A stretch of DNA of 64,000 nt from assembly GCA_030613055.1 (NCBI GenBank), contig JAUWMR010000004.1, positions 1 through 64,000 on the forward strand, read 5' to 3'. Each line of letters opens with the position of its first letter. Position 1 is the stretch's first letter. The stretch is from Desulfobacteraceae bacterium. Its GTDB lineage: Bacteria > Desulfobacterota > DSM-4660 > Desulfatiglandales > Desulfatiglandaceae. The notes beneath the pieces were generated by a model. That model saw only the letters and a list, made by a program, of their open reading frames with translations. It searched no databases and was not told the origin of the DNA. Positions 1-64,000 of the stretch are shown piece by piece. The translations under genes and the position numbers were made by a program.

Positions 1-50
1 GTTCCTACGTTTATGTGCGGCTTCGTCCTCTCAAATTTCTTCTTCGCCAT
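1..50 (-). CDS. tuf: Elongation factor Tu, N-terminal fragment (runs off the window)
   Basis: Only the first 16 complete codons are inside the window. They read MAKKKFERTKPHINVG, the start of bacterial EF-Tu, which delivers aminoacyl-tRNA to the ribosome as a GTP complex. The GTPase P-loop lies beyond the window edge. An AGG-rich stretch precedes the ATG. The gene follows four tRNA genes on the same strand, the arrangement known for tufB-type loci, so co-transcription with them is likely. Identification is firm despite the short length because this N-terminus is nearly invariant. Confidence 0.9.
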   Translation of the reverse strand, partial: MAKKKFERTKPHINVG

Positions 51-150
51 CTTAAAACCTCCCCTTATTAGTAAGCAGTAAAGACTAAGAAGTAAGCACC
101 ACACACCACCTCTCGCACTTTTTACTGCTTACTGTCTACTGCCATAATAA

Positions 151-227
151 TGGAGCCCACGACCGGGATCGAACCGGTGAACCTCATCCTTACCAAGGAT
201 GTGCTCTACCGACTGAGCTACGTGGGC
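151..227 (-). tRNA. tRNA-Thr (anticodon GGT)
   Basis: The reverse complement folds as a full cloverleaf. A 7-bp acceptor stem (GCCCACG/CGTGGGC), a D-loop with AGCTCAGTCGGTAGAGC, an anticodon loop centred on GGT, a T-arm with GGTTCGATCCC, and an encoded 3' CCA are all visible. It is the last tRNA before tuf. Confidence 0.95.
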
Positions 228-310
228 ATAAAAATAGAGTGACTAAAGTGATCTAAAGTGCCTTAAGCGGCAAGGCCGCGTCATATAAAATCGCTATGTA
301 ATTTTGATTA

Positions 311-387
311 TGGAGCGGGAAACGGGATTCGAACCCGCGACCCTCAGCTTGGAAGGCTGACGCTCTAGCCAACTGAGCTATTCCCGC
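311..387 (-). tRNA. tRNA-Gly (anticodon TCC)
   Basis: The reverse complement shows an acceptor stem GCGGGAA/TTCCCGC, a D-arm with AGCTCAGTTGGCTAGAGC, an anticodon loop CTTCCAA with anticodon TCC, a T-loop GTTCGAATC, and an encoded CCA. It is third in the four-tRNA group upstream of tuf. Confidence 0.95.
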
Positions 388-557
388 TTGTTACTTCCCA
401 AAAATTCCTGATTGAACGGTAATTATGGAATGAGGGAAGGCATGTGATCTAAAGAATACAACTTGTCTAAAACAACCTAAAATAAATCAACCAAATCTTG
501 TCCTTACATTACTCCATCTTTTTTGTGAAAAAATTAAACGGGTTATGAATAGTCGTA

Positions 558-642
558 TGGTGGAGAGGGGAGGATTCGAACCTCCGAAGGCTGAGCCGGC
601 AGATTTACAGTCTGCTCCCTTTAACCACTCGGGAACCTCTCC
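558..642 (-). tRNA. tRNA-Tyr (anticodon GTA)
   Basis: This is an 85-nt class II tRNA on the minus strand with a long variable arm. The acceptor stem is GGAGAGG/CCTCTCC, the anticodon loop CTGTAAA carries GTA, the T-loop is GTTCGAATC, and the CCA is encoded. A plus-strand reading frame across it is an artefact of the tRNA. Confidence 0.95.
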
Positions 643-709
643 ATTTATCTGGAAGTCTATGTGCCCAATAAATCATGGAATAATCTTAAACGTGCTCTTG
701 ATACTCAGA

Positions 710-785
710 TGGAGCCAGCGAAGGGAATCGAACCCCCGACCTACTGATTACAAATCAGTTGCTCTGCCATCTGAGCTACGCTGGC
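710..785 (-). tRNA. tRNA-Thr (anticodon TGT)
   Basis: The reverse complement gives an acceptor stem GCCAGCG/CGCTGGC, a D-arm with AGCTCAGATGGCAGAGC, an anticodon loop TTTGTAA with anticodon TGT, a T-loop GTTCGATTC, and an encoded CCA. It is the first gene of the tRNA-tuf transcription unit. The AT-rich stretch just upstream (about 790-900) is where its promoter should lie. Confidence 0.95.
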
Positions 786-947
786 CCTGAAATAGAAAAA
801 GCGTAATTTATAAGTCTAATTTTTTATATATGTAATTTCAATACTGAAAAAAGCCAACCATCCCTAATCAGAACTAATATACTGCTGTTTTCTTTTAAAA
901 TCAGCTGTTTTCTTTTAATAATGCCAAATAACCTCCTTTTTACTTTC

Positions 948-1112
948 ACAATTGATGCGCTCGTAAAAAGTCTCCAAGGCCGTCACTCCCGCGAAGGCGG
1001 GAGTCCAGAAGCGGTTGATTTTCCTGGATTCCCGCCTTCGCGGGAATGACGAAAACGGGTGCTTTCTGACTTTTTACGAGTTCATCACAATTGATGCGCT
1101 CGTAAAAAGTCA
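948..1112. repeat. Palindromic intergenic repeat, family A, copy 1
   Basis: Inverted ends CTCGTAAAAAGTC (960-972) and GACTTTTTACGAG (1068-1080) enclose two nested hairpins built on CCCGC/GCGGG. A 26-bp flank starting CACAATTGATGCGCTCG occurs at both 948 and 1086, so the unit is bounded by direct repeats. About 50 bp of it (1030-1080) recur nearly unchanged, in inverse orientation, at 31860-31915. It has no coding content. The rest of 786-1473 is AT-rich and shows one more CCCGC/GCGGG hairpin near 1375-1391. Confidence 0.8.
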
Positions 1113-1473
1113 GTTAAAGAAATTTCTCTGTCTGTAACCTATTGATTTTGTTAAATGCGATTCTAAAATTTTGCGAATTTTGCGCCTTTTTGCGGCTTCA
1201 TCACAATTGACATATTATAATTCAAAAAAATAAAATTTCAATTCATTTTGAAACAAATAATTACATTTGCAAGTATCGATTCCGATTTTATTAATTTTGA
1301 TATTAAGTGCTTGAACCCTTATGTTCTTTATGCTATCAAATTTCAGTGAGAGTTTACCACTGAAAGACACGGGATCCCGCCTCTGGCGGGACTGGAAAAA
1401 ATCGGGGTGTTACTCTATGAGAATTTGATAATAAATCGTAGCAAAATCCAAAAAGTTTGAAGGAGGTAGCAAA

Positions 1474-1788
1474 ATGGCAGCTTTAGCTGGAGGTTTGGCG
1501 GCACTGGTGTTGGGAATCATAGGGATTATTGCCTGGTGGGGTTATTTTGTAAAAGCTCTAATGGCAGGCATACCCATCATGTTGATCTTGGGGGGAGCCC
1601 TTGCTGCATATCTGGGCTATGAGGAGCTGAAAGACAAAAAGACAGAAGAGACGTTCGACGATACTTCCGGTGATCTTAAAGAGGAAGTGAAAACCCTGAA
1701 GGAAGAAATCAAGGAGTTAAAGGAAGAAAAAACTGGTAACGAGGAACCGGAGGAAGAAGAGGAAGAAAAGACTGACGCCGACGCATAA
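1474..1788 (+). CDS. Small membrane protein with acidic coiled-coil tail (unknown function)
   Basis: A strong ribosome binding site (AAGGAGG) stands 9 bases before the ATG. The 104-residue product has two hydrophobic segments at about residues 5-28 and 30-48. A highly charged C-terminal half follows, with a Glu/Lys heptad-like stretch (about 65-90) and a run of glutamates before the end. The shape suggests a small inner-membrane protein with a cytoplasmic coiled coil. I do not recognise a named family. It stands alone, followed by a hairpin shared with the convergent ndk gene. Coding potential is supported by the binding site and the clear membrane topology; function is unknown. Confidence 0.75.
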   Translation: MAALAGGLAALVLGIIGIIAWWGYFVKALMAGIPIMLILGGALAAYLGYEELKDKKTEETFDDTSGDLKEEVKTLKEEIKELKEEKTGNEEPEEEEEEKTDADA

Positions 1789-1801
1789 ACAAACCCAAAA
1801 G

Positions 1802-1850
1802 ATCGTTTCCAGACGTACGAAAAATTCACGTCTGGAGACGACCAAACGAT
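1802..1850. terminator. Bidirectional terminator between the small membrane protein gene and ndk
   Basis: A 9-bp perfect stem TCCAGACGT/ACGTCTGGA (1808-1816 with 1828-1836) is extended by an outer ATCGTTT/AAACGAT pairing. It is followed by T-rich bases on the plus side and by CTTTTGG on the minus side. It lies between two convergent stop codons. Confidence 0.7.
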
Positions 1851-1855
1851 TTATT

Positions 1856-2275
1856 TTACTTTAATATTTCTAATGAATTGAAAAAATAGTTGATTTCAAA
1901 TTTTGCATTCTCCACGGAATCAGAGCCGTGGACTACGTTTTTTTCTATGTCCGTGGCAAATTCACGCCGGATTGTCCCTTCCTCGGCCTCTTCATAATTC
2001 GTTGCACCCATTATTTTCCGGTACCTTTTAATAACATCGTCTCCCTTCAATATCATGACTACGGAAGGCCCTGATGACATAAAATCCGTAACACTTTCGT
2101 AAAATGGTTTCCCCTCATGGACCTTGTAAAAACCTTTAGCCTGTTCTTTTGTCATCCATATCATTTTCATAGCGGCGATTTCTATGCCCGCCGACTCCAA
2201 CCGCTTAACAACCTCCCCTATCAGGTTTCTTGATACTCCATCCGGCTTAATTATTGACAGTGTTTTTTCTCTCAT
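1856..2275 (-). CDS. ndk: Nucleoside diphosphate kinase
   Basis: This enzyme transfers the gamma phosphate between nucleoside triphosphates and diphosphates through a phospho-histidine, balancing cytoplasmic NTP pools. The 139-residue length is typical. The opening TLSIIKPDGV and the active-site segment NVVHGSDS, with the catalytic His at about residue 116, are family hallmarks. RREFAT and the Arg-rich nucleotide-binding positions are also present. The ATG at 2275 follows AGGAGGATG at a workable distance. It appears monocistronic, convergent with the upstream membrane-protein gene and sharing its terminator. Confidence 0.97.
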   Translation of the reverse strand: MREKTLSIIKPDGVSRNLIGEVVKRLESAGIEIAAMKMIWMTKEQAKGFYKVHEGKPFYESVTDFMSSGPSVVMILKGDDVIKRYRKIMGATNYEEAEEGTIRREFATDIEKNVVHGSDSVENAKFEINYFFNSLEILK

Positions 2276-2418
2276 GAATATTCATCCTCCTGAGTTTTTA
2301 ATATTATTGACCAAAACAGGTTATTGCTGCTATAGACTATTTCAGCAAAAAAACCAAGCCTTATGATCAGCCAATCATAAAATCGCCAAGCGATTTTATT
2401 TTTTGAAAGGAATAAAAA

Positions 2419-3174
2419 ATGTCTCAAGAAAAAGATAAAAAAAAGACCTTAAGGATGGAACGCGAACATCAATTCAGGTTTAACTGTTACCCTGGAGTTT
2501 CCTGCTTCACACAGTGCTGCCGGGATATAACTATTTTCTTGACACCGTATGACGTTTTGCGCCTGAAAAATGGCCTTGGAATCTCTTCTGACGATTTTCT
2601 GGAAAAACACACGATAATCCTTCCACAAGAAAACAATATGATCCCGCTTGTGGCACTCCAGATGAATGAAGATGACAAAAAATGTCCTTTTGTCTCAAAA
2701 AACGGATGTGTTGTCTATAATGACAGGCCATGGCCCTGCCGGATGTATCCCCTGGACATAAATGATGACGGAACCTTCAGTCTGATCACTGACAACTCCA
2801 AATGTCTCGGGCTTATGGAAAACGATACCTGGAAAATATCCGATTGGTTATCAAATCAAGAAATTGAGCCTTACGAGGAGATGAACGAGCGCCTCTCCGG
2901 TCTCACAATACCACTTCAGGCCAGGGAACTGGATATTAATAACCCGAAGATTCAGCAAATGATTTTCATGTCCCTGTATAATCTTGATAAATTTAGAGAA
3001 TTTGTATTCGATAGCACCTTTCTTGACAGGCTGGAAGTTGAACCGGAAAGAATTAAAAAAATTAAAGAAAACGATGAGGACCTGCTTATATTTGCTTTTG
3101 ATTGGATAGAATTTGGCCTTCTTGGAAAAAAGGTATTTGGGGTCAAAGAAAAACAACCAAAAAAGGAGTTATGA
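2419..3174 (+). CDS. YkgJ-type cysteine-cluster protein (first of a tandem pair)
   Basis: The 251-residue protein carries the cysteine pattern of the YkgJ/UPF0153 family: Cys23, Cys29 and the pair Cys33-Cys34 near the N-terminus, then CPFVSKNGC and RPWPCRMYPL around residues 93-112. These cysteines probably bind a metal or Fe-S cluster. The biochemical role of the family is unsettled. AAAGGAAT precedes the ATG. Its stop codon overlaps the start of the next gene, a homologue, so the two are translationally coupled and look like a duplication. Confidence 0.85.
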   Translation: MSQEKDKKKTLRMEREHQFRFNCYPGVSCFTQCCRDITIFLTPYDVLRLKNGLGISSDDFLEKHTIILPQENNMIPLVALQMNEDDKKCPFVSKNGCVVYNDRPWPCRMYPLDINDDGTFSLITDNSKCLGLMENDTWKISDWLSNQEIEPYEEMNERLSGLTIPLQARELDINNPKIQQMIFMSLYNLDKFREFVFDSTFLDRLEVEPERIKKIKENDEDLLIFAFDWIEFGLLGKKVFGVKEKQPKKEL

Positions 3175-3950
3175 ACAGCAATTCTAAACAGGCAACTTTT
3201 AAACCTCTCCAGGGAAACATTTTCAAATTCCGCTGTTATAAAGGAATTGAGTGCTTCACCAGATGTTGCGCCGATCTCAAGCTTGTTCTCACACCTTACG
3301 ACATCCTGAGAATGAAAAATCGACTGGGCATTCCTTCTGTTAATTTTCTGAAAAAATACACGGACCAAGAAACAGACAGCCAGACACGATTCCCCATGGT
3401 GAGACTCAAAATGAACCAGGATGAGAAAAAGACCTGCCCTTTTGTCTCATCTGATGGATGTACCATCTACGAAGACCGGCCCGGGGCCTGCCGGATTTAT
3501 CCCTTAGGCAGGGCTGCCACAAAACCGGATGTCCGGACAAACGCCCTGGAGAAATTTTTTCTTGTGGTTGAGGATCACTGTCTGGGCTTTCAGGAGGATA
3601 AAGTGTGGACCATTGAAGAATGGCTGAAAAACGAGGGGGTAGATGAATACAATGCTATGAACGATCAGTGGCTTGAGATTATAACTTCTTCAAAAAGCCT
3701 CGGCCCAAAGGAAGGTATTCCTCGAAAACTACAAATGTTTTTCATGGCCTCCTATAATCTGGACAGGTTCAGGGAATTTGTCTTCAAAACCAAGTTCTTT
3801 GAGCTTTTCAATGTGGAACCAGACATAAAAGAGAGGCTGGCCTCTGACGATATTGCATTGATGAAATATGCCTTCGACTGGTTGAAATTCAGCATGTTTG
3901 GTGACAAGACCATTAAACTAAAATCGCAGACTACCACCAACCTTAATTAA
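3171..3950 (+). CDS. YkgJ-type cysteine-cluster protein (second of a tandem pair)
   Basis: The 259-residue protein is homologous to its upstream neighbour along its whole length: CYKGIECFTRCC near residue 22, CPFVSSDGC and RPGACRIYPLG in the middle, and a shared C-terminal region with SYNLDRFREFVF. I chose the ATG at 3171, within ATGA overlapping the upstream stop and preceded by AAAGGAG, over an in-frame ATG at 3102 inside the upstream gene. Two diverged copies kept side by side suggest a heteromer or two substrates; that is inference. It ends 4 bases into the convergent gene at 3947-4171. Confidence 0.85.
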   Translation: MNSNSKQATFKPLQGNIFKFRCYKGIECFTRCCADLKLVLTPYDILRMKNRLGIPSVNFLKKYTDQETDSQTRFPMVRLKMNQDEKKTCPFVSSDGCTIYEDRPGACRIYPLGRAATKPDVRTNALEKFFLVVEDHCLGFQEDKVWTIEEWLKNEGVDEYNAMNDQWLEIITSSKSLGPKEGIPRKLQMFFMASYNLDRFREFVFKTKFFELFNVEPDIKERLASDDIALMKYAFDWLKFSMFGDKTIKLKSQTTTNLN

Positions 3951-4171
3951 TCCTTAACCTCTCTCGATCCTAAATACCCGGGAAGATCGCGAATAAAGGC
4001 ATTGATCTTTTGGCTGTTCTCGCCCAGGAATCTAAATATCCGATCCGATTTCGATTTCAAGACTAAACGGTTCTTTCCCGAATCTCTCTTAACCTTTAGA
4101 AACATTTCGTTTTTATACAGGCAAGATATATCAGCGTCATCAGCATCTAATTGAACATCAAATTTGCCCAC
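3947..4171 (-). CDS. Small hypothetical protein downstream of qmoC
   Basis: A 74-residue frame starts at a GTG 23 bases after the qmoC stop and is probably on the same transcript. The product is charged and soluble, with no cysteines beyond one and no membrane segment, and I recognise no family. The start is uncertain: the frame stays open upstream to the end of qmoC, and AGGAAT lies about 20 bases before the GTG, so a non-standard start slightly upstream is possible. It overlaps the convergent YkgJ gene by 4 bases. The reading frame is plausible but not proven. Confidence 0.5.
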   Translation of the reverse strand: MGKFDVQLDADDADISCLYKNEMFLKVKRDSGKNRLVLKSKSDRIFRFLGENSQKINAFIRDLPGYLGSREVKD

Positions 4172-4194
4172 AAGATAATCGATACGATATATTC

Positions 4195-5349
4195 CTATGC
4201 AATTCCTTTCTGTTCCTTATATTTTTCTTTCACGGCCATCAGGTAAAGCACCACCGGCCTGAATGCCAGATGTGCCCATTTTGCAAAAGGCACCTCCAGA
4301 ACCAGCATGGGTATGGCAACCATCAAATGAATTACATACAGGACATAGGTCGGCATCGGCCAATCTAAAAGCCTTGTGAAATGGATAAAGATTCCGGTGA
4401 GGGTAGTAAGCTGCAGGAGAATCAGAAACATCCAGTCTGTCCCGTGTGAATTCTTATATTGCGGCTTGCTTTTCTTAAGCCGTCCGATCATTGCATAGGT
4501 GGTGCCGTAAAGAATTGCGAATGTCGCATAGTACCCCAAAAGACGCACAGGATGAAAAAACGGATAGATCACATCGCGCTGAAACATAATCTTATCCCAG
4601 GAAAGACCTATGACATGTATGCCGCCTGCAAGAAATACGACAACCAGCATGAACACCGTACTGTACCCGGTCATAATCAGAAGATGAACGATCCACTGCA
4701 TTCTATCCGTACACTCTCCAAACTTCCTTTGGGTAATAAAATGAATAACAAGCTCCTTGGCCTGGGTAATATATATCTCAAGAGGAATCTTTTTTAGTAG
4801 ATCACCCATGGTAAATCTGACACAGCGCCAAGTGTTACTCAAAAGCAATATTGAAAGAATGGTCCCCATGACTATGTCTGCAATTTCGATTGCAGGCGCA
4901 GGCCATACAGAATTGAGATAGGCATGTTCCATATTAGGATTACCAGCATGAAAAATCCACAATGCCAGCCCGATAAGAATGCCAACAATGGAAATTGCAA
5001 TGATCTCAAACTTTTCAGATGTATAAAATCTGCGGGAAAAACCTGTCCAATCATATTGGGAAGTAAGATACCGCCGCATCACCATCATGGCCTCACCGGG
5101 ATCCGCTCCCCTCGGGCAGGTATCGGAACAGTCACCGCAATAGTAGCAGAGCCAGGGCTCGGGGCTCTTCAAGATCTTGTCCTTAAGACCCATCTGGGCA
5201 TACTTTATTAATTTTCTCGGAAAGGGGCTTTCCGGCGTGGAAAGAGGACATACCGCAGTGCAGTTTCCACATTGCATGCATTTGTTTGCGTCTTTCAGTC
5301 CAAATGCCTTCAGGTCTTTCATCAAATTCGGATCAACTTTGACACTCAT
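4195..5349 (-). CDS. qmoC: QmoC, membrane subunit of the quinone-interacting oxidoreductase
   Basis: QmoC anchors the Qmo complex and exchanges electrons with menaquinone for APS reduction. The 384-residue protein has two [4Fe-4S] ferredoxin-type motifs at the N-terminus, with cysteines 24, 27, 30, 34 and 68, 71, 74, 78 followed by Pro. About six hydrophobic segments follow from residue 110 on, resembling the heme b subunit of NarI/HdrE type. This fusion is the hallmark of QmoC. AAGGAGG lies before the ATG, 17 bases after qmoB. Confidence 0.95.
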   Translation of the reverse strand: MSVKVDPNLMKDLKAFGLKDANKCMQCGNCTAVCPLSTPESPFPRKLIKYAQMGLKDKILKSPEPWLCYYCGDCSDTCPRGADPGEAMMVMRRYLTSQYDWTGFSRRFYTSEKFEIIAISIVGILIGLALWIFHAGNPNMEHAYLNSVWPAPAIEIADIVMGTILSILLLSNTWRCVRFTMGDLLKKIPLEIYITQAKELVIHFITQRKFGECTDRMQWIVHLLIMTGYSTVFMLVVVFLAGGIHVIGLSWDKIMFQRDVIYPFFHPVRLLGYYATFAILYGTTYAMIGRLKKSKPQYKNSHGTDWMFLILLQLTTLTGIFIHFTRLLDWPMPTYVLYVIHLMVAIPMLVLEVPFAKWAHLAFRPVVLYLMAVKEKYKEQKGIA

Positions 5350-5366
5350 CCTTATACCTCCTTAAA

Positions 5367-7607
5367 TTACCATCCCTTGAACGGATTGGGGCCAACTTCG
5401 TCAATTGTCTCTGCAAACTCATCCAATACAGCGGGAAGCCTGTCGTAATCAATAATGGATACGGTTTCAAAACGTACACGTTCCGATTCCAGGGCCAACC
5501 TGTTCAATGTCTCTGAGACCTTGCTCAACCGGATATCGGCTAACTCACTTCCCTTGATAAAATGGCACTGGTAATCATCACCATGCTTGCAGCCTAAAAG
5601 AATAATGCCATCAATGCCCTTTGAAAGAGAGTCCGCAATCCATACCAGATTCATGGACCCCAAGCATCTAAGGGGAATCACCCTTATCCAGGCATTGTAT
5701 TTCATACGGTTTATTCCGGCCATATCAAGCGCCGCGTATGCATCATTTTCACAGGCCAGCACTAAAATGCGAGGTTTTTCTTCATCCTCTTCAGGTACAT
5801 TAATGGCCTTAATCATGGCGCCTATCATCTGCACTGAATAGTTTTTGAAAGAGATGATACGCTCCGGGCACGCTCCCATGCAAACACCACAACGCCTGCA
5901 TCGTGTTATTTGTGGCAAGGGATTGGCCTCTTCATCCTCGTTTATGGCCCCAAAAGGACACTCTACCGTACATCTCTTGCACTGTGTGCAACGCTGCATG
6001 GCAAACTCGGGAAAGCTCATGTCCCCAACCCGGGGATGAACCGCCGCACCCTGGGAGGTAAGCTCAATACACTGGATTGCCTTCATGACCGCCCCTGCAG
6101 CATCTTCCTGGGCCGTGGCGATTCCCATGGGCCGCCGGACACAACCAGCGGGATAAATGCCGGTACGCCTGCTTTCATACGGAAAACAGATAAAATGAGA
6201 ATCCGGAAAATCGTAACGAAGCGCTGGCAGCTCAGGTCCCTGCCGGTATTCAAGATTCAAGAGATCCGAACGCCTTATAACATCAAGGGGTATATCATCT
6301 AAATCCTCTTCCCCTTTTTTAGCTTCATCTTCTTCCTTTTTTTCCTTTTCTTCCTGGGTAATATCCATACCAAAGGCGGTAACAGGAACCATCCCTGTGG
6401 CAAGGACGACCATGTCCAGGTCTTCCATGATAACGGCCTCACCTAACAACTCATCTTCCGCCTCGACGGCAAGACTTTCACCACTTGCCTTGACCTCGGG
6501 AGACTGGCACCGGATAAATGTTATGCCCTCTTCCTGGGCCTTCCGGTATAGATCTTCAGACTGCCCGGGTGTGCGCATTTCTTTGTAAACCACAAAGACA
6601 TTGGCATCCTGATTTTGGGCCTTTATCTGCAGTGCCTGTTTGAGGGCAGTAACGCAACACACGCTTGAACAATACGGCAGATGATCAGGGTCCCTCTGGC
6701 CCGCGCATTGCAGAAAAGCGACGTTTGTCACGTCCTTTCCGTCGCTCGGCCGGCTTATTTCCCCCCCATTAAAGCTTTCTTCAAACATGACGTTGGTGAT
6801 CACATTGGGAGATGCCCCGAATCCTAATTTTTCATCTAATTTTTTGGGATCATAGGGTTGCCATCCGGCCGCCAACACGATAGCCCCTATGCGATGTTCT
6901 GCCGTTGTCCCATTCTGGCTGATAGTAGCCTCAAAAACACCGGGACCTCCAACGGTCTTGTCAACCTTTGCCCCGGTATAGACCTTGATCTTTTCATTTT
7001 GGGTGACTTCCTGAATCAGCGCTTCCAGATCATTATCTTCCGTCCCCTTGTAAGGGAATGTCGCTACCTTTTGTACCCTGCCCTGGAAACCGCCTAACTG
7101 GGATTCTTTTTCTACCAACACGACCGAATGACCCGCTTTGGCGGCATCTAAGGCCGACGTCATTCCAGTTAAACCACCGCCAACCACAAGAATGTCCCTG
7201 GATATTTCTTCTTCTGGTTTGTAGGGTTCGGGGAGTTCCATATTATCGACCTTGGCCATGGCCATCCTGAGATAATCCTCGGCCATCATCTGCGTGTCCT
7301 CGTCCCCCGGTTTCTGGCACCAGACAACCTGTTCCCGTATATTGACCCTGTCAACGATACAATTTTCAAAATTGAACGCATCATACATCACCCTGTGGGA
7401 ACAGGCGGCAATAATCAGGGTATTGGCGCCTTCATTATCAATATCATTTTTGATAAATTCCACGCCTTCCTGGCTGCACAGGTAATTGTGATTCCTGCAG
7501 ATGGGGACACTCCCTTCATCAGTGGCCACCTTGCTGAGCTGTTCTGTATCAAGGGCATCTCCGATGCCACATCCCGTGCAAATATAGACTGCTGTCTTTT
7601 TTTCCAT
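5367..7607 (-). CDS. qmoB: QmoB, HdrA-like flavoprotein with MvhD domain
   Basis: QmoB is the large soluble flavin/Fe-S subunit of the Qmo complex. The 746-residue protein starts with a CTGCGIGD motif (10-17). An FAD-binding HdrA-like core (DILVVGGGLTG and a later CSSVCC segment) follows. Two [4Fe-4S] motifs lie around residues 538-576 (CTQCKRCTVECP, CRRCGVCMGACP). The C-terminal domain is of MvhD/FlpD type, with LGCKHGDDYQCHF. I moved the start to the ATG at 7607, which follows AGGAGGTAAGCTCA; the open frame reaches 32 codons further into qmoA. It lies 5 bases after qmoA. Confidence 0.95.
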   Translation of the reverse strand: MEKKTAVYICTGCGIGDALDTEQLSKVATDEGSVPICRNHNYLCSQEGVEFIKNDIDNEGANTLIIAACSHRVMYDAFNFENCIVDRVNIREQVVWCQKPGDEDTQMMAEDYLRMAMAKVDNMELPEPYKPEEEISRDILVVGGGLTGMTSALDAAKAGHSVVLVEKESQLGGFQGRVQKVATFPYKGTEDNDLEALIQEVTQNEKIKVYTGAKVDKTVGGPGVFEATISQNGTTAEHRIGAIVLAAGWQPYDPKKLDEKLGFGASPNVITNVMFEESFNGGEISRPSDGKDVTNVAFLQCAGQRDPDHLPYCSSVCCVTALKQALQIKAQNQDANVFVVYKEMRTPGQSEDLYRKAQEEGITFIRCQSPEVKASGESLAVEAEDELLGEAVIMEDLDMVVLATGMVPVTAFGMDITQEEKEKKEEDEAKKGEEDLDDIPLDVIRRSDLLNLEYRQGPELPALRYDFPDSHFICFPYESRRTGIYPAGCVRRPMGIATAQEDAAGAVMKAIQCIELTSQGAAVHPRVGDMSFPEFAMQRCTQCKRCTVECPFGAINEDEEANPLPQITRCRRCGVCMGACPERIISFKNYSVQMIGAMIKAINVPEEDEEKPRILVLACENDAYAALDMAGINRMKYNAWIRVIPLRCLGSMNLVWIADSLSKGIDGIILLGCKHGDDYQCHFIKGSELADIRLSKVSETLNRLALESERVRFETVSIIDYDRLPAVLDEFAETIDEVGPNPFKGW

Positions 7608-7612
7608 TGAGC

Positions 7613-8875
7613 TTACCTCCTGACAACGGATTGAATGGCTTTTAAGGCTGCTGCTGTTCCATCCTGGACTACTTCCGAAACAAAAGTGGGCGTCCTTACA
7701 CAACCGGCAGCATAAATTCCGGGTTTGGCGTTCTGTGAAGCCACGAACCCATAATCATCATAGGGCACCTCAACAGGCAAAGGGGTATCAGATGTATTGG
7801 GTTGCATTCCTGTTGCCAGCACGACCAGGTCGGCGGAAATCTCTCGCAACTCCTCTGTCGTCGTATCTTCAACCCTCAGCACGAGGTCCTTACCGTTTTC
7901 ATCCTGGGTTATCTTGGCCACCTTACCCTTAAAAAATTGGATGTTTTCATCCTCCTTGACCCTGTTATAGAAGTCTTCCAACCGGTCCGTGGCCCGAATA
8001 TCAATAAAAAAGATGTATATTTTGGCATCCGGATATTGTTCACGCACATAGGTGGCCTGCTTCATGGATGCCAGGCAACAAACCCCTGAACAGAAGGGTA
8101 GATGATTCTCATCACGTGAACCGGCACATTGAACAAAGGCAATTGTCTCAGGGGCCTCGCCATCTGAAGGACGGATAATCTTTCCCTTTGTGGGGCCCGT
8201 CCATGAGGCCAACCTTTCCATCATGACATTGGTAATCACATCAGGGTATTGCCCGAATCCATACATATCCAGTTTATTCGCGTCGTAAGGCTTCCATCCC
8301 GTGGCCCAGATTATGGAGCCCACCTTTAGATCCAGGGTCTTGGATTCCATTTCCAGGTCAATGGCATCATACGGGCAGGAGTCCTTGATCTTCTGTGCCT
8401 CGTCGCTTTTTACAAGAGCCGGATCTAATACATACCGCATGGGGAAGGCCATGTCGTGCGGCAAATAGGCTGCCTTGATCTTATCCATGCCGTAATTAAA
8501 GGCATTTTCGATTTCCATGGTACAGACCTCGGCGCATTTGCCGCAACCAGTACATTTCTCGTTAACGTAACGAGGACTTAATCGAATGGTGACCTCGAAA
8601 TCTCCCTCTTCCCCGAAGATCTTTTCAACCTCAGCCATGGTAAAAAAATGAACCCTGGGATTCTGTTTTATACGGCGAAAATTTATTTCAAGGCCGCAAT
8701 AGGGGGGGCACAACTTTGGAAAGTAATGATGTAGCTGATTAACCCTTCCCCCTAAATAGGGGTTCCTTTCTACAATATACGTATCATAGCCCGCTTCTGC
8801 CGCCTCGATAGCGGCAGTGAGCCCACTCATACCACTACCGACCACCAGGATACTCTGGGTCTCTGTGTTTGCCAT
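7613..8875 (-). CDS. qmoA: QmoA, HdrA-like flavoprotein
   Basis: QmoA is the smaller HdrA-like subunit of the complex that links the quinone pool to APS reductase. The 420-residue protein has a dinucleotide-binding fold at the N-terminus (ILVVGSGMSGLTAA, 9-22), a CPPYCG segment near residue 56, and one [4Fe-4S] motif with cysteines 108, 111, 114 and 118. The HdrA-type FCSGVCC region follows around residue 250. It is shorter than QmoB because it lacks the MvhD part. AAGGAGGATAAGT precedes the ATG. It is first in the qmoABC operon. Confidence 0.95.
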   Translation of the reverse strand: MANTETQSILVVGSGMSGLTAAIEAAEAGYDTYIVERNPYLGGRVNQLHHYFPKLCPPYCGLEINFRRIKQNPRVHFFTMAEVEKIFGEEGDFEVTIRLSPRYVNEKCTGCGKCAEVCTMEIENAFNYGMDKIKAAYLPHDMAFPMRYVLDPALVKSDEAQKIKDSCPYDAIDLEMESKTLDLKVGSIIWATGWKPYDANKLDMYGFGQYPDVITNVMMERLASWTGPTKGKIIRPSDGEAPETIAFVQCAGSRDENHLPFCSGVCCLASMKQATYVREQYPDAKIYIFFIDIRATDRLEDFYNRVKEDENIQFFKGKVAKITQDENGKDLVLRVEDTTTEELREISADLVVLATGMQPNTSDTPLPVEVPYDDYGFVASQNAKPGIYAAGCVRTPTFVSEVVQDGTAAALKAIQSVVRR

Positions 8876-8925
8876 ACTTATCCTCCTTGGCTCTTTGGAA
8901 TATATTAAACTTCAACAATTAAGGT

Positions 8926-9070
8926 TAGGCATACGCATTTCAATACTACTGACTTCTCCCCCATTTAGTATGCAGTAAGGAGTATGCAGTAGGCACCATT
9001 TATATCCCCTGCCTTTCACTGCTTACTCCTTACTTCTTACTCCCTGCTCCTTACTCCTTACTCCCTACTT
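8926..9070. repeat. Low-complexity TACTGC/CTTACT repeat region, family D
   Basis: Between ETF-QO and qmoA the sequence holds AGTATGCAGTA and related units, then a CT-rich tract made of repeated CTTACTCC/CTTACTTC. The same words (AGTAAGCAGT and ACTGCTTACT in inverted arrangement) occur at 60-145 between tuf and tRNA-Thr. It has no coding content. The inverted pairs could form hairpins and might attenuate read-through. Confidence 0.55.
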
Positions 9071-9080
9071 AACTTACTGG

Positions 9081-10781
9081 TCACAGAACTGTGTACTTCG
9101 GCCCCCCCCCTCCCTCGGGTGGAACCCATGCAATGTTTTCATATGGGTCTTTCACATCGCATGTCTTGCAGTGGACACAGTTTGAAAAATTAAGCTTCAT
9201 GTTTCGTTTCCCGGTTTCCTCATTTATCTCCATTTCATATACATTCGCGGGACAAAAGTTAACGCAGGGATTCTGGTATTCTTCAGCACATCTGGTGTAA
9301 CATATATCGAGATCTAATATTTTAAGGTGTGCCGGTTGTTGCTCTTCATGGGTTGCACCCGAGTAATAAACATCGGTTTCCTTATCAAAGGTCCGTTCAC
9401 CATCGAATTTAATGACCCCTTTTTGTTCATCCGTAGGATTATCCGTACCGTATACATCAACTACTTTTTTTAGATGGACAAAATCAGGCTCTGTGGAAAG
9501 CCTGTTCTTTAAAATCCTGCCACCTAAGATATACTGAAACCCTGCCTTGATCAGCGCGATCCACAGCCCCTTCTGAAAGGCCTGATGAAAATTGCGCACC
9601 TTATACAGCTCCTTCTTAATATAGCTTTCGTTGAGGGCTTTCTGATAATCACTAAGAACTCCCTGCGAAAAATCATTTTTCGTTAGGGCTTTGAAGATGG
9701 TCTCGGCAGCCAGCATGCCTGATTTCATGGCAACATGAATTCCCTTGATCTTTTGACTAATGAACAGGCTTGCCGAATCCCCCACAATGAGGCCGCCCTC
9801 AAATGTGAGTTCAGGAATAGAGAAATACCCTCCCACTGGCGCTGTTTTGGCCCCGTACTGCGAAAGTTTTCCATCCTTAAGCAAGCCGGCCACAAACGGG
9901 TGAAGCTTGAATTTTTGAAATTCCCTGTGGGGATCGAGTGCGGGGTCCGCATAATCCAGGCCTGTCATCAAGCCAAGGGAGATCATGTTGTTCTTCATTC
10001 CATAGATAAAACCCCCGCCATAGGTATCACTTTTAAGCGGGTAACCCATGGTGTGAATAACCTGCCCCGGTTCCATTCTTCCTTCAGGGACTTCCCAGAC
10101 CTCCTTGACGCCAACTACATAACCCTGCGGGTTTTTGCCCTCGTCTAACTTGAATTTCTCTATCAAGGTTTTAGTAAGGCTTCCCCTTGAACCCTCTCCA
10201 AATACAGTTACCCTGGCATGCAAGTCAATGCCCGGTTCATAATTGCTTTTTTTATTACCTTCCGCATCGATCCCCTTGTCGCCTGTCCTGACGCCAATAA
10301 CCCGGTCGCCATCATACAGCACCTCGGTACCGGCAAAACCGGGAAAGATATCAACGCCCTTCTCCTCGACCTGTTTACCCAGCCATTCGGTAAGTTTTGA
10401 GAGGGAGACAACATAATTACCGTGGTTATTTAAAGGGGGTGGTGTTATGGGAGACTTGATCCGTCCCTTTTTGGTAAGTAAACAGACCTCCTCTTTTTTG
10501 ATCTCACCTTCCACCGGCGCGCCTTTTTCCAAAAAATCAGGGACAAGTTCTTTAAGGGCAACCGGATCCATAACGGCCCCTGAGATACTGTGAGAGCCCA
10601 CGTAGGCACCCTTTTCCAGAACAGCGATCATGATTTCATCTATTTTTTCCCCTTCTCCGGTTTTTTCAACCGATTCATTGTGCTTTTGAACCAGATTTAC
10701 AAGATGGAACGCTCCGCTCAGACACGCCACCCCTCCACCCACAAAAAGTACGTCTACCTCCATGATATCTCTTTCTTCCAC
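9081..10781 (-). CDS. Electron-transfer flavoprotein:quinone oxidoreductase (ETF-QO)
   Basis: ETF-QO passes electrons from reduced ETF, typically loaded by acyl-CoA dehydrogenases, into the membrane quinone pool. The 566-residue protein opens with an FAD-binding motif (VDVLFVGGGVACLSGA) and keeps the family segments GSHSISGAVMDP and GDSASL. It ends in the ferredoxin-like domain with CVNFCPANVYE, NCVHCKTCDVKDP and the closing PEGGGGPKY. A GTG at 10781, 7 bases after AAGGAGGA, fits better than the ATG six codons in. It sits just upstream of qmoA on the same strand with no etfAB nearby. Confidence 0.93.
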   Translation of the reverse strand: MEERDIMEVDVLFVGGGVACLSGAFHLVNLVQKHNESVEKTGEGEKIDEIMIAVLEKGAYVGSHSISGAVMDPVALKELVPDFLEKGAPVEGEIKKEEVCLLTKKGRIKSPITPPPLNNHGNYVVSLSKLTEWLGKQVEEKGVDIFPGFAGTEVLYDGDRVIGVRTGDKGIDAEGNKKSNYEPGIDLHARVTVFGEGSRGSLTKTLIEKFKLDEGKNPQGYVVGVKEVWEVPEGRMEPGQVIHTMGYPLKSDTYGGGFIYGMKNNMISLGLMTGLDYADPALDPHREFQKFKLHPFVAGLLKDGKLSQYGAKTAPVGGYFSIPELTFEGGLIVGDSASLFISQKIKGIHVAMKSGMLAAETIFKALTKNDFSQGVLSDYQKALNESYIKKELYKVRNFHQAFQKGLWIALIKAGFQYILGGRILKNRLSTEPDFVHLKKVVDVYGTDNPTDEQKGVIKFDGERTFDKETDVYYSGATHEEQQPAHLKILDLDICYTRCAEEYQNPCVNFCPANVYEMEINEETGKRNMKLNFSNCVHCKTCDVKDPYENIAWVPPEGGGGPKYTVL

Positions 10782-11302
10782 TGTAAAATCCTCCTTAGGA
10801 GTTTTTAAAAAAGTTCTTTGTACTAAAATTCACATGAATTGATAGCATAGTTGCCAGGCAAAATGCAAGCGTATTTTGGCATAAAAGTGTTATTTTATTG
10901 CTATAAACCCGGTAATTATTAATGCTTTTTTACAAACAGAATTACGAGAAAAAATTCCTGCCCTTATAATTCAAATTATTCTTTGCATTGTATTAAAAAA
11001 GGTAATGCTTCTGTAACTGCCCAGGTTGTCAGGTTTAAGGTTTAGGGTTCCGTAGTTAAAGCCGGGTACACGAATCTTTGTCCATGCAAAGCCCCTCACC
11101 CGTCTCAGAAAAACCCCGGGTTTAACAGTACACAGATAAGTAAACAGCCATTGAACCATTGAACCCCGCCTGCAGGGTGTCGACCAGGTGTGAACCCGAA
11201 ACTTTAAACCCATATGATTACATGCTTCGTAAGATTATATAGCTTGATAAAATATCTCGAATGGTTATATTTTGTCACTAAAAGTCTATATGGAGGTAAA
11301 TT
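10782..11302. other. Intergenic stretch without a supported gene
   Basis: These 520 bases separate divergent ETF-QO and the 11303 gene. The part at 10840-11000 is AT-rich and probably promoter-bearing. At about 11020-11210 lie words such as AGGTTTAAGGTTTAGGGTTC and CCATTGAACCATTGAACC, similar to material at 24195-24245. Minus-strand frames here lack binding sites and family resemblance. Confidence 0.5.
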
Positions 11303-11590
11303 ATGAAGGATATTAAGGAAGACCCAATCTGTCAACATTGTGGAAAGAAGATGAGTAAATGGGCAGGAACGCAACTGCCGTTCGGTGGATGCACAACATG
11401 GACAAGTGAATTTTTGTATGTATGTTTCAATGATGAATGTCCTTATTTTGTAAAAGGATGGGATTGGATGTGGAATAATTATCATCGTCATGCATCATAT
11501 CGCCATATGTTAGACCCGGATACCGGTCAGACAAATCCATTTCCCGTCAAATCAAACGATGCTTTAAGAGAAGGAATAACCGAAGAGTAG
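11303..11590 (+). CDS. Small zinc-ribbon protein (Ogr/Delta-like)
   Basis: The 95-residue product carries CQHCGKKM near the N-terminus and CFNDECPYF about 35 residues later, a four-cysteine zinc-ribbon arrangement resembling the Ogr/Delta-like zinc finger group. Several Trp and His residues follow. GGAGGTAAATT precedes the ATG. It lies 80 bases ahead of the SEC-C protein gene on the same strand. DNA binding or a structural role is possible, but neither is shown here. Confidence 0.7.
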   Translation: MKDIKEDPICQHCGKKMSKWAGTQLPFGGCTTWTSEFLYVCFNDECPYFVKGWDWMWNNYHRHASYRHMLDPDTGQTNPFPVKSNDALREGITEE

Positions 11591-11670
11591 ATAGTTTTAA
11601 GTAAACCGAAGCGACTAAAATTAAGATCATACCCGAACGCAGTAGTTTGACAACTTGATAAGAGGTGATA

Positions 11671-12435
11671 ATGGATAAAATAGGCAGAAATGATCCGTGT
11701 CCATGTGGAAGTGGAAAAAAATTTAAAAATTGCCATCTGGGCCGTGAGGATGAGCTTTTTTTGATACAATCCGAAAACCTGAAAAATGATGTTGCACAAA
11801 AAATTGCCTCCCTGCCGGAAGTCAATTATGGACGATCAAAGGAAATGGCAAATGCCCTGCACATTAAGGAACTTACCGGCAATACGGACATATCAGGGAT
11901 AAAATTTATAGATTTCGCAACATACGTTTCCCTGGAGTCCTTTGATAAAGGAAATTTAGGGAGTAAGCATTACACGGCGGCAGGCCTGATTGTCAATCCC
12001 ATGAAGACGGAGGTAAAGGATCCCAGGACAATATATATTGCGATTACGCCGAACATACATGATTCTACCCTCATACATGAACTGGCTCATGCGCTGGATT
12101 TTCTTGGGGGCTCCGGTCTTCTGCCCGGAATGACATTCCAGTTATGTCTCGAGGCCCGCATTTCCCAGGATCACCTGGATCACCCCAGAGAATTCGGCGA
12201 CTGGCTGGATTACCTCAAAAACCGCTTCCAGGTAGAACTTGACGCTGAAGACACCATCATTTCATATTTGCATTTACACAATATGCTGATAGAGGGCTCT
12301 CTTGTCAAAAGTGGAGACGTCCGCAAAATAGCCGATCACTCCGCAAACATGACAACGTTTTTAACTGGTCACCGGGATGAGATTAATGAATTAATCAAAA
12401 ATCGATTAGGCTACGTGAGCCATCCATCTTCATGA
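11671..12435 (+). CDS. SEC-C zinc-motif protein with an HExxH metallopeptidase-like segment
   Basis: The N-terminus is a SEC-C metal-binding motif (NDPCPCGSGKKFKNCH, residues 7-22), as at the tail of SecA and in many uncharacterised proteins. Around residue 135 the segment LIHELAHALD holds an HExxH zinc-protease signature. The 254-residue protein has no signal peptide, so it should be cytoplasmic. I chose the ATG at 11671, with AGAGGTG just upstream, over a GTG two codons earlier. Peptidase activity is inferred from the motif only. It converges on aprA, with a terminator between. Confidence 0.7.
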   Translation: MDKIGRNDPCPCGSGKKFKNCHLGREDELFLIQSENLKNDVAQKIASLPEVNYGRSKEMANALHIKELTGNTDISGIKFIDFATYVSLESFDKGNLGSKHYTAAGLIVNPMKTEVKDPRTIYIAITPNIHDSTLIHELAHALDFLGGSGLLPGMTFQLCLEARISQDHLDHPREFGDWLDYLKNRFQVELDAEDTIISYLHLHNMLIEGSLVKSGDVRKIADHSANMTTFLTGHRDEINELIKNRLGYVSHPSS

Positions 12436-12452
12436 CAGGCTGATATTTGAAA

Positions 12453-12491
12453 TAAAACTGCCCCAGGTGCCATAAAGGTTCCCGGGGCAGT
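12453..12491 (-). terminator. Rho-independent terminator after aprA
   Basis: On the minus strand the arms ACTGCCCC/GGGGCAGT (12457-12464, 12484-12491), extended by two more pairs past a mismatch, are followed by TTTTATTT. This is placed to end the apr transcript. Confidence 0.75.
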
Positions 12492-12516
12492 ATGGGCCTA
12501 AAATCAAATACGGTTA

Positions 12517-14478
12517 TTACATACCTACAACCTTTTCAATCTTCACAAACCGGATATTAGGCCGTTTGATCATCTCCCACTCATTGGTTTCTGCATTATA
12601 TTTTGAGTTTGCAAATACCTTCCCCCAATTATCCTCATCCATCTTCTTGAAGTCAGCTCGGTAGTAGTAACCCGGCCATCTGGTCTCCTCACGGAACAGT
12701 TTATGCCTTACATGCGCCTCAGCCATAAGCAGCCGATGGGTATTTTCCCAGTACCTCATCAATTCATGGATATCCCTTGCAGCCACCTTGTCCAGATCTT
12801 CTCGTGCATATTTTAGGAGATTCAGGGCAATATTCAACGTGGTTGCACTGCAAGTATATTGTGACCCCCAGCCTGCTGCATACTCGTCCATGATCTTCTG
12901 AATGCGGAACATGAGCATCTTTGGATCTATCCAGTTGGGATTTATCTCTTCAGAATAAGTATAACCCTTATGCGGGTCTCCGACTGCATAATCTTTGGTA
13001 TCCTCATAGAGCTTCATTGGGGCGTATGTCTTAGCCTTGAGTTCATCTATCTTTGCCTGGTCCACCTCGGGCAAATCCGCGTTCTCCACACAGTACTTGA
13101 TGGCTGCTTTGGCAGCGATTCGGCCCTCGGTAAAAGAACCGGAAGAAAACTTGTGGCTGGAATCACCCACACCGTCGCCCGCTGCAAACAGGCCTTTGAC
13201 CGTGCTCATGCGGTTATAGCCCCAGAAATATTCACTCTTAGAACTATCATCCTGCAGATCCTCCGGACCACTGCACCATGCGCCCGAGGCCCCTGAGTGC
13301 GAACCGATAAAGTAAGGTTCCGACGGTATAATCTCAGAGGGTCCCTGTTCAGGATAGATATTTTTCGAGGCCCATAACATTGCCTGGCTGATGGTCATAT
13401 CCAGAAAGTCCTCCCACGCCTCGGCCTCCAGTTCTTTTAGTTTCTTCTTTTTCGCCTTTTCATCTGGTGCTTCAGACACAATCTTAGCAATGGCTTTATC
13501 CGTATGCATCAGGATTGGACCATCACCTTCCATATAGACCCGCTGCATCATAAGATGGTTCCTGAGGCAAGTTGGAATAGGTTTGACCGCGCCATAAGGT
13601 AGCCAATTATGGAGTTCTCCTCCCTCCGCCAGGCCTTCGCCCATATAGTTAACTCCGCTCGCAGTTGTGGCGGTTGCCTTAAACAGCAGAAACCAGGCAC
13701 CAACCGGACCATATCCGTCCTTATACCGGGCCGGAATAAAGATCACTTCCTGGGATGTCATTTCCGCGCCGGCCTCCTGCATCAATGCAGAACTTGATCC
13801 GGAGTTCCACGGCGGATACCAGGCACGACCTAAACCCTCGCCAGTTGACCTGGGCCTGAATACATGAACAGCCCCGCCAGCGGCAACCAGAACCGCCTTT
13901 GCCTTGAACACATAAAAATCAAAGGGTTCTCTCACGCTAAGCCCTATGGCACCTGCCACACGGTTCTTGTCATTTTTGTCAAGGAGAAGCTCATGAACGT
14001 ACACTCTTTCTACGATCTCGCCATCATCCCCTAAAGTGGCTATGGCATTCTTGGTCGCCTCAGCCAGGATGAGCTTATAGGATTCACCATTGATCATGAG
14101 CTGCCACCGTCCTTCGTGAACGTACTTGCCGTCTGGATCCTTCCATATGGGAAGCCCGAATCCTTCAAACATGTGTACGGAGCCATTCACGTGCCGGGCA
14201 ATATCCATGACCAGATCCTGGCGACAGAGACCCATGAGATCCTGCTGCACATAGCTGAGGTAATCAATAGGACTATTTTCCCCTACATACTGGTTAATAG
14301 CAGAAAGACCCATGGCAACTGCCCCACTTCGATCTAAGGCCGCCTTATCAACAAGGACAACCTTCTGGCCGTTCTTTTTGGCCCAGTAGGCCGCCTCAAC
14401 ACCTGCGCCAGTTGCCGCCATACCACCGCCTATAATCAAAAGATCGGTGGTGACTTCTTTAGTTTCAAAATCTTGCAT
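12517..14478 (-). CDS. aprA: Adenylylsulfate (APS) reductase, alpha subunit
   Basis: AprA holds FAD and reduces APS to sulfite and AMP in the cytoplasm, the second step of dissimilatory sulfate reduction. The 653-residue protein starts with a flavin-binding motif (LLIIGGGMAATGAGVEAAYWAK). It keeps AprA signature segments such as DRSGAVAMGLSAINQY, PRSTGEGLGRAWYPPW, the substrate-site FIPARYKDGYGPVGAW, and GDGVGDSSHKFSSGSF. Length matches the family. AAGAGGAGGTAG precedes the ATG, and it lies 18 bases after aprB. Confidence 0.98.
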   Translation of the reverse strand: MQDFETKEVTTDLLIIGGGMAATGAGVEAAYWAKKNGQKVVLVDKAALDRSGAVAMGLSAINQYVGENSPIDYLSYVQQDLMGLCRQDLVMDIARHVNGSVHMFEGFGLPIWKDPDGKYVHEGRWQLMINGESYKLILAEATKNAIATLGDDGEIVERVYVHELLLDKNDKNRVAGAIGLSVREPFDFYVFKAKAVLVAAGGAVHVFRPRSTGEGLGRAWYPPWNSGSSSALMQEAGAEMTSQEVIFIPARYKDGYGPVGAWFLLFKATATTASGVNYMGEGLAEGGELHNWLPYGAVKPIPTCLRNHLMMQRVYMEGDGPILMHTDKAIAKIVSEAPDEKAKKKKLKELEAEAWEDFLDMTISQAMLWASKNIYPEQGPSEIIPSEPYFIGSHSGASGAWCSGPEDLQDDSSKSEYFWGYNRMSTVKGLFAAGDGVGDSSHKFSSGSFTEGRIAAKAAIKYCVENADLPEVDQAKIDELKAKTYAPMKLYEDTKDYAVGDPHKGYTYSEEINPNWIDPKMLMFRIQKIMDEYAAGWGSQYTCSATTLNIALNLLKYAREDLDKVAARDIHELMRYWENTHRLLMAEAHVRHKLFREETRWPGYYYRADFKKMDEDNWGKVFANSKYNAETNEWEMIKRPNIRFVKIEKVVGM

Positions 14479-14496
14479 AATATCTACCTCCTCTTC

Positions 14497-14940
14497 TTAG
14501 TTCCCAAGTGTCCACAGTTTATCAACCCTAAGCGAAGCAGGCTCAGTGGCCAATAATTGATCATCCAGAGTTGCCGAGCCAAAACCGAAGCCGCCATCTG
14601 GCGGGGCAGACCCCTCAGGCGTGGTCCTGATGGGGAACTTAAACCGCTTAATAGAACCATCACGGAACTTGACTGTCCACATGATGTCTTCTGTCCCTCT
14701 CAAGGGAACGACACTGGCGCCTAATGGCATAAAATCAGCATAACCTCTAATGTCTACCGCCTGCTGAGGACATATTTTTACGCAGTTATAACACTCCCAG
14801 CACATGGACGGTTCTTGGTTATACGCCTTCATGGTCTCTTTATCCAGTGCCATCAGGTCGTTTGGACAGATGTATAAACAAGCCGTCCTGTCCTGCCCTT
14901 TGCAACCATCACATTTGTCTGTAATCACAAAACTTGGCAT
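14497..14940 (-). CDS. aprB: Adenylylsulfate (APS) reductase, beta subunit
   Basis: AprB is the two-cluster ferredoxin subunit that passes electrons to the FAD of AprA. The 147-residue product has CDGCKGQDRTACLYICP and CWECYNCVKICP, the two [4Fe-4S] motifs, including the extra-spaced first cluster typical of AprB. The C-terminal tail wraps AprA in known structures. I set the start at the ATG at 14940, after AGGAGGTGTAATA; the open frame runs 22 codons further into non-coding DNA. It forms an operon with aprA and lies 153 bases after sat. Confidence 0.97.
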   Translation of the reverse strand: MPSFVITDKCDGCKGQDRTACLYICPNDLMALDKETMKAYNQEPSMCWECYNCVKICPQQAVDIRGYADFMPLGASVVPLRGTEDIMWTVKFRDGSIKRFKFPIRTTPEGSAPPDGGFGFGSATLDDQLLATEPASLRVDKLWTLGN

Positions 14941-14956
14941 TATTACACCTCCTAAA

Positions 14957-14970
14957 TTTAACAAGTTAAA
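14957..14970. promoter_or_regulatory. Palindrome in the aprB leader
   Basis: TTTAAC-AA-GTTAAA is a 6+6 inverted repeat 17 bases before the aprB start, just upstream of its ribosome binding site. It could be an operator for a dimeric regulator. This rests on symmetry and position only; AT-rich palindromes can arise by chance. Confidence 0.3.
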
Positions 14971-15093
14971 ATTATCAAATGACACCAAAAAAAATCTTTT
15001 TTGCACCCCCTTTCTTTTTAAATTGCGTTTCGTTAGCCGGAATTATATATAAAACCACTACTTTCTTACCTGAACAAAATAGCCCTTGTGCTA

Positions 15094-16311
15094 CTATTTT
15101 TTTGTATCTCCAGTAGCGGCACCGTGTAACTTTATCTCAACTTTCTCATCAAGGCCCTGGTAATAATCCTGGAGTATTTTCACAACCTCGGGACGTGAGA
15201 ATTCCGCAGGGAGCTCCCCGCCCTCTGACAGGGTCTTCCTTACCATGGTCCCGGAAAGCAGAAGCCTGTCATCTTTCCCGTGAGGGCATGTCCTCATTGA
15301 GGCCATACCACCGCATTTATAGCAGTGAAACGTCCAGTCGATATTCAGATTCTGGCACTTGAGACCGCCTTTTGGAATCTGATCGAATATCTTCTGGGCG
15401 TCAAACGGGCCGTAGTAATCACCCACACCCGCATGGTCACGCCCCACGATCAGGTTGCTGCACCCGTAGTTCTGGCGGAAGACCGCATGTAACAGGGCCT
15501 CCCTCGGCCCGGCATACAGCATCTCCATGGGATATCCCCCCTGGACAACCGTGCCTTCTACGAACCAATTGTCCACAAGGGCCTGAATCGCGTTCACACG
15601 GACATCTGCTGGAATATCGCCGGCTTTGAGCTTGCCTAACAACTGGTGAATATAAAGCCCGTCCATCACCTCTACGGCGATCTTGGCCAAAAACTCGTGG
15701 GAACGATGCATGGGGTTGCGAAGCTGAAGGGCAGCGACCCGCTTCCACCCAAGATCCTCAAAAACCTTCCGGGATTCAGCAGGCCTCTGGTAAACACCCT
15801 TAAACTGTTCCGGATACACACCTTCGCTCAACACCTTTACAGGACCGGCAAGGTAGTATTTTCCCGTGGCCATCACTGTTGCCACACCCGGGTGTTCCAT
15901 ATCCGTAGTCGTAAACGTAGCCTTGCACTCATGTTCCTTATCAGCGGCATACTTCTCAGAAACATGAATAGTGGCCATGGTGATCCCTGTATCATCATCC
16001 ACCAACGCAATGTCATCCCCCTCCTTAACATCTTCATCATCTGTAGAAACGTTAACAGGGACTGGCCAGAAGGTCCCGTCACTAATGACCATATTATCAC
16101 AGACTCCCTGCCAGTCCGCTTTTGTCATAAAGCCGGTGAGTGGTGTGAAAGCCCCGATCCCCATCATAACGAGGTTGGAGCTCTCCTTTGACGTGATCTT
16201 AATCTGCTTGAGGCCCTTTGCCCTTTCTGTCTCGGCCTTCAGTTCACTGCCCTCAAGCAATAACGGCATCAATTTTTCTTCTTTACCATGTGGTGCAACA
16301 AGATTTGACAT
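15094..16311 (-). CDS. sat: Sulfate adenylyltransferase (ATP sulfurylase)
   Basis: Sat joins sulfate and ATP to give APS and pyrophosphate, the entry step of sulfate reduction. The 405-residue protein carries the nucleotide-binding motif [11 protein letters not shown], the segment [15 protein letters not shown], and SGTMVRKTL. It also has a cysteine group [13 protein letters not shown] of the kind that binds zinc in bacterial and archaeal homologues. AAGGAGGAATATTT precedes the ATG. It lies 20 bases after a response regulator gene and upstream of aprBA. Confidence 0.98.
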
Positions 16312-16331
16312 AAATATTCCTCCTTGCTTAA

Positions 16332-16733
16332 TTAAATGTTTCTATTAAAATCAGAAGCCTCGCTTATGGCATTTTTCTTTTTCTTTGCAATATGATCCAG
16401 GATATCTTTCAGCACGGTTTCGCTGACCGGTTTTGACATATAATAGACGATTCCAAGCGTCCTGATCTCTTTTTCCAGTTCCCTTGTACTTGCTCCCGTC
16501 ATAGTAACGACACCAATATCAGGCTGTAATTCCTTAAGCTTTCCTATAAGATCCTGCGCTGCCATATCAGGAAGAGACATGTCTAAAAGCACGAGGTCAA
16601 ATGCCATTTTCCCGACCTTCTCAATGGCACCCCGGGCAGTTTCTGATTTCTCTGCCCCGTGCCCCCAGCTTTGAATTAAATCAATAATATGCGAAAGAGA
16701 TGAAACATCGTCTTCCACGACCAGAACATCCAT
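16332..16733 (-). CDS. Single-domain response regulator in the sat transcription unit
   Basis: The 133-residue product is a bare receiver domain. It has the acidic pair in VVEDD (residues 6-10), the phospho-acceptor Asp51 in [10 protein letters not shown], the Thr in TMTGAS, and the conserved Lys in MSKP. There is no output domain, so it acts through protein contacts or as a phosphate relay. I chose the ATG at 16733, after GGAAGGGGAAC, over an upstream start with an unconvincing extension. Only 20 bases separate it from sat, which suggests co-transcription. Its partner kinase is not identified. Confidence 0.8.
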
Positions 16734-17013
16734 TTTATTATGTTCCCCTTCCGGCAGAATTGATATTACACCGGCATTAAATCCATCGACCACCAGCCAC
16801 ACCGGCGCGCGACAAAAAATAAAAATAGGGAATAAGACCCATCTCCTTATAACGGGAAAGGGTGAGGGAGGGTACATATTTCAAAGCCATTTTCTGTAAA
16901 ATTTCCTGTCGCACAGATTATCTTGCAATAAATGCGCCAAAAGAAGTTGCTTTACTTAACATATTGGATTAATGCGGATTTTGCTTCAGTAACAGTTACC
17001 CCCCTATTTAGAA

Positions 17014-17040
17014 TAAAAAAATCGGGCAATAACACCCGAT
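17014..17040 (-). terminator. Terminator after the sigma54 response regulator gene
   Basis: On the minus strand, ATCGGGTG-TTATT-GCCCGAT is followed by TTTTTTT. This is a compact, strong intrinsic terminator about 80 bases past the stop codon at 17118. Confidence 0.8.
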
Positions 17041-17117
17041 AAAATAGAGCTTATATCGACTAACTATTTAAAAATATTACGGTTAATTATTTTCAGGTGA
17101 AATTACCCGATTTCCAG

Positions 17118-19688
17118 TCAAGACAGCCCTATCTTTCTCATCTTTGTATATAATGTCTTCGGGTCTATTCCAAGAGCAGCAGCAACCTTTCCCCTGTTCC
17201 AGCGGTTTTGATTTAATGCACTGAGGATATAACGTTTCTCGAAAGTCATCATTGCGGATCGAAGATCCCTCACGCTATCACTGAGATCTCCACTAATATT
17301 AACCTCCGTATTCTTCGACTTGCCATCTATGGTCAGAAAGTCAAAATTCCCTACCGCAAGATATCTCTGGATCACGCTTTGCAATTCACGCACGTTCCCC
17401 GGCCAATTATAATTATATAAAATTTCCATAATCCTGCCAGGAATAATCGGCGCTTTCTTGCCTTTGCCGTATAACCAAAGGAAATGCTCAATAAGCAAAG
17501 GAATATCCTCTTTTTTCTCCCTCAGGGGCGGCGTGACAATGGGAATAATGCTGATACGGTAATAAAAATCCTCACGCACCTTTCCTTTATTTACCATTTC
17601 CGAAAAATCCTTGTTGGTAGCGGAGATAACGCGGAATTTGGACTTGCAGACCTGTGTGTCTCCTAACGGAATATATTCACCGCTTTCAAGTGCACGAAGG
17701 AATTTGACCTGTATATTCAGTCCAAGCTCACCTACTTCATCTAAAAAAAGCGTTCCCCCGTCAGCAGTTTGAAAATAACCGGTCTTGTCAATATGTGCCC
17801 CTGTAAAGGCGCCTTTACGGTGTCCGAAAAATTCACTTTCAACGAGGTTTTCAGGGACAGCACCACAATTAACAGGAACAAAGGGTTTGTCGGCCGAGTA
17901 ACTCATATCATGAACTGCCCTGGCAACCAGCTCCTTGCCGGTCCCGGATTCTCCAAGGATAATAACATTGGCCTCTGACCCGGCGGCCTTCATTATAAGT
18001 TCATATACTTCCTGCATGAGCGCACTTTTACCAATAATATTGCCAAACCTGTAGCTCTCCTTGATGCATGACCTTAACTTGATATTTTCTTTACGGAGAT
18101 ATTCAGCATCCTCCTGCATGGATTTTTCCCAGAGCACCTGTTCCGTGATATCCCTCATAGTGGCAAGTATAGCGGGCCTGGATTTCAGGCTGATAACGCT
18201 CCTGTTCGTTGACACCCAGATTTCTCTTCCCCCTTCTGTAACACACATTCCCCATAGTAAAGTCCCGATGTCTTCATCCCTCTCCTTAGGGTCAAATACC
18301 TTCCGAAAAAGCTCTCTGAACTCACTTGCAAAGAGCTCAAGGACTTCCTTTTCTGCACACTCCCCGGCATCCTTACAGCCGAACATATCCACAAAGGCAT
18401 TGTTCACAAATAATATCTTCCCATCCTGAACGAGTACTACTGCATCAGCCACGGATTCAGTAAGGCTTCTATAGAGCAATTCCCTTTCCTCAAGCTCTTT
18501 TTGTGCCCTCTTTAGCACTGTGAGGTCGCGCATTATAGACAGCCTTGACATACTGCCATCAGGATTTATCGAAGGAGTGCTGATAACATCATATGTTTTC
18601 TGGTTTCTCGAAATATTCCATTCCCAGTGAACGGTCTTTTTCCCCGAAAAAACATCCTGCTCATTGCACCACGGACAGACATCTTTCCGGTTGTCAAAAT
18701 ACTCGTAACATTTTCTTCCCTGTACAGGACCAAATTCGTTTTTTAACGCTGGATTTATGTATTCAATATCGCATTCCTCATTTACAATATATATCCAGTC
18801 TTCCATGGATTTAAGGATGTTAATGATATTTTCGCTTTCAAGTCGAAGCGCATCATCAGCCTTTACCCGCTCGGCAATCCTCCCCAACCGTTCTGCAATG
18901 GCCTTTATAAGATTGCTCTCTTCCTCTAAAAAAAGCTCCTCAACACTCTCCGGTCTTTCAAGGTAAAAGACCTCTAAAGTTCCTCCCCATTCATCATTTA
19001 CAACAATATCACATGCCTGCTTCCAGGCGGTTTCCCTGAAATTACCTGTCTTGAATTCCTGATAACCCATGATGATACGTGCACATGTGATTTCAGGATA
19101 CTGGAATGAGGGGGGGATAATATCAACTACCCCCTGAAGGATTTTCTCCAATGATGTGCCCAGCTTTTCGCGGAGTGCGGAAATACCATAAAGGCAATTT
19201 AATTCTTTGGCCCTTTGTGTAAGATCATGCGTCCTTTTCTTTAGTGCCCTCGTCCTTTGCCGTGCGATATCTTTAAGCAATTCCTTTTTTTTACGCTGGA
19301 CAGTGTCCGCCTCTTTTGCCCTGAGCTTTACATTAACCTGCGCCTCTAATTCATCCTCAACAACGGGCTTTAAAAGGAAAGCATCAGCTCCGGATTCTAA
19401 AGCCTTTGCACGGCTTTTAGGACCTGTATTCGTGGTTGTAAGCATAATAACAGGAATATATCTTGTCTTTTCATCGGCTTTCAGTCGTTTGAAAAGGTCA
19501 AACCCGTCCGTCTCCGCTATATTCATATCAAGAAAAATTACGTCCGGCAGTTCTGTCAGTGCCTTTTTTACACCTTCAGACCCTGACATGGCAGTCATGA
19601 CAACACATTCAGGAGTCAAATTCCCTAAGCAGGTTGATATTAAATTCAGGTTATCCTGTTCGTCGTCAATCACCAGGACCTTTGCCAT
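17118..19688 (-). CDS. Sigma54-dependent response regulator with PAS domains
   Basis: The 856-residue protein begins with a receiver domain (Asp54 in VIFLDMNIAE, Lys in LLKPV), then a coiled region, a GAF-like segment and two PAS domains (about residues 290-540). A complete sigma54 AAA+ module follows, with Walker A GESGTGKE, the sigma54 loop GAFTGA and LFLDEVGEL. It ends in a Fis-type helix-turn-helix (KVAAALGIDPKTLYTKMRKIGL). It should activate sigma54 promoters in response to a kinase and a PAS-sensed signal. The sat-linked receiver gene lies downstream on the same strand, but an intrinsic terminator separates the two. Confidence 0.92.
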   Translation of the reverse strand: MAKVLVIDDEQDNLNLISTCLGNLTPECVVMTAMSGSEGVKKALTELPDVIFLDMNIAETDGFDLFKRLKADEKTRYIPVIMLTTTNTGPKSRAKALESGADAFLLKPVVEDELEAQVNVKLRAKEADTVQRKKKELLKDIARQRTRALKKRTHDLTQRAKELNCLYGISALREKLGTSLEKILQGVVDIIPPSFQYPEITCARIIMGYQEFKTGNFRETAWKQACDIVVNDEWGGTLEVFYLERPESVEELFLEEESNLIKAIAERLGRIAERVKADDALRLESENIINILKSMEDWIYIVNEECDIEYINPALKNEFGPVQGRKCYEYFDNRKDVCPWCNEQDVFSGKKTVHWEWNISRNQKTYDVISTPSINPDGSMSRLSIMRDLTVLKRAQKELEERELLYRSLTESVADAVVLVQDGKILFVNNAFVDMFGCKDAGECAEKEVLELFASEFRELFRKVFDPKERDEDIGTLLWGMCVTEGGREIWVSTNRSVISLKSRPAILATMRDITEQVLWEKSMQEDAEYLRKENIKLRSCIKESYRFGNIIGKSALMQEVYELIMKAAGSEANVIILGESGTGKELVARAVHDMSYSADKPFVPVNCGAVPENLVESEFFGHRKGAFTGAHIDKTGYFQTADGGTLFLDEVGELGLNIQVKFLRALESGEYIPLGDTQVCKSKFRVISATNKDFSEMVNKGKVREDFYYRISIIPIVTPPLREKKEDIPLLIEHFLWLYGKGKKAPIIPGRIMEILYNYNWPGNVRELQSVIQRYLAVGNFDFLTIDGKSKNTEVNISGDLSDSVRDLRSAMMTFEKRYILSALNQNRWNRGKVAAALGIDPKTLYTKMRKIGLS

Positions 19689-19828
19689 AACTGCTCCTAT
19701 CTCTCATGCCTTGCAATAGCTTTGGCGACAATTTAAAATACATATCTTTATATATAATATCCTGCCCATGATAAAGTAAAAAAATCATTTTCCCGGAAAG
19801 CAAGACAAAAAAGAAAAATTATATTTTA

Positions 19829-19857
19829 TTGACTAACAAAATTGGTAAACATATATA
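19829..19857 (+). promoter_or_regulatory. Candidate sigma70 promoter for the MBL-fold hydrolase gene
   Basis: TTGACT (19829-19834) and TATATA (19852-19857) are 17 bases apart in an AT-rich stretch, about 55 bases before the start at 19912. Both boxes are close to consensus. Confidence 0.5.
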
Positions 19858-19911
19858 ACATCTACCTGAGTATTGCGATCAATTGATAACTTCTTACAGG
19901 GTCTCCTTAAA

Positions 19912-20676
19912 ATGAAATTAATTTTTTTAGGTTCAGGCACAGGTATACCCCTCAGTTTTAAGGCCTCTCCTTCACTTGTATTTATAATTGACAATGACCC
20001 GGTTGTTTTTGACCTGGGACCGGGGTCGCTCAGGCAGTTGACTAAAGCCGGTGTAAATTTTGAAAAAATCAGGCGAATATTTATTACCCATTTTCATCCC
20101 GATCATACAGCAGACTTAATCCACTTTCTGTTTGCAACAAGGAACCCGGCCATCCTAAAAAGAAGGCTGCCCTTTGTTATTACTGGCCCCCGCGGAATAA
20201 AGGAATTGATTCATCGCCTCCAGGATGCATATGCTGATTGGTTAGCCATTCCTTCTGACATCATGAGCATCGAAGAACTTGATGTCGGGCCAAAGGTAGA
20301 AAGGGAATACAGCCGCTTCAAGATCACGGTCCTGCCCACCAACCATTCGCCCAATAGCATTGCCTACCGAATCGAAGATAGATCAGGAAAGAACATGGTT
20401 TATTCAGGGGACACTGGCTTTTGTAAAGAGATTATCGATCTGGCTGAGGGAACGGACCTTTTAATACTGGAATGTTCTTTTCCTGTTGGGAAGGAGACTG
20501 AGGGACACCTAACACCTTCTGAGGCAGGCCGCGTGGCTACTTTAGCGAACGCCAGGCAATTAGTCCTGACGCATTTTTACCCGGAATGCCTAAAAACCGA
20601 CATCACAGCCCAGTGCCGTAAAACATACGGGGGAGAACTTATATTAGCCAGTGATTTGCTGCATCTACATATATAA
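19912..20676 (+). CDS. MBL-fold hydrolase, ribonuclease Z-like
   Basis: The 254-residue protein has the metallo-beta-lactamase fold of the RNase Z/ElaC branch: an opening GSGTGIPLS, a zinc motif THFHPDHTAD near residue 60, a later GDTGF, and the histidine in VLTHFYPE near the end. Family members process tRNA 3' ends or cleave phosphodiesters. Its moderate length and divergent middle leave a general MBL hydrolase role open. I started at the ATG at 19912, where the conserved fold begins; the frame opens 13 codons earlier. It is monocistronic, with a sigma70-like promoter upstream. Confidence 0.8.
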   Translation: MKLIFLGSGTGIPLSFKASPSLVFIIDNDPVVFDLGPGSLRQLTKAGVNFEKIRRIFITHFHPDHTADLIHFLFATRNPAILKRRLPFVITGPRGIKELIHRLQDAYADWLAIPSDIMSIEELDVGPKVEREYSRFKITVLPTNHSPNSIAYRIEDRSGKNMVYSGDTGFCKEIIDLAEGTDLLILECSFPVGKETEGHLTPSEAGRVATLANARQLVLTHFYPECLKTDITAQCRKTYGGELILASDLLHLHI

Positions 20677-20689
20677 ATAAAAATCCGAG

Positions 20690-21020
20690 CCCAAAGGAAC
20701 CGGCCTTGATTTGCCCCTGGAAGGGGATAAAGCACCATAAAGAAAAAAGTGCCTAATCCCGCCTTGGCGGGACTAAAGTTTGAAGTGCCTAAAGTTGTGG
20801 TACTCCTTCGGCGTGCTACTTTATAAAACGACGACTCAGGGGTTTACCCCAACTTGCCGGCTAATTGGTGTCATAGAGTACCTCATTTAAAATAGCAGAA
20901 TTCATTAACTTTAGGCATTTTAGGCACTTTAGATCACTTTAGGCACTTATTGGCTATTAAAAGCAGAGCCGAATGGCTCTAACCATGCACAAAGGACATG
21001 TTTCTAAAATCGAAATAAAG
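20690..21020. repeat. Dispersed intergenic repeat, family B, copy 1
   Basis: About 330 bases match 53264-53582 closely along the whole length and 43595-43785 in part. It includes a CCCCTGGAAGGGG hairpin, a TCCCGCCTTGGCGGGA hairpin, CTTCGGCGTGCTA, and an unusual tract in which TTTAGGCA and related 8-mers recur. No open frame is conserved between copies. It ends directly at the start codon at 21025. Confidence 0.85.
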
Positions 21021-21024
21021 CCCT

Positions 21025-22071
21025 ATGTCAAATAAATACAAATCTTCAGCAACCATTATTCCGCTTGAACAGGCTGTGGGGAAGGTCCTTGCGCATGATA
21101 TCACGGAAATCCGGCCCGGCCAGTTCAAGGGCCCTGCTTTTAAAAAAGGGTATATTATCTGTGAAAATGACCTGCCACACTTAAGGCGATTGGGCAAAGA
21201 GAACCTGTTTACCTTACACATTGGCCCGGACGAAGTCCACGAAGACGAAGCAGCGATCAAACTCGCAAATGCATTGGCCGGCCCGGGAGTGGTTGTAGAA
21301 GGACCTCCGTCCGAAGGGAAGGTCTCGTTAAAATCAAAGTACAAAGGTCTTCTAAAGGTAAATGTAGAGGCCCTGACTGATCTCTGTCTTGTTCCCGATA
21401 TCTGCTGCGCCTCCCGGCATAACAATACCCTTGTGGAGAGAATGGTAAAGGTGGCCGACACAAGGGCAATCCCCCTTATCATTGACAAAAAAACCCTTGA
21501 CACTGCCATTCATGTTGCTTCTGCCGCAGGCGGTATCTTTTCCGTCAAGCCACTTTCACAGCCTCAAACAGGGCTCATTGTTACCGGAAACGAGGTATAC
21601 AGCGGACTCATTGATGACAAATTCGCCCCCATAATCAGAAAGAAACTGAAATTTTTCGGCTGTGAGATCAAAAAGACCCTTTTTACGCCGGATGACAGGA
21701 AAGAGATTGTCAAATCCATTAAAAAACTAATATATATTGGGTCAGAACTTATTATGGTGGCAGGAGGCATGAGCGTTGACCCTGACGACATAAGCCGCAT
21801 GGCTATTGCAGAGGCCGGAGCGGAAGACGTGGTTTACGGGACACCTGTGCTGCCAGGCGCCATGTTCCTGTATGGAAGAATAGGTGATGTTCCTGTGATG
21901 GGTCTCCCTGCCTGCGTGCTTTTTTACAGGGCTACCGTGCTCGATCTTGTCCTTCCACGGGTCCTGGCCGGAGAATCAATCACAAGAAAAGATCTGGCAT
22001 CTATGGCCCATGGCGGCCTGTGCCTCAATTGTGAACAGTGTCATTATCCCGTATGTCCTTTTGGGAAATAG
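21025..22071 (+). CDS. Molybdopterin-binding protein (MoeA/CinA-like) with a C-terminal cysteine cluster
   Basis: The 348-residue protein has the MoCF/MoeA-type molybdopterin-binding core at about 180-315: GLIVTGNEVYSG, the Gly-rich MVAGGMSVDPDD, and VMGLPACVLFYRATV. The N-terminal third resembles short MoeA-like proteins. Its last 20 residues hold CLNCEQCHYPVCPFGK, a compact cysteine tail suited to an Fe-S or zinc site. It probably handles molybdenum cofactor or senses it. The start follows immediately after a dispersed repeat. It overlaps the downstream glycosyltransferase frame. Confidence 0.8.
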   Translation: MSNKYKSSATIIPLEQAVGKVLAHDITEIRPGQFKGPAFKKGYIICENDLPHLRRLGKENLFTLHIGPDEVHEDEAAIKLANALAGPGVVVEGPPSEGKVSLKSKYKGLLKVNVEALTDLCLVPDICCASRHNNTLVERMVKVADTRAIPLIIDKKTLDTAIHVASAAGGIFSVKPLSQPQTGLIVTGNEVYSGLIDDKFAPIIRKKLKFFGCEIKKTLFTPDDRKEIVKSIKKLIYIGSELIMVAGGMSVDPDDISRMAIAEAGAEDVVYGTPVLPGAMFLYGRIGDVPVMGLPACVLFYRATVLDLVLPRVLAGESITRKDLASMAHGGLCLNCEQCHYPVCPFGK

Positions 22072-23389
22072 TCGGTGGCCGCCCATAAACCTATACTCAG
22101 GCATTAGGGAGTTTCCAATTCAGAAAAAAAACATCATCTCAGTAGGCGTTTTGATCGATCTATTATGGCATCCAGGTGCAGGCGGACAGGTAAAAACCTG
22201 GGAACATTTTGCCAGGGCAGCCGAATCGTTCAAGGATAAACTCCGTCTGACTCTGCACTTCCATGGAGATCAGAAAAAAATCCTGATGACCTCCAGCAAC
22301 GTTCGCTACATTACCCTTCCACCGGTATTGAACACAGCGCATTTTCGGTCCATGGACCATCTTGTTGATCACACAGACCTTTCTCCTTTTCATTTCAGGC
22401 TCCTGCCCTATCTGAAACACTATGACGTCATCCATACAACAGACGCCTTCTTTGCCTACTCGAAAACCGCACTTTACGCATCCAGACGTTACGGTATCCC
22501 CCTGGTAAATTCAATACACACCGACATGCCGGAAGGGGCAAGGATATACTCGCCACACATTATCCGGAGATTGGTTAGAAACGGTCCTGTCAACAAGCTT
22601 CTCATGAATCGATTGCATTTAGACGAACTGTTTGCCTCATCTATGAAACGAAAACTTCACCGCTTTCAGAAGCGATGTGCCTGGGTGATGGTCTCGGAAT
22701 CAGACGGCCTGCCCAAGGTCAATAATACACCGCCTGAGAAGCATGAAAAGCGTGTATCATACCTTCGAAGGGGTATAGACACAATGGTTTTCAATCCCTC
22801 TCACAGTGATCGCAATAAACTTGAAAAAGCTTTCGGCATTACAAAGGACCGGTTTGTGCTGATTTTTGCCGGAAGAGTTGACAGGGGAAAAAATGTCATG
22901 ACCCTTGCCCGGGCAGCCAGGATTTTATTGAATCGCGGGGAACCTGTCCACATCATAATAGCAGGAAAAGGCGGGCAAAAGGCGGACATAAAGAAGCTTC
23001 TTGGCCCTGCAGTAACCTTTCCAGGATTCGTTTCCCACTCCACTCTCTCATGGCTCTATGCCAGCTCCGACACGCTCGTGTTTCCATCCGAGGTTGAAAT
23101 TTTTCCCAACGTGGTAATCGAGGCAAAAAGCTCAGGGCTTCCGGTTCTGGTCCCGTCAAAAGGAGGCGCATCCCGGCTGATAAAAAGAGACGGTGAGGAT
23201 GGTATATTAATGGATGACAATTCTCCGCGCGCGTGGGCGGAGGCGATTCAGGGGCTATTGCGGGACCATGCCCTTTGCAAACACATGGGTCAGGCCGCGC
23301 GCAGGGTCATTGAAACCGACTGGCCTTCTTGGAAAGACGTAATGGCCGAGGACCTGATTCCTGTATGGCAAAAGGTCTCCAAAACCTAA
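22031..23389 (+). CDS. Glycosyltransferase family 4
   Basis: This is a GT-B fold transferase. The N-terminal acceptor half begins at about 22137 (SVGVLIDLLWHPGAGG) and includes DVIHTTDAFFAYS. The C-terminal donor half has FAGRVDRGKNVMTL and, around 23090, the nucleotide-sugar segment FPSEVEIFPNVVIEAKSSGLP with the EX7E pattern. The start is uncertain because no ATG lies between the upstream stop and the fold. I give the GTG at 22031, which overlaps the upstream gene by 41 bases. An ATT at 22118 with GGGAG six bases upstream, or a TTG at 22151, is also possible. Acceptor unknown. Confidence 0.85.
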   Translation: MNSVIIPYVLLGNSRWPPINLYSGIREFPIQKKNIISVGVLIDLLWHPGAGGQVKTWEHFARAAESFKDKLRLTLHFHGDQKKILMTSSNVRYITLPPVLNTAHFRSMDHLVDHTDLSPFHFRLLPYLKHYDVIHTTDAFFAYSKTALYASRRYGIPLVNSIHTDMPEGARIYSPHIIRRLVRNGPVNKLLMNRLHLDELFASSMKRKLHRFQKRCAWVMVSESDGLPKVNNTPPEKHEKRVSYLRRGIDTMVFNPSHSDRNKLEKAFGITKDRFVLIFAGRVDRGKNVMTLARAARILLNRGEPVHIIIAGKGGQKADIKKLLGPAVTFPGFVSHSTLSWLYASSDTLVFPSEVEIFPNVVIEAKSSGLPVLVPSKGGASRLIKRDGEDGILMDDNSPRAWAEAIQGLLRDHALCKHMGQAARRVIETDWPSWKDVMAEDLIPVWQKVSKT

Positions 23390-23411
23390 ATTGGTGACAT
23401 AGGAGAATGCT

Positions 23412-24179
23412 GTGTTTGGGAAACGGATCCTTTTGCTTATACCCCACCCGGACGACGAAGTAGTGGGTTGCTTCACGGCAATCGGGCACGCCAGGACCCT
23501 TGGCGCAAAAATATTCGGGTTCTATCTGACCACTGGAATCCCGTCACGAGAACATCTCCGGTCTTGGCAGCGAAAAACCTACGGACACCGCCAAAGAAGA
23601 CGTCAAAAGGAGGCCAATCTCGTGGCAGACCTCCTCGGGATTGAACCCTTTCATTTCAATGATATCCCGAGCCGAAAGTTAAAAGATTTTCTTAAACCAG
23701 CCCGTGAAACATTGTCCCAGGCCATTCGCAGGCTTGAAATCGACACACTATGGGCACCTGCCTATGAGGGGGGACATCAGGACCACGACACGGCCAATTT
23801 TTTAGCAAATACTCTGACAGGACATGCATTGGTTTGGGAATTCAGCGAGTATCACTACTATCGCGGAAAGGTAAAGAGCCAGGACTTTTTTTCTCAAAAT
23901 GGAACTGAGCAAACGATTGTCCTTGACCGGTCGGAACAGGAGTCAAAACGCCAGGCACTCTCCTTATATCCCTCGGAAAGAGGAAATCTCCGGCATATTG
24001 ACACGTCTCAGGAAATTTTCCGCCCTCTAACATCATATGATTATACCCGGCCACCACACCCGGGGAAACTTTTTTACCAGCGTTTTCAATGGGTTCCTGG
24101 GCACCCGAGGATCGATTACTGCCAGCCCCATGAGGTATGCCTCGCATTTAAGGATTTCCTGGAAACCGTTCAATATTGA
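23412..24179 (+). CDS. PIG-L family N-acetylglucosamine deacetylase-like protein
   Basis: PIG-L enzymes remove acetyl groups from N-acetylglucosaminyl conjugates using zinc. The 255-residue protein shows the signature HPDDE at residues 12-16 and the second metal site in GGHQDHDTAN near residue 122. A GTG at 23412 with AGGAGA just before it is the likely start, 22 bases after the glycosyltransferase. Pairing with a GT4 enzyme suggests a transfer-then-deacetylate sequence, as in bacillithiol, mycothiol or GPI-like pathways. The actual product cannot be read from sequence. Confidence 0.88.
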   Translation: MFGKRILLLIPHPDDEVVGCFTAIGHARTLGAKIFGFYLTTGIPSREHLRSWQRKTYGHRQRRRQKEANLVADLLGIEPFHFNDIPSRKLKDFLKPARETLSQAIRRLEIDTLWAPAYEGGHQDHDTANFLANTLTGHALVWEFSEYHYYRGKVKSQDFFSQNGTEQTIVLDRSEQESKRQALSLYPSERGNLRHIDTSQEIFRPLTSYDYTRPPHPGKLFYQRFQWVPGHPRIDYCQPHEVCLAFKDFLETVQY

Positions 24180-24253
24180 TATAGTGTAACCGATCACAGG
24201 TTCAACGCTTCGAAGGTTCAAGGTTAGTAAAGGTTAGTAAAGGAAAAGTAGCC

Positions 24254-25360
24254 ATGAATCCGCCAAACCGGTTGCGGGAAATACTAAAAATGGTAGCGAG
24301 CGGAGGGCCTGCCATCTGCAATATTGCCATTACCAATCTGTGTAATGCGACATGTGATTTTTGCAACTATGCGAGGCACAAGAAACAGGTAGACCGTGGT
24401 GTCATGGTAGACCCGGATGACATGCTAAATGCCATTGATATCCTGTACTGTAAAGGCGTTAGATACCTCACTCTCTCCGGTGGAGAACCCTTTCTCCACC
24501 CCCACCTGAACGACATGGTGGCCTATTCGGTCAAAAAGGGCATTCGCCCCTCCATATGTACCAACGGCTACCGCCTGGATGAAGGTACGATCAAGGCTCT
24601 TTCAGAAAGCGGCCTTAAAACCATCATTATTTCTATTGACGCCGACTCGGCTAGTGCACATGAAAAAAATCGGGGACTACCAGGCATCTGCACCAGGATC
24701 CGGAAGGCAAATCACCAGTTGGCCCGCCTTTCCATAAGGAGTATGGCCTCAGTAACCATTAACAGGCTCATTACGGACTATCCCGGGCTCATCCTGTTTT
24801 TGCGGGATTTAGGGTTTGAGACCGTGACATTTTCCTATCCCAAGAGGACCTTGGGCTCCTCTTCCCTTGTCTTTTCGGAAACATCTTCGCTTGTGGATTA
24901 TAGCGCTGAAGAACTGATCAGGATTTTTGAGGTTATTCTACGGCTCAAATCAAGTTTCAATATCCTGAATCCCGCTGAATCCATAAAAGAGATGATCCGA
25001 TATCTCAGGGGAGAAAAACAGATGTTTCCCTGCTTTGGGGGTTACAAATACTTTTTCCTGGACTGGAACCTCGACGTATGGCGGTGTGACTACTGGCCGT
25101 CAAAGATGTGTTCCATCCATGACTTTAAAAGGACACCGCTTATCCGCGATAACTGCTCGCTTTGCATAAGCGATTGCTATCGAGATTCAAGTGTCCTCTT
25201 ACATTTCGCGGTCGCTATCGGGGACGCCTTCACCTGTTTAAAGCAAGGTGCGATATCAAAAGCGGCCCGCACTCTTTTGACAAAAAGCACTGCCCTGTCT
25301 ATCAAGTCCCTCCTGAATGAATGGAAAACAGTCGGAAAACTGGCAAACCGGGAAGAATAG
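24254..25360 (+). CDS. Radical SAM protein with a cysteine-rich C-terminus
   Basis: The 368-residue protein has the radical SAM cluster motif CNATCDFC (Cys30, 34, 37), the SAM-binding LSGGEPFLHP, and CTNGYRL. The C-terminal third has further cysteines (CFGGYKYFFLDWNLDVWRCD, then DNCSLCISDC), consistent with a SPASM-like auxiliary Fe-S cluster. It is distantly similar in layout to HpnH, which is encoded at 32034-33119. It lies 74 bases after the PIG-L gene and is last in this plus-strand group. Substrate unknown. Confidence 0.85.
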   Translation: MNPPNRLREILKMVASGGPAICNIAITNLCNATCDFCNYARHKKQVDRGVMVDPDDMLNAIDILYCKGVRYLTLSGGEPFLHPHLNDMVAYSVKKGIRPSICTNGYRLDEGTIKALSESGLKTIIISIDADSASAHEKNRGLPGICTRIRKANHQLARLSIRSMASVTINRLITDYPGLILFLRDLGFETVTFSYPKRTLGSSSLVFSETSSLVDYSAEELIRIFEVILRLKSSFNILNPAESIKEMIRYLRGEKQMFPCFGGYKYFFLDWNLDVWRCDYWPSKMCSIHDFKRTPLIRDNCSLCISDCYRDSSVLLHFAVAIGDAFTCLKQGAISKAARTLLTKSTALSIKSLLNEWKTVGKLANREE

Positions 25361-25370
25361 ACCTGTGTTA

Positions 25371-25447
25371 ACCCTGCGTAGCGCAGGGCTTCAGCCCTGC
25401 TTAGGACATGGTCCCGCTAAAGCGGGACTAAAGCCGCAGGCTACATT
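25371..25447. repeat. Palindromic repeat, family C, copy 1
   Basis: GCGCAGGGCTTCAGCCCTGC and TCCCGCTAAAGCGGGA form two hairpins, followed by AAAGCCGCAGGCTACA. The same GTAGCGCAGGGCT word recurs at 35194-35264. It lies between convergent genes and may act as a terminator. The rest of 25361-25580 holds one more CCCGT/GCGGG-type word and no gene. Confidence 0.7.
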
Positions 25448-25580
25448 TGTCAGCGGAATTTGAATAGGATACCACATTTTGTCATTTCCCCGTAGGCGGG
25501 AAACCATAGAAGTCGGTGAACCGGAGGGGCTATCACAATTTATTCAGCAGATGCGAAATAACTGAGGTAAATTATTAAAG

Positions 25581-28322
25581 CTACTCGGGCTTTAGCAATG
25601 TCGGGAGCACGATCAATGTGCATAGCAGGGTGAGACCGATTCCTATGGAAAGCAGTTGTCCCATGCTTGCCATCCCGGGATGGGGGGACAGCGCCAGATT
25701 TCCGAAACTACTGATAGTCGTAAGCCCGCTGAGCAGGACCGCTCGTGATGTACTGGTTTTCAGAAGATTACCATCCGCAGGCGGCGCTGTGCGCATACGA
25801 TGAACCATATGTATCCCGTTATCAACTCCAATCCCTAAAATCAGGGGCAGTGCGATCACGTTGGCAAAATTGAACGGGATATCAAGCAGCACTGTGGCAG
25901 CGCCGGTAAGTGCACCGGCAAGAAGCAACAGCAAAAGCACAAGAATGGCATCGATCTTACGTCTCGTAAGAATAATCAACAGTAGGGTAATGGCAATCAG
26001 GGACAGGAGAAATGCCTGCTGAAAGGCCCGAACCACTGCATCGCCTGCTTCAAGGATAATCACCGGATAACCTATGGCATCCGGCGCTATCTTCTGAACC
26101 GCCGCAATAAACCGGCGCATTTTCTTATCATCATTTAGATCCTCCCGAGGGAAAACTTCTATGCGATAATGACCGTCCCCGGAAACCCATCTCCTGACCA
26201 ACTCCCCAGGCAGGGTTTCCTTTGTAACCAACCCTGCTGAAAGCGAGACCCGAAGGTCCCTTAACCTTGCCGGTAGCGAGGCCAAAAGGCTCTTTTCAAG
26301 TCTTTTCAGGGTGTTGCCTTGAAGTGGCCCTTCCTGATCCCCAAGGCAGGCTTTTAATCGTCTGAGACCGTCAAGCAAATGCTTTGCCTCTACAGACAAA
26401 GGGGAGTGATTCTCCCTTGTTAAAAACACCTCAAGAATCTGAATAAGGTTTGCCAGTGAGGTTATTTGCTCCGAATTTGTATAAACTCTTTTCCTGTCAA
26501 TCGCTATCTGGTCAGGCCCCACAATTAGTGAGATGTCTTCAATAATTGCCAGCTTTTCATCCTGTCCGGTCGGAACAAAATCAGCTATCATCACACTCTT
26601 ATCAACCACATCCAGCAAATTAAGACGGTCTGCATATTCCCTGGCGGTTTCAGCATTTGGCGCAAGCACCTTTAGACTCCATGGAGAGTTCTTGCCTTGA
26701 GCTAACAGTTCAACAAACGTGGTAACCGATTCACTTTTTGGATCCTTAAGATTCAATGTGTTGCGGTCGAATTTGACCTGAGATAGGAGGAGTAGTGCGC
26801 CCACGCCCACTATCAGGGCACCGGCGCGGATTCCATTTAAATGGCGACCCGGCAGGGTAAGGAGTACGCCAGTCAGCCTTCCTTGTGCCATTTTGGGGCG
26901 AATGGCCTTCCGGGAAAGAGGCATCAGACCAAGCAGTGCGGGGAGTATAGTGAGGTTGACAAACAGACCAATGAACATACCGGTCCCTGAGATTATGCCT
27001 AATTCTGCAACTCCGGCAAATGCAGTGGGGATAAAGGCATAAAAAGCGATTGATGTAGTACATGCGCAAAGCACGAGAGAACTACCTACGTCCCGGGCAG
27101 TTCGGCTAAGGGACTCCGAGCAGGTATTGCCCTGCCCCATTAATTCCTTATAACGCAGGCAGAAATGTATGGCATAATCAACACCCAGACCAATGTACAA
27201 CACTCCGAAGGCCACCGAAATCATATTCAGGTGGCCCACAGCGGCTGTTGCGAATCCTGCAGTCCAGATAAGTCCTATAATAATGGTCAGCAGTGTACTG
27301 AAAACCAGCCTTGGCGAGCCAAGACCTGCAAAAAGGACCACGCCAACCATGACAAAAGCAAGCAGACCGGCTATCAGGGCTCCCCTTCTAACACCTTGCA
27401 TTTCTTCATATTCGAGTGCCGCGTCACCGGTAATGCGGAGTCGTATTCCATTATCGCGGTTCAGCTTAAGTTCCCCTGCAAAACGTTGAACTGCCTCCAT
27501 GGCAGCCTTCGCCGGCATTAACCTGCTGTAGTCAAGCCGGGGACGAACCATAATAAAGCGCCGCCGCTCATCCGGGTCTGACTTACCTCCCTGCATCAAC
27601 TCCAACCACGAAAGTTCATAGAATCTCTGGTTGAGTACGGCCTCAATCGCTGAATTTACCCGCTCAAACAGGGGCGATAAATCAATCTCATCTCCATCCA
27701 TTACCGCTTCAACGGCGCTATACAAAATGGAAAAAAGTCCACATATGCTCTGATCACGGGCCAATTTTGCCAGGAAGGGCTGGACCTTTGCCAGATTATC
27801 GGCAAGGTCCTCTAATTCCGAAGGGCTGAGATACAGGAGGGCATGTTTCTTAAAAAACCTTTCTCCCCCGGGGAGATAGACCGAATGAAAGAGGCCTGGT
27901 TCACGTTTCAGCCTGCCTGCAAGGGCTGAACCAGCATCCTGGGCAATATCAGGCGTATCTCCATCAATCACAATTAGCAGGGTGTTGTGGTACTGGGGAA
28001 ATGCCCGCTTGTACTCTTCGTGAATGAGACGAAAGCGGACGGACTCCGAGAGCATGTCTGTGGTATCAGTACTGATGCCGAGGTTGTTAACAGTGTAATA
28101 CAAGAGCATCCCTGTTACAACGGCTGAGGAGACCAACACCCACGGGGCAAACCGGATAACGAATTCCACCCAATGGGAGAGCGTTCTGCCCAGAATACCT
28201 GTGTTTCGTTTAACCAACTTTTCGCTTGCCTCGCAAAAGAAACATGTAACGTCTCGGAATTTCTTTCCCGCCATGGCGGGAAAATTAAAGATGTTTATTG
28301 AGGCTTGGTAGTCTTGCCTCAT
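25581..28322 (-). CDS. hpnN: HpnN, RND-family hopanoid exporter
   Basis: HpnN-type RND proteins move hopanoids toward the outer membrane. The 913-residue protein has the RND layout: one N-terminal helix near residue 60, a large periplasmic loop, helices 2-6 around 320-460, then a second repeat with a loop and five final helices ending near residue 910. It contains GLGVDYAIHF and GIGVDNGIHM, the mirrored RND motifs. The first 30 or so residues come from two palindromic repeats, so the real start may be a TTG 36 codons in. It is last in the hopanoid cluster. Confidence 0.85.
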   Translation of the reverse strand: MRQDYQASINIFNFPAMAGKKFRDVTCFFCEASEKLVKRNTGILGRTLSHWVEFVIRFAPWVLVSSAVVTGMLLYYTVNNLGISTDTTDMLSESVRFRLIHEEYKRAFPQYHNTLLIVIDGDTPDIAQDAGSALAGRLKREPGLFHSVYLPGGERFFKKHALLYLSPSELEDLADNLAKVQPFLAKLARDQSICGLFSILYSAVEAVMDGDEIDLSPLFERVNSAIEAVLNQRFYELSWLELMQGGKSDPDERRRFIMVRPRLDYSRLMPAKAAMEAVQRFAGELKLNRDNGIRLRITGDAALEYEEMQGVRRGALIAGLLAFVMVGVVLFAGLGSPRLVFSTLLTIIIGLIWTAGFATAAVGHLNMISVAFGVLYIGLGVDYAIHFCLRYKELMGQGNTCSESLSRTARDVGSSLVLCACTTSIAFYAFIPTAFAGVAELGIISGTGMFIGLFVNLTILPALLGLMPLSRKAIRPKMAQGRLTGVLLTLPGRHLNGIRAGALIVGVGALLLLSQVKFDRNTLNLKDPKSESVTTFVELLAQGKNSPWSLKVLAPNAETAREYADRLNLLDVVDKSVMIADFVPTGQDEKLAIIEDISLIVGPDQIAIDRKRVYTNSEQITSLANLIQILEVFLTRENHSPLSVEAKHLLDGLRRLKACLGDQEGPLQGNTLKRLEKSLLASLPARLRDLRVSLSAGLVTKETLPGELVRRWVSGDGHYRIEVFPREDLNDDKKMRRFIAAVQKIAPDAIGYPVIILEAGDAVVRAFQQAFLLSLIAITLLLIILTRRKIDAILVLLLLLLAGALTGAATVLLDIPFNFANVIALPLILGIGVDNGIHMVHRMRTAPPADGNLLKTSTSRAVLLSGLTTISSFGNLALSPHPGMASMGQLLSIGIGLTLLCTLIVLPTLLKPE

Positions 28323-28440
28323 CCCCGCTCTGTGAGCGGGAAGAATAATGGAATCATTCCAATCCCGCTAAAGACGGGATCTTCGACTTTCCAACTGGGG
28401 CGAAGCCCCTAAGTTCACGGAGGCTAGGGATCAGCCTGCC
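28264..28440. repeat. Run of CCCGC/GCGGG palindromes between hpnG and hpnN
   Basis: Several hairpin units occur in a row: TTCCCGCCATGGCGGGAA (28265-28282), CCCCGCTCTGTGAGCGGG, TCCCGCTAAAGACGGGA, and GGGGCGAAGCCCC. They overlap the annotated N-terminus of hpnN and run up to the end of hpnG. Confidence 0.7.
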
Positions 28441-29156
28441 TGTGCGGGCGAGCCGCAGGCAGACAGGGGCTCAGGGCGTAAAAATCTCCTGCCGGTAAGA
28501 CGCAAAACAGCAGCCAGGGTTCGGCGGGCTGCGCGGAAGTTCCGGCCAAGACGAAACACTGGGTATAACTCTTCAGGATGCCGGGCCAGGCCTTTAAGAA
28601 GACCCGAAATGCACAACCTGCCGAGATCATCTGTAGCGGCCAGGGCGCTGGCTGGAACTATCATATCCACGGTATCGGAAATGGCCCGTATGGCAACAAA
28701 AGGCACTCGTGCCCTGAGCGCCACACCGACCACGGCAGCACTCTCCATGTCCACCGCAACGGCACCATATTGATTGTACAGGTCCTTCTTTTCCGAAGGG
28801 CTGGTCAGGACAGCAGGACTTTGTAATAACGGTCCCGTATGGATGTCAAAATAATTATTCAGGCGAACAGAGAGGCGTTCGTGCCAGGTAGCATCAACGG
28901 CAAAACTGGTTCGATCCGGTAAAAGGATTTTTTCAGGAAGGATCAGGCTTCCGGGAGAAAGTCCGGCCATGAGACCGCCCGCGCTGCCCCAGGTAAGCAA
29001 GGCAGTGGCACCTTTTTTCATAAGCGCCTCGGCAGCAAGCCGTGCAGGCTCAGCGCCAATTCCAGAGCATTTTACGAGAATACACTCATCCGCAACCTTT
29101 TCTGTCAGCCCCCGGGCCTCTAAGCTCAATGCTACTACAACCCCGGTTAGTGTCAA
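28431..29156 (-). CDS. hpnG: HpnG, hopanoid-associated nucleoside phosphorylase
   Basis: HpnG removes adenine from adenosylhopane to give ribosylhopane. The 241-residue protein has the phosphorylase-superfamily segments SGIGAEPA, TWGSAGGL and VDMESAAVVGVA, followed by AISDT with the catalytic Asp. The start is a TTG at 29156, inside TTGA overlapping the shc stop, which implies translational coupling. The last dozen residues (LSACGSPAQAG) are encoded by a palindromic repeat, so the C-terminus is probably shorter in relatives. It lies between shc and hpnN. Confidence 0.88.
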   Translation of the reverse strand: MTLTGVVVALSLEARGLTEKVADECILVKCSGIGAEPARLAAEALMKKGATALLTWGSAGGLMAGLSPGSLILPEKILLPDRTSFAVDATWHERLSVRLNNYFDIHTGPLLQSPAVLTSPSEKKDLYNQYGAVAVDMESAAVVGVALRARVPFVAIRAISDTVDMIVPASALAATDDLGRLCISGLLKGLARHPEELYPVFRLGRNFRAARRTLAAVLRLTGRRFLRPEPLSACGSPAQAG

Positions 29157-31072
29157 GACACTCCCCTAAGCCGGAGATTGCGATAGCGCGCAAGAGCCCA
29201 CAGGGGAAAATATTTATCATAGCCGTGGTATTTCAAATAGAATACCCTGGGAAAACCCGGGGCAGTAAACGAGTCGTCTTTCCACAAACCGTCACTTTGC
29301 TGTTTGCGTATCAGATACTCAGCGCCCCGGCGTACCTCAGGCGAATCGACTTGCCCTGCAGACATCAGGCCAAGCATGGCCCAGGCAGTCTGAAATGATG
29401 TACTATCATAATCCTCTTTAGGCGATCTTGAATCAAAATACGTACTGCAGCACTCGCCCCATCCACCATCGGAACGTTGCATTTTTTTCAGCCATGCCAC
29501 TGCGTTCTGGATGAAGTCATTGTCAGGACTATGGCCGGCCTCGGCCATGGCATCCAGAACCGACCATGTACCATAAATATAATTTGTTCCCCAGCGACCG
29601 AACCAGGAACCGTTCGCCTCCTGTTCCTTACGAAGATACTCAAGACATGCCTCAAGCGCCGATTTCTGGTCATTACGGCCGCAGAGTGATAGAAGAACAG
29701 CGCAGCGAGCGCTTACATCGCTGGTTGGGGGATCAAGAAGTGCCCCGTGATCAGCAAATGGGATGTCATTGAGATAATAACAGGTATTATCCACATCAAA
29801 GGAGGCAAATCCGCCGTTTTTTGCCTGCATCCCGCAGATCCAGTCTGTAGCACGCCGTATTGCCTCACTGTAACGTTCAGGGTGTGCCCGATGCATAGCC
29901 CATGCCACAATAGCTGTGTCGTCAAGATCGGGGTAATATTCATTGTTAAACTGGAACGCCCAGCCACCGGCCTTTAGATCAGGCCTGTCCTTGCGCCAGT
30001 CCCCCTTTCCATTAAGGATTTGCCTGTCTTTAAGCCAGTCCAATGCGCGGAAAGTATGTTGTGTGGCTGTCCCATTTCCAGCCTCAAAAAGTGCAAGGCT
30101 GGTCAGTGCGGTATCCCAAACAGGGGATACGCATGGCTGGCAGTAAGCGGATCTCTCATTGATCACAAGGAGATTATCCAGGGCCTGCCTTGCAGCTTTG
30201 CGATAAGGGTGATCCGAAGGATATCCCAGGCATGCCAGGGCCTCCAGGGCATTTATCATGGCAGGAAAGATAGCGCCCAGTCCGTCCGTGCCATTTAGGT
30301 GTTCCACAAGCCATTCTTCGGCCTTTCTTAAGGCACGCCTGCGCATCCATCCAGGAATATAGGGCTCAAGATGACGTCCGGCCCGTTCAAGTTGCAGAAT
30401 CAACCTGTTGAGGCGAGAACGGACCGAGAAATAGCCTTCCTCTTTTTCCGGCGGCGTGATGAAGAGTTCACTGATATTAATCCGTTTTGGATTTTTTGCC
30501 TGTGGTTTGAGTGTGCACAAAACGGCCAGGGGGATCATTACAGTGCGCGACCAATAGGATACCCTATTCAAATGAAAAGGAAACCACCGGGGCATAAGCA
30601 TGATTTCTATAGGAAGAAAAGGCACCCCCGTCCAGGGAACCTGGGCGAAAAGCGCAAGGGTATAGCGGGTTAATACATTAGCATGGGCTGCGCCCCCATT
30701 AGCCAGGATCCATTCCCTGGCTTTCACCATGTGCGGACCATCCGGGCTGTCTCCGGCTATTTTCAGGGCATAGTATACCTTAACCGAGCAGCTCAGATTC
30801 GAATCTCCACCATAGAAAAGACTCCAGCCCCCGTCCTTACACTGGTGGGAACGCAAATAGACTGCTATCTTTGCCTCAATATCCTCATCAATTTCTCCCA
30901 TGAAGTGCATCATCAGGAGATATTCGGCAGGTATGGTACAATCCGCCTCTAATTCGAAACACCAGTAGCCGTCCGCATGTTGATGATCTATAAGAACTTT
31001 GCTGGCCGCGTCGATTGTCTGGTCAAGGTCTCTTTCAAATGGAGTTTTCACATGAACTGTCTCGTTTTGCAT
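29153..31072 (-). CDS. shc: Squalene-hopene cyclase
   Basis: Shc cyclises squalene to hopene on the cytoplasmic membrane face. The 639-residue protein carries the catalytic DxDD motif as PDLDDTA at about residue 382. It also has several QW-type repeats, such as QCKDGGWSLFYGG near the start and QRSDGGWGE and QEANGSWFGRWG in the last third. Length fits the family. The GTG/ATG region before it is AT-rich and probably holds a promoter. It is followed directly by hpnG with overlapping stop and start. Confidence 0.96.
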   Translation of the reverse strand: MQNETVHVKTPFERDLDQTIDAASKVLIDHQHADGYWCFELEADCTIPAEYLLMMHFMGEIDEDIEAKIAVYLRSHQCKDGGWSLFYGGDSNLSCSVKVYYALKIAGDSPDGPHMVKAREWILANGGAAHANVLTRYTLALFAQVPWTGVPFLPIEIMLMPRWFPFHLNRVSYWSRTVMIPLAVLCTLKPQAKNPKRINISELFITPPEKEEGYFSVRSRLNRLILQLERAGRHLEPYIPGWMRRRALRKAEEWLVEHLNGTDGLGAIFPAMINALEALACLGYPSDHPYRKAARQALDNLLVINERSAYCQPCVSPVWDTALTSLALFEAGNGTATQHTFRALDWLKDRQILNGKGDWRKDRPDLKAGGWAFQFNNEYYPDLDDTAIVAWAMHRAHPERYSEAIRRATDWICGMQAKNGGFASFDVDNTCYYLNDIPFADHGALLDPPTSDVSARCAVLLSLCGRNDQKSALEACLEYLRKEQEANGSWFGRWGTNYIYGTWSVLDAMAEAGHSPDNDFIQNAVAWLKKMQRSDGGWGECCSTYFDSRSPKEDYDSTSFQTAWAMLGLMSAGQVDSPEVRRGAEYLIRKQQSDGLWKDDSFTAPGFPRVFYLKYHGYDKYFPLWALARYRNLRLRGVS

Positions 31073-31235
31073 TAAATGTAGTGTACTCGGAATTGCCTAC
31101 GTGGATTTCATCTTCAATATTGTTTCTATAGCAATGCTAATAAAAAATTAGCCTTTACTATCAGATATAATTTAAGAAAGCAATATAAAAATAAAATATT
31201 TATACCAATTTTACATTAAATAGCCTTGCTATGAT

Positions 31236-31835
31236 TCAGCCCGCCTCGAGGATTATCTTTTCGGCTAACTTATCAAGAAGTGCCTTGAAGCCCTTTTTTT
31301 TGAGAAAGGCCGTATAATCTGCCCGCTTTAGAGAGATATCACTGACGCCGTTGGCAATGACATTGATTATAAGCCATTGATTATCCCTGTTGTGCAGGAT
31401 ATAATCCAGCTCGACCTCATCCCTGTTACGTTTTACAAGAACGGTTTTTATCATCAGTCGTCCCCGCCGGAGTTCCTTTGCAGAGACCATTTTAAAATAC
31501 TCCCCTGAATAACCGTCAAAGCGCCCGGCATAAGTAGCAATACTCAGCCGGGTGAAGACCTCAACAAACTTCCCTCTCTCCTCTTCACTGAAATTGTGCC
31601 AGTATCTTCCCGCCACAATTCTGGAAATGAACGTAAAATCAAAACCGGACTTTATCACCGGGGCAAGCCGGTCGTATCGCCCTTTATATCCGAGCTCACC
31701 GGCCTGCTTCATGACGCTCATTAGCGTAGAATGGAGGTTTTCGACTACCTGTCTCGCCGTATCAGCCCCAGCCGGGCGTGACAACATGAAAATGAGCATA
31801 ACCAAAATCGGCACCAGTAGAAGTCTTAATTTCAT
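31236..31835 (-). CDS. hpnM: HpnM, MlaC/Ttg2-like periplasmic protein
   Basis: The 199-residue product has a signal peptide (KLRLLLVPILVMLIFML then RPAGA) and the Ttg2/MlaC fold that shuttles lipids across the periplasm. Segments such as FDFTFISRIVAGRYW and FTRLSIATYAGRFDGY are typical. HpnM is the hopanoid-cluster member of this family and works with HpnN. I chose the ATG at 31835, after AAAGGAAATAAT, over one six codons upstream. It lies between hpnH and shc. Confidence 0.88.
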   Translation of the reverse strand: MKLRLLLVPILVMLIFMLSRPAGADTARQVVENLHSTLMSVMKQAGELGYKGRYDRLAPVIKSGFDFTFISRIVAGRYWHNFSEEERGKFVEVFTRLSIATYAGRFDGYSGEYFKMVSAKELRRGRLMIKTVLVKRNRDEVELDYILHNRDNQWLIINVIANGVSDISLKRADYTAFLKKKGFKALLDKLAEKIILEAG

Positions 31836-31859
31836 ATTATTTCCTTTAAACATGATGAA

Positions 31860-32007
31860 CTAGTAAAAAGTCAGAAAGCACCCGTTTTCGTCATTCCCGC
31901 GAAGGCGGGAATCCAGTCCCGCCATAGGCGGGATTATTGGACTCCCGCTGTAGTTTATCCCGCACTTGATGCGGGGCGGGAGTGACGTGATTTTGACTTT
32001 TTACGAA
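31860..32007. repeat. Palindromic intergenic repeat, family A, copy 2
   Basis: It starts TAGTAAAAAGTCAGAAAGCA and ends TTTGACTTTTTACGAATGC, an inverted pair. Inside are ATTCCCGCGAAGGCGGGAAT, GTCCCGCCATAGGCGGGA and a third hairpin. The first 50 bases are the reverse complement of 1030-1080. It separates hpnM from hpnH. Confidence 0.8.
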
Positions 32008-32033
32008 TGCATTAACCTAGATTACTGCCATTT

Positions 32034-33119
32034 TTATTTTGCCAGCCCTGCGCCGGCTAAATGAACGGTTTGCCGGCCAACCAAAGCCAAATCTTGGGCC
32101 ATCGGACCATTTGTACGAGGACCGCGATAGGATATCATCAAGGCCTTCAGGGGGTGTTTAAACACTTCAGTTACGGCCGTGGCCTCAAACCCGCTGTGAA
32201 GCATACAGTTGGCACACTTAGGATTGCGCCCAAGCCCATAAGCATCCCAATCAGTCTCTTCCATGAGTTCCTCGAAACTAATGGCACATCCCTCATCTAA
32301 CAGGTAACAGGGTCTCTGCCATCCAAACACGTTACGCGTCGGGTTACCCCAGGGGGTACACTGGTATGATTGGTTTCCGGCTAAAAAGTCAAGGTAAAGG
32401 CTCGTGTGGTTGAACTTCCATCTGCGGCCCTTACCGAGTTTGAATATTTCCCGGAAGAGTTGTTTGCTGACAGTTCGTTTTAGAAAAACATCCCGGCACG
32501 GCACTGTATCATAGCTGAAGCCTGGAGTTACAGTAATTCCCTCCACCCCGAGGCTTGAAATAAATTCGAAAAACCCGGCCATCTCTTCAGCGGTCACGCC
32601 TTCATAAAGTGTGCAATTAATTGTGACGCGAAATCCCTCTGCACGAGCAATGCGGATAGCCTCTACCGCCACATCAAAAACTCCTTGCCGGGATACAGAT
32701 GTATCATGCCGTTCACGATTGCCGTCAAGATGGACTGAAAAAGTAAAATAAGGCGATGGAAGATAATTATGAATCTGATTTTTCAGCAAAAGGCCATTGG
32801 TACAGAGATAGACAAACTTCTTGTGCTGTATGATCCCCCTGACAATCTGAGGCATTCCCTCATGCAGAAAAGGTTCGCCACCGGCAATGGAAACCACCGG
32901 GGCACCGCATTCGTCCACAGCAGATAGACACTCAACCACGCTGAGACGCTTATTAAGAACCTCATCAGGATGGTCGATCTTCCCACATCCAGGGCATGCA
33001 AGGTTGCATTGAAACAGGGGTTCCAGCATCAGGACTAAAGGGTATCGCCTTCTCCTTCGCAGTTGTTGAGCCATAATATAACAGGCTATCCTATATTGCT
33101 GAATAAAGGGTACACCCAT
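32034..33119 (-). CDS. hpnH: HpnH, adenosylhopane synthase (radical SAM)
   Basis: HpnH uses a radical SAM reaction to attach a 5'-deoxyadenosyl group to hopene, the first side-chain step toward bacteriohopanepolyols. The 361-residue protein has the cluster motif CNLACPGC (Cys38, 42, 45), the SAM segment SIAGGEPFLHEGM, CTNGLLL, and conserved later cysteines in KCANCMLHSGFEA. Its opening, with GVPFIQQYRIACYIMAQQL, is characteristic. It sits 12 bases after the HpnL-like gene in the hopanoid cluster. Confidence 0.95.
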   Translation of the reverse strand: MGVPFIQQYRIACYIMAQQLRRRRRYPLVLMLEPLFQCNLACPGCGKIDHPDEVLNKRLSVVECLSAVDECGAPVVSIAGGEPFLHEGMPQIVRGIIQHKKFVYLCTNGLLLKNQIHNYLPSPYFTFSVHLDGNRERHDTSVSRQGVFDVAVEAIRIARAEGFRVTINCTLYEGVTAEEMAGFFEFISSLGVEGITVTPGFSYDTVPCRDVFLKRTVSKQLFREIFKLGKGRRWKFNHTSLYLDFLAGNQSYQCTPWGNPTRNVFGWQRPCYLLDEGCAISFEELMEETDWDAYGLGRNPKCANCMLHSGFEATAVTEVFKHPLKALMISYRGPRTNGPMAQDLALVGRQTVHLAGAGLAK

Positions 33120-33131
33120 AATTAACGTCTC

Positions 33132-34133
33132 TCATTTCTTTAATACGAATTTCCTGTGAGCCTTCTGCTTGGCGGGCCACAAACGCCTTCCCTCTGCAAT
33201 CTGCCACGCAATAAGACCCGGCAGTCCTAAAAGCAGATCGCGTACCCGCTTGGTAAGAGAAAGCGCAAGCGACACTTCAGGGCCAAGACCGATCAGGCCG
33301 CCAATAATAATAAGGCCGCCCTCCTGCACTCCAAGAGCGCCTGGAACAAAGAAGGCAGCAGACCGAATCGCCTGGCCCAGGCTCTCCAGGAGAAAGGCGT
33401 TTGCAACAGTAACAGGCGCACCGAGAAAATAGAGGGCCAGCCAGACCTCTCCGACCCCTGCAATCCACCCGCACAGATGCCATACGCCGGCCCTTAACAG
33501 GGCGGCGCGATTGCTGTAAATGTTCCTGATAGCATTGTCAAGAGCTACCGCACCCCCAACCAGATACTGCCAGTCACGGTTGCCGCCAAAATGGACAAAG
33601 ACCCTGACAAGTGCGCTGAACATACCAAAACGCTGGGCAAGACAAAAACCGGTTACAAGCAGTGTCATGATCCCGAGACCGATGAGCACTATTGTAACTG
33701 CGTCATGTATGCCTGAGCTTAACAGTAATACGACTCCCATCAGGGTGAAAACCATCTGTGTCACAACCCCAACGGTAAGCCCTGCGACAACGCTTGCTCC
33801 TGATACGGGACCGGGCACACCCTGGTGGATAATCAACCGGGTCTTGGCCAGGTCTCCTCCCACCTGCATGGCCGGCAACAGCCCATTAATTGATTCACCA
33901 ATCCAACGTGCCCACACAAGAACACGGAGCGAAGGTCTGTTCTCATAATAAAAAAGACCTTGCCAGGCAATACTATCCGCTATTAACGCCGCTGAGTGAG
34001 ACAGGCTTATCCAGACAAGACCCCAACCGGCCACGGTCAGGGCAACCATTACATCCCCAAGGCCATGATAGCCTATCAGGAAAATGAAAAGCGCCAACCC
34101 TCCAACAAAGAGTAAATAACCGCTCGTTCTCAT
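33132..34133 (-). CDS. hpnL: HpnL-like integral membrane protein (UPF0104)
   Basis: The 333-residue protein has about eight hydrophobic segments and the family words LLPAMQVGGDLAK and PGALGVQEGG. These are shared with the lysylphosphatidylglycerol-synthase transmembrane/UPF0104 group, to which HpnL belongs. I set the start at the ATG at 34133, which overlaps the hpnA stop (TAATG), over an alternative nine codons upstream. Its role in hopanoid metabolism or lipid flipping is inferred from the family and from its place between hpnA and hpnH. Confidence 0.82.
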   Translation of the reverse strand: MRTSGYLLFVGGLALFIFLIGYHGLGDVMVALTVAGWGLVWISLSHSAALIADSIAWQGLFYYENRPSLRVLVWARWIGESINGLLPAMQVGGDLAKTRLIIHQGVPGPVSGASVVAGLTVGVVTQMVFTLMGVVLLLSSGIHDAVTIVLIGLGIMTLLVTGFCLAQRFGMFSALVRVFVHFGGNRDWQYLVGGAVALDNAIRNIYSNRAALLRAGVWHLCGWIAGVGEVWLALYFLGAPVTVANAFLLESLGQAIRSAAFFVPGALGVQEGGLIIIGGLIGLGPEVSLALSLTKRVRDLLLGLPGLIAWQIAEGRRLWPAKQKAHRKFVLKK

Positions 34134-35122
34134 TAGCAATACCCATTTTCTCTGAACCAACCCACAGCATCGCGCAAGGCATCAATCACCGGCCTGGCCT
34201 TAAAACCTAATTCCTTCACCGCCTTTTTATGTGAAAAAAACATCAGCTTTTTTGCTAATCGTACACCGTCAACCGTAACTAATGGTTCCCTTCTCCCGGT
34301 CATGCGCGCCCAGGTCTCGGCCGCGTATGCGATAGGCAAAACTAAATTGTGGGGTAAGCGAAGCCATGGTCTTGGGTGCCCGGTTATTTTGGCCAGTTCC
34401 GTGAGGATCTCTTTAAGCGTCATATTGCATGCGCCCAAAATATAACGCTGGCCAATCCTGCCGTGCTCAAAGGCCAACATGTGTCCAGTGGCCACGTCAT
34501 CCACGTGTACCAGGTTGAGACCGGTATCAACATAGGCCGGCATTCGCCCTGACGCGGCCTGAAGGATCATCTGTCCGGTTGGGGTAGGTTTTATGTCCCG
34601 GGGACCAACTGGTGCGGAAGGATTCACAATAATGACAGGGAGCCCCTGCTTAATAGCCAGACGGCGCACCTCGGCCTCGGCTAAGTATTTGGAACGTTTG
34701 TAATGACCGATCATTTCAGCAAAAGTTACCGGTGTGTTTTCGTCGGCAGGGCTTCCATCCTGGTTAGAACCCAGGGTGGCAACACTGCTGGTATAAACAA
34801 TTCGGCTTACTCCGGCCCTGGCCGCAGCAAGCATAATGCTTAGCGTTCCGGCCACATTGGTCTGATATATCTCATCCGGCCTGGGCACCCAAAGGCGGTA
34901 ATCAGCGGCTACGTGAAAAAGGACTTCGCAACCGGCAAGGGCATGATGCAGGGACGAGCGGTCATTCAAATCACCGATAACAAGCTCGACCTCCAATCCG
35001 TCAAGGTTGCGGCGATCGCTGTTCGGGCGTATGAGCGCCCTCACATTATGACCGGCATGAATAAGCCGCCGGAGAACCGCAGACCCGATAAAACCGGAGG
35101 CCCCTGTGATCAAAGTCTTCAT
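34133..35122 (-). CDS. hpnA: HpnA, hopanoid-associated NAD-dependent sugar epimerase
   Basis: This extended short-chain dehydrogenase acts on nucleotide sugars. The 329-residue protein shows TGASGFIGSAVLRRL at the N-terminus, the catalytic triad parts YTSSVATLG and YKRSK, and HVDDVATGHMLAFEHG. HpnA homologues occur in many hopanoid clusters, though their exact substrate is not settled. Its stop overlaps the start of the HpnL-like gene. Roughly 280 bases containing a repeat separate it from the polyprenyl synthase gene upstream. Confidence 0.88.
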   Translation of the reverse strand: MKTLITGASGFIGSAVLRRLIHAGHNVRALIRPNSDRRNLDGLEVELVIGDLNDRSSLHHALAGCEVLFHVAADYRLWVPRPDEIYQTNVAGTLSIMLAAARAGVSRIVYTSSVATLGSNQDGSPADENTPVTFAEMIGHYKRSKYLAEAEVRRLAIKQGLPVIIVNPSAPVGPRDIKPTPTGQMILQAASGRMPAYVDTGLNLVHVDDVATGHMLAFEHGRIGQRYILGACNMTLKEILTELAKITGHPRPWLRLPHNLVLPIAYAAETWARMTGRREPLVTVDGVRLAKKLMFFSHKKAVKELGFKARPVIDALRDAVGWFRENGYC

Positions 35123-35193
35123 TGCATTTTTCCAATATAAGATATGGGGTAACTACCCGGGTCGTCAGGTTCAAGGCAATATCATTAACTTAA

Positions 35194-35264
35194 AGCGTAG
35201 CGCAGGGCTTTAGCCCTGCCGAGAACTCGTGCAATACGGCAGGGCTGAAGCCCTGCGCTACATT
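35194..35264. repeat. Palindromic repeat, family C, copy 2
   Basis: GCGTAGCGCAGGGCTTTAGC and its complement GGGCTGAAGCCCTGCGCTAC form a long near-perfect inverted repeat with a 20-base spacer. It shares the core word with 25371-25400. It lies upstream of hpnA. Confidence 0.75.
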
Positions 35265-35399
35265 AGAAGATGCCTGCGCCGGTTTGGGCCCTTTAAGTTA
35301 ATGACATTTAGGCTCACGGTTCGGGATTCAGGCATAAACCCGGTGCTCTGAACCTGAGTGATTCCGATAAAAGATAAGGCTTTTCCCTCTGTCCGCCGG

Positions 35400-36377
35400 T
35401 CAGTATTTTCTGTCGACAATATACTGGTTCAGTTCCAAAAGGCTTTCCTTGGTGGGGGAATCAGGAAACGGGTCTAAGCAGTTTGCAGCCCTGTCCACGT
35501 ATGACTGCGCCTCATCCCTTATCTGATCAAGTGCGCCGTTGCCCCTCACAAATTCTATCAGGCTCAGGTAATCCTCTTCTGCGGCCCGGCGGTTCTTGAA
35601 TAGGTTCTCAAGTCTCGTCTTTTCAGATACCTCAAGTCTTTCTGTTGTATATATCAGGGGCAGGGTGATTTTACCCTCTCTTAGATCCTTGCCAACAGGC
35701 TTTCCGAACACCTCTTCCGAAGACGTATAATCCAATAAATCGTCCATAAGCTGAAAACCGATTCCCATATTCAGCCCGAACTTCGAGAGAGCCGCTTCCA
35801 GATTCGCTTCAGCTCCAGATATGATGGCCCCACTGGCACAGGCAGCAGACATTAGCGCGGCCGTCTTAGCAGTGATGATCTCCATATACTTTTCCTTGCT
35901 GGTATTCCAGTCATTGGCATGGCTCAACTCCATAATTTGACCTTCCGTCATTATCATGCCGGTGTCCGCCATCCTTTCCAGAAACCGCAGGTTTTTGGAA
36001 CCCAAGGCAATTGAAAAAGACCTTGAACACAAAAAATCTCCTTCCAGGATTGCCGCATGATTACCCCACAGGTGATTAGCCGAAGATTTGTTCCGCCTGA
36101 TCTCAGAGTTGTCCAAAACATCGTCGTGCAGCAAAGAAGCAGTATGGACATATTCGAAAACAGTTGAAAGACGGTATAAGTCTTCCCCCTGATAATTACA
36201 TAGTTGGGAGGATAAGACAAAGCAGAGAGGCCTGAGCCTTTTACTCTGCCCAAAAAGCGCATGATTACCGATATCTTTGATAAGAGCTACCCGGGAATTG
36301 AGAACACGGTACAACTCCTCATCTATTTTCTCAAAATGCACCCGGTGTTTCTTTAACAAATCGTTGTTTCTATCCAT
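35400..36377 (-). CDS. Long-chain polyprenyl diphosphate synthase (IspB-like)
   Basis: This enzyme extends allylic diphosphates with isopentenyl units. The 325-residue protein has both Asp-rich motifs, HDDVLDNSE near residue 80 and QLMDDLLDYTS near residue 210, with GKPVGKDLREGKITLPL after them. The bulk suits a long-chain product such as the octaprenyl or nonaprenyl tail of menaquinone. Its place upstream of hpnA on the same strand suggests a link to the isoprenoid supply of the hopanoid pathway, but chain length cannot be read reliably from sequence. Confidence 0.88.
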   Translation of the reverse strand: MDRNNDLLKKHRVHFEKIDEELYRVLNSRVALIKDIGNHALFGQSKRLRPLCFVLSSQLCNYQGEDLYRLSTVFEYVHTASLLHDDVLDNSEIRRNKSSANHLWGNHAAILEGDFLCSRSFSIALGSKNLRFLERMADTGMIMTEGQIMELSHANDWNTSKEKYMEIITAKTAALMSAACASGAIISGAEANLEAALSKFGLNMGIGFQLMDDLLDYTSSEEVFGKPVGKDLREGKITLPLIYTTERLEVSEKTRLENLFKNRRAAEEDYLSLIEFVRGNGALDQIRDEAQSYVDRAANCLDPFPDSPTKESLLELNQYIVDRKY

Positions 36378-36615
36378 GGTAACGCCTAAACTCTCTCGTC
36401 AGCGGTCATATATGGGTTATCCACAGGGAAGCAGTACAGTCTATGAGGGATGGAACATATTTACCCCGCGACACTCTAAAAAACCCTCAAGGATCATAGT
36501 TTACGTCTAAAAATATTACAACTCATTTAATTCAGATTTTTCCTGGTTTCAGCCGGCTTTGTATCAGCTCACCGCAGAGACGCGGAGTACGCAGACCCAA
36601 ATCCGAATTCCGAAT

Positions 36616-37962
36616 TCACCTGATCTCCCCAATAAGATCATAAGCGTGGGCTTTCGTTATCAGCACCGGCATAATCTCACCGGCCAGGCCCTCCCCTTTA
36701 GTTATCAAAACCTGTCCATCCACATCAGGTGCCATGGTTGCAGTCCTTCCCTTCAACAACAAATCTGTCTCAGGGCTTGCACCTTCAACCAGGACCGGAA
36801 CCGTATGCCCTTCCAGGCGTTGATTTAGCTTTTTGGAAATATCCCTCTGGAGAGTCATAAGCCTGTCCTGCCTTCGCCTGGCCGCTTCACCCGTCACCGT
36901 TGATTTCAGGCGGGCCGCATACGCACCTTCTTCGCGGCTAAAAATAAACGTCCCCAGGTGATCAAACTCAACCGTCTTCACAAAATCGTAGAGATCATTG
37001 AAAACATCTTCTGTTTCCCCGGGGAACCCGATCATTAAAGTTGTTCTGAGGCTTATCCTGCGTCTTCGCGACCTTATCCGCTCAATCAGCTCCCACGGGG
37101 TCTCACTGCCGGTGTTTCTTCCCATGGCCTTTAAAAGCCTTTCATTTATGTGCTGAAAAGGCAGGTCGAGATAGGGACAGATCACTTCCTCCGATTCTAT
37201 TAATTCCAGCAACCGGTCGGATATTCTGCCCGGATGACAATACAAAAGCCGGATCCATCTGATTCCCTTTATTCTAATCAGCCTTTCTAACAGATCTTCA
37301 AGACAGACATCTTCCTCAAGATCGTTTCCGTACACGGTGGTATCCTGGGCAATCAGGTTGATCTCTTTTACGCCACGCTCCGCCATTGCCTCTGCTTCTA
37401 AAAGCAAAGACTCCAGGCTCCGGCTTCGAAAAGGTCCTCTCAATTTGGGGATGATACAGAAAGAACACCTGTGTGAGCATCCTTCAGCAATCTTGAGATA
37501 GGTGCTTTGAAAAGGTGTCAGTTGAATCTTAGGAACGGTATGATCTTCTAAAAAAACAGGTCTGGTGATATAGAACGGGACATGAGGTGCATCAAAACCT
37601 TCCTCGAAAATATCAACAATTCTAAAAAGCTCTCCCGTGCCCAGCCAGCCGTCCACGTCAGGAATCTCTCTTTGTAATTTGTACCCGTATCGCTGGACAA
37701 AACAGCCTGCCACCACAACCCTTTTCAACTTGCCCTGCATCTTGAGGTCAACGACTTCAAGAATTGTTTCAATGGTCTCCTCTACGGCAGACCGGATAAA
37801 ACCACATGTATTGATGATGACGATCCCCGCCTCATCAAGATTCCGCGCAAAATCAAAACCCTTTGACTTCAGCAGGCCGAGAATATGTTCACTGTCAACA
37901 AGGTTCTTGGCACAGCCAAGGCTTATCATAAATACACGATCTTTTTTTGAATTCGCGTTCAA
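36616..37962 (-). CDS. rimO: RimO, ribosomal protein S12 methylthiotransferase
   Basis: RimO adds a methylthio group to Asp88 of ribosomal protein S12 using two [4Fe-4S] clusters. The 448-residue protein has the N-terminal domain with SLGCAKNLVDSE and NTCGFI, the radical SAM motif CSHRCSFC near residue 160 followed by IPKLRGPFRSR, and a C-terminal TRAM-like domain. The SLGCAKN opening separates RimO from MiaB. It lies directly after the lipoprotein gene with no gap. Confidence 0.95.
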   Translation of the reverse strand: MNANSKKDRVFMISLGCAKNLVDSEHILGLLKSKGFDFARNLDEAGIVIINTCGFIRSAVEETIETILEVVDLKMQGKLKRVVVAGCFVQRYGYKLQREIPDVDGWLGTGELFRIVDIFEEGFDAPHVPFYITRPVFLEDHTVPKIQLTPFQSTYLKIAEGCSHRCSFCIIPKLRGPFRSRSLESLLLEAEAMAERGVKEINLIAQDTTVYGNDLEEDVCLEDLLERLIRIKGIRWIRLLYCHPGRISDRLLELIESEEVICPYLDLPFQHINERLLKAMGRNTGSETPWELIERIRSRRRRISLRTTLMIGFPGETEDVFNDLYDFVKTVEFDHLGTFIFSREEGAYAARLKSTVTGEAARRRQDRLMTLQRDISKKLNQRLEGHTVPVLVEGASPETDLLLKGRTATMAPDVDGQVLITKGEGLAGEIMPVLITKAHAYDLIGEIR

Positions 37963-38580
37963 CTATAAGCCGGCCTGTTGAAAGAGCTCATGCAGGTCCA
38001 GTTTATTGACCGCATCCGTGAAAATTTCTCCTAATACGGTTTCAGCAGGACCCGTTCCCATCAAGCCGTAGCGCTCACCCGCCCCGTTAATGCCCTGACT
38101 CGAAAGGACTTTTCCCTCTTTCAACAATCTGGCCTCATAACTCATTCTAACGACCCATTTCTGACCTGACCGGTCAAGCAAAAACTCGTTAAGGACAATC
38201 ACCAACTGGGGTTCATCACGGAGTTCTTTAAAGAAAACATCCAGTCCCGCGTTTTTAAGTCTTCTATTAAATGCCTCTTTCATCATGGGACCAAGCTGGT
38301 AAATTCCAACTTTGAATTCCGGTTCACTATAACGTGTAACGCTAAAAGACAGATTTCCTGAAAAATCACGGATCTCTTTCTGCGCCCCCTGACCTAAGAT
38401 TTTTTTTATGTCCCGCCTGTCCTCAATTTTCAAGGTCACCTTTTTGCCTTTTAACAGGTCAGATGGGGGTGGAAGCAGGTAACTTACATTTAATTCTGAA
38501 ATCGAAACACAGGAAATAATGAATGCGGAAATAAACAAGATTTTCAACCATATCCCGAATACTTGATTTCTCTCTCTCAT
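37963..38580 (-). CDS. Predicted lipoprotein (YajG-like)
   Basis: The 205-residue product begins with a signal sequence ending in a lipobox (SAFIISC, Cys24), so it is probably an outer-membrane or periplasmic lipoprotein. The rest contains a DxRD segment and resembles small YajG-type lipoproteins in layout; the match is loose. It abuts rimO. Upstream lies a strong inverted repeat. No specific function can be assigned. Confidence 0.65.
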   Translation of the reverse strand: MRERNQVFGIWLKILFISAFIISCVSISELNVSYLLPPPSDLLKGKKVTLKIEDRRDIKKILGQGAQKEIRDFSGNLSFSVTRYSEPEFKVGIYQLGPMMKEAFNRRLKNAGLDVFFKELRDEPQLVIVLNEFLLDRSGQKWVVRMSYEARLLKEGKVLSSQGINGAGERYGLMGTGPAETVLGEIFTDAVNKLDLHELFQQAGL

Positions 38581-38647
38581 TGCCCTATCCTCCTATGATT
38601 GAAAATTTTCGATTGAGTATTGTCTATTGTAACTACACAGGTATTTA

Positions 38648-38690
38648 TTAGACAGGATAACCCCGCGTTCCGCGGGGTTATCCTGTCTAA
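38648..38690. repeat. Perfect 20-bp inverted repeat (hairpin)
   Basis: TTAGACAGGATAACCCCGCG pairs perfectly with its complement across a 3-base loop (TTC). It has no T-run on either side in the terminator sense and lies in a divergent promoter region. It may be a mobile-repeat end or a transcript stabiliser. Confidence 0.75.
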
Positions 38691-38770
38691 AAAAAGAGAT
38701 ACATGAATAGTAACTATCTATATTAAAAGAGCATTTGAAACCTGAATTCTAACGTTGTATTCCCGTGCCG

Positions 38771-38860
38771 ATCGACAATCGACAATAATTAATCTCAATA
38801 ATCAATCGTCAATCGTCAATCGTCAATCGACTATAATCAATCGTCAATCGTCAATCATAG
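38771..38860. repeat. Tandem AATCGTC heptamer tract
   Basis: About 90 bases contain runs of AATCGTC/CAATCGT heptamers (for example 38803-38826 and 38838-38855) with interspersed ATCGACAATCGAC. It looks like a microsatellite upstream of the radical SAM gene at 38885. Copy number could vary between strains. Confidence 0.75.
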
Positions 38861-38884
38861 ATAACCCTATCCCATCAGGCCTGT

Positions 38885-39898
38885 ATGTCAAGCAAAACGA
38901 GAAAATTAGATAATCCAAAGCTGAAAGTGTCTTTGTCCCATGAAGACAACGAGCTTTTCAGGGCGGCCTGGGAAACGGCCAGGACGAACCACGGTCATTC
39001 TTTTACCTTTTATCTGCCCGGAATGATCAGATACGGCCAAAAACGAGGACATTACCCTGCCGTTTCAATTACCGGAAACCGGTGCGACCTCCAGTGCGAG
39101 CATTGTAAAGGCAGGCTCCTGGAACCCATGCTGAAGGCAGAAGACCCTGCTCGCCTGAAGGAGATGTGCCTTCGGTTTGCAAAAAACGGTGCCCACGGCA
39201 TCCTTTTGACCGGCGGCTCTGATCGGAAAGGAAGACTTCCCTGGAAACAATATGGAAAGGCAATTAAGAAAATTAAGGAGGAGACAGGGCTTTTTATCTC
39301 CGCGCACACCGGTTTTATTGATCCTGGCGCGGCCACCCTATTGAAACAGGCAGGCGTGACCCAGGCCCTCATAGATGTTATGGGCGATGAAGAAACCGCG
39401 ACCCGGGTCTATCATCTAAACAGTCTGGAACAGGTCATTGATTCACTTGAGCATATCAAAAAAAGCGGTCTTGAACTCATTCCTCACATCGTCGCCGGAC
39501 TACACTATGGGAATATAAAGGCTGAATATGAAGCCCTGGAAATTATCCAGCGTTATAATCCGAAGGCCCTGGTAATAGTCGTTCTCACGCCACTTGCAGG
39601 AACTCCCATGGCTAATGTTTCGCCGCCGTCTCCAGTTGCAATCGGGCGTTTGATCGCAAGGGCCAGGTTGATGATGCCGGAAGTGCCAATTTCCCTGGGC
39701 TGTGAAAGACCAAGAAACAGGGATGGATGGATGATGGAAAAACTTGCAATTCGGGCCGGGGCAACCCGCATGGCAGTCTGGTCGGACGTGGCCATTCAGA
39801 CGGCCAAAAGCCTCGGCCTTAAATTCCGTTTTCAGGCAACATGCTGTTCTCTTGATTATCGTCCGGATTTCATTCTTAGACCTCACCATAATCCCTGA
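38885..39898 (+). CDS. Radical SAM protein (COG1856-like, possibly LipS2-type)
   Basis: The 337-residue protein has the cluster motif in SITGNRCDLQCEHCKGRLL (Cys67, 71, 74), then GILLTGGSDRKGRLP and an alpha/beta barrel ending with CERPRNRDGWMMEKLAI. The SITG-C-H-C-G pattern matches a family of small radical SAM proteins, some of which are reported as LipS lipoyl synthases. This assignment is tentative: its usual partner LipS1 is not seen nearby. No clear ribosome binding site is visible, and the heptamer tract lies just upstream. Confidence 0.75.
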   Translation: MSSKTRKLDNPKLKVSLSHEDNELFRAAWETARTNHGHSFTFYLPGMIRYGQKRGHYPAVSITGNRCDLQCEHCKGRLLEPMLKAEDPARLKEMCLRFAKNGAHGILLTGGSDRKGRLPWKQYGKAIKKIKEETGLFISAHTGFIDPGAATLLKQAGVTQALIDVMGDEETATRVYHLNSLEQVIDSLEHIKKSGLELIPHIVAGLHYGNIKAEYEALEIIQRYNPKALVIVVLTPLAGTPMANVSPPSPVAIGRLIARARLMMPEVPISLGCERPRNRDGWMMEKLAIRAGATRMAVWSDVAIQTAKSLGLKFRFQATCCSLDYRPDFILRPHHNP

Positions 39899-40051
39899 AA
39901 AATGCCGGCCGTTATGCCTTGCAGAGTTGATGACCTCCTGAAGAGTCACGGAACAAACAGTAAAGCAAAAAGCCAGAATGAAAGGCACACAATCATGAAG
40001 AATGTGGTCCCGCCTATGTGCCTGATCGTATGATGAAAAATGAAATCCCAC

Positions 40052-40085
40052 AAAAAAAGCCTCCCTACCCAATGGGCAGGGAGGC
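40052..40085 (-). terminator. Terminator after the molybdopterin oxidoreductase gene
   Basis: On the minus strand, GCCTCCCTGCCC and GGGTAGGGAGGC form a stem with a small loop, followed by TTTTTTTG. It sits about 20 bases after the stop at 40107. Confidence 0.85.
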
Positions 40086-40106
40086 TTTGCTAAAATAATC
40101 TACCTA

Positions 40107-42899
40107 CTAAATCTTTTCAACCCTTGTCTTAATATACTTGAACAACGGTGTTCCACCAACATTCTCGGTGCAATTGGGTTTCATAATCCCCGGCGGATTT
40201 ACACCTCCGAACTGGGGAAATTTTGGATCGCCTTCCAGACCACGAATGTGTCCAAAACCCCCTCCCGAGCCAAGGACCCCCCGCATGATACCCCATGTGG
40301 GCTTGGCCTTTATCTCCACCTCCCCCCAGGGAGACTTGAGTCGCACCCTGTCACCCTCGCCTATTCCCAGTTCCTGGGCGTCCAGCATATTGATCCACAA
40401 TGGATTGCTGCCGTGGATCTTCATAAGCTGGATATTACTAAAGGTGGAGGAGTGCTCATGCTCAAAAATTCGAAAATTCCCGAAGATAAAAGGGTACGCA
40501 TCGTCAGGTGCCAGTTCAGGATCAGGCTCCTTGTAATCGGGAAGCGGGTCAATCCCTTTTTCCTCTGCCACGGTATTCAAGAAATTGTACTTCCCCGTAG
40601 TGGTCTTACCTGAGGACCCATAACCATCCGGTGTATTAAAAGAGCCCCACTTCTTGTACTTGTAATACTCAGATTCGTCGGTGATAATGAATCCTTTTTC
40701 CCTGAGTTCGTCGTAAGACCAGGGAGTGCCGGCCAACTGATTACGTTCCGCTTCCTCAATGTTATCCCAGGGGAAGTGTTTGCCAAGACCGAGCTTGCTG
40801 GCCAGTTCCTTTGTTATCAACCACATGGGCTTTGAGTCATACATCGGCTTTACCACCTCGGCATAATAGGCGATGAATGCCTCATAAAGCCAGTCATTCT
40901 TTACCTGGCTCTGCTCCAGCCAGGTGGCATCAGGCAGTATCACGTCGCAAAGTACTGCCGTGTTGCACATAAATGCATCAATAGTGGCCTTGAAGTCCAT
41001 CATTTCAATGGCCTTGATTATGGCCTCCTGGTTTCCCCAGGAGAGCACCGGGTCACCAAAATAATTGATCATCCCTTTAAGCTTTCCGGCCTCAACGTCC
41101 TCTAAAAGGTATGCAGGGGCCCAGCCGGACCAGATACCGAACTTATTCAGCTTGGGAGCATCGCCTGCAGCAGGCTTTTCCTGACCTTCACCCCAGACCG
41201 GTTTCAGTTTGCGCTTAAAAGGCAGGGCCGGCCCGCCCGGAGCGTCGAAGGTTCCACAAAGGCCGTTGAGTGCCTGGATAGCCGCAGTACCGTACATCCC
41301 GTTTGGGACCTGTGCCAGGCCGGTCCATGAGAGACAACCCTTGTTCCTGGCCATGGCGAATTCCCTTGCTACGCGCTCGATGGTCTCGGGTGGCACACCG
41401 CTTATCTTGCCTGCCCACTCCGGAGTACGGGCAACACCGTCCTCGTCACCCATAACCCTTTTCTTAAGTTCATCGAACCCATGCGTCCAGTTGGCAACGA
41501 ACTCCTTGTCATAAAGATCTTCATTAATGATTACATAGGCCATACCCAAAGCAACGGCAGCATCTGTATTAGGTTTAATCGGAATCCATTCGGTGCCCGC
41601 CTTTGCAGTTTCGGAGAGGCGTGGGTCAAAGACCACTAATTTGGCACCACGTTTTAGGGCTGCGCGAAGTTGGGCTGTCTTGCGCTGGCTGTAGGAACTG
41701 GCCAGCTCATTCATCCCGAAATGGAGGATATAATCAGACTCCTGGTAGTTTATCCAGGGTCTTTTGTCATTCAGATTTTTCTCATTGGCCATGCGGTTTG
41801 CATTGTCGCACATGGGCCGGTGGGTGGTCTTAGGACAGCCTAAGTGATCAAACAGGGCCTCGTGGATCGAATTGGCCCAGTCATTACCCCTCATGTAGCC
41901 GAGTTTTGCATGCTCTATTGTATTAATTGCTTCGACCACCTTATCCAGGGCCTCATCCCACGTGGCCTTGCGGAAACGTCCATTCTCCTTAATAAGAGGG
42001 GCCTTCAGCCTGTACGCAGAATATACATGCTTGGCCGCTGCCGCGCCTTTAGGACAAAGCCTTCCGCCGCTTTTGGGATCTCCCTGTAGACCACTGGTGC
42101 CCATGAGTATTCCGTCCTTTACCTTGGCCGTCATACCGCAAAGCGCCCCGCAGGCATAGCAGTGGCTTGGAACCTTTTTTTCCTGTTCCGGATCCACCGC
42201 ACCTTCGACCAGTGTGAAGTAAGCAGGATCAAGATTAAGTGCTTCACAGGCCGGCACCATCCTTCTCGTGACCTCTTCGCCCCTTGTAAAGCCCTCAAGT
42301 CTCATGTTTTCACACATCATGGCTCCCCGGGTAAAATGGGCCAGCCCCTGATAGAAGTCGGTCTTTGTACACCCTGCAAGCTGGTCGCAAAACGAAGACA
42401 CCCACTTCGTATATTTGTTTTTGAAAAAATCCCTGTATAGGTCTTCATTCCCATTTTCAAGGAGGTTACGGAGGAGTTCCATCTGTACTGCGATGTGTTC
42501 CTCCAGATCCTTGTAATCGGGATTCTTACGCACACCGGCCTTGCGAAAATACTCCCTCAGCTCAAAAACCGGTTCCTGCATAACCACCGGTTCCCCGGAC
42601 ACATGGCAGGACTCATACGGGAACACAGGATTGGCACCGGCGTTCAGGAAGATATCAGCGTAATCGTAGCTGAGTTCTTTCTGAAGCTTTTCAGCATCAT
42701 TGCCTTTAAGACACCTCGTCATCACCTCTGCACCATTTATCAGATCGATAAACCCGCAACCTGTTACGGATTCGTTGAATCCATCTAAAAAATCATCCTT
42801 TTGCATAGACCTGATGAGTTCCAAAGATATCTCATCCCGAAAAAGCGTGGAAAGAAGCTGGTATCTCTTTGCCCTTGAATTCATATACTCTACATCCAT
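40107..42899 (-). CDS. Molybdopterin oxidoreductase with a fused N-terminal TorD-like chaperone domain
   Basis: The 930-residue protein joins two normally separate parts. Residues 1-215 look like a TorD/DmsD maturation chaperone, with VFPYESCHVSGEP and an all-helical pattern. From about 245 on it is a bis-MGD oxidoreductase. A [4Fe-4S] site (Cys247, 250, 254, 282 in CYACGALC and GGRLCPKG), a probable Mo-ligand Cys364 in RPMCDNANRM, and the C-terminal dinucleotide-binding domain are visible. There is no Tat signal, so it is probably cytoplasmic. No electron-transfer or membrane subunit adjoins. Substrate unknown. Confidence 0.85.
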   Translation of the reverse strand: MDVEYMNSRAKRYQLLSTLFRDEISLELIRSMQKDDFLDGFNESVTGCGFIDLINGAEVMTRCLKGNDAEKLQKELSYDYADIFLNAGANPVFPYESCHVSGEPVVMQEPVFELREYFRKAGVRKNPDYKDLEEHIAVQMELLRNLLENGNEDLYRDFFKNKYTKWVSSFCDQLAGCTKTDFYQGLAHFTRGAMMCENMRLEGFTRGEEVTRRMVPACEALNLDPAYFTLVEGAVDPEQEKKVPSHCYACGALCGMTAKVKDGILMGTSGLQGDPKSGGRLCPKGAAAAKHVYSAYRLKAPLIKENGRFRKATWDEALDKVVEAINTIEHAKLGYMRGNDWANSIHEALFDHLGCPKTTHRPMCDNANRMANEKNLNDKRPWINYQESDYILHFGMNELASSYSQRKTAQLRAALKRGAKLVVFDPRLSETAKAGTEWIPIKPNTDAAVALGMAYVIINEDLYDKEFVANWTHGFDELKKRVMGDEDGVARTPEWAGKISGVPPETIERVAREFAMARNKGCLSWTGLAQVPNGMYGTAAIQALNGLCGTFDAPGGPALPFKRKLKPVWGEGQEKPAAGDAPKLNKFGIWSGWAPAYLLEDVEAGKLKGMINYFGDPVLSWGNQEAIIKAIEMMDFKATIDAFMCNTAVLCDVILPDATWLEQSQVKNDWLYEAFIAYYAEVVKPMYDSKPMWLITKELASKLGLGKHFPWDNIEEAERNQLAGTPWSYDELREKGFIITDESEYYKYKKWGSFNTPDGYGSSGKTTTGKYNFLNTVAEEKGIDPLPDYKEPDPELAPDDAYPFIFGNFRIFEHEHSSTFSNIQLMKIHGSNPLWINMLDAQELGIGEGDRVRLKSPWGEVEIKAKPTWGIMRGVLGSGGGFGHIRGLEGDPKFPQFGGVNPPGIMKPNCTENVGGTPLFKYIKTRVEKI

Positions 42900-43042
42900 A
42901 AAATCTCCTCCTTAATCTTCATTAGTTAAAGTCAAATATCCCCCCTATCGTCAACACCGCGGTAAACAGCGGAGTATCAAAACCCATACTTCAAAATAAG
43001 GAGCGAAACAATCTGCGGGAAATTAAACCCAAAAAAAACCGA

Positions 43043-43250
43043 TTAAATACCTATGGCAGGGTTATCGATTATCTCTTTAAAAACGTTTAGCGAACGCACT
43101 CCCTGTTGCGACTCTACTGAGGACTTCGGTTGCCTTAGACCCTGAGGCTCAGACCCGAAAAGAGCCTCAGCCGAACTCCTCGCCGAAATCTTGGTGAAGG
43201 GAGATTCAATTATGCTGTAAGATCGAAGTATATATGACATAAAAAAAATC
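43043..43250. other. Structured-looking non-coding stretch upstream of the molybdoenzyme gene
   Basis: This GC-richer block, containing GAGGCTCAGACCCGAAAAGAGCCTC (a hairpin pairing GAGGCT with AGCCTC), has a 65-codon minus frame with no binding site. It looks more like a dispersed element than a gene. The following 43265-43400 contains a short open stretch with protein-like composition but no start; it may be a gene remnant. Confidence 0.35.
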
Positions 43251-43413
43251 CAATATCAAGCAAAAGTTAGACAAGCGGGCCGGGACCTTGAATGAGAGGG
43301 CCGTTGTCTGGACGCAAACAAGGACTACAAGACAACCTTGGAAGAGCTCATCATTAAGTATGAGGAAAATTTCGAGAATCAGGTATTGATGATTCCAGAA
43401 ATTATTATTTTAC

Positions 43414-43490
43414 TGGTCGGGACGCGGGGATTTGAACCCCGGACCCCCTGAACCCCATTCAGGTGCGCTTCCAGACTGCGCCACGTCCCG
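43414..43490 (-). tRNA. tRNA-Pro (anticodon GGG)
   Basis: The reverse complement shows an acceptor stem CGGGACG/CGTCCCG, an anticodon stem CCTGA/TCAGG with loop ATGGGGT giving anticodon GGG, a T-loop GTTCAAATC and an encoded CCA. It stands alone. Confidence 0.95.
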
Positions 43491-43594
43491 AAATTAAAGT
43501 CTTAGATTTAATAATACTTATTAACCTTGTCAAGGTGAAAATAGCTGGAATCAAAAGCGCTTGATTAATTAATGGAGTAAAGAATCCACGCACA

Positions 43595-43785
43595 GAGGAC
43601 GTGGCCTTGATTTACCCCTGGAAGGGGTTAAAACGCTATGAAGAAAAAAGTGCCTAATCCCGCCTTGGCGGGATTAAAGGCAGAGCCGATTGGCTCTGAC
43701 TCCCGCAATACGGGATCTTCGACATGCCCATCGAAGATCCCGTATTGCGGGGAAGGACATGGTTTTAAAACCGAAATAAAAGTTT
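43595..43785. repeat. Dispersed intergenic repeat, family B, copy 3 (shortened)
   Basis: It matches copies 1 and 2 over the first 80 bases (from CCTTGATTTACCCCTGG to GGCGGGATTAAAG) and at the end (AAGGACATGGTTTTAAAA). The central TTTAGGCA tract is missing. A 20-bp palindrome around ATCCCGTATTGCGGG replaces it. Confidence 0.75.
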
Positions 43786-43873
43786 TTTATAACTCAAACC
43801 GTGTTGTTTATGCAACGTTGGGATTTAGTTATTTGAGGGCTGCATCTCGTTTTTACCGGGGAAACAATATTCT

Positions 43874-45067
43874 TTACCGGTGGTAGTCATAAAGTTGACG
43901 TAGATTCTCTATTGGACTGACGTATCCCCCGGGGCCCACCTGCAAGAGAGAAACGAAATCGGAGCCTTGGTGATTGTCCTGGCTAAATGAAAAGAAGAAG
44001 CCCCCCAGGTCGACATTTGTCTGATTTTCTGCGCTCTTAATGAAACCTTCCCGTGTGATAGACGAGGGTATATCGAGCAGGATCTTGCAAAGTGCCTTGG
44101 CAGCGATAAATCCTTCCATGTTGATAAAATTGGGTTCGACCTTGGGCAAGAATCGCTTGGCCAGCTGGTGGAATTGTGCCACGGCTGGGACCCTCGTATC
44201 GAACGGATAAGGAACGACCTGGGTAATGGTCACTCCTATGCCCTGGTTCATAAGAAGTCCGGCCAGTGCATCAGCACCTACAGACGAGATATTAAGAAAA
44301 ATGGACTCGCTTCCAGCCTCTCTCATCAATTGTACGAATCTTGCACTGGGTGAACAGGCCCCGATCATGATTATAGCCCCTGGCTTGGTGATCAGGAAGG
44401 CTTTGACAGCGGGCACAACCTCAACGGTATCAGGGGGATAATGGGCTTCATTCAGGATTTCCAGGTCTCTTTTCGACAGGGCTCTGCGAACCCCCTCGAG
44501 GCCGGCTTTGCCATAAAAGTCGTTTTGATAGAAGACTGAAATCCGCCTGATACCCTTATCCGCAATAAGACGTTCCACCATGGTTTCGGTTTCCTGATAA
44601 TAACTTGCCCGGATATTAAAAACATAACGGATTGCCTGGTCCCTCAAGAATTCTGCTCCGCTTAGAGGGGCAAAATAGGGAATCCCTTCCCGGATGGCAA
44701 GGGGCACTGCGGCCATAGAAGCGGGCGTACCAACATACCCAAAAAGAAGAAAAACTCCATTTTTATTAATGAGCTTTTTGCTATTTTCAATACAGGCATT
44801 TGGCTTATATCCATCATCGTAACTGATTAAACGTATCTTTTTCCCCCGGATACCTCCCATGGAGTTGATATAGTGAAAATAGGTAAGGGCGCCGTCTCTC
44901 ATTCCTTTTCCCAGGGCCTGATAAGGTCCTTTCAGAGCACACGACTGACCAATCAGTATTTCAGTTTTCGATATACCTTGAGATGCTCCAAAAATGGGAC
45001 CGGGAGTAAAAATCCAGCAGCAAAGCAAAACAATAAGCAATACAAGTCGTAAATAATTTCTTCTCAT
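43874..45067 (-). CDS. ABC transporter periplasmic binding protein, branched-chain amino acid type
   Basis: The product (397 residues) has a signal peptide with a hydrophobic core LVLLIVLLCCWIF. It then has the Peripla_BP_6/LivJ fold: ILIGQSCALKGPYQALGKGMRDG, INSMGGIRGKKIRLISYDDGY and GYVGTPASMAA. Such proteins bind amino acids, amides or aromatic acids. No permease or ATPase genes adjoin, so it may serve a transporter encoded elsewhere or act as a sensor. I start at the ATG at 45067, which gives AGAGG a proper spacing; an ATG three codons earlier is an alternative. Confidence 0.85.
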   Translation of the reverse strand: MRRNYLRLVLLIVLLCCWIFTPGPIFGASQGISKTEILIGQSCALKGPYQALGKGMRDGALTYFHYINSMGGIRGKKIRLISYDDGYKPNACIENSKKLINKNGVFLLFGYVGTPASMAAVPLAIREGIPYFAPLSGAEFLRDQAIRYVFNIRASYYQETETMVERLIADKGIRRISVFYQNDFYGKAGLEGVRRALSKRDLEILNEAHYPPDTVEVVPAVKAFLITKPGAIIMIGACSPSARFVQLMREAGSESIFLNISSVGADALAGLLMNQGIGVTITQVVPYPFDTRVPAVAQFHQLAKRFLPKVEPNFINMEGFIAAKALCKILLDIPSSITREGFIKSAENQTNVDLGGFFFSFSQDNHQGSDFVSLLQVGPGGYVSPIENLRQLYDYHR

Positions 45068-45302
45068 TACCATCATCCTCTATGAAGTAAGTACTATTTG
45101 GATTGAGAGAAAATGCTAAACTGATAGTTATCAATTGTCTGTTGCCAATAGTCTGAAAATCAACTAAGCTCAATAAAAAATTAATATAAACAGGGCATTA
45201 CTTTTGTCAATGTTTTTCCGGATGAAAAATAAATTTAGTGTGTATCCACACGCTTTCCCGGCCGGATAGTCCAAATCGTAACATGTCGTGACGGCTCTTA
45301 TC

Positions 45303-45332
45303 TTGACACATAAACCCATTCCTGCCTATACT
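45303..45332 (+). promoter_or_regulatory. Candidate sigma70 promoter for the 45413 gene
   Basis: TTGACA (45303-45308) and TATACT (45327-45332) are 18 bases apart, about 80 bases before the GTG start at 45413. Both boxes are near consensus. Confidence 0.55.
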
Positions 45333-45412
45333 ATATTACTAAAAAGGATTTCTATGTGCATAAATGTTTGAAATATCCTGATAAAATTATATTTGAGAGA
45401 AAGGAATAAATT

Positions 45413-46126
45413 GTGCCCTTAGCAAATACGAAACTTATTGTTTTTTTAAAAATTGTAATCATCTTTTTCAGCGCCGGGATTTTAACATTTTTTGTTTCAA
45501 TTCTGGCTGGAGTAGATTTTATTAAAGACAGAGCTACAATAAATAAATTGGGGGAGATATTATCAGAAATATCTACTGAAATAGATGGTGGGATAAATAA
45601 AAGAATTTTTCGATTAGGACAAGCTCCAGCAACAAAATCCTATAAACAAGTATATTGTGTAGGCTTGGCAAGAGAATTGCTTGATATTTATTACATAGCT
45701 GAAAAGCCGAAAATAGTGTTAGGTACTCGTGACGAGGTGGATTATCAAAGAAAATCAACTCTTATATTAGGCTATGCAACTGAAAGAAATCTTACCAAAT
45801 TAATAGATGAAATAATACCACTTACGATGGAATTGCAAAATGCACATAATTTAATCAAAAAGACGCAAGAAAAGTCAGCCTGGAAAGAAACCGCTTATAT
45901 CATATTATATTTTGCTTTATTTGTGTTTTTATATGTACTGGTTTTTTACCGCTATCGCATTATATTTCATTTCAAGGATCGTCGAACCATAATAGACAGA
46001 CGAGTTTCTTCCATCGATCGTAGAATATTCGATAGCCCTCAATACATTGGCCGCCCTGAAAGGCGGAAACAAAAAGATAGAAGAAAGGGAGGGGAAAAGA
46101 GAATAAACACGCTTTATAAATTTTAA
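45413..46126 (+). CDS. AT-rich membrane protein with a basic DRR-repeat tail
   Basis: A GTG start follows AGAAAGGAATAAATT. The 237-residue product has a helix at about 9-32 and another at about 163-183, enclosing a 130-residue outer loop. The cytoplasmic tail repeats RRTIIDRR, SSIDRRIF and RKQKDRRKGG. Such DRR repeats are found at the ends of various bacterial membrane and regulatory proteins, but their role is unknown. Base composition is visibly more AT-rich than its neighbours, which suggests transfer. It overlaps the convergent hybrid kinase gene by 4 bases. Confidence 0.7.
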   Translation: MPLANTKLIVFLKIVIIFFSAGILTFFVSILAGVDFIKDRATINKLGEILSEISTEIDGGINKRIFRLGQAPATKSYKQVYCVGLARELLDIYYIAEKPKIVLGTRDEVDYQRKSTLILGYATERNLTKLIDEIIPLTMELQNAHNLIKKTQEKSAWKETAYIILYFALFVFLYVLVFYRYRIIFHFKDRRTIIDRRVSSIDRRIFDSPQYIGRPERRKQKDRRKGGEKRINTLYKF

Positions 46127-48360
46127 CCACTGTAAAACAGTTCAGCCAATAGCTGGCTTAATGTCATCATGTCGATCGGTTTAGTAAGATAACCTTTTAT
46201 TATTTGCCTTTCTTTATCATTTAAGCCATCCGCCCCTTTTTCATCATAGCCGGAAAGGAACACAATTTTGGCAGCGGGATCATACTCGAGCATGATTTCA
46301 GCGCACTTTGTTCCATCCATATCAGGCATATTTCTGTCCAGCAACACAACATTCGGTTGCCATTTTTTGAACTTAGCTACAGCTTGCTCCCCGCTGCTTG
46401 CTGAATCCGATTTGTATCCAAGACCCTCAAGCATATCTTCCATTGGCGTTAGGATTTCTGTCTCATCATCAACAATGAGGACCTTCTGGCCATTACCGTA
46501 TGCAATCCCCTTAATATCGACTTGTTGTTCGCTTTTTGCCCCTGTAGTATCAAGTTGAAAGTAAATTTTGAAGGTTGTCCCCTTGTCTGGCTCGGAAAAG
46601 ACACTTATTTCGCCTCCAATGTCTTTAATAATTCCATAAATTGTGGAAAGCCCAAGACCGGTCCCCATGCCACCAGGTTTAGTTGTATAAAAAGGGTCAA
46701 AGCATTTATTTTGTGTTTCATCGTCCATACCACAGCCTGTGTCAGAGACAATTACCTTAGCCTTATCTCCCTCTTGTTTTGCCTCTATCCTGAGCTTTCC
46801 TCCATCCGGCATGGCATCCCGGGCATTAGTGCAAAGGTTCATAAGCACCTGGCTCAGGCCAGCTCGTGTCCCTACAACAGGTAGTGATTCAGGAACCTCA
46901 ATGATGATATCTATTTTCTTATCAAAGGATTCTTTGATCAAATTGTATGTCTCTTCAATGACTTGGACAAGATTCACGATTCCGAAAGTTCCTTTATCCT
47001 CTTTTCTGGCGAAATCCATCAGATCCTTTACCAAACTGGCACCCCTTTTTGCGAAGCTGTCAATTCTCGCAGAAATCTCTTGTAATTCGGGGGAGTCTGT
47101 ATATTTCATCTGGATAAGTTGACTGTTAACAGTAATTCCAGAAAGTATGTTTCTGAAATTATGAGAGATACCGGATGCAAGGATCCCAAGGGACTCCATC
47201 CTCTGTGCGTGCTGGAGTATCTCCTCGATACGCTGATTTGGGTTCTCTTTAATCGCCTGGGGCAGGTCATCCATTCTGATGATCTCGTCCTTGCAAATGG
47301 TTGCGATATTCTCGATGGTCTTCCTGAGTTCGGTCACATTTCCTGGCCATTTGTAGGCCATGAACACTTGCAAAGCCGCTGAAGACACCTGAATGTTTCT
47401 CGGCGCGTTTTTGAGGAAATGATTTACAAGATGGGGCATAGCCCCAACCCTTTCTCTCAACGGAGGGATTTCGAGGGAAAACACATTCAAATAGTAATAA
47501 AGATCTTCATTAAATTGTCCTTCACTTACCAGTTTTGCAAGGTTCTTGCTGGTGGCAGCAATGAATCGTACATCAATCCTGATGGGTCTGCTCCTTCCGG
47601 TTCGCTCGAATTGCCCCTCCTTGAGCATTCGGAGGATCATAGCCTGGGTACTCAAAGGGATATTCCCTATTTCATCGAGATAGATAGTGCCACCATTGGC
47701 AATTTCAAACTGGCCTATTTTGCGCAAAGACTCATCGTTCAGATTATCTTCTTCATAACCAAAGAGTTCCCTTTCGAACAATTTTTCAGGGATGTCACTG
47801 CACAGTACTTCAACAAATTTCCTATGCTTGCGGCGGCTATGGTCGCAAATGTTCGTGGCAATAAGTTTTTTCCCTGTCCCAGGTTCCCCAAGAATTAGTA
47901 CCGGAGAATTGGTAGGCGCAACCATCATTATCTTCCCCAACACACGCCGCATAGTACTACTATACCCGATGATATTGGGGAAAAGATGCTGAACGTCTAC
48001 CTTTCCGAGTACTTCCGTAACCTGATCAAAGACTTGTGCAAAGTGCTGAAGTTCGTCAACCTGCCTCTCCTTTCTACCAACAATTTCGAGGCTTGAAATA
48101 GCCGGGTGTTCTTTCACCTCATTTATAAACTTTTTTACTGGTCCCAAAAGCATCCGCGAAACTATAAAACCGATAAGAAAAGCCAATGCAGCAACTGTTA
48201 TCGACCATGATAATATCGCCAAAGACGAATCGGTTCCCGTTTTCACATAATATTTGGTTATCTGGAAGGCCATAATTGCGGATATAAAGGCGAGTCCACC
48301 AAAGATAAACGGGACTATGATGTGAAGACTAACATAAAAACGAGTCTGTTTTATTTTCAT
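46123..48360 (-). CDS. Membrane-bound hybrid: AAA+ (sigma54-type, loop lost) - histidine kinase - receiver
   Basis: The 745-residue protein has two N-terminal helices (about 12-36 and 46-70) and a linker. A sigma54-activator-type AAA+ domain follows, with Walker A GEPGTGKK (158-165), Walker B TIYLDEIG, and WPGNVTELR. Next come a kinase domain with His400 in GISHNFRN and ATP-binding N, G1 and G2 boxes (NARDAMPDG, GMGTGLGL), and a receiver with Asp675. The GAFTGA loop is replaced by an acidic EEDNLNDES segment, and no DNA-binding helix is present. It should not activate sigma54. It is paralogous to the protein starting at 63380. Confidence 0.88.
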   Translation of the reverse strand: MKIKQTRFYVSLHIIVPFIFGGLAFISAIMAFQITKYYVKTGTDSSLAILSWSITVAALAFLIGFIVSRMLLGPVKKFINEVKEHPAISSLEIVGRKERQVDELQHFAQVFDQVTEVLGKVDVQHLFPNIIGYSSTMRRVLGKIMMVAPTNSPVLILGEPGTGKKLIATNICDHSRRKHRKFVEVLCSDIPEKLFERELFGYEEDNLNDESLRKIGQFEIANGGTIYLDEIGNIPLSTQAMILRMLKEGQFERTGRSRPIRIDVRFIAATSKNLAKLVSEGQFNEDLYYYLNVFSLEIPPLRERVGAMPHLVNHFLKNAPRNIQVSSAALQVFMAYKWPGNVTELRKTIENIATICKDEIIRMDDLPQAIKENPNQRIEEILQHAQRMESLGILASGISHNFRNILSGITVNSQLIQMKYTDSPELQEISARIDSFAKRGASLVKDLMDFARKEDKGTFGIVNLVQVIEETYNLIKESFDKKIDIIIEVPESLPVVGTRAGLSQVLMNLCTNARDAMPDGGKLRIEAKQEGDKAKVIVSDTGCGMDDETQNKCFDPFYTTKPGGMGTGLGLSTIYGIIKDIGGEISVFSEPDKGTTFKIYFQLDTTGAKSEQQVDIKGIAYGNGQKVLIVDDETEILTPMEDMLEGLGYKSDSASSGEQAVAKFKKWQPNVVLLDRNMPDMDGTKCAEIMLEYDPAAKIVFLSGYDEKGADGLNDKERQIIKGYLTKPIDMMTLSQLLAELFYSG

Positions 48361-48569
48361 GGCGTGAATAGTGAGATGTTAAAGAAAAACGGGATTTTGA
48401 TATTAATATATTAAAACCCCGGTTAGGGATTTCAGGCCAAAATCTTCCTTATTTAAAAAAAATAGGTAAAACCCCCTTTAATGTCAAGAAAAATATCTTT
48501 CGGTTTTATTGAATCAAATTTTCTTCAAATGTGTTAGGATATGCTAACGCAGGGATAACACAATAAGAC

Positions 48570-48591
48570 GAAGGATGTTAAAAAATCCTTC
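48570..48591 (-). terminator. Weak hairpin after the fused pseudopilin gene
   Basis: GAAGGAT and ATCCTTC form a 7-bp stem with an 8-base loop, 5 bases past the stop codon at 48596. On the minus strand it is followed by GTCTTATTG rather than a clear T-run, so termination strength is doubtful. Confidence 0.35.
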
Positions 48592-48595
48592 AATT

Positions 48596-51500
48596 TTATT
48601 CCTGGATGGGAAAGGTCGTTATGATTGCACTTACCTCTGCCTGAATGGCAAAATCATCGAAATAGACATTGGTGGAGCTATATCCAAAGGTATGCAGTCC
48701 TATTTCCGGTTGTCCGAAAATTCCGGAATCGGTTGTTGTGATAGCGTTTGTGCGAATGACGGCGTCTTGCTCCTTCCCTATTCCCAGACATTCAACAGAA
48801 CTATCCACTTCATTAACCGCATCCCATGCAACAAGTGTGAAGTAGTCGTTACCTGCCTCGGTTTCCTCGACCTCATCAGGAGGCCAATTTACCCTGCTCG
48901 GATTGCGTGGGTTCCCAAGTTTTTTATAGTCTAATGGGTTATTATTCGGTGTTCCGTAACCGTTGACATCCCCGTAATAGGCCCTTAAGTAATTATCGCG
49001 GACTGAAAATTCCGTGGCCTGGGCTACTGTTAATGCTCCAAGGACTAAAAGTGGTTCTGCGTTCTGAAAGGATCCGGATACATTGTTGAGCATAATTATC
49101 CCTGCGGCATCACCGTCACCCCAGGATCCTGATGAGAGAATGGGGGTTCCATGAACAGTACCTTTTGCACCGCTTGTAGTGCCTACTATACAGTCCCCGT
49201 CCACCATGGTCGCGCCACTGCCGTTAACAAAACCCAGGGATGCTGCCTCTCTTACCCTGATCAAGAGTGTAGCCTCATTGATAGGAAAATTTTCATAGAT
49301 CTTTACATCATCTATATACCATCCATCTCCGATTTTAGCGGGATCAGAGCACAGCCGAAATCTTACTACTATTTTTTCTGGATTACCCGCGCCCAGATAA
49401 CTACTGAGGTCGAGTTCTACTGGTACTGAATTCGTCACCCCGCTTAGATCGCCCGTATAGGTTGCGATTTCCTGCCAGACCCCATCGTCAACTGAGATCT
49501 CAACCAATCCTTCAGACTCGTCGATCTCATACCAATGCCAAAAGCTTAGTTTGGTTGGTGTCGCTCCTGAAATGTCTATAATCTGAGATTCTAAAGCCGC
49601 TTCTACAGTAACCCCGGAAGGGCTACACGTCCAGCATGTGGTACCACTATGACATCTTGTTCCGGCATACTCCCATGGGATTTCAGCCGTCCAATCCGGC
49701 GTTGTGCCGCTTTCCATGTCATCAGAGAAGAAAACGGGACCTGTCAGATACTTATAGGCCAACCATGTTTTTTCCGAACCTGAATCTGTCTGTTGCCACA
49801 GGACAATCATGGGCCAGTCATTCTGCGGTACGAAATCATCCGGGATACCATCCGTGATACTATCTGATTCCCGAACATAAGCATTATCTCCCCGCACAAA
49901 GGAAAGCCCATAGCTGTCCCCGTTGTTTTTCTGTCTGAAAGACAAGCCCGCCATATAGTATTCCGGAAAATCAGTACCGTTGATTTGCCACGGTGGTAGC
50001 GGATCAAACCCAACTTTTACCTGAGCGTCATAGCTCAAATAATGGCCCGCGATCACATGAGCGGAGGCCAGATCAACATTTGTTTTTGCCCAATCAAGGG
50101 TAATCAGGCTCCCCTTGTCATCTGTGGAATCTGCTACATCACCTATCCCCGTAACCTTTAAGGCCTTATCGCCGCCGGTTATCTGAATTTCATGTGAACC
50201 TAATGTTGAATCATGCCAGTGTTCTTTATTTTCAAAGGTGTCATGAAACTCTTCCTTTTCCCCGGTGGAGGAGGTGGGAAGAGGGACATGATAAACGATT
50301 TTCCGCTGTGCCTGCATGGGCCCCTGTCCGAAGATGCCGGTTGAGTGAAGCTTTACAAATTTCTGCAAGACAATATCAGTATTTGGTTCTACATCGAAAT
50401 CGGACATATTGGGGTCAGCGGGGTCATCAATGCCGGTCAAGCAATTGTTTGCATGATCAACCCTTTCATAGGAATAGACATGGCCTTTGACATTGATGGT
50501 ACCATTAAGGAGCGGGAAGGCACCGGCGTAACCATTTGAGTCAAGGTAAAGGTCGCCCCCTTTGATCACCGTTTGGGTATTATTGCTGCTTATGGCAACG
50601 GAAAGGACATCCATACCCGCTGGGATGGGTGGTATAGGAGCGCTCATAGTGAAGGTGACGTTTGGCCCACTCTGGGTAGCAGAATCGCAGTTGAAAAATT
50701 TCGACCCGATCTTCAGCCTTCCGGGAAGCGTCAACCCCGGGGGAAAACCACCCGGCACCACTGTGTTCAGGGTTGTGGTTGGTGGAGTTGTCGGAGACCC
50801 GGACTTGAAGTAGTAAGGGTAAACCTGGAGCTTAAATTGTCCGTTGTCATTGAGCAGGGTATATGTCTGCTGCGTATGCATGGCCACCAGCTCGCTGTCT
50901 TTGGCGGTCTCATCGGCGGCATTAAGATACCTGCTCGCAGAATACCGATAGCCGGATTCAGCCAAAAAATATGCCCTTTCAGAACTATTCCCCCCCACCT
51001 GAGAAAAAATTGATGTGCTGGTCAGGGACACCATGGCTGCCCCTATCGAGGAAATAACCACCATGGTCACGATAAGTCCGATCAGGACACTTCCCTCTCT
51101 GTTATCCGATAACGTGTGACAGACAATATTATTGCGGCGTCTGACAACGGAAAATATCATGCGGGTGATCAACCAGGAAACAATAAGGATGAGCGGAATC
51201 GCAGCAGGGAAATATAGCATAAAAAAAGCAACCCCTACAAAAGGTAAAAGAATAAATTGAGCCGCAAAGCATGCCCATGCCCGGCCTTCGATCTTATCGG
51301 CAATGAATGGCCCTATAGCGTAATATGCCCTTACCACGGCCTTTCCCCCATTCCATGTCAGGAGGCATCTGTCCCTGAATTGTCTCAGCAACAGGACCAC
51401 AGGGTGATCCTGTTCACCATAAGCGGCAGTGGCAACAAAACACCCGTAGTTGGATTTCGTAGGAGGGCTGGTGGTTGGAGGAGCCCCTCCATAATTCTTG

Positions 51501-52018
51501 GTATTTCTCGGGTGAACCGTCGTGGATAAGCTTATATTCCCCATGCCGCTTTCAGAGCGGCTCAGACTAAGATCGATAACGATCACGGACAACAGGCGAA
51601 TGTCAGATCCATCCCACGCATCAGTCCCCTTATAATAAGACAGAGTAAAGCTGTCTACATTGTCTATAAGTACGTCACCCCCACTCGGTAACTCCGTCTG
51701 GGTTGGTTGTAAATTGGAAAAAATTTTTATTGTGGTTCCAACTTTAGCTATCGCGTGCCGACCGGAGAGATTGTCATAGATAATATAGGGATCAGGCTGT
51801 GTACTGTCCTTAGCCGAAATATTCGTAATCACCATCAGTTCACGGCTCATGCGGGCCATGGCCAGTTGGGACTTTTGGGCCATATGCGCGTTTTCCTTTG
51901 TGAACAGGTACCCTTTTGTTCCTGTAATAATTCCCATTCCCGCAATGGCCGATAAAATGCCCAGGATTACCATGGTAACGATAATCTCGATTAGCGTAAA
52001 TCCGGATTCTATGTTCAT
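48596..52018 (-). CDS. Fused MSHA-type minor pilin: prepilin + CFI-box + second pilin + adhesin domains
   Basis: One uninterrupted frame of 1140 residues combines parts seen as separate genes elsewhere. Residues 1-170 are a prepilin (leader MNIESG, then FTLIEIIVTMVILG; PilW/MshO-like). Residues 192-245 hold a CFVATAAYG box, followed by two hydrophobic segments (about 250-289). A second pilin-like N-terminus (GSVLIGLIVTMVVISSIGAAMV) lies at 309-330. A beta-rich MshQ-like region (about 585-1140) is interrupted at 763-910 by a jelly-roll-type domain. An internal ATG at 51160 could start the second half separately. It lies 26 bases after the MshD-like gene. Confidence 0.8.
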   Translation of the reverse strand: MNIESGFTLIEIIVTMVILGILSAIAGMGIITGTKGYLFTKENAHMAQKSQLAMARMSRELMVITNISAKDSTQPDPYIIYDNLSGRHAIAKVGTTIKIFSNLQPTQTELPSGGDVLIDNVDSFTLSYYKGTDAWDGSDIRLLSVIVIDLSLSRSESGMGNISLSTTVHPRNTKNYGGAPPTTSPPTKSNYGCFVATAAYGEQDHPVVLLLRQFRDRCLLTWNGGKAVVRAYYAIGPFIADKIEGRAWACFAAQFILLPFVGVAFFMLYFPAAIPLILIVSWLITRMIFSVVRRRNNIVCHTLSDNREGSVLIGLIVTMVVISSIGAAMVSLTSTSIFSQVGGNSSERAYFLAESGYRYSASRYLNAADETAKDSELVAMHTQQTYTLLNDNGQFKLQVYPYYFKSGSPTTPPTTTLNTVVPGGFPPGLTLPGRLKIGSKFFNCDSATQSGPNVTFTMSAPIPPIPAGMDVLSVAISSNNTQTVIKGGDLYLDSNGYAGAFPLLNGTINVKGHVYSYERVDHANNCLTGIDDPADPNMSDFDVEPNTDIVLQKFVKLHSTGIFGQGPMQAQRKIVYHVPLPTSSTGEKEEFHDTFENKEHWHDSTLGSHEIQITGGDKALKVTGIGDVADSTDDKGSLITLDWAKTNVDLASAHVIAGHYLSYDAQVKVGFDPLPPWQINGTDFPEYYMAGLSFRQKNNGDSYGLSFVRGDNAYVRESDSITDGIPDDFVPQNDWPMIVLWQQTDSGSEKTWLAYKYLTGPVFFSDDMESGTTPDWTAEIPWEYAGTRCHSGTTCWTCSPSGVTVEAALESQIIDISGATPTKLSFWHWYEIDESEGLVEISVDDGVWQEIATYTGDLSGVTNSVPVELDLSSYLGAGNPEKIVVRFRLCSDPAKIGDGWYIDDVKIYENFPINEATLLIRVREAASLGFVNGSGATMVDGDCIVGTTSGAKGTVHGTPILSSGSWGDGDAAGIIMLNNVSGSFQNAEPLLVLGALTVAQATEFSVRDNYLRAYYGDVNGYGTPNNNPLDYKKLGNPRNPSRVNWPPDEVEETEAGNDYFTLVAWDAVNEVDSSVECLGIGKEQDAVIRTNAITTTDSGIFGQPEIGLHTFGYSSTNVYFDDFAIQAEVSAIITTFPIQE

Positions 52019-52044
52019 CCCACGCTCCAGAACAATAAGGGCGG

Positions 52045-52476
52045 TTATTTTGAAAAAAGCGCTGTTAGAGACTGGACGCCCGAGGTAATAACTACCTTTA
52101 ATATTCTGTTTTTACCAGACGTGTCCGCAACCTCGTTCCCTTCCTGAAAAGCTATATATGCCGTCTGTATGGAATACTGCCCGTAATAAGGAACATTTTC
52201 TTCAACATTACCATTTTCAATGAAGCTTTTGAAATTTTCAAGGGGGCTGTTGTCTGTTATCAGCAACCTCTTGTAGTCCGCGGTCATCTTTTCCATCACC
52301 TCGCTGAGAGAAAATTCCTCCTGAACCATGATGACCGGTTCGGCGCTACGTTTTAGGCTTGTTCCCATAAACTCGACCAGGATAGTACCCAGGAGGGCTG
52401 CCACTACGAGCGTGATTAGTACTTCTATAAGAGTAAACCCTTTTCGATCAAGCTTGTCCATTGGTAGTGTGTTCAC
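52045..52476 (-). CDS. Pseudopilin, MshD/PilV-like
   Basis: The 143-residue product has a class III leader ending DKLDRKG, then FTLIEVLITLVVAALLGTIL, the processing site and helix of type IV prepilins (Glu at position 5 after cleavage). The C-terminal part is short. It is a minor pilin by size and place. Its start overlaps the stop of the upstream GspH/FimT-like gene, and the large fused pilin gene follows, consistent with an mshC-D-O order. Confidence 0.8.
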   Translation of the reverse strand: MNTLPMDKLDRKGFTLIEVLITLVVAALLGTILVEFMGTSLKRSAEPVIMVQEEFSLSEVMEKMTADYKRLLITDNSPLENFKSFIENGNVEENVPYYGQYSIQTAYIAFQEGNEVADTSGKNRILKVVITSGVQSLTALFSK

Positions 52477-52949
52477 GGAATAAAACCTGTATTCGGGGTT
52501 ACGGTGATCTGCTCGCTTTCCTCTCCGGATAATATTGTGATGGTGAGGACTGCAGCAAGTTTGTTTGCCTCCAATGCACCTTCGTCAAGGTGGGGTGTTC
52601 CCCAGGAATTAAATGATATATCAAACCCATCCATAGTCAGGTCTTTAGCGGACAGGTCAACCGTATTGCTATCTTCACCCGGGAGCAGGACCTTGTTATT
52701 TTTGTTCCCGTCTTTAAAAAGCCAGTAAGACGTGCCATCGCAGTGAATTCCCCATACGATATCTGAATTGATAGACCGGCTTTGGGCATATCGCAGGTGA
52801 GTTTTGGTGACCTCTCCCTGTGCGGCCAGGTCGGGATTGCTGATGACCATGCGGGCGGCAACGACAGCACCGATTATGCCCACGATAAGCATTACAACGA
52901 TAGCTTCAATCAACGTAAAGCCATAATTTTTGATGAGACTGGTTTTCAT
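52473..52949 (-). CDS. Pseudopilin, GspH/FimT (MshC)-like
   Basis: The 158-residue protein starts with a 10-residue leader ending NYG followed by FTLIEAIVVMLIVGIIGAVVAAR, a canonical prepilin peptidase site. The remainder has a GspH-like ending (ITVTPNTGFIP). It would be a minor pilin priming or tipping the fibre. It is first in the minus-strand arm of the pilus locus. Its upstream region (52950-53735) contains AT-rich probable promoter sequence and a dispersed repeat. Confidence 0.82.
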   Translation of the reverse strand: MKTSLIKNYGFTLIEAIVVMLIVGIIGAVVAARMVISNPDLAAQGEVTKTHLRYAQSRSINSDIVWGIHCDGTSYWLFKDGNKNNKVLLPGEDSNTVDLSAKDLTMDGFDISFNSWGTPHLDEGALEANKLAAVLTITILSGEESEQITVTPNTGFIP

Positions 52950-53263
52950 TTTTTTTAATAAGACGTAAGGCTCCTCTTTCCTGCGCCTTAAGCTTTGAAC
53001 GTGTGTGCAAGGGCAGCAGGATCACTCGGGAATAATTAACTGGCAATAAACAGGCTAATTGCCAGAATTAGGTACTATAATAGTGTCATATTAATACTTT
53101 AGTCTTGCAATATCTTTTTTTATATGATAAACTAATTAGTTAAGTTATGTCAATTTCTTTCCTGTCATTTTTTGGATGACAACTGATTGAGGAAGTAAGG
53201 GCTTCCGAAGGGTAATTCATCCTGACTGTAATGAATCCACGCCCATCAAAGATCCCGCTATGC

Positions 53264-53582
53264 GGGGAAGGACGTGGTCTTGATTTGCCCCTGAAAGGGG
53301 CTAAAGCGCTATGAAGAAAAAAGTGCCTGATCCCGCCTAGGCGGGACTAAAGTTTGAAGTGCCTAAAGTTGTGGTACGCCTTCGGCGTGCTATTCATAAA
53401 ACAACGCCTCAAGGGTTTGCCTCCTTTTGTCGGCTAATTGATGTCATAGAGTAATCTATTTAAAATAGCAGAATTCATTAACTTTAGGCATTTTAGGCAT
53501 TTTAGATCACTTTAGGCACTTGTTCATATTAAAGATTGGCTCTAACCCCCGCACAGAGGGTAAGGACATGGTTTTAAAATAA
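53264..53582. repeat. Dispersed intergenic repeat, family B, copy 2
   Basis: It matches 20690-21020 over nearly its full length: CTTGATTTGCCCCTG at the start, AGTTTGAAGTGCCTAAAGTT, AATAGCAGAATTCATTAACT, the TTTAGGCATTTTAGGCA tract, and AAGGACATGGTTTTAAAAT at the end. It lies in the divergent region between the two pilus arms. No gene is seen in the rest of 52950-53735. Confidence 0.85.
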
Positions 53583-53735
53583 TAAAATAAATTCAGGCTA
53601 AACAAGCGGAAGGCTATTCCATATACACACTATATTCTGTTTCCGGCACAATGCATCACAGTTTTTTAACCATGTAAGTATGATATATCGCTGAGAATAC
53701 AAACAGAGAACACAAACCCGTTCAAAGGAATAATT

Positions 53736-55616
53736 TTGCCAGCAAATAACGAAATTTCTTCCACTGAAAGGCTTCTTGGTTTGATTCGAGGCGAAGATAA
53801 CGGTGTTGAGAATATTGACACACTTTTATCTAATGAGTTCCCAGACAAACGGAAAGCGCGTTCAGCAAGGGTTTGGCAACTAAAAAAGAAAATTACGGTT
53901 GGAATAGATTTCGGTCACCAATATCTGAAATTGGTGAAGGTCAGACAAGTATTAGACGACCAATGGAATCTTCTTGATTACAGGAATATACCCTTAGATC
54001 CCCGGATTCCTAAAGACAGCCCGGAATTCACCCGCTTTTTTAGAGCTACCCTAACTGGATTTTGTGGGTCTCCAGGAAAATGCAAGCTATGGAGCACAAT
54101 AACTTCGGATCAAATCGAAATCCGGCATATTCTAATACCTAAGGTCCCGAAAAAGAAGATTTCCAATGCGGTTTATTGGACACTCCAAAAAGAAGTCCCC
54201 TTTGACAAAAATGATACCATTTATGACTTTGAAATTTTGGGTGATAAATTAAAAGGGGGTATCCCGAAAACTGCAGTCCTTGCCTATATAGTTCCGAAAC
54301 AAGAGGTCCAACAAATAATATCTCTTTTCACCCGGTGTGGTTTCCTTCTGACAGGGCTGTCCCTTCCCCCGTTTGCCATAGCAAATCTATTGAGAACCGG
54401 CCTGATAAAAAACAACAACGAATCAGTATGCAGTCTATATGTTGGCAGGAATTATTCGTGTATTGATATCTTTTCATCCGGAAATCTGGCTCTAACCCGC
54501 CGCATAAAGACCGGGATGCACAGCATGATTGAAGGCATTATAGAAAAGATGAAGGAGAGCCAAAACAGGGTCTCTCATAAAGTGCCTGAAGGAGAAGATG
54601 GTTCCGGTCCGTTGACTACTGATGAACAAACGCCCATAAACATGAAACAGGCCGAGAGAATATTTTTTTCCATCAGCGAAGATTTCCCACCTCTCAGCGA
54701 AAATGAACCGGGATTTTATCTTAAAAAGACAGAGATAGGGAGGATGCTCCTTACTGCGTTAAATCGTCTGGTCGGGCAGATAGAAAGGACTTTTGAGTAT
54801 TATTCCTTAAGTTCCGAGAATAACAGTGTGAGTAGAATTTACACAGTTGGTGAAATCAATTCCTTCAAGCGATTGGTTCACTATATTTTCGAGCGAGTGG
54901 GAGTTCCCTGTTACACAGTCGATCTCCTTGCAAGTGGGATCCCTTTTGAGGGTAAAGTCTTACCTCCGGATTCAATTTTCGAGAGTTCTTCTTTTACTCC
55001 TGCCGTGGGAATGGCAGTGTCCCACGACTCTCGGACCCCTAATTTACTTTTTACCAATATATACAAAGAAAAGAAGACAAGCATTAAACGTATCAATACT
55101 GGCATCTTCATGGTATTTTTGGCAATAATGACAATTTGCATGGGTATTTTTTTGTGGCAAGACAATATTGGAGAGGTCAAAAAGTCTGAAATCGCTTTAC
55201 TTACCAAGAAGTTAGAGCAATACTTTCCCAGAATGGATCAAGAATTCATCGTACAACTTAAAGAAAAAACCAAACAAAAAACGAGTACTTTGAAGGAATA
55301 CGGCAAAAAATACCTGGCCATAGCAGTAATCGGAGAATTATCACGTATGACCCCGTCTAATATCCGTTTGCTGGGTATTCAACTGCGTCTGGGCAAAATT
55401 CCGGTAGATGATAAAAAAAAGGCGCCCCCAAAAAACCTGGTTTTGGAAGGTATGGTATTTGGGAGTCACCAGAAGCTTGAAACCTCTCTGGCATCATATT
55501 TACTTAGACTGGCGAACAGTCCTCTTTTCAGCCAACCTACTATCCATAAGAGCACACCTGGATACTATAAAGACAAAAGGGCTTTGCAGTTTACAGTCTA
55601 TATTAAATTGTTTTAA
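53736..55616 (+). CDS. PilM-PilN fusion protein (MshI-like) of type IV pilus assembly
   Basis: The 626-residue protein begins with a 50-residue extension. An actin-like PilM/GspL core follows, with VGIDFGHQYLKLVKVR near residue 55 and ATP-site segments later. After about residue 450 there is one membrane helix (IFMVFLAIMTICMGIFL) and a PilN-like periplasmic domain. PilM and PilN usually interact as separate proteins. The start is a TTG at 53736 preceded by AAAGGAATAATT; no ATG fits. It leads the plus-strand pilus operon, followed 21 bases later by the PilO-like gene. Confidence 0.85.
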   Translation: MPANNEISSTERLLGLIRGEDNGVENIDTLLSNEFPDKRKARSARVWQLKKKITVGIDFGHQYLKLVKVRQVLDDQWNLLDYRNIPLDPRIPKDSPEFTRFFRATLTGFCGSPGKCKLWSTITSDQIEIRHILIPKVPKKKISNAVYWTLQKEVPFDKNDTIYDFEILGDKLKGGIPKTAVLAYIVPKQEVQQIISLFTRCGFLLTGLSLPPFAIANLLRTGLIKNNNESVCSLYVGRNYSCIDIFSSGNLALTRRIKTGMHSMIEGIIEKMKESQNRVSHKVPEGEDGSGPLTTDEQTPINMKQAERIFFSISEDFPPLSENEPGFYLKKTEIGRMLLTALNRLVGQIERTFEYYSLSSENNSVSRIYTVGEINSFKRLVHYIFERVGVPCYTVDLLASGIPFEGKVLPPDSIFESSSFTPAVGMAVSHDSRTPNLLFTNIYKEKKTSIKRINTGIFMVFLAIMTICMGIFLWQDNIGEVKKSEIALLTKKLEQYFPRMDQEFIVQLKEKTKQKTSTLKEYGKKYLAIAVIGELSRMTPSNIRLLGIQLRLGKIPVDDKKKAPPKNLVLEGMVFGSHQKLETSLASYLLRLANSPLFSQPTIHKSTPGYYKDKRALQFTVYIKLF

Positions 55617-55637
55617 AATCGAAAAAAGGGATTGTTA

Positions 55638-56153
55638 ATGTTACCAAGGCAAAGCATCCGTTATCTTCTGATATGCGGGGTGGGGATATTAAGTTTTATC
55701 CTATTAGCTATATACCCCCACTACAAGAAATTGGATCGTATGAATATGGAAATAAAAAGTACGAGGTCCCAAATAAAGGAACAGGAGATCCTTTATCCCA
55801 TTGGCAAAAACATTTTGGACGAGTTGATGGCCAAGGAAACCTGGGACCTCCCTTTCCCCGAAAAGGCCAAGCTTGGCAGGGATAAAGCGGCCGAAATTTC
55901 AGGCATCTTTAAAGAAATAGCCCGAAAGAGCAATCTCGAGCCTGTTAATATCGTCCCGGATGTTAAGTCCTTAACCGAACAGACCGGGCTTTTATCCGTA
56001 GACATAATCGTACGGGGGGGCTTTTTTGATTTTCGTAAATTTTTCATCCATATGGGAGAATTACCATATCTTGAGCAAATAGAAGAAGTTCAGATTCAAC
56101 CAGTAGAAGCGGGCCGGGAATTCAAGCTAAAGATTTGGCTGGCCCTAAAATAA
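55638..56153 (+). CDS. PilO-like pilus assembly protein (MshJ-like)
   Basis: The 171-residue product has a single N-terminal helix (YLLICGVGILSFILLAIYP), then a coiled segment and a ferredoxin-like PilO fold. The phrase VRGGFFDFRKFFIHMGELPYL matches the typical PilO core. It would bridge the inner-membrane PilMN part to PilP and the secretin. I chose the ATG at 55638, after AAGGGATTGTTA, over a TTG two codons earlier. Confidence 0.8.
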   Translation: MLPRQSIRYLLICGVGILSFILLAIYPHYKKLDRMNMEIKSTRSQIKEQEILYPIGKNILDELMAKETWDLPFPEKAKLGRDKAAEISGIFKEIARKSNLEPVNIVPDVKSLTEQTGLLSVDIIVRGGFFDFRKFFIHMGELPYLEQIEEVQIQPVEAGREFKLKIWLALK

Positions 56154-56258
56154 TGACGAACATCAAAGAGGAAAAAGTAAGAGATAAATGTGCTGTTTAG
56201 CGTGTAAGCTGTGCTATAAGGTAATATTAACGGGTCTAATCTTCTGGAGAATGCTAAA

Positions 56259-56771
56259 ATGAAGAGGCGAGAAAAAATAATTCTCGGTCTTATGGCTCTT
56301 GTAATTGCATATGGCTTTTACGCCCTTTTTTTTTCTTCACCTCACAAGAAGACCGATATTTATGCTGGAAAGAAATCAGAAGAGTTAAGCAGGATAATTA
56401 CTGAAATTTCCTTGGATTTGAGTAAAAGTGGTCCTACGGAAGAGGATAATTATGTCATAGCGAGAGCCAAGAGCGATTGGGTTAAGGATCCTTTCCTTGA
56501 AAAAAAGGCTTCTGTAACCAAGGAGATACAAAAGCCAAAGGAACCTGAGGTAGTCATACCTAAGTTCACATTCGCTTATTCCGGGTTTATGAAGATGGGA
56601 GAGCTAAAAATCGCTATTGTAAACGGCCTGGAGTATAAAATTGGAGAAGAGGTAGTACCGGATAAATGTGTTATTCGGGAAATCTATCCAAACAAGGTCA
56701 TTATCAGAATAAAGGGAATAAAAGGGAAAAAGGGAGAAATCATCGTCCCTTTAGTGGAGGAAGTATTATAA
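56259..56771 (+). CDS. PilP-like pilus assembly protein (MshK-like)
   Basis: The 170-residue protein has an N-terminal membrane helix (IILGLMALVIAYGFYALFF), a flexible middle, and a C-terminal beta domain with FAYSGFMKMGELKIAIVNGLEYKIGEEV. That pattern is typical of PilP/GspC homology-region domains that dock onto the secretin. It is the only such candidate between the PilO-like gene and the secretin, which supports the role. 105 bases separate it from the PilO-like gene. Confidence 0.75.
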   Translation: MKRREKIILGLMALVIAYGFYALFFSSPHKKTDIYAGKKSEELSRIITEISLDLSKSGPTEEDNYVIARAKSDWVKDPFLEKKASVTKEIQKPKEPEVVIPKFTFAYSGFMKMGELKIAIVNGLEYKIGEEVVPDKCVIREIYPNKVIIRIKGIKGKKGEIIVPLVEEVL

Positions 56772-56792
56772 ATTTCTAATTAGGCGGTTTGT

Positions 56793-58361
56793 ATGTTAAA
56801 TGTAATTAACCATATGCATTTTATGAAAAAAAATATCTGGTTGGTTTTTGCAATTTCATTCCTGGTATTTACCCTCGGCTGTGCCGGTAAAGAGACCATA
56901 AAAAAAGACAAGTTCTTTGAAAAATGGAAGGTCATGGCCGAAAAGTCCAAGGGATATTCCCCCTCTAAAAAAGTGCGACCAACTAAACTCCCTGAGGAGA
57001 AAAAAGAAGCCGTTTTGGAAAAGGAGGATCAGGTTGCCCCTGAAAAACCTCTTCCCACGCAAAAGATATCACTGAGCATGCACGACATGGATGTCGCTGT
57101 GCTTCTTCGTTCCTTAGCCAAGATCGCTGGTCAAAACCTAATGATAAATGCGGATGTCAAGGGCAAGATCAATATGAATGTGGAAGCTGCCCCTTGGGAC
57201 CAGGTATTTCTCGGTATTCTGCGGACACAGGGACTAACCTATAAATGGGAGGGAGATATTATCCGTATTGTCACCGTGGAAGATATGGAGCATGACCTTA
57301 AAATAGAGAACATTCAAAAGAAACGAAAGGCCCAGGAAGTCGAATTGAGAAGGGTTCAGCCTCTTATGACCAAAGTTGTAAATATTGATTATTCGGATGC
57401 GAACAAGGTAAAGGGAAACCTGCAGGAATTCCTGACAAAAGACACAAAAGGTAAGCCTCGGGGATCGATTATGGTGGACGAACATACCAACTCGGTCATT
57501 ATACAGGCAATCAGAGATGATATTGCGAAAATGATCCCCCTGATCCAAGAGCTTGATAAACCCACGCCCCAGATACTAATAGAGGCCAATATCATCGAAA
57601 CAACCAGGGACACAGCCCGGGAGTTAGGAATTCGATGGGGAGGGCTGTATCACACCACACAGCAAGGTGAAGACAAAAAATATTGGGTCGGTCCCGGGGC
57701 GAACACCGGAGGGGTCATGGGACAGTCTCTGAATACAGGCATTGACCCCACTACCGGAACGGCTGCCAATTTCCCGGCCAATTTTGTGACGACGGGAGGT
57801 CTTGGCTTTGGCCTGGGTCTTGTGGGCGCGGAAATCGGAAAGTATTTATTAAATATCGAGCTTTCGGCCCTTCAGGAAGCGGGAAAGCTCAATATCCTTT
57901 CATCCCCGTCAATCACAACTCTTGATAATCAGACGGCTTTTACCGAAAATGGGGAAAAGATCCCCTATGTATCCACAGACAAGGAAGGAAACAGGGAAGT
58001 AAAATTTGAGGAAGCCGTTCTCAGACTGGAGATCAAACCCCATGTAATTGAAGGGAAATATCTTAGAATGGAGATTACGATCATAAAGGACGAAGTCGAT
58101 ACATCCCGCACCGTAGATGGGAATCCTTTTATTATAAAGAAACAGACGAAAACTTGTCTAATCGTTCGAGATGGTGAAACAATTGTCATCTCAGGGCTTA
58201 CCAGGCAAAGGCGGTTTGGATCGAAAGACGGAATACCCGGCCTCATGAATATTCCCCTATTTGGTTATCTTTTTAAAAGAGATAACAAGGAGAACACAAT
58301 GGAGGAAGTGCTTATATTTTTAACTCCTCGTATCTTGAAAGAAAGGGCTGCGGATCGATGA
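56793..58361 (+). CDS. mshL: Outer-membrane secretin, lipoprotein type (MshL/PilQ-like)
   Basis: The 522-residue protein forms the outer-membrane channel. It has a lipobox (VFTLGCAG) after a signal sequence, an N0/secretin-TonB domain (QKISLSMHDMDVAVLLRSLAKIAGQNLMINADVKG), an N1-type domain, and a secretin core ending with LRLEIKPHVIEG, VISGLTRQ and IPLFGYLFK. The lipoprotein form is the MshL type. The ATG at 56793 follows GGCGG; an ATG ten codons later is possible. Confidence 0.93.
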   Translation: MLNVINHMHFMKKNIWLVFAISFLVFTLGCAGKETIKKDKFFEKWKVMAEKSKGYSPSKKVRPTKLPEEKKEAVLEKEDQVAPEKPLPTQKISLSMHDMDVAVLLRSLAKIAGQNLMINADVKGKINMNVEAAPWDQVFLGILRTQGLTYKWEGDIIRIVTVEDMEHDLKIENIQKKRKAQEVELRRVQPLMTKVVNIDYSDANKVKGNLQEFLTKDTKGKPRGSIMVDEHTNSVIIQAIRDDIAKMIPLIQELDKPTPQILIEANIIETTRDTARELGIRWGGLYHTTQQGEDKKYWVGPGANTGGVMGQSLNTGIDPTTGTAANFPANFVTTGGLGFGLGLVGAEIGKYLLNIELSALQEAGKLNILSSPSITTLDNQTAFTENGEKIPYVSTDKEGNREVKFEEAVLRLEIKPHVIEGKYLRMEITIIKDEVDTSRTVDGNPFIIKKQTKTCLIVRDGETIVISGLTRQRRFGSKDGIPGLMNIPLFGYLFKRDNKENTMEEVLIFLTPRILKERAADR

Positions 58362-58388
58362 CCTTAAAGGCTTTTCCGGCACAAAAAA

Positions 58389-59942
58389 ATGGATTACTTC
58401 AGGCTTCTTAACTTAGACAGGGAACCCTTTTCCAATTCACCTGATCCCGACTTTTTTTTCCACTCCCGGCAGCATATCCAATGCATGCAAAAAATAGAAC
58501 TCGCTGTCCATCTCCGGAGAGGATTGAATGTCGTAATTGGGGATGTTGGGACAGGGAAAACTACCCTTTGCCGTCGGCTTATCCAAAAATTTTCAAACGA
58601 CGATAAAGTGGAGACCCATCTCATCCTCGATCCATATTTCAGTACTCCACGGGAATTTCTATCCACCGTGGCGGGCATGTTTGAAAAACATAAGACCGGA
58701 AACGGAACCAGCGACTGGCAACTCAAGGAAATCATCAATAAGTATCTCTTTCATCAGGGCGTGGATGATGAAAGGATAGTTGTCTTGATTATTGATGAAG
58801 GCCAAAAACTTCCTGATTTCTGTCTGGAAATCTTGCGAGAATTTCTCAACTACGAAACGAATGACCAAAAACTGCTTCAAATTATCATCTTTGCCCAGAA
58901 AGAATTTGATGCATACCTTGAAGATCATAAAAATTTTTCGGATCGTATCAATTTATACCATGTCTTAGGCCCGTTGAGTTTCCGAGAAACGAAATCCATG
59001 ATACAGTTTCGTCTTGAAAAAGCGATTAAAGGTAGTCATAGCCCTTCGTTTTTCAGTTTCCTGGCATTACGGGCCATATATCGGGCCACAGAGGGATACC
59101 CAAGGAGAGTCATTAATCTATGTCACCGGATCATTTTGACGTTAATCATTCAAAATCGTTCCAAGGCCGGCCGGTCCTTAGCCCGCTTCTGTATCAAAAA
59201 AGGATCTTTTGAACAGCCAAAGAAATGGCACCCGATCAGGATAGGGGTTTTGTCTTGTTTATTTTTGTTTTTGTTGGTTTTTGCACTGATACCTGAGCAC
59301 CTCAGGAGCCTGATACCATTGAAGGGAGAAAGATCCGAGTTTGCTCTTGAGAAATTACAGCATGATAAAGAGATTACTGTAATAAAAATTCCTATAATAA
59401 AGGTGCCTGAGACAAAGATAGTTGAGACAAAGGTGCCCGAGGCAAAGGTGCCTGAGATAAAAATTCCTATAACCTTGGGACAGATGACCACAATAAAAAA
59501 TGATACATTGGGGGAAATGATTCTTAGGGTTTACGGGGTTTATAGTCGTAAGTATTTAAATATCATGATAAAATCCAACCGGCAAATAAAGAATCCTGAC
59601 CTGATAGAACCAGGCCAGGTGATCAGTTTTCCGGCTAAGCCATGTAAAATCGGCACATCATCATTGAAAAACTGGTGGGTGCACATAACCACCAAAGAAC
59701 GACTCGAAGATGCCTACCGGTTCTTGAAAATCAATTCAGGGAAGGTGCCTAAATTGGCAATCGTCCCTTGTTGGAATAGTCGTGAGGGCTTGAAGTTTAT
59801 GATATTATGGAAGAGATGTTTTACTGATGAACAATCTGCTCAAAAGACCCTGAAGAGGCTACCTTCTTCGCTCGTTTCAGGGGCAAAGATACAGGCTAAA
59901 TGGGCCAAAGATACAGTATTTTTTGCCAATCCTGTTTTTTAA
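58389..59942 (+). CDS. mshM: ExeA/MshM-like AAA ATPase with LysM and SPOR-like C-terminus
   Basis: The 517-residue protein begins with an ExeA/GspA-type ATPase: Walker A GDVGTGKTT (51-59) and LIIDEGQKL. It crosses the membrane near residues 282-300. Outside are a linker of five-residue KVPE-type repeats (about 330-360), a LysM-like domain (about 362-415), and a C-terminal SPOR-like domain. This arrangement fits insertion of the secretin through the cell wall using ATP and peptidoglycan contact. It follows mshL by 27 bases. Confidence 0.88.
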   Translation: MDYFRLLNLDREPFSNSPDPDFFFHSRQHIQCMQKIELAVHLRRGLNVVIGDVGTGKTTLCRRLIQKFSNDDKVETHLILDPYFSTPREFLSTVAGMFEKHKTGNGTSDWQLKEIINKYLFHQGVDDERIVVLIIDEGQKLPDFCLEILREFLNYETNDQKLLQIIIFAQKEFDAYLEDHKNFSDRINLYHVLGPLSFRETKSMIQFRLEKAIKGSHSPSFFSFLALRAIYRATEGYPRRVINLCHRIILTLIIQNRSKAGRSLARFCIKKGSFEQPKKWHPIRIGVLSCLFLFLLVFALIPEHLRSLIPLKGERSEFALEKLQHDKEITVIKIPIIKVPETKIVETKVPEAKVPEIKIPITLGQMTTIKNDTLGEMILRVYGVYSRKYLNIMIKSNRQIKNPDLIEPGQVISFPAKPCKIGTSSLKNWWVHITTKERLEDAYRFLKINSGKVPKLAIVPCWNSREGLKFMILWKRCFTDEQSAQKTLKRLPSSLVSGAKIQAKWAKDTVFFANPVF

Positions 59943-60179
59943 TTTCCGTGACTACTCACGTAGTCAGGCTGAAGGTGTTTAGACTGAGTAGTTACTAATT
60001 TCCTAAAGGGCATTGCCTGTAACCGAAAATTCTATCTTTAATTTGTGATACTAATACTAATGGTAATTTGAGAATAAAAGGTAAAAGGGAGAACTGGAGG
60101 GAAGTGGCCGCCAATTTTTGACTTACTTCGCTAATATTGGTAATATCGTGCCACTGATATAAGGGGGTATAGGAATTTA
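59943..60179. other. Intergenic gap inside the pilus operon
   Basis: This 237-base gap before the GspE-like gene has no open frame. It contains GTGACTACTCACGTAGTC and ACTGAGTAGTTAC, which can pair, and an AT-rich stretch that may carry a second promoter. No binding motif is clear. Confidence 0.4.
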
Positions 60180-61886
60180 ATGAAAAAAAAGTTAGGAGAG
60201 ATGTTAATAGAGAATGACCTGCTAACTGAAGAACATCTAAGAAATGCCCTGGAGTCTATGAAGAACTCAAATTTTAAGCTGGGCGAGCTTTTAGTTCGAC
60301 AGGGAATTCTTAGGGAGTCTGAGCTTGTAGATATACTCTCAAAGAAGCTGAATATTAAAAAATATCATCCGAGCAAGTACCCTCTTGAACTCAGCCTGGC
60401 AGGTCTGATTTCGGCAGATATTGTCCAAAAGTATCAAGTGGTTCCTCTAAAGAAAAATAGTAACTTACTGACGATCGGCATGACTGACCCTACGAATATA
60501 AGGACTCTGGATATCGTCGAAGCGATGACAAATACCGAGGTTGAGCCTGTTATCTGCACGGAGCAGCAATTTAACGAACAGGTCAGAAGTCTTTACGGCG
60601 CATATTCAGATTTAGATGACGTTCTGGAGAGTATGCAGCAAGTCAAGTATGACGATACGGATACTGAGATAGAAATGGAGACAACCAATGAAGATATTCA
60701 AGTGAGTTCACTCCAGGACATGGCTGAAGAGGCCCCTATAGTTCGGTTAGTAAATTCCATAATTTCTCAAGCCATTCGCGAAAGGGCAAGCGATGTGCAT
60801 ATCAGTCCGGAAAAGAACTATGTCCAGGTCAGGTTTCGAGTGGATGGGAAGCTCCATGATATCCCTGTACCGCCCAAGTCCTTATTTCTGCCAATCATCT
60901 CCCGGTTAAAGATCCTGTCAAATATGGATATTGCCGTATCAAGAGCCCCCCAGGACGGAAGATTTACGGTTAAAATCCAAAACAGGGAAGTTAATATAAG
61001 GGCCTCTACCATACCGACAATTTATGGTGAGAATCTGGTCCTTCGCCTGTTGGATTCGACGACCGGCGGTTACTCCCTGGACCAGTTAGGGATGTCTCAG
61101 GGGGATATGGATAAAATAGAATTCTTAATTAACAGACCTTACGGCATGATTCTGAGCACCGGGCCTACGGGAAGTGGCAAAACTACAAGTTTATACTCAA
61201 TGCTGAAGAAGATCAACAGACCGGACACAAATATTATCACCCTGGAAGATCCTGTGGAATACAGGATAGAAAAAATCCGTCAGGTGCAGTTGAACCGGAA
61301 GGCAGGTATGACCTTTGCCGGCGGGCTCAGATCTATACTCCGACAGGATCCTGACGTTATAATGGTAGGGGAAATCAGGGATGCTGAAACAGCCGCTATC
61401 GCCGTTCAATCGGCCCTGACCGGCCATCGAGTCCTGAGCACGGTGCATACTAATGACGCGGCCGGGGCTATCACGCGCCTTATTGATATGGGTATTGAGC
61501 CCTTTCTTGTTTCTTCCGTATTACTTGTTTCATTTGCCCAGCGTTTGGTCAGGACGATTTGCCCCAACTGTAAAGAGAATTACACGCCACCTAAGGAAGC
61601 CTTAGCCTATTTTGGAATGGAGCATTTGAAAAAGGCTAAATTCCAGAGGGGAAAGGGATGCTTTAATTGTCTAAACACCGGCTACAAGGGGCGAACCGGC
61701 ATATTTGAAGTGTTGGCCATCGATGAAATGGTCCAGGAGATGATCGTGAAAGGGAGATCCGCTCACGAAATCACTCGCGCTGCCACTGAATCCGGAAATT
61801 TCAGAAGCCTTAAAGAAGATGCTGCTGATAAGGTACTAAATCAAATCACGACTTTGGAAGAAGCAGCCTCTGCTGTCATGAGTTAA
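60180..61886 (+). CDS. mshE: Pilus extension ATPase, GspE/PilB family (MshE-like)
   Basis: The 568-residue protein powers fibre assembly. It has two N-terminal T2SSE-type parts (MLIENDLLTEEHLRNAL), a linker, and a C-terminal ATPase with Walker A GPTGSGKTTSLY (about 323-334), the Asp box LEDPVEY and Walker B DVIMVGEIRDAETA. A four-cysteine zinc element (CPNCKENY ... GCFNC) lies near residue 465. The start at 60180 is an ATG with AGGAATTTA upstream. It ends 2 bases before the GspF-like gene. Confidence 0.93.
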   Translation: MKKKLGEMLIENDLLTEEHLRNALESMKNSNFKLGELLVRQGILRESELVDILSKKLNIKKYHPSKYPLELSLAGLISADIVQKYQVVPLKKNSNLLTIGMTDPTNIRTLDIVEAMTNTEVEPVICTEQQFNEQVRSLYGAYSDLDDVLESMQQVKYDDTDTEIEMETTNEDIQVSSLQDMAEEAPIVRLVNSIISQAIRERASDVHISPEKNYVQVRFRVDGKLHDIPVPPKSLFLPIISRLKILSNMDIAVSRAPQDGRFTVKIQNREVNIRASTIPTIYGENLVLRLLDSTTGGYSLDQLGMSQGDMDKIEFLINRPYGMILSTGPTGSGKTTSLYSMLKKINRPDTNIITLEDPVEYRIEKIRQVQLNRKAGMTFAGGLRSILRQDPDVIMVGEIRDAETAAIAVQSALTGHRVLSTVHTNDAAGAITRLIDMGIEPFLVSSVLLVSFAQRLVRTICPNCKENYTPPKEALAYFGMEHLKKAKFQRGKGCFNCLNTGYKGRTGIFEVLAIDEMVQEMIVKGRSAHEITRAATESGNFRSLKEDAADKVLNQITTLEEAASAVMS

Positions 61887-61888
61887 AG

Positions 61889-63109
61889 ATGCCCAGTTTT
61901 TCTTATCAGGCCATAAATGAAATTGGCAATAATGTCTCCGGCGTCATTGAAGCCGATTCGCAGACAATTGTTAATAATATGCTGGTTGAGCGTGGCTACA
62001 TCCCTTCCAAAATTACAATGAAAAGGGAAAGCGCGCAGTTGTCTGCCTGGACCGGCATCATAACAATGTTTGGCCGGGTCAAAGCCCCTGATCTGATCAT
62101 TTTTACTAAACAATTTCGAACAATGATCCGGGCCGGGGTACCAATGTTAACCATTTTGAAGGTACTGGAGGATCAATCCGAGAGGCCGATTCTGAAAAAG
62201 ATTGCTGCTTCCTTGTCACAGGACATCAATGAGGGTGCAAGTCTTTATGATGCCTTTAGAAAGCATCCGAAAGTATTTAGTCCTTTATACTGCAGTATGT
62301 TGGAGGCAGGTGAGGCCACCGGGGCTCTGCCAGATGTATTAGAGCGTTTGACATATATCATAGAGCACGAACACAAAATCAAGTCGGAGGTCAAAGCCGC
62401 ACTTCAATACCCGATTATTGTACTTACCTTACTTTGCACCGCTTTTTTTGTCCTCTTGACCTTTGTCATCCCAAGATTCGCACACATATTTGATAAAAGC
62501 GGGGTAGCGCTTCCCATTCCCACCAAAATATGTATTTTTCTATATCAATTTCTGGCCAATTATTGGCTCCTGATATTCGGATCTGTTATTGCAGGGGGAT
62601 CGGTTTTACTTTATTATCTCAAGACAGAGCAGGGAAAATTTGTTCGGGACACTATTTTTTTGAATCTCCCCATAGTTGGTAAGCTTTTCAAAAAGGCTGC
62701 AATGTCCCGCTTTGCCAGCATATTTGCCATACTGCAATCCAGCGGTGTGTCCATACTTGAATCTTTAACGATTCTGTCCGGAACCATTGGTAATACCGCG
62801 ATCTCACGAGAATTTGGCCGGGTAAGTGAAGGCCTTGAGGAAGGTCGTGGCATTTCCGAACCCCTGAGATCTGCTAAATACTTTACACCCATCGTTGTAA
62901 ACATGATTGCCATAGGCGAAGAATCCGGAAATCTTGCTGAAATGCTAAGCGACATTTCGGAGCATTATGATTCAGAGCTGGAATATGCCATGACAAAACT
63001 ATCAGAGTCCATAGGACCTATTTTGACGATTGGCCTGGCAGCCGTTGTGGGCTTTTTTGCACTTTCAATTTTTTTACCCATGTGGGATCTTACAAAGATG
63101 GTAAGGTAA
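61889..63109 (+). CDS. mshG: Inner-membrane platform protein, GspF/PilC family (MshG-like)
   Basis: The 406-residue protein has the two repeated GspF cytoplasmic domains (FTKQFRTMIRAGVPMLTIL and FASIFAILQSSGVSILESL) and about three membrane helices, including FVIPRFAHIF-type and the C-terminal AAVVGFFALSIFLPMWDL. It works with the ATPase to insert pilins. It lies 2 bases after mshE and closes the visible operon. Confidence 0.93.
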   Translation: MPSFSYQAINEIGNNVSGVIEADSQTIVNNMLVERGYIPSKITMKRESAQLSAWTGIITMFGRVKAPDLIIFTKQFRTMIRAGVPMLTILKVLEDQSERPILKKIAASLSQDINEGASLYDAFRKHPKVFSPLYCSMLEAGEATGALPDVLERLTYIIEHEHKIKSEVKAALQYPIIVLTLLCTAFFVLLTFVIPRFAHIFDKSGVALPIPTKICIFLYQFLANYWLLIFGSVIAGGSVLLYYLKTEQGKFVRDTIFLNLPIVGKLFKKAAMSRFASIFAILQSSGVSILESLTILSGTIGNTAISREFGRVSEGLEEGRGISEPLRSAKYFTPIVVNMIAIGEESGNLAEMLSDISEHYDSELEYAMTKLSESIGPILTIGLAAVVGFFALSIFLPMWDLTKMVR

Positions 63110-63115
63110 CCCTAA

Positions 63116-63379
63116 CGTTGCAAAAGTCGAGGGTGCTGAAGATCCGCGGCGTCGAGGGTGAAGCCGTAGTATTTTACTGCGAACCCTTGACAACAAAGGA
63201 GATTCGGCGCCCTCGGCTTTCCCGAAGGGTAAACAACATGGTGATTTGACAGGCCTTGCTCGAATGCACATGCAGTGAATTCCTGCAAGCGGGGTGACAA
63301 CGGGACGAAACACTGTAGTTTAGGGGTTTTTAATAATGCTAACCATGTTGTTTATGCAACAGTAGGGGTAACTCTTGTA
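63116..63379. other. Non-coding stretch between the GspF-like gene and the AAA+ gene
   Basis: It contains a GC-richer block with short minus-strand frames lacking binding sites, then the 14-base word GTTGTTTATGCAAC (63347-63360), which also occurs at 43803-43816. It resembles a dispersed element rather than a gene. No terminator is clear. Confidence 0.4.
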
Positions 63380-64000
63380 ATGAAGCATCGCAGATACATA
63401 ATCAGCATTTATATTTTCCTTCCCTTGATTTTTGCCGGGATCGCCCTGTTGACTACCCTTGTTTCTTACAACATTACTATTTATTGTTTAAAAAAGGGGC
63501 TAAATCCTGAATTGCATATGGTATTTTGGGCATTGGTGCTGGTATTCTTTTCAGCAATAACAGGCCTTCTGATTGTAAGATTTATTATTGATCCCATGGA
63601 GCGATTTATTAAAAAGACGAACAAACTTGGAGTGCTAACTAATGCTGCCACAGAACATGAACCTATGAAAAAAGATGAAATTACCCGCTACACCAAAATG
63701 TTTGCCAGGATTACCGATTTTTTAGGCCGGGTTGAGGCCCGGGAGTTATTTCCGGATATCGTTGGTCATAGTAAAATAATACGGGCAGTGTTTTACCAGA
63801 TCATGAAAGTTGCTCCTACAGATTCAACTATTCTAATCCACGGGGAGACTGGTACAGGAAAGGAACTTTTTGCAAAAAGCATCTATGCGCACAGCCTGCG
63901 TAAAGAAAAGCCTTTTGTAACAATTAATTGCGCGGCAATTCCGGAAGGGCTTCTGGAAAGCGAACTGTTTGGACATGAAAAGGGTGCTTTTACAGGAGCA
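63380..64000 (+). CDS. Membrane-bound sigma54-type AAA+ protein, N-terminal part (runs off the window)
   Basis: The first 207 codons are visible. Two membrane helices (about 7-30 and 47-69) are followed by a linker with [17 protein letters not shown] and a sigma54-activator AAA+ domain with Walker [18 protein letters not shown] and an intact GAFTGA loop at the window edge. The layout is the same as that of the protein at 46123-48360, and the two align through the AAA+ start, so they are paralogues. The rest, including any kinase or DNA-binding part, is outside the window. A spaced AGGGG precedes the ATG. Confidence 0.85.

Follow-up and report, generated by a model that had tools for sequence, protein, structure and literature searches.

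The sigma54 activators (bEBPs), among them NtrC, PspF and FleQ (PF00158), are textbook sigma54 machines, for which a DNA-binding domain is usual, not universal. In PspF, we take R162 to be a putative arginine finger. TyrR, HupR, DhaR, VpsR and YplP regulate transcription and have a DNA-binding end. These are known bEBP homologues without the sigma54-contact motif GAFTGA (PMC3162934). R168 of PspF is described as a putative arginine finger (PMC2745333, PMC7175178), and the R168A variant still forms hexamers and is defective in ATPase activity (PMC2745333). Nothing direct was found in the open-access literature on histidine kinases with a fused bEBP domain as input, or on membrane bEBPs of pilus loci. 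In Pelobacter carbinolicus the expression of the Msh pilin varies with growth mode, and the Msh pilin passages of that paper do not deal with regulators of this kind (PMC3543383).

The window analysed here, a stretch of 64,000 nucleotides from a Desulfobacteraceae bacterium (contig JAUWMR010000004.1), contains a gene in which a sigma54-type AAA+ domain is joined to a hybrid histidine kinase (hereafter the hybrid; Table 1). The gene closes a minus-strand group that includes two pilin-like genes and is located at one end of a pilus gene cluster, whereas a canonical paralog lies at the other end. The layout of the assembly genes in between is presumably that of an MSHA-like type IV pilus. The pilus context and the canonical paralog, as well as the parallel pilus-ATPase fusion described below, are absent from an earlier note on this DNA. 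The minor-pilin-like protein of the minus-strand group (1140 amino acids) seems to have two pilin-type N-termini, at its start and at about residue 310, with a CFI-box-CTERM domain in between. Elsewhere in the window (40107-42899, minus strand), a molybdopterin oxidoreductase carries an N-terminally fused nitrate-reductase-delta (chaperone-like) domain (PF02613 at 64-172).

Table 1. Features of the hybrid gene and its surroundings, in positions of the window.
Feature	Position	Strand	Description
Convergent two-TM protein	45413..46126	+	237 aa; periplasmic segment, tail rich in repeated DRR; candidate signal partner
Hybrid gene	46123..48360	-	745 aa; membrane anchor, pseudo-sigma54 AAA+, histidine kinase, receiver; based on open frame, Pfam and G019 ortholog with same order
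Receiver domain	46126..46485	-	residues 626-745; phosphoacceptor Asp 675
HATPase_c kinase core	46525..46980	-	residues 461-612
DHp/HisKA	46981..47226	-	residues 379-460; H-box SHNFRNIL, His 400; H-box identical in four own-genome hybrid kinases
Sensor II Arg position	47332..47334	-	T343; Asn in ortholog
Arginine-finger positions	47491..47511	-	N284 and Y290, where R and R are expected (PspF R162 and R168)
Walker B Asp-Glu	47671..47676	-	residues 229-230, kept
GAFTGA position	47731..47748	-	residues 205-210 = DNLNDE; length unchanged, no indel, clean sequence
Walker A GEPGTGK	47869..47889	-	residues 158-164, kept; customary Glu after Walker A replaced by Lys
Two TM helices (loop ~15 residues), then HAMP-like stretch	47986..48360	-	residues 1-125; common to membrane bEBP family (alignment A1, profile matches)
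Minor-pilin-like gene	48596..52018	-	upstream of hybrid, same strand; N_methyl / GFxxxE motif; C-terminal part also beside ortholog
Pilin-like (GspH-type) gene	52473..52949	-	
Type IV pilus assembly genes	53736..63109	+	PilM-like, two small proteins (second T2SSB-like), secretin (PilQ/MshL type), AAA_22 ATPase, MshEN-T2SSE (MshE-like) ATPase, GspF-like
Canonical paralog	63380..64000, on to 64699 of contig	+	same membrane module, AAA+ with GAFTGA, Fis-type HTH

The hybrid is encoded by a single uninterrupted frame, with the ATG at 48360 and the stop at 46123. Pfam analysis yielded matches that all exceed the cut-off, namely Sigma54_activat (PF00158, residues 130-296, 8.9e-54), AAA_lid_14 (302-377), HisKA (393-455), HATPase_c (499-604) and Response_reg (627-737). 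With domain matches of this strength chance is no concern, and since 35 PDB sequences match, there is no doubt about the fold. Together with two hydrophobic segments, this order bears out the earlier note, which had placed the AAA+ domain between membrane helices and a complete histidine kinase plus receiver. The H box, the N and G boxes (G1/G2) and the receiver Asp and Lys are all present, and the protein is by these sequence criteria a hybrid histidine kinase, for which autophosphorylation and phosphotransfer are predicted. An HTH was not found in the hybrid by Pfam; the kinase and the receiver stand at that end instead.

Within the AAA+ domain, Walker A and Walker B have been retained and GAFTGA has been lost without any indel, both as had been noted earlier. 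The loss is meaningful, since G, F, T and the last A of the motif are each present in 56/56 canonical membrane relatives. The arginine-finger region had also been described as kept, which does not hold, because the putative fingers are replaced by Asn and Tyr where canonical relatives and activators of the same genome have Arg. The R162 position is R in 56/56 canonical membrane relatives and the R168 position in 55/56, with an alignment gap in the remaining one, whereas the sensor II position is R in 53 of 54 residues. The switch Asn position, which is L186 in the hybrid, is occupied by N in 54 of the 56 relatives and by S in 2. All 14 other activators compared from the same genome carry R at the two finger positions and at sensor II. 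With the fingers, the sensor II Arg and the switch Asn gone, the AAA+ domain of the hybrid would more likely be a nucleotide-binding pseudo-ATPase than an active ring; at the level of sequence it shows the pattern of a pseudo-AAA+, with the hydrolysis residues lost and the ATP-binding motif kept. Compared with sigma54 activators, to which it is about 40% identical within its own genome, the hybrid shares the AAA+ core, the lid and the Walker motifs, but it lacks GAFTGA, the arginine fingers, the sensor II Arg and the DNA-binding domain and has a kinase fused to it. Of the four features of a functional bEBP that were examined (AAA+ domain, GAFTGA loop, arginine fingers with sensor II Arg, DNA-binding domain), only the Sigma54_activat AAA+ domain was found. 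It resembles TyrR, HupR, DhaR, VpsR and YplP in having lost the sigma54-contact motif; unlike them, it is a membrane protein with a hybrid kinase in place of the DNA-binding end.

An ortholog of the hybrid was identified in G019 (C324), a genome from another genus of the same family, as an intact frame of 742 amino acids with 65% identity and the same domain order. It is the only ortholog among the 85 genomes of the order, and homologues with the same architecture that keep GAFTGA, which the earlier note had named as evidence against its proposal, were searched for there without a find. A pattern search of genome contigs for the hybrid architecture returned only remote kinases, whereby a search of this kind does not prove absence. 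As the architecture is represented by two sequences in total, the comparison of the orthologs is a modest test. In the G019 protein the GAFTGA position reads DDSAGD, and R162 and sensor II are lost, whereas R168 is kept. A sequencing error or frameshift as the cause of the loop loss is unlikely and was rejected, since the ortholog in its intact frame also lacks the loop, R162 and sensor II, and the frame of the hybrid is clean. The dN/dS between the two genes is about 0.24 (Nei-Gojobori) for the whole gene and likewise for the AAA+ core. The frame, AAA+ core included, is under purifying selection, and the domain is thus still selected as protein. The stretch around the GAFTGA loop has 2/12 identical residues between the orthologs versus an AAA+ median of 8/12 and is the lowest 12-residue stretch of the domain. 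To judge from the two sequences compared, the loop has been freed from constraint. The acidic stretch that had been reported in place of GAFTGA is indeed observed in the hybrid, but a conserved new acidic motif was rejected on account of the 2/12 residues that the orthologs have in common.

The neighbors of the G019 hybrid match those in the window, with a convergent two-TM gene and a pilin-like gene. For the convergent two-TM protein, no Pfam family was found. Its only homolog (62% identity) is the one in G019, there too beside the hybrid, and it is absent from the other 83 of the 85 genomes. Since it is present in exactly the two genomes that have the hybrid, this protein would be the best candidate for the signal partner of the hybrid.

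Membrane-anchored sigma54 activators form a widespread family, to which the gene from 63380 onward and the genes of loci L037, L048, L057-L069, L072-L098 and L108-L128 belong. The profile of their membrane module (A1), in which the hybrid is itself a row, matches the hybrid at 1.7e-48, and the family was found in 6/85 genomes of the order, in 61/155 of another order and in 45/146 of a third one. In pairwise comparison the hybrid is 41-45% identical to members of the family over residues 2-373. The identity to the paralog in the window, which lies about 15 kb away and for which the ORF list has a more upstream start, the GTG at 63275, is 41% over residues 3-373. With the membrane bEBPs of pilus loci (63380 onward, L037, L048, L062) the hybrid shares the two-TM and HAMP-like module, the AAA+ domain and the location at a pilus locus. 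Unlike the hybrid, these members, of about 440-480 amino acids, keep GAFTGA, the fingers and the Fis-type HTH. Almost all proteins found with the profile have lengths of 440-500 amino acids. L047, L104, L105, L037 and L128 were considered as fusions and rejected; they have ordinary activator HTH ends, and their excess length is upstream open frame.

Where the surroundings were read, the canonical genes come after a gspF-like gene, and a pilin often follows. The stretches of up to 700 bases downstream were scanned for sigma54 -24/-12-like sites with a score of at least 0.87. Strong sites were found downstream of canonical members at 36/52 loci (69%), compared to 7.7% on the other strand, 2.6% in Markov shuffles and 0/49 in upstream stretches. 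In the genome under study, which encodes sigma54 itself, such a site (TGGCATTATATATGCA) is located at 65290-65305 of the contig, about 85 bases before the pilin ATG. As a single site it scores 0.87, a value that other stretches of the contig reach not infrequently, and it carries weight through the pattern seen across the family. Given the downstream sites, the pilins and the encoded sigma54, the canonical paralog would most plausibly be a sigma54 activator bound to the membrane with the pilin as its target, and the site is a candidate promoter element of the pilin. After the pilin, a 133-amino-acid receiver-like protein is encoded (L042:6041-6442; 66040-66441 of the contig), whose phosphoacceptor region reads IVGNTREND and which is possibly a pseudo-receiver.

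In a quick tree of the AAA+ domains, in which the inner and nesting nodes have moderate support (84-93), the two kinase fusions form a clade (SH-aLRT 100) within the membrane-bEBP family, with a stem length of 1.01 versus a median end branch of 0.32. Both fusions have other canonical members as their neighbors in the tree, which does not support that the hybrid arose recently by copying of the paralog in the window. The hybrid fits the family by its N-terminal two-TM/HAMP-like module and by the nesting of its AAA+ domain, with the intact motifs and the HTH missing, and judged by sequence it descends from the pilus-linked membrane bEBPs. Over DHp-CA-receiver, its kinase half is 53-56% identical to the hybrid kinases L002-L005, four proteins of the same genome with which it has the H-box HNFRNIL in common, and by the same kind of evidence derives from the PAS-hybrid-kinase family of this genome. 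In these four kinases, as read from their sequences, the DHp is preceded by other sensor regions (PAS-type and others), which take the place of the AAA+ domain. At the AAA+/kinase joint, at about residue 376, NQRIEEILQHAQRMES resumes the EAQLQHAQKM(E/Q)S of the own-genome kinases. From the position of the joint, the pseudo-AAA+ would occupy the place of the kinase's sensor region, connected via a probable helix.

Fusions of a similar kind were found in another family of the same phylum, where seven genomes from two genera (family f97; G346, G540-G545; L099-L103, L106, L107) encode a membrane pseudo-bEBP joined to MshEN-T2SSE in frames of 927-1001 amino acids. Like the hybrid, these proteins have a degenerate AAA+ that belongs to the same membrane family, carry a new output domain and have lost the sensor II Arg (7/7). 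Unlike the hybrid, they have a secretion-type ATPase as output, GAFTGA is only altered (GSF/GSY/GSH/GTFTGA), Walker B is changed from DE to HQ in 6/7, and the fingers are mostly kept. A canonical membrane bEBP is encoded elsewhere in the genome in 6/7 cases; the seventh genome, G541, is 77% complete. For a single origin of the kinase and the pilus-ATPase fusions the AU test gave p = 0.54, whereby one clade was slightly better and both branches are long. The architecture of the hybrid is rare, occurring in two genomes (among 85 of the order), and its unusual origin and the parallel fusion elsewhere add to its interest.

The explanation that we favor, with a probability of roughly 0.55, is that the hybrid is a membrane bEBP paralog whose AAA+ domain has turned into a pseudo-AAA+ input and assembly module that gates a pilus-linked hybrid kinase, the DNA-binding end having been replaced. 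Very likely the hybrid does not act on sigma54, which its pseudo-AAA+ would be unable to remodel. The domain would bind ATP, and there is likely little or no hydrolysis; as a point against this explanation, the kept Walker A and B may permit residual hydrolysis, and R168 is retained in the ortholog. Serving the kinase as input and assembly module, the pseudo-AAA+ would pass the state of the membrane, of a partner or of the nucleotide from the lid helix to the DHp helix, and a gating of the kinase by nucleotide or partner state is its most likely use. Most likely, the hybrid senses the state of the pilus system of its own locus, with the two-TM protein and/or the canonical membrane bEBP as candidate partners, and its output would be phosphotransfer to its own receiver and then an onward relay. 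The earlier note had proposed an ATPase ring reused for signalling. Reuse for signalling is the simplest reading, since action on sigma54 is hardly possible and the AAA+ domain sits where related kinases carry PAS-type sensors, but the active ring in this proposal does not agree with the absence of the fingers, the sensor II Arg and the switch Asn.

Rather less probable is a mixed ring, in which the membrane and pseudo-AAA+ modules of the hybrid would join the canonical bEBP, which they would poison or tune; the state of the kinase would in this way directly control sigma54-dependent pilin transcription. Homologous membrane and AAA+ modules are encoded at one locus, and both proteins are also present in G019; hetero-oligomers of paralogous bEBPs are known from HrpR/HrpS (PMC7057263) and from VnfA paralogs (PMC9542535), and the pilin that follows the canonical gene has the sigma54-like site ahead of it. 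A mixed assembly of the two proteins is therefore possible, but they are just 41% identical, and the tree groups the hybrid with other canonical members and not with the paralog in the window. That the hybrid is an ordinary membrane hybrid kinase, with a decaying AAA+ domain as a mere spacer, is unlikely. Although several catalytic residues are lost and of all domains the lid differs most between the orthologs (59% identity), the AAA+ core (64% identity) is close to the kinase core in identity as well as in dN/dS, and Walker A and B are intact in both orthologs. A still-active AAA+ ring that works on another substrate, with fingers from different residues or from the canonical paralog, would agree with the kept Walker motifs and the R168 of the ortholog, but it is very improbable, as R162 and sensor II are lost in both orthologs and the pore loop, unlike a substrate-contacting loop, is not conserved between them.

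Under the favored explanation of a pseudo-AAA+ that gates a kinase, the hybrid lineage would be an example from nature of an AAA+ motor turned signalling pseudo-enzyme, with a live paralog in the locus and a parallel pilus-ATPase fusion elsewhere. We tentatively suggest that pilus-linked membrane bEBPs may repeatedly yield catalytically dead copies, which keep the membrane/ring module, gain new outputs and form assemblies together with the live activator; the state of pilus assembly and of the phosphorelay might then be read in one membrane AAA+ complex that controls sigma54-dependent pilin transcription. The hybrid lineage also makes a connection of pilus assembly with the transcription of pilin accessible to experiment.
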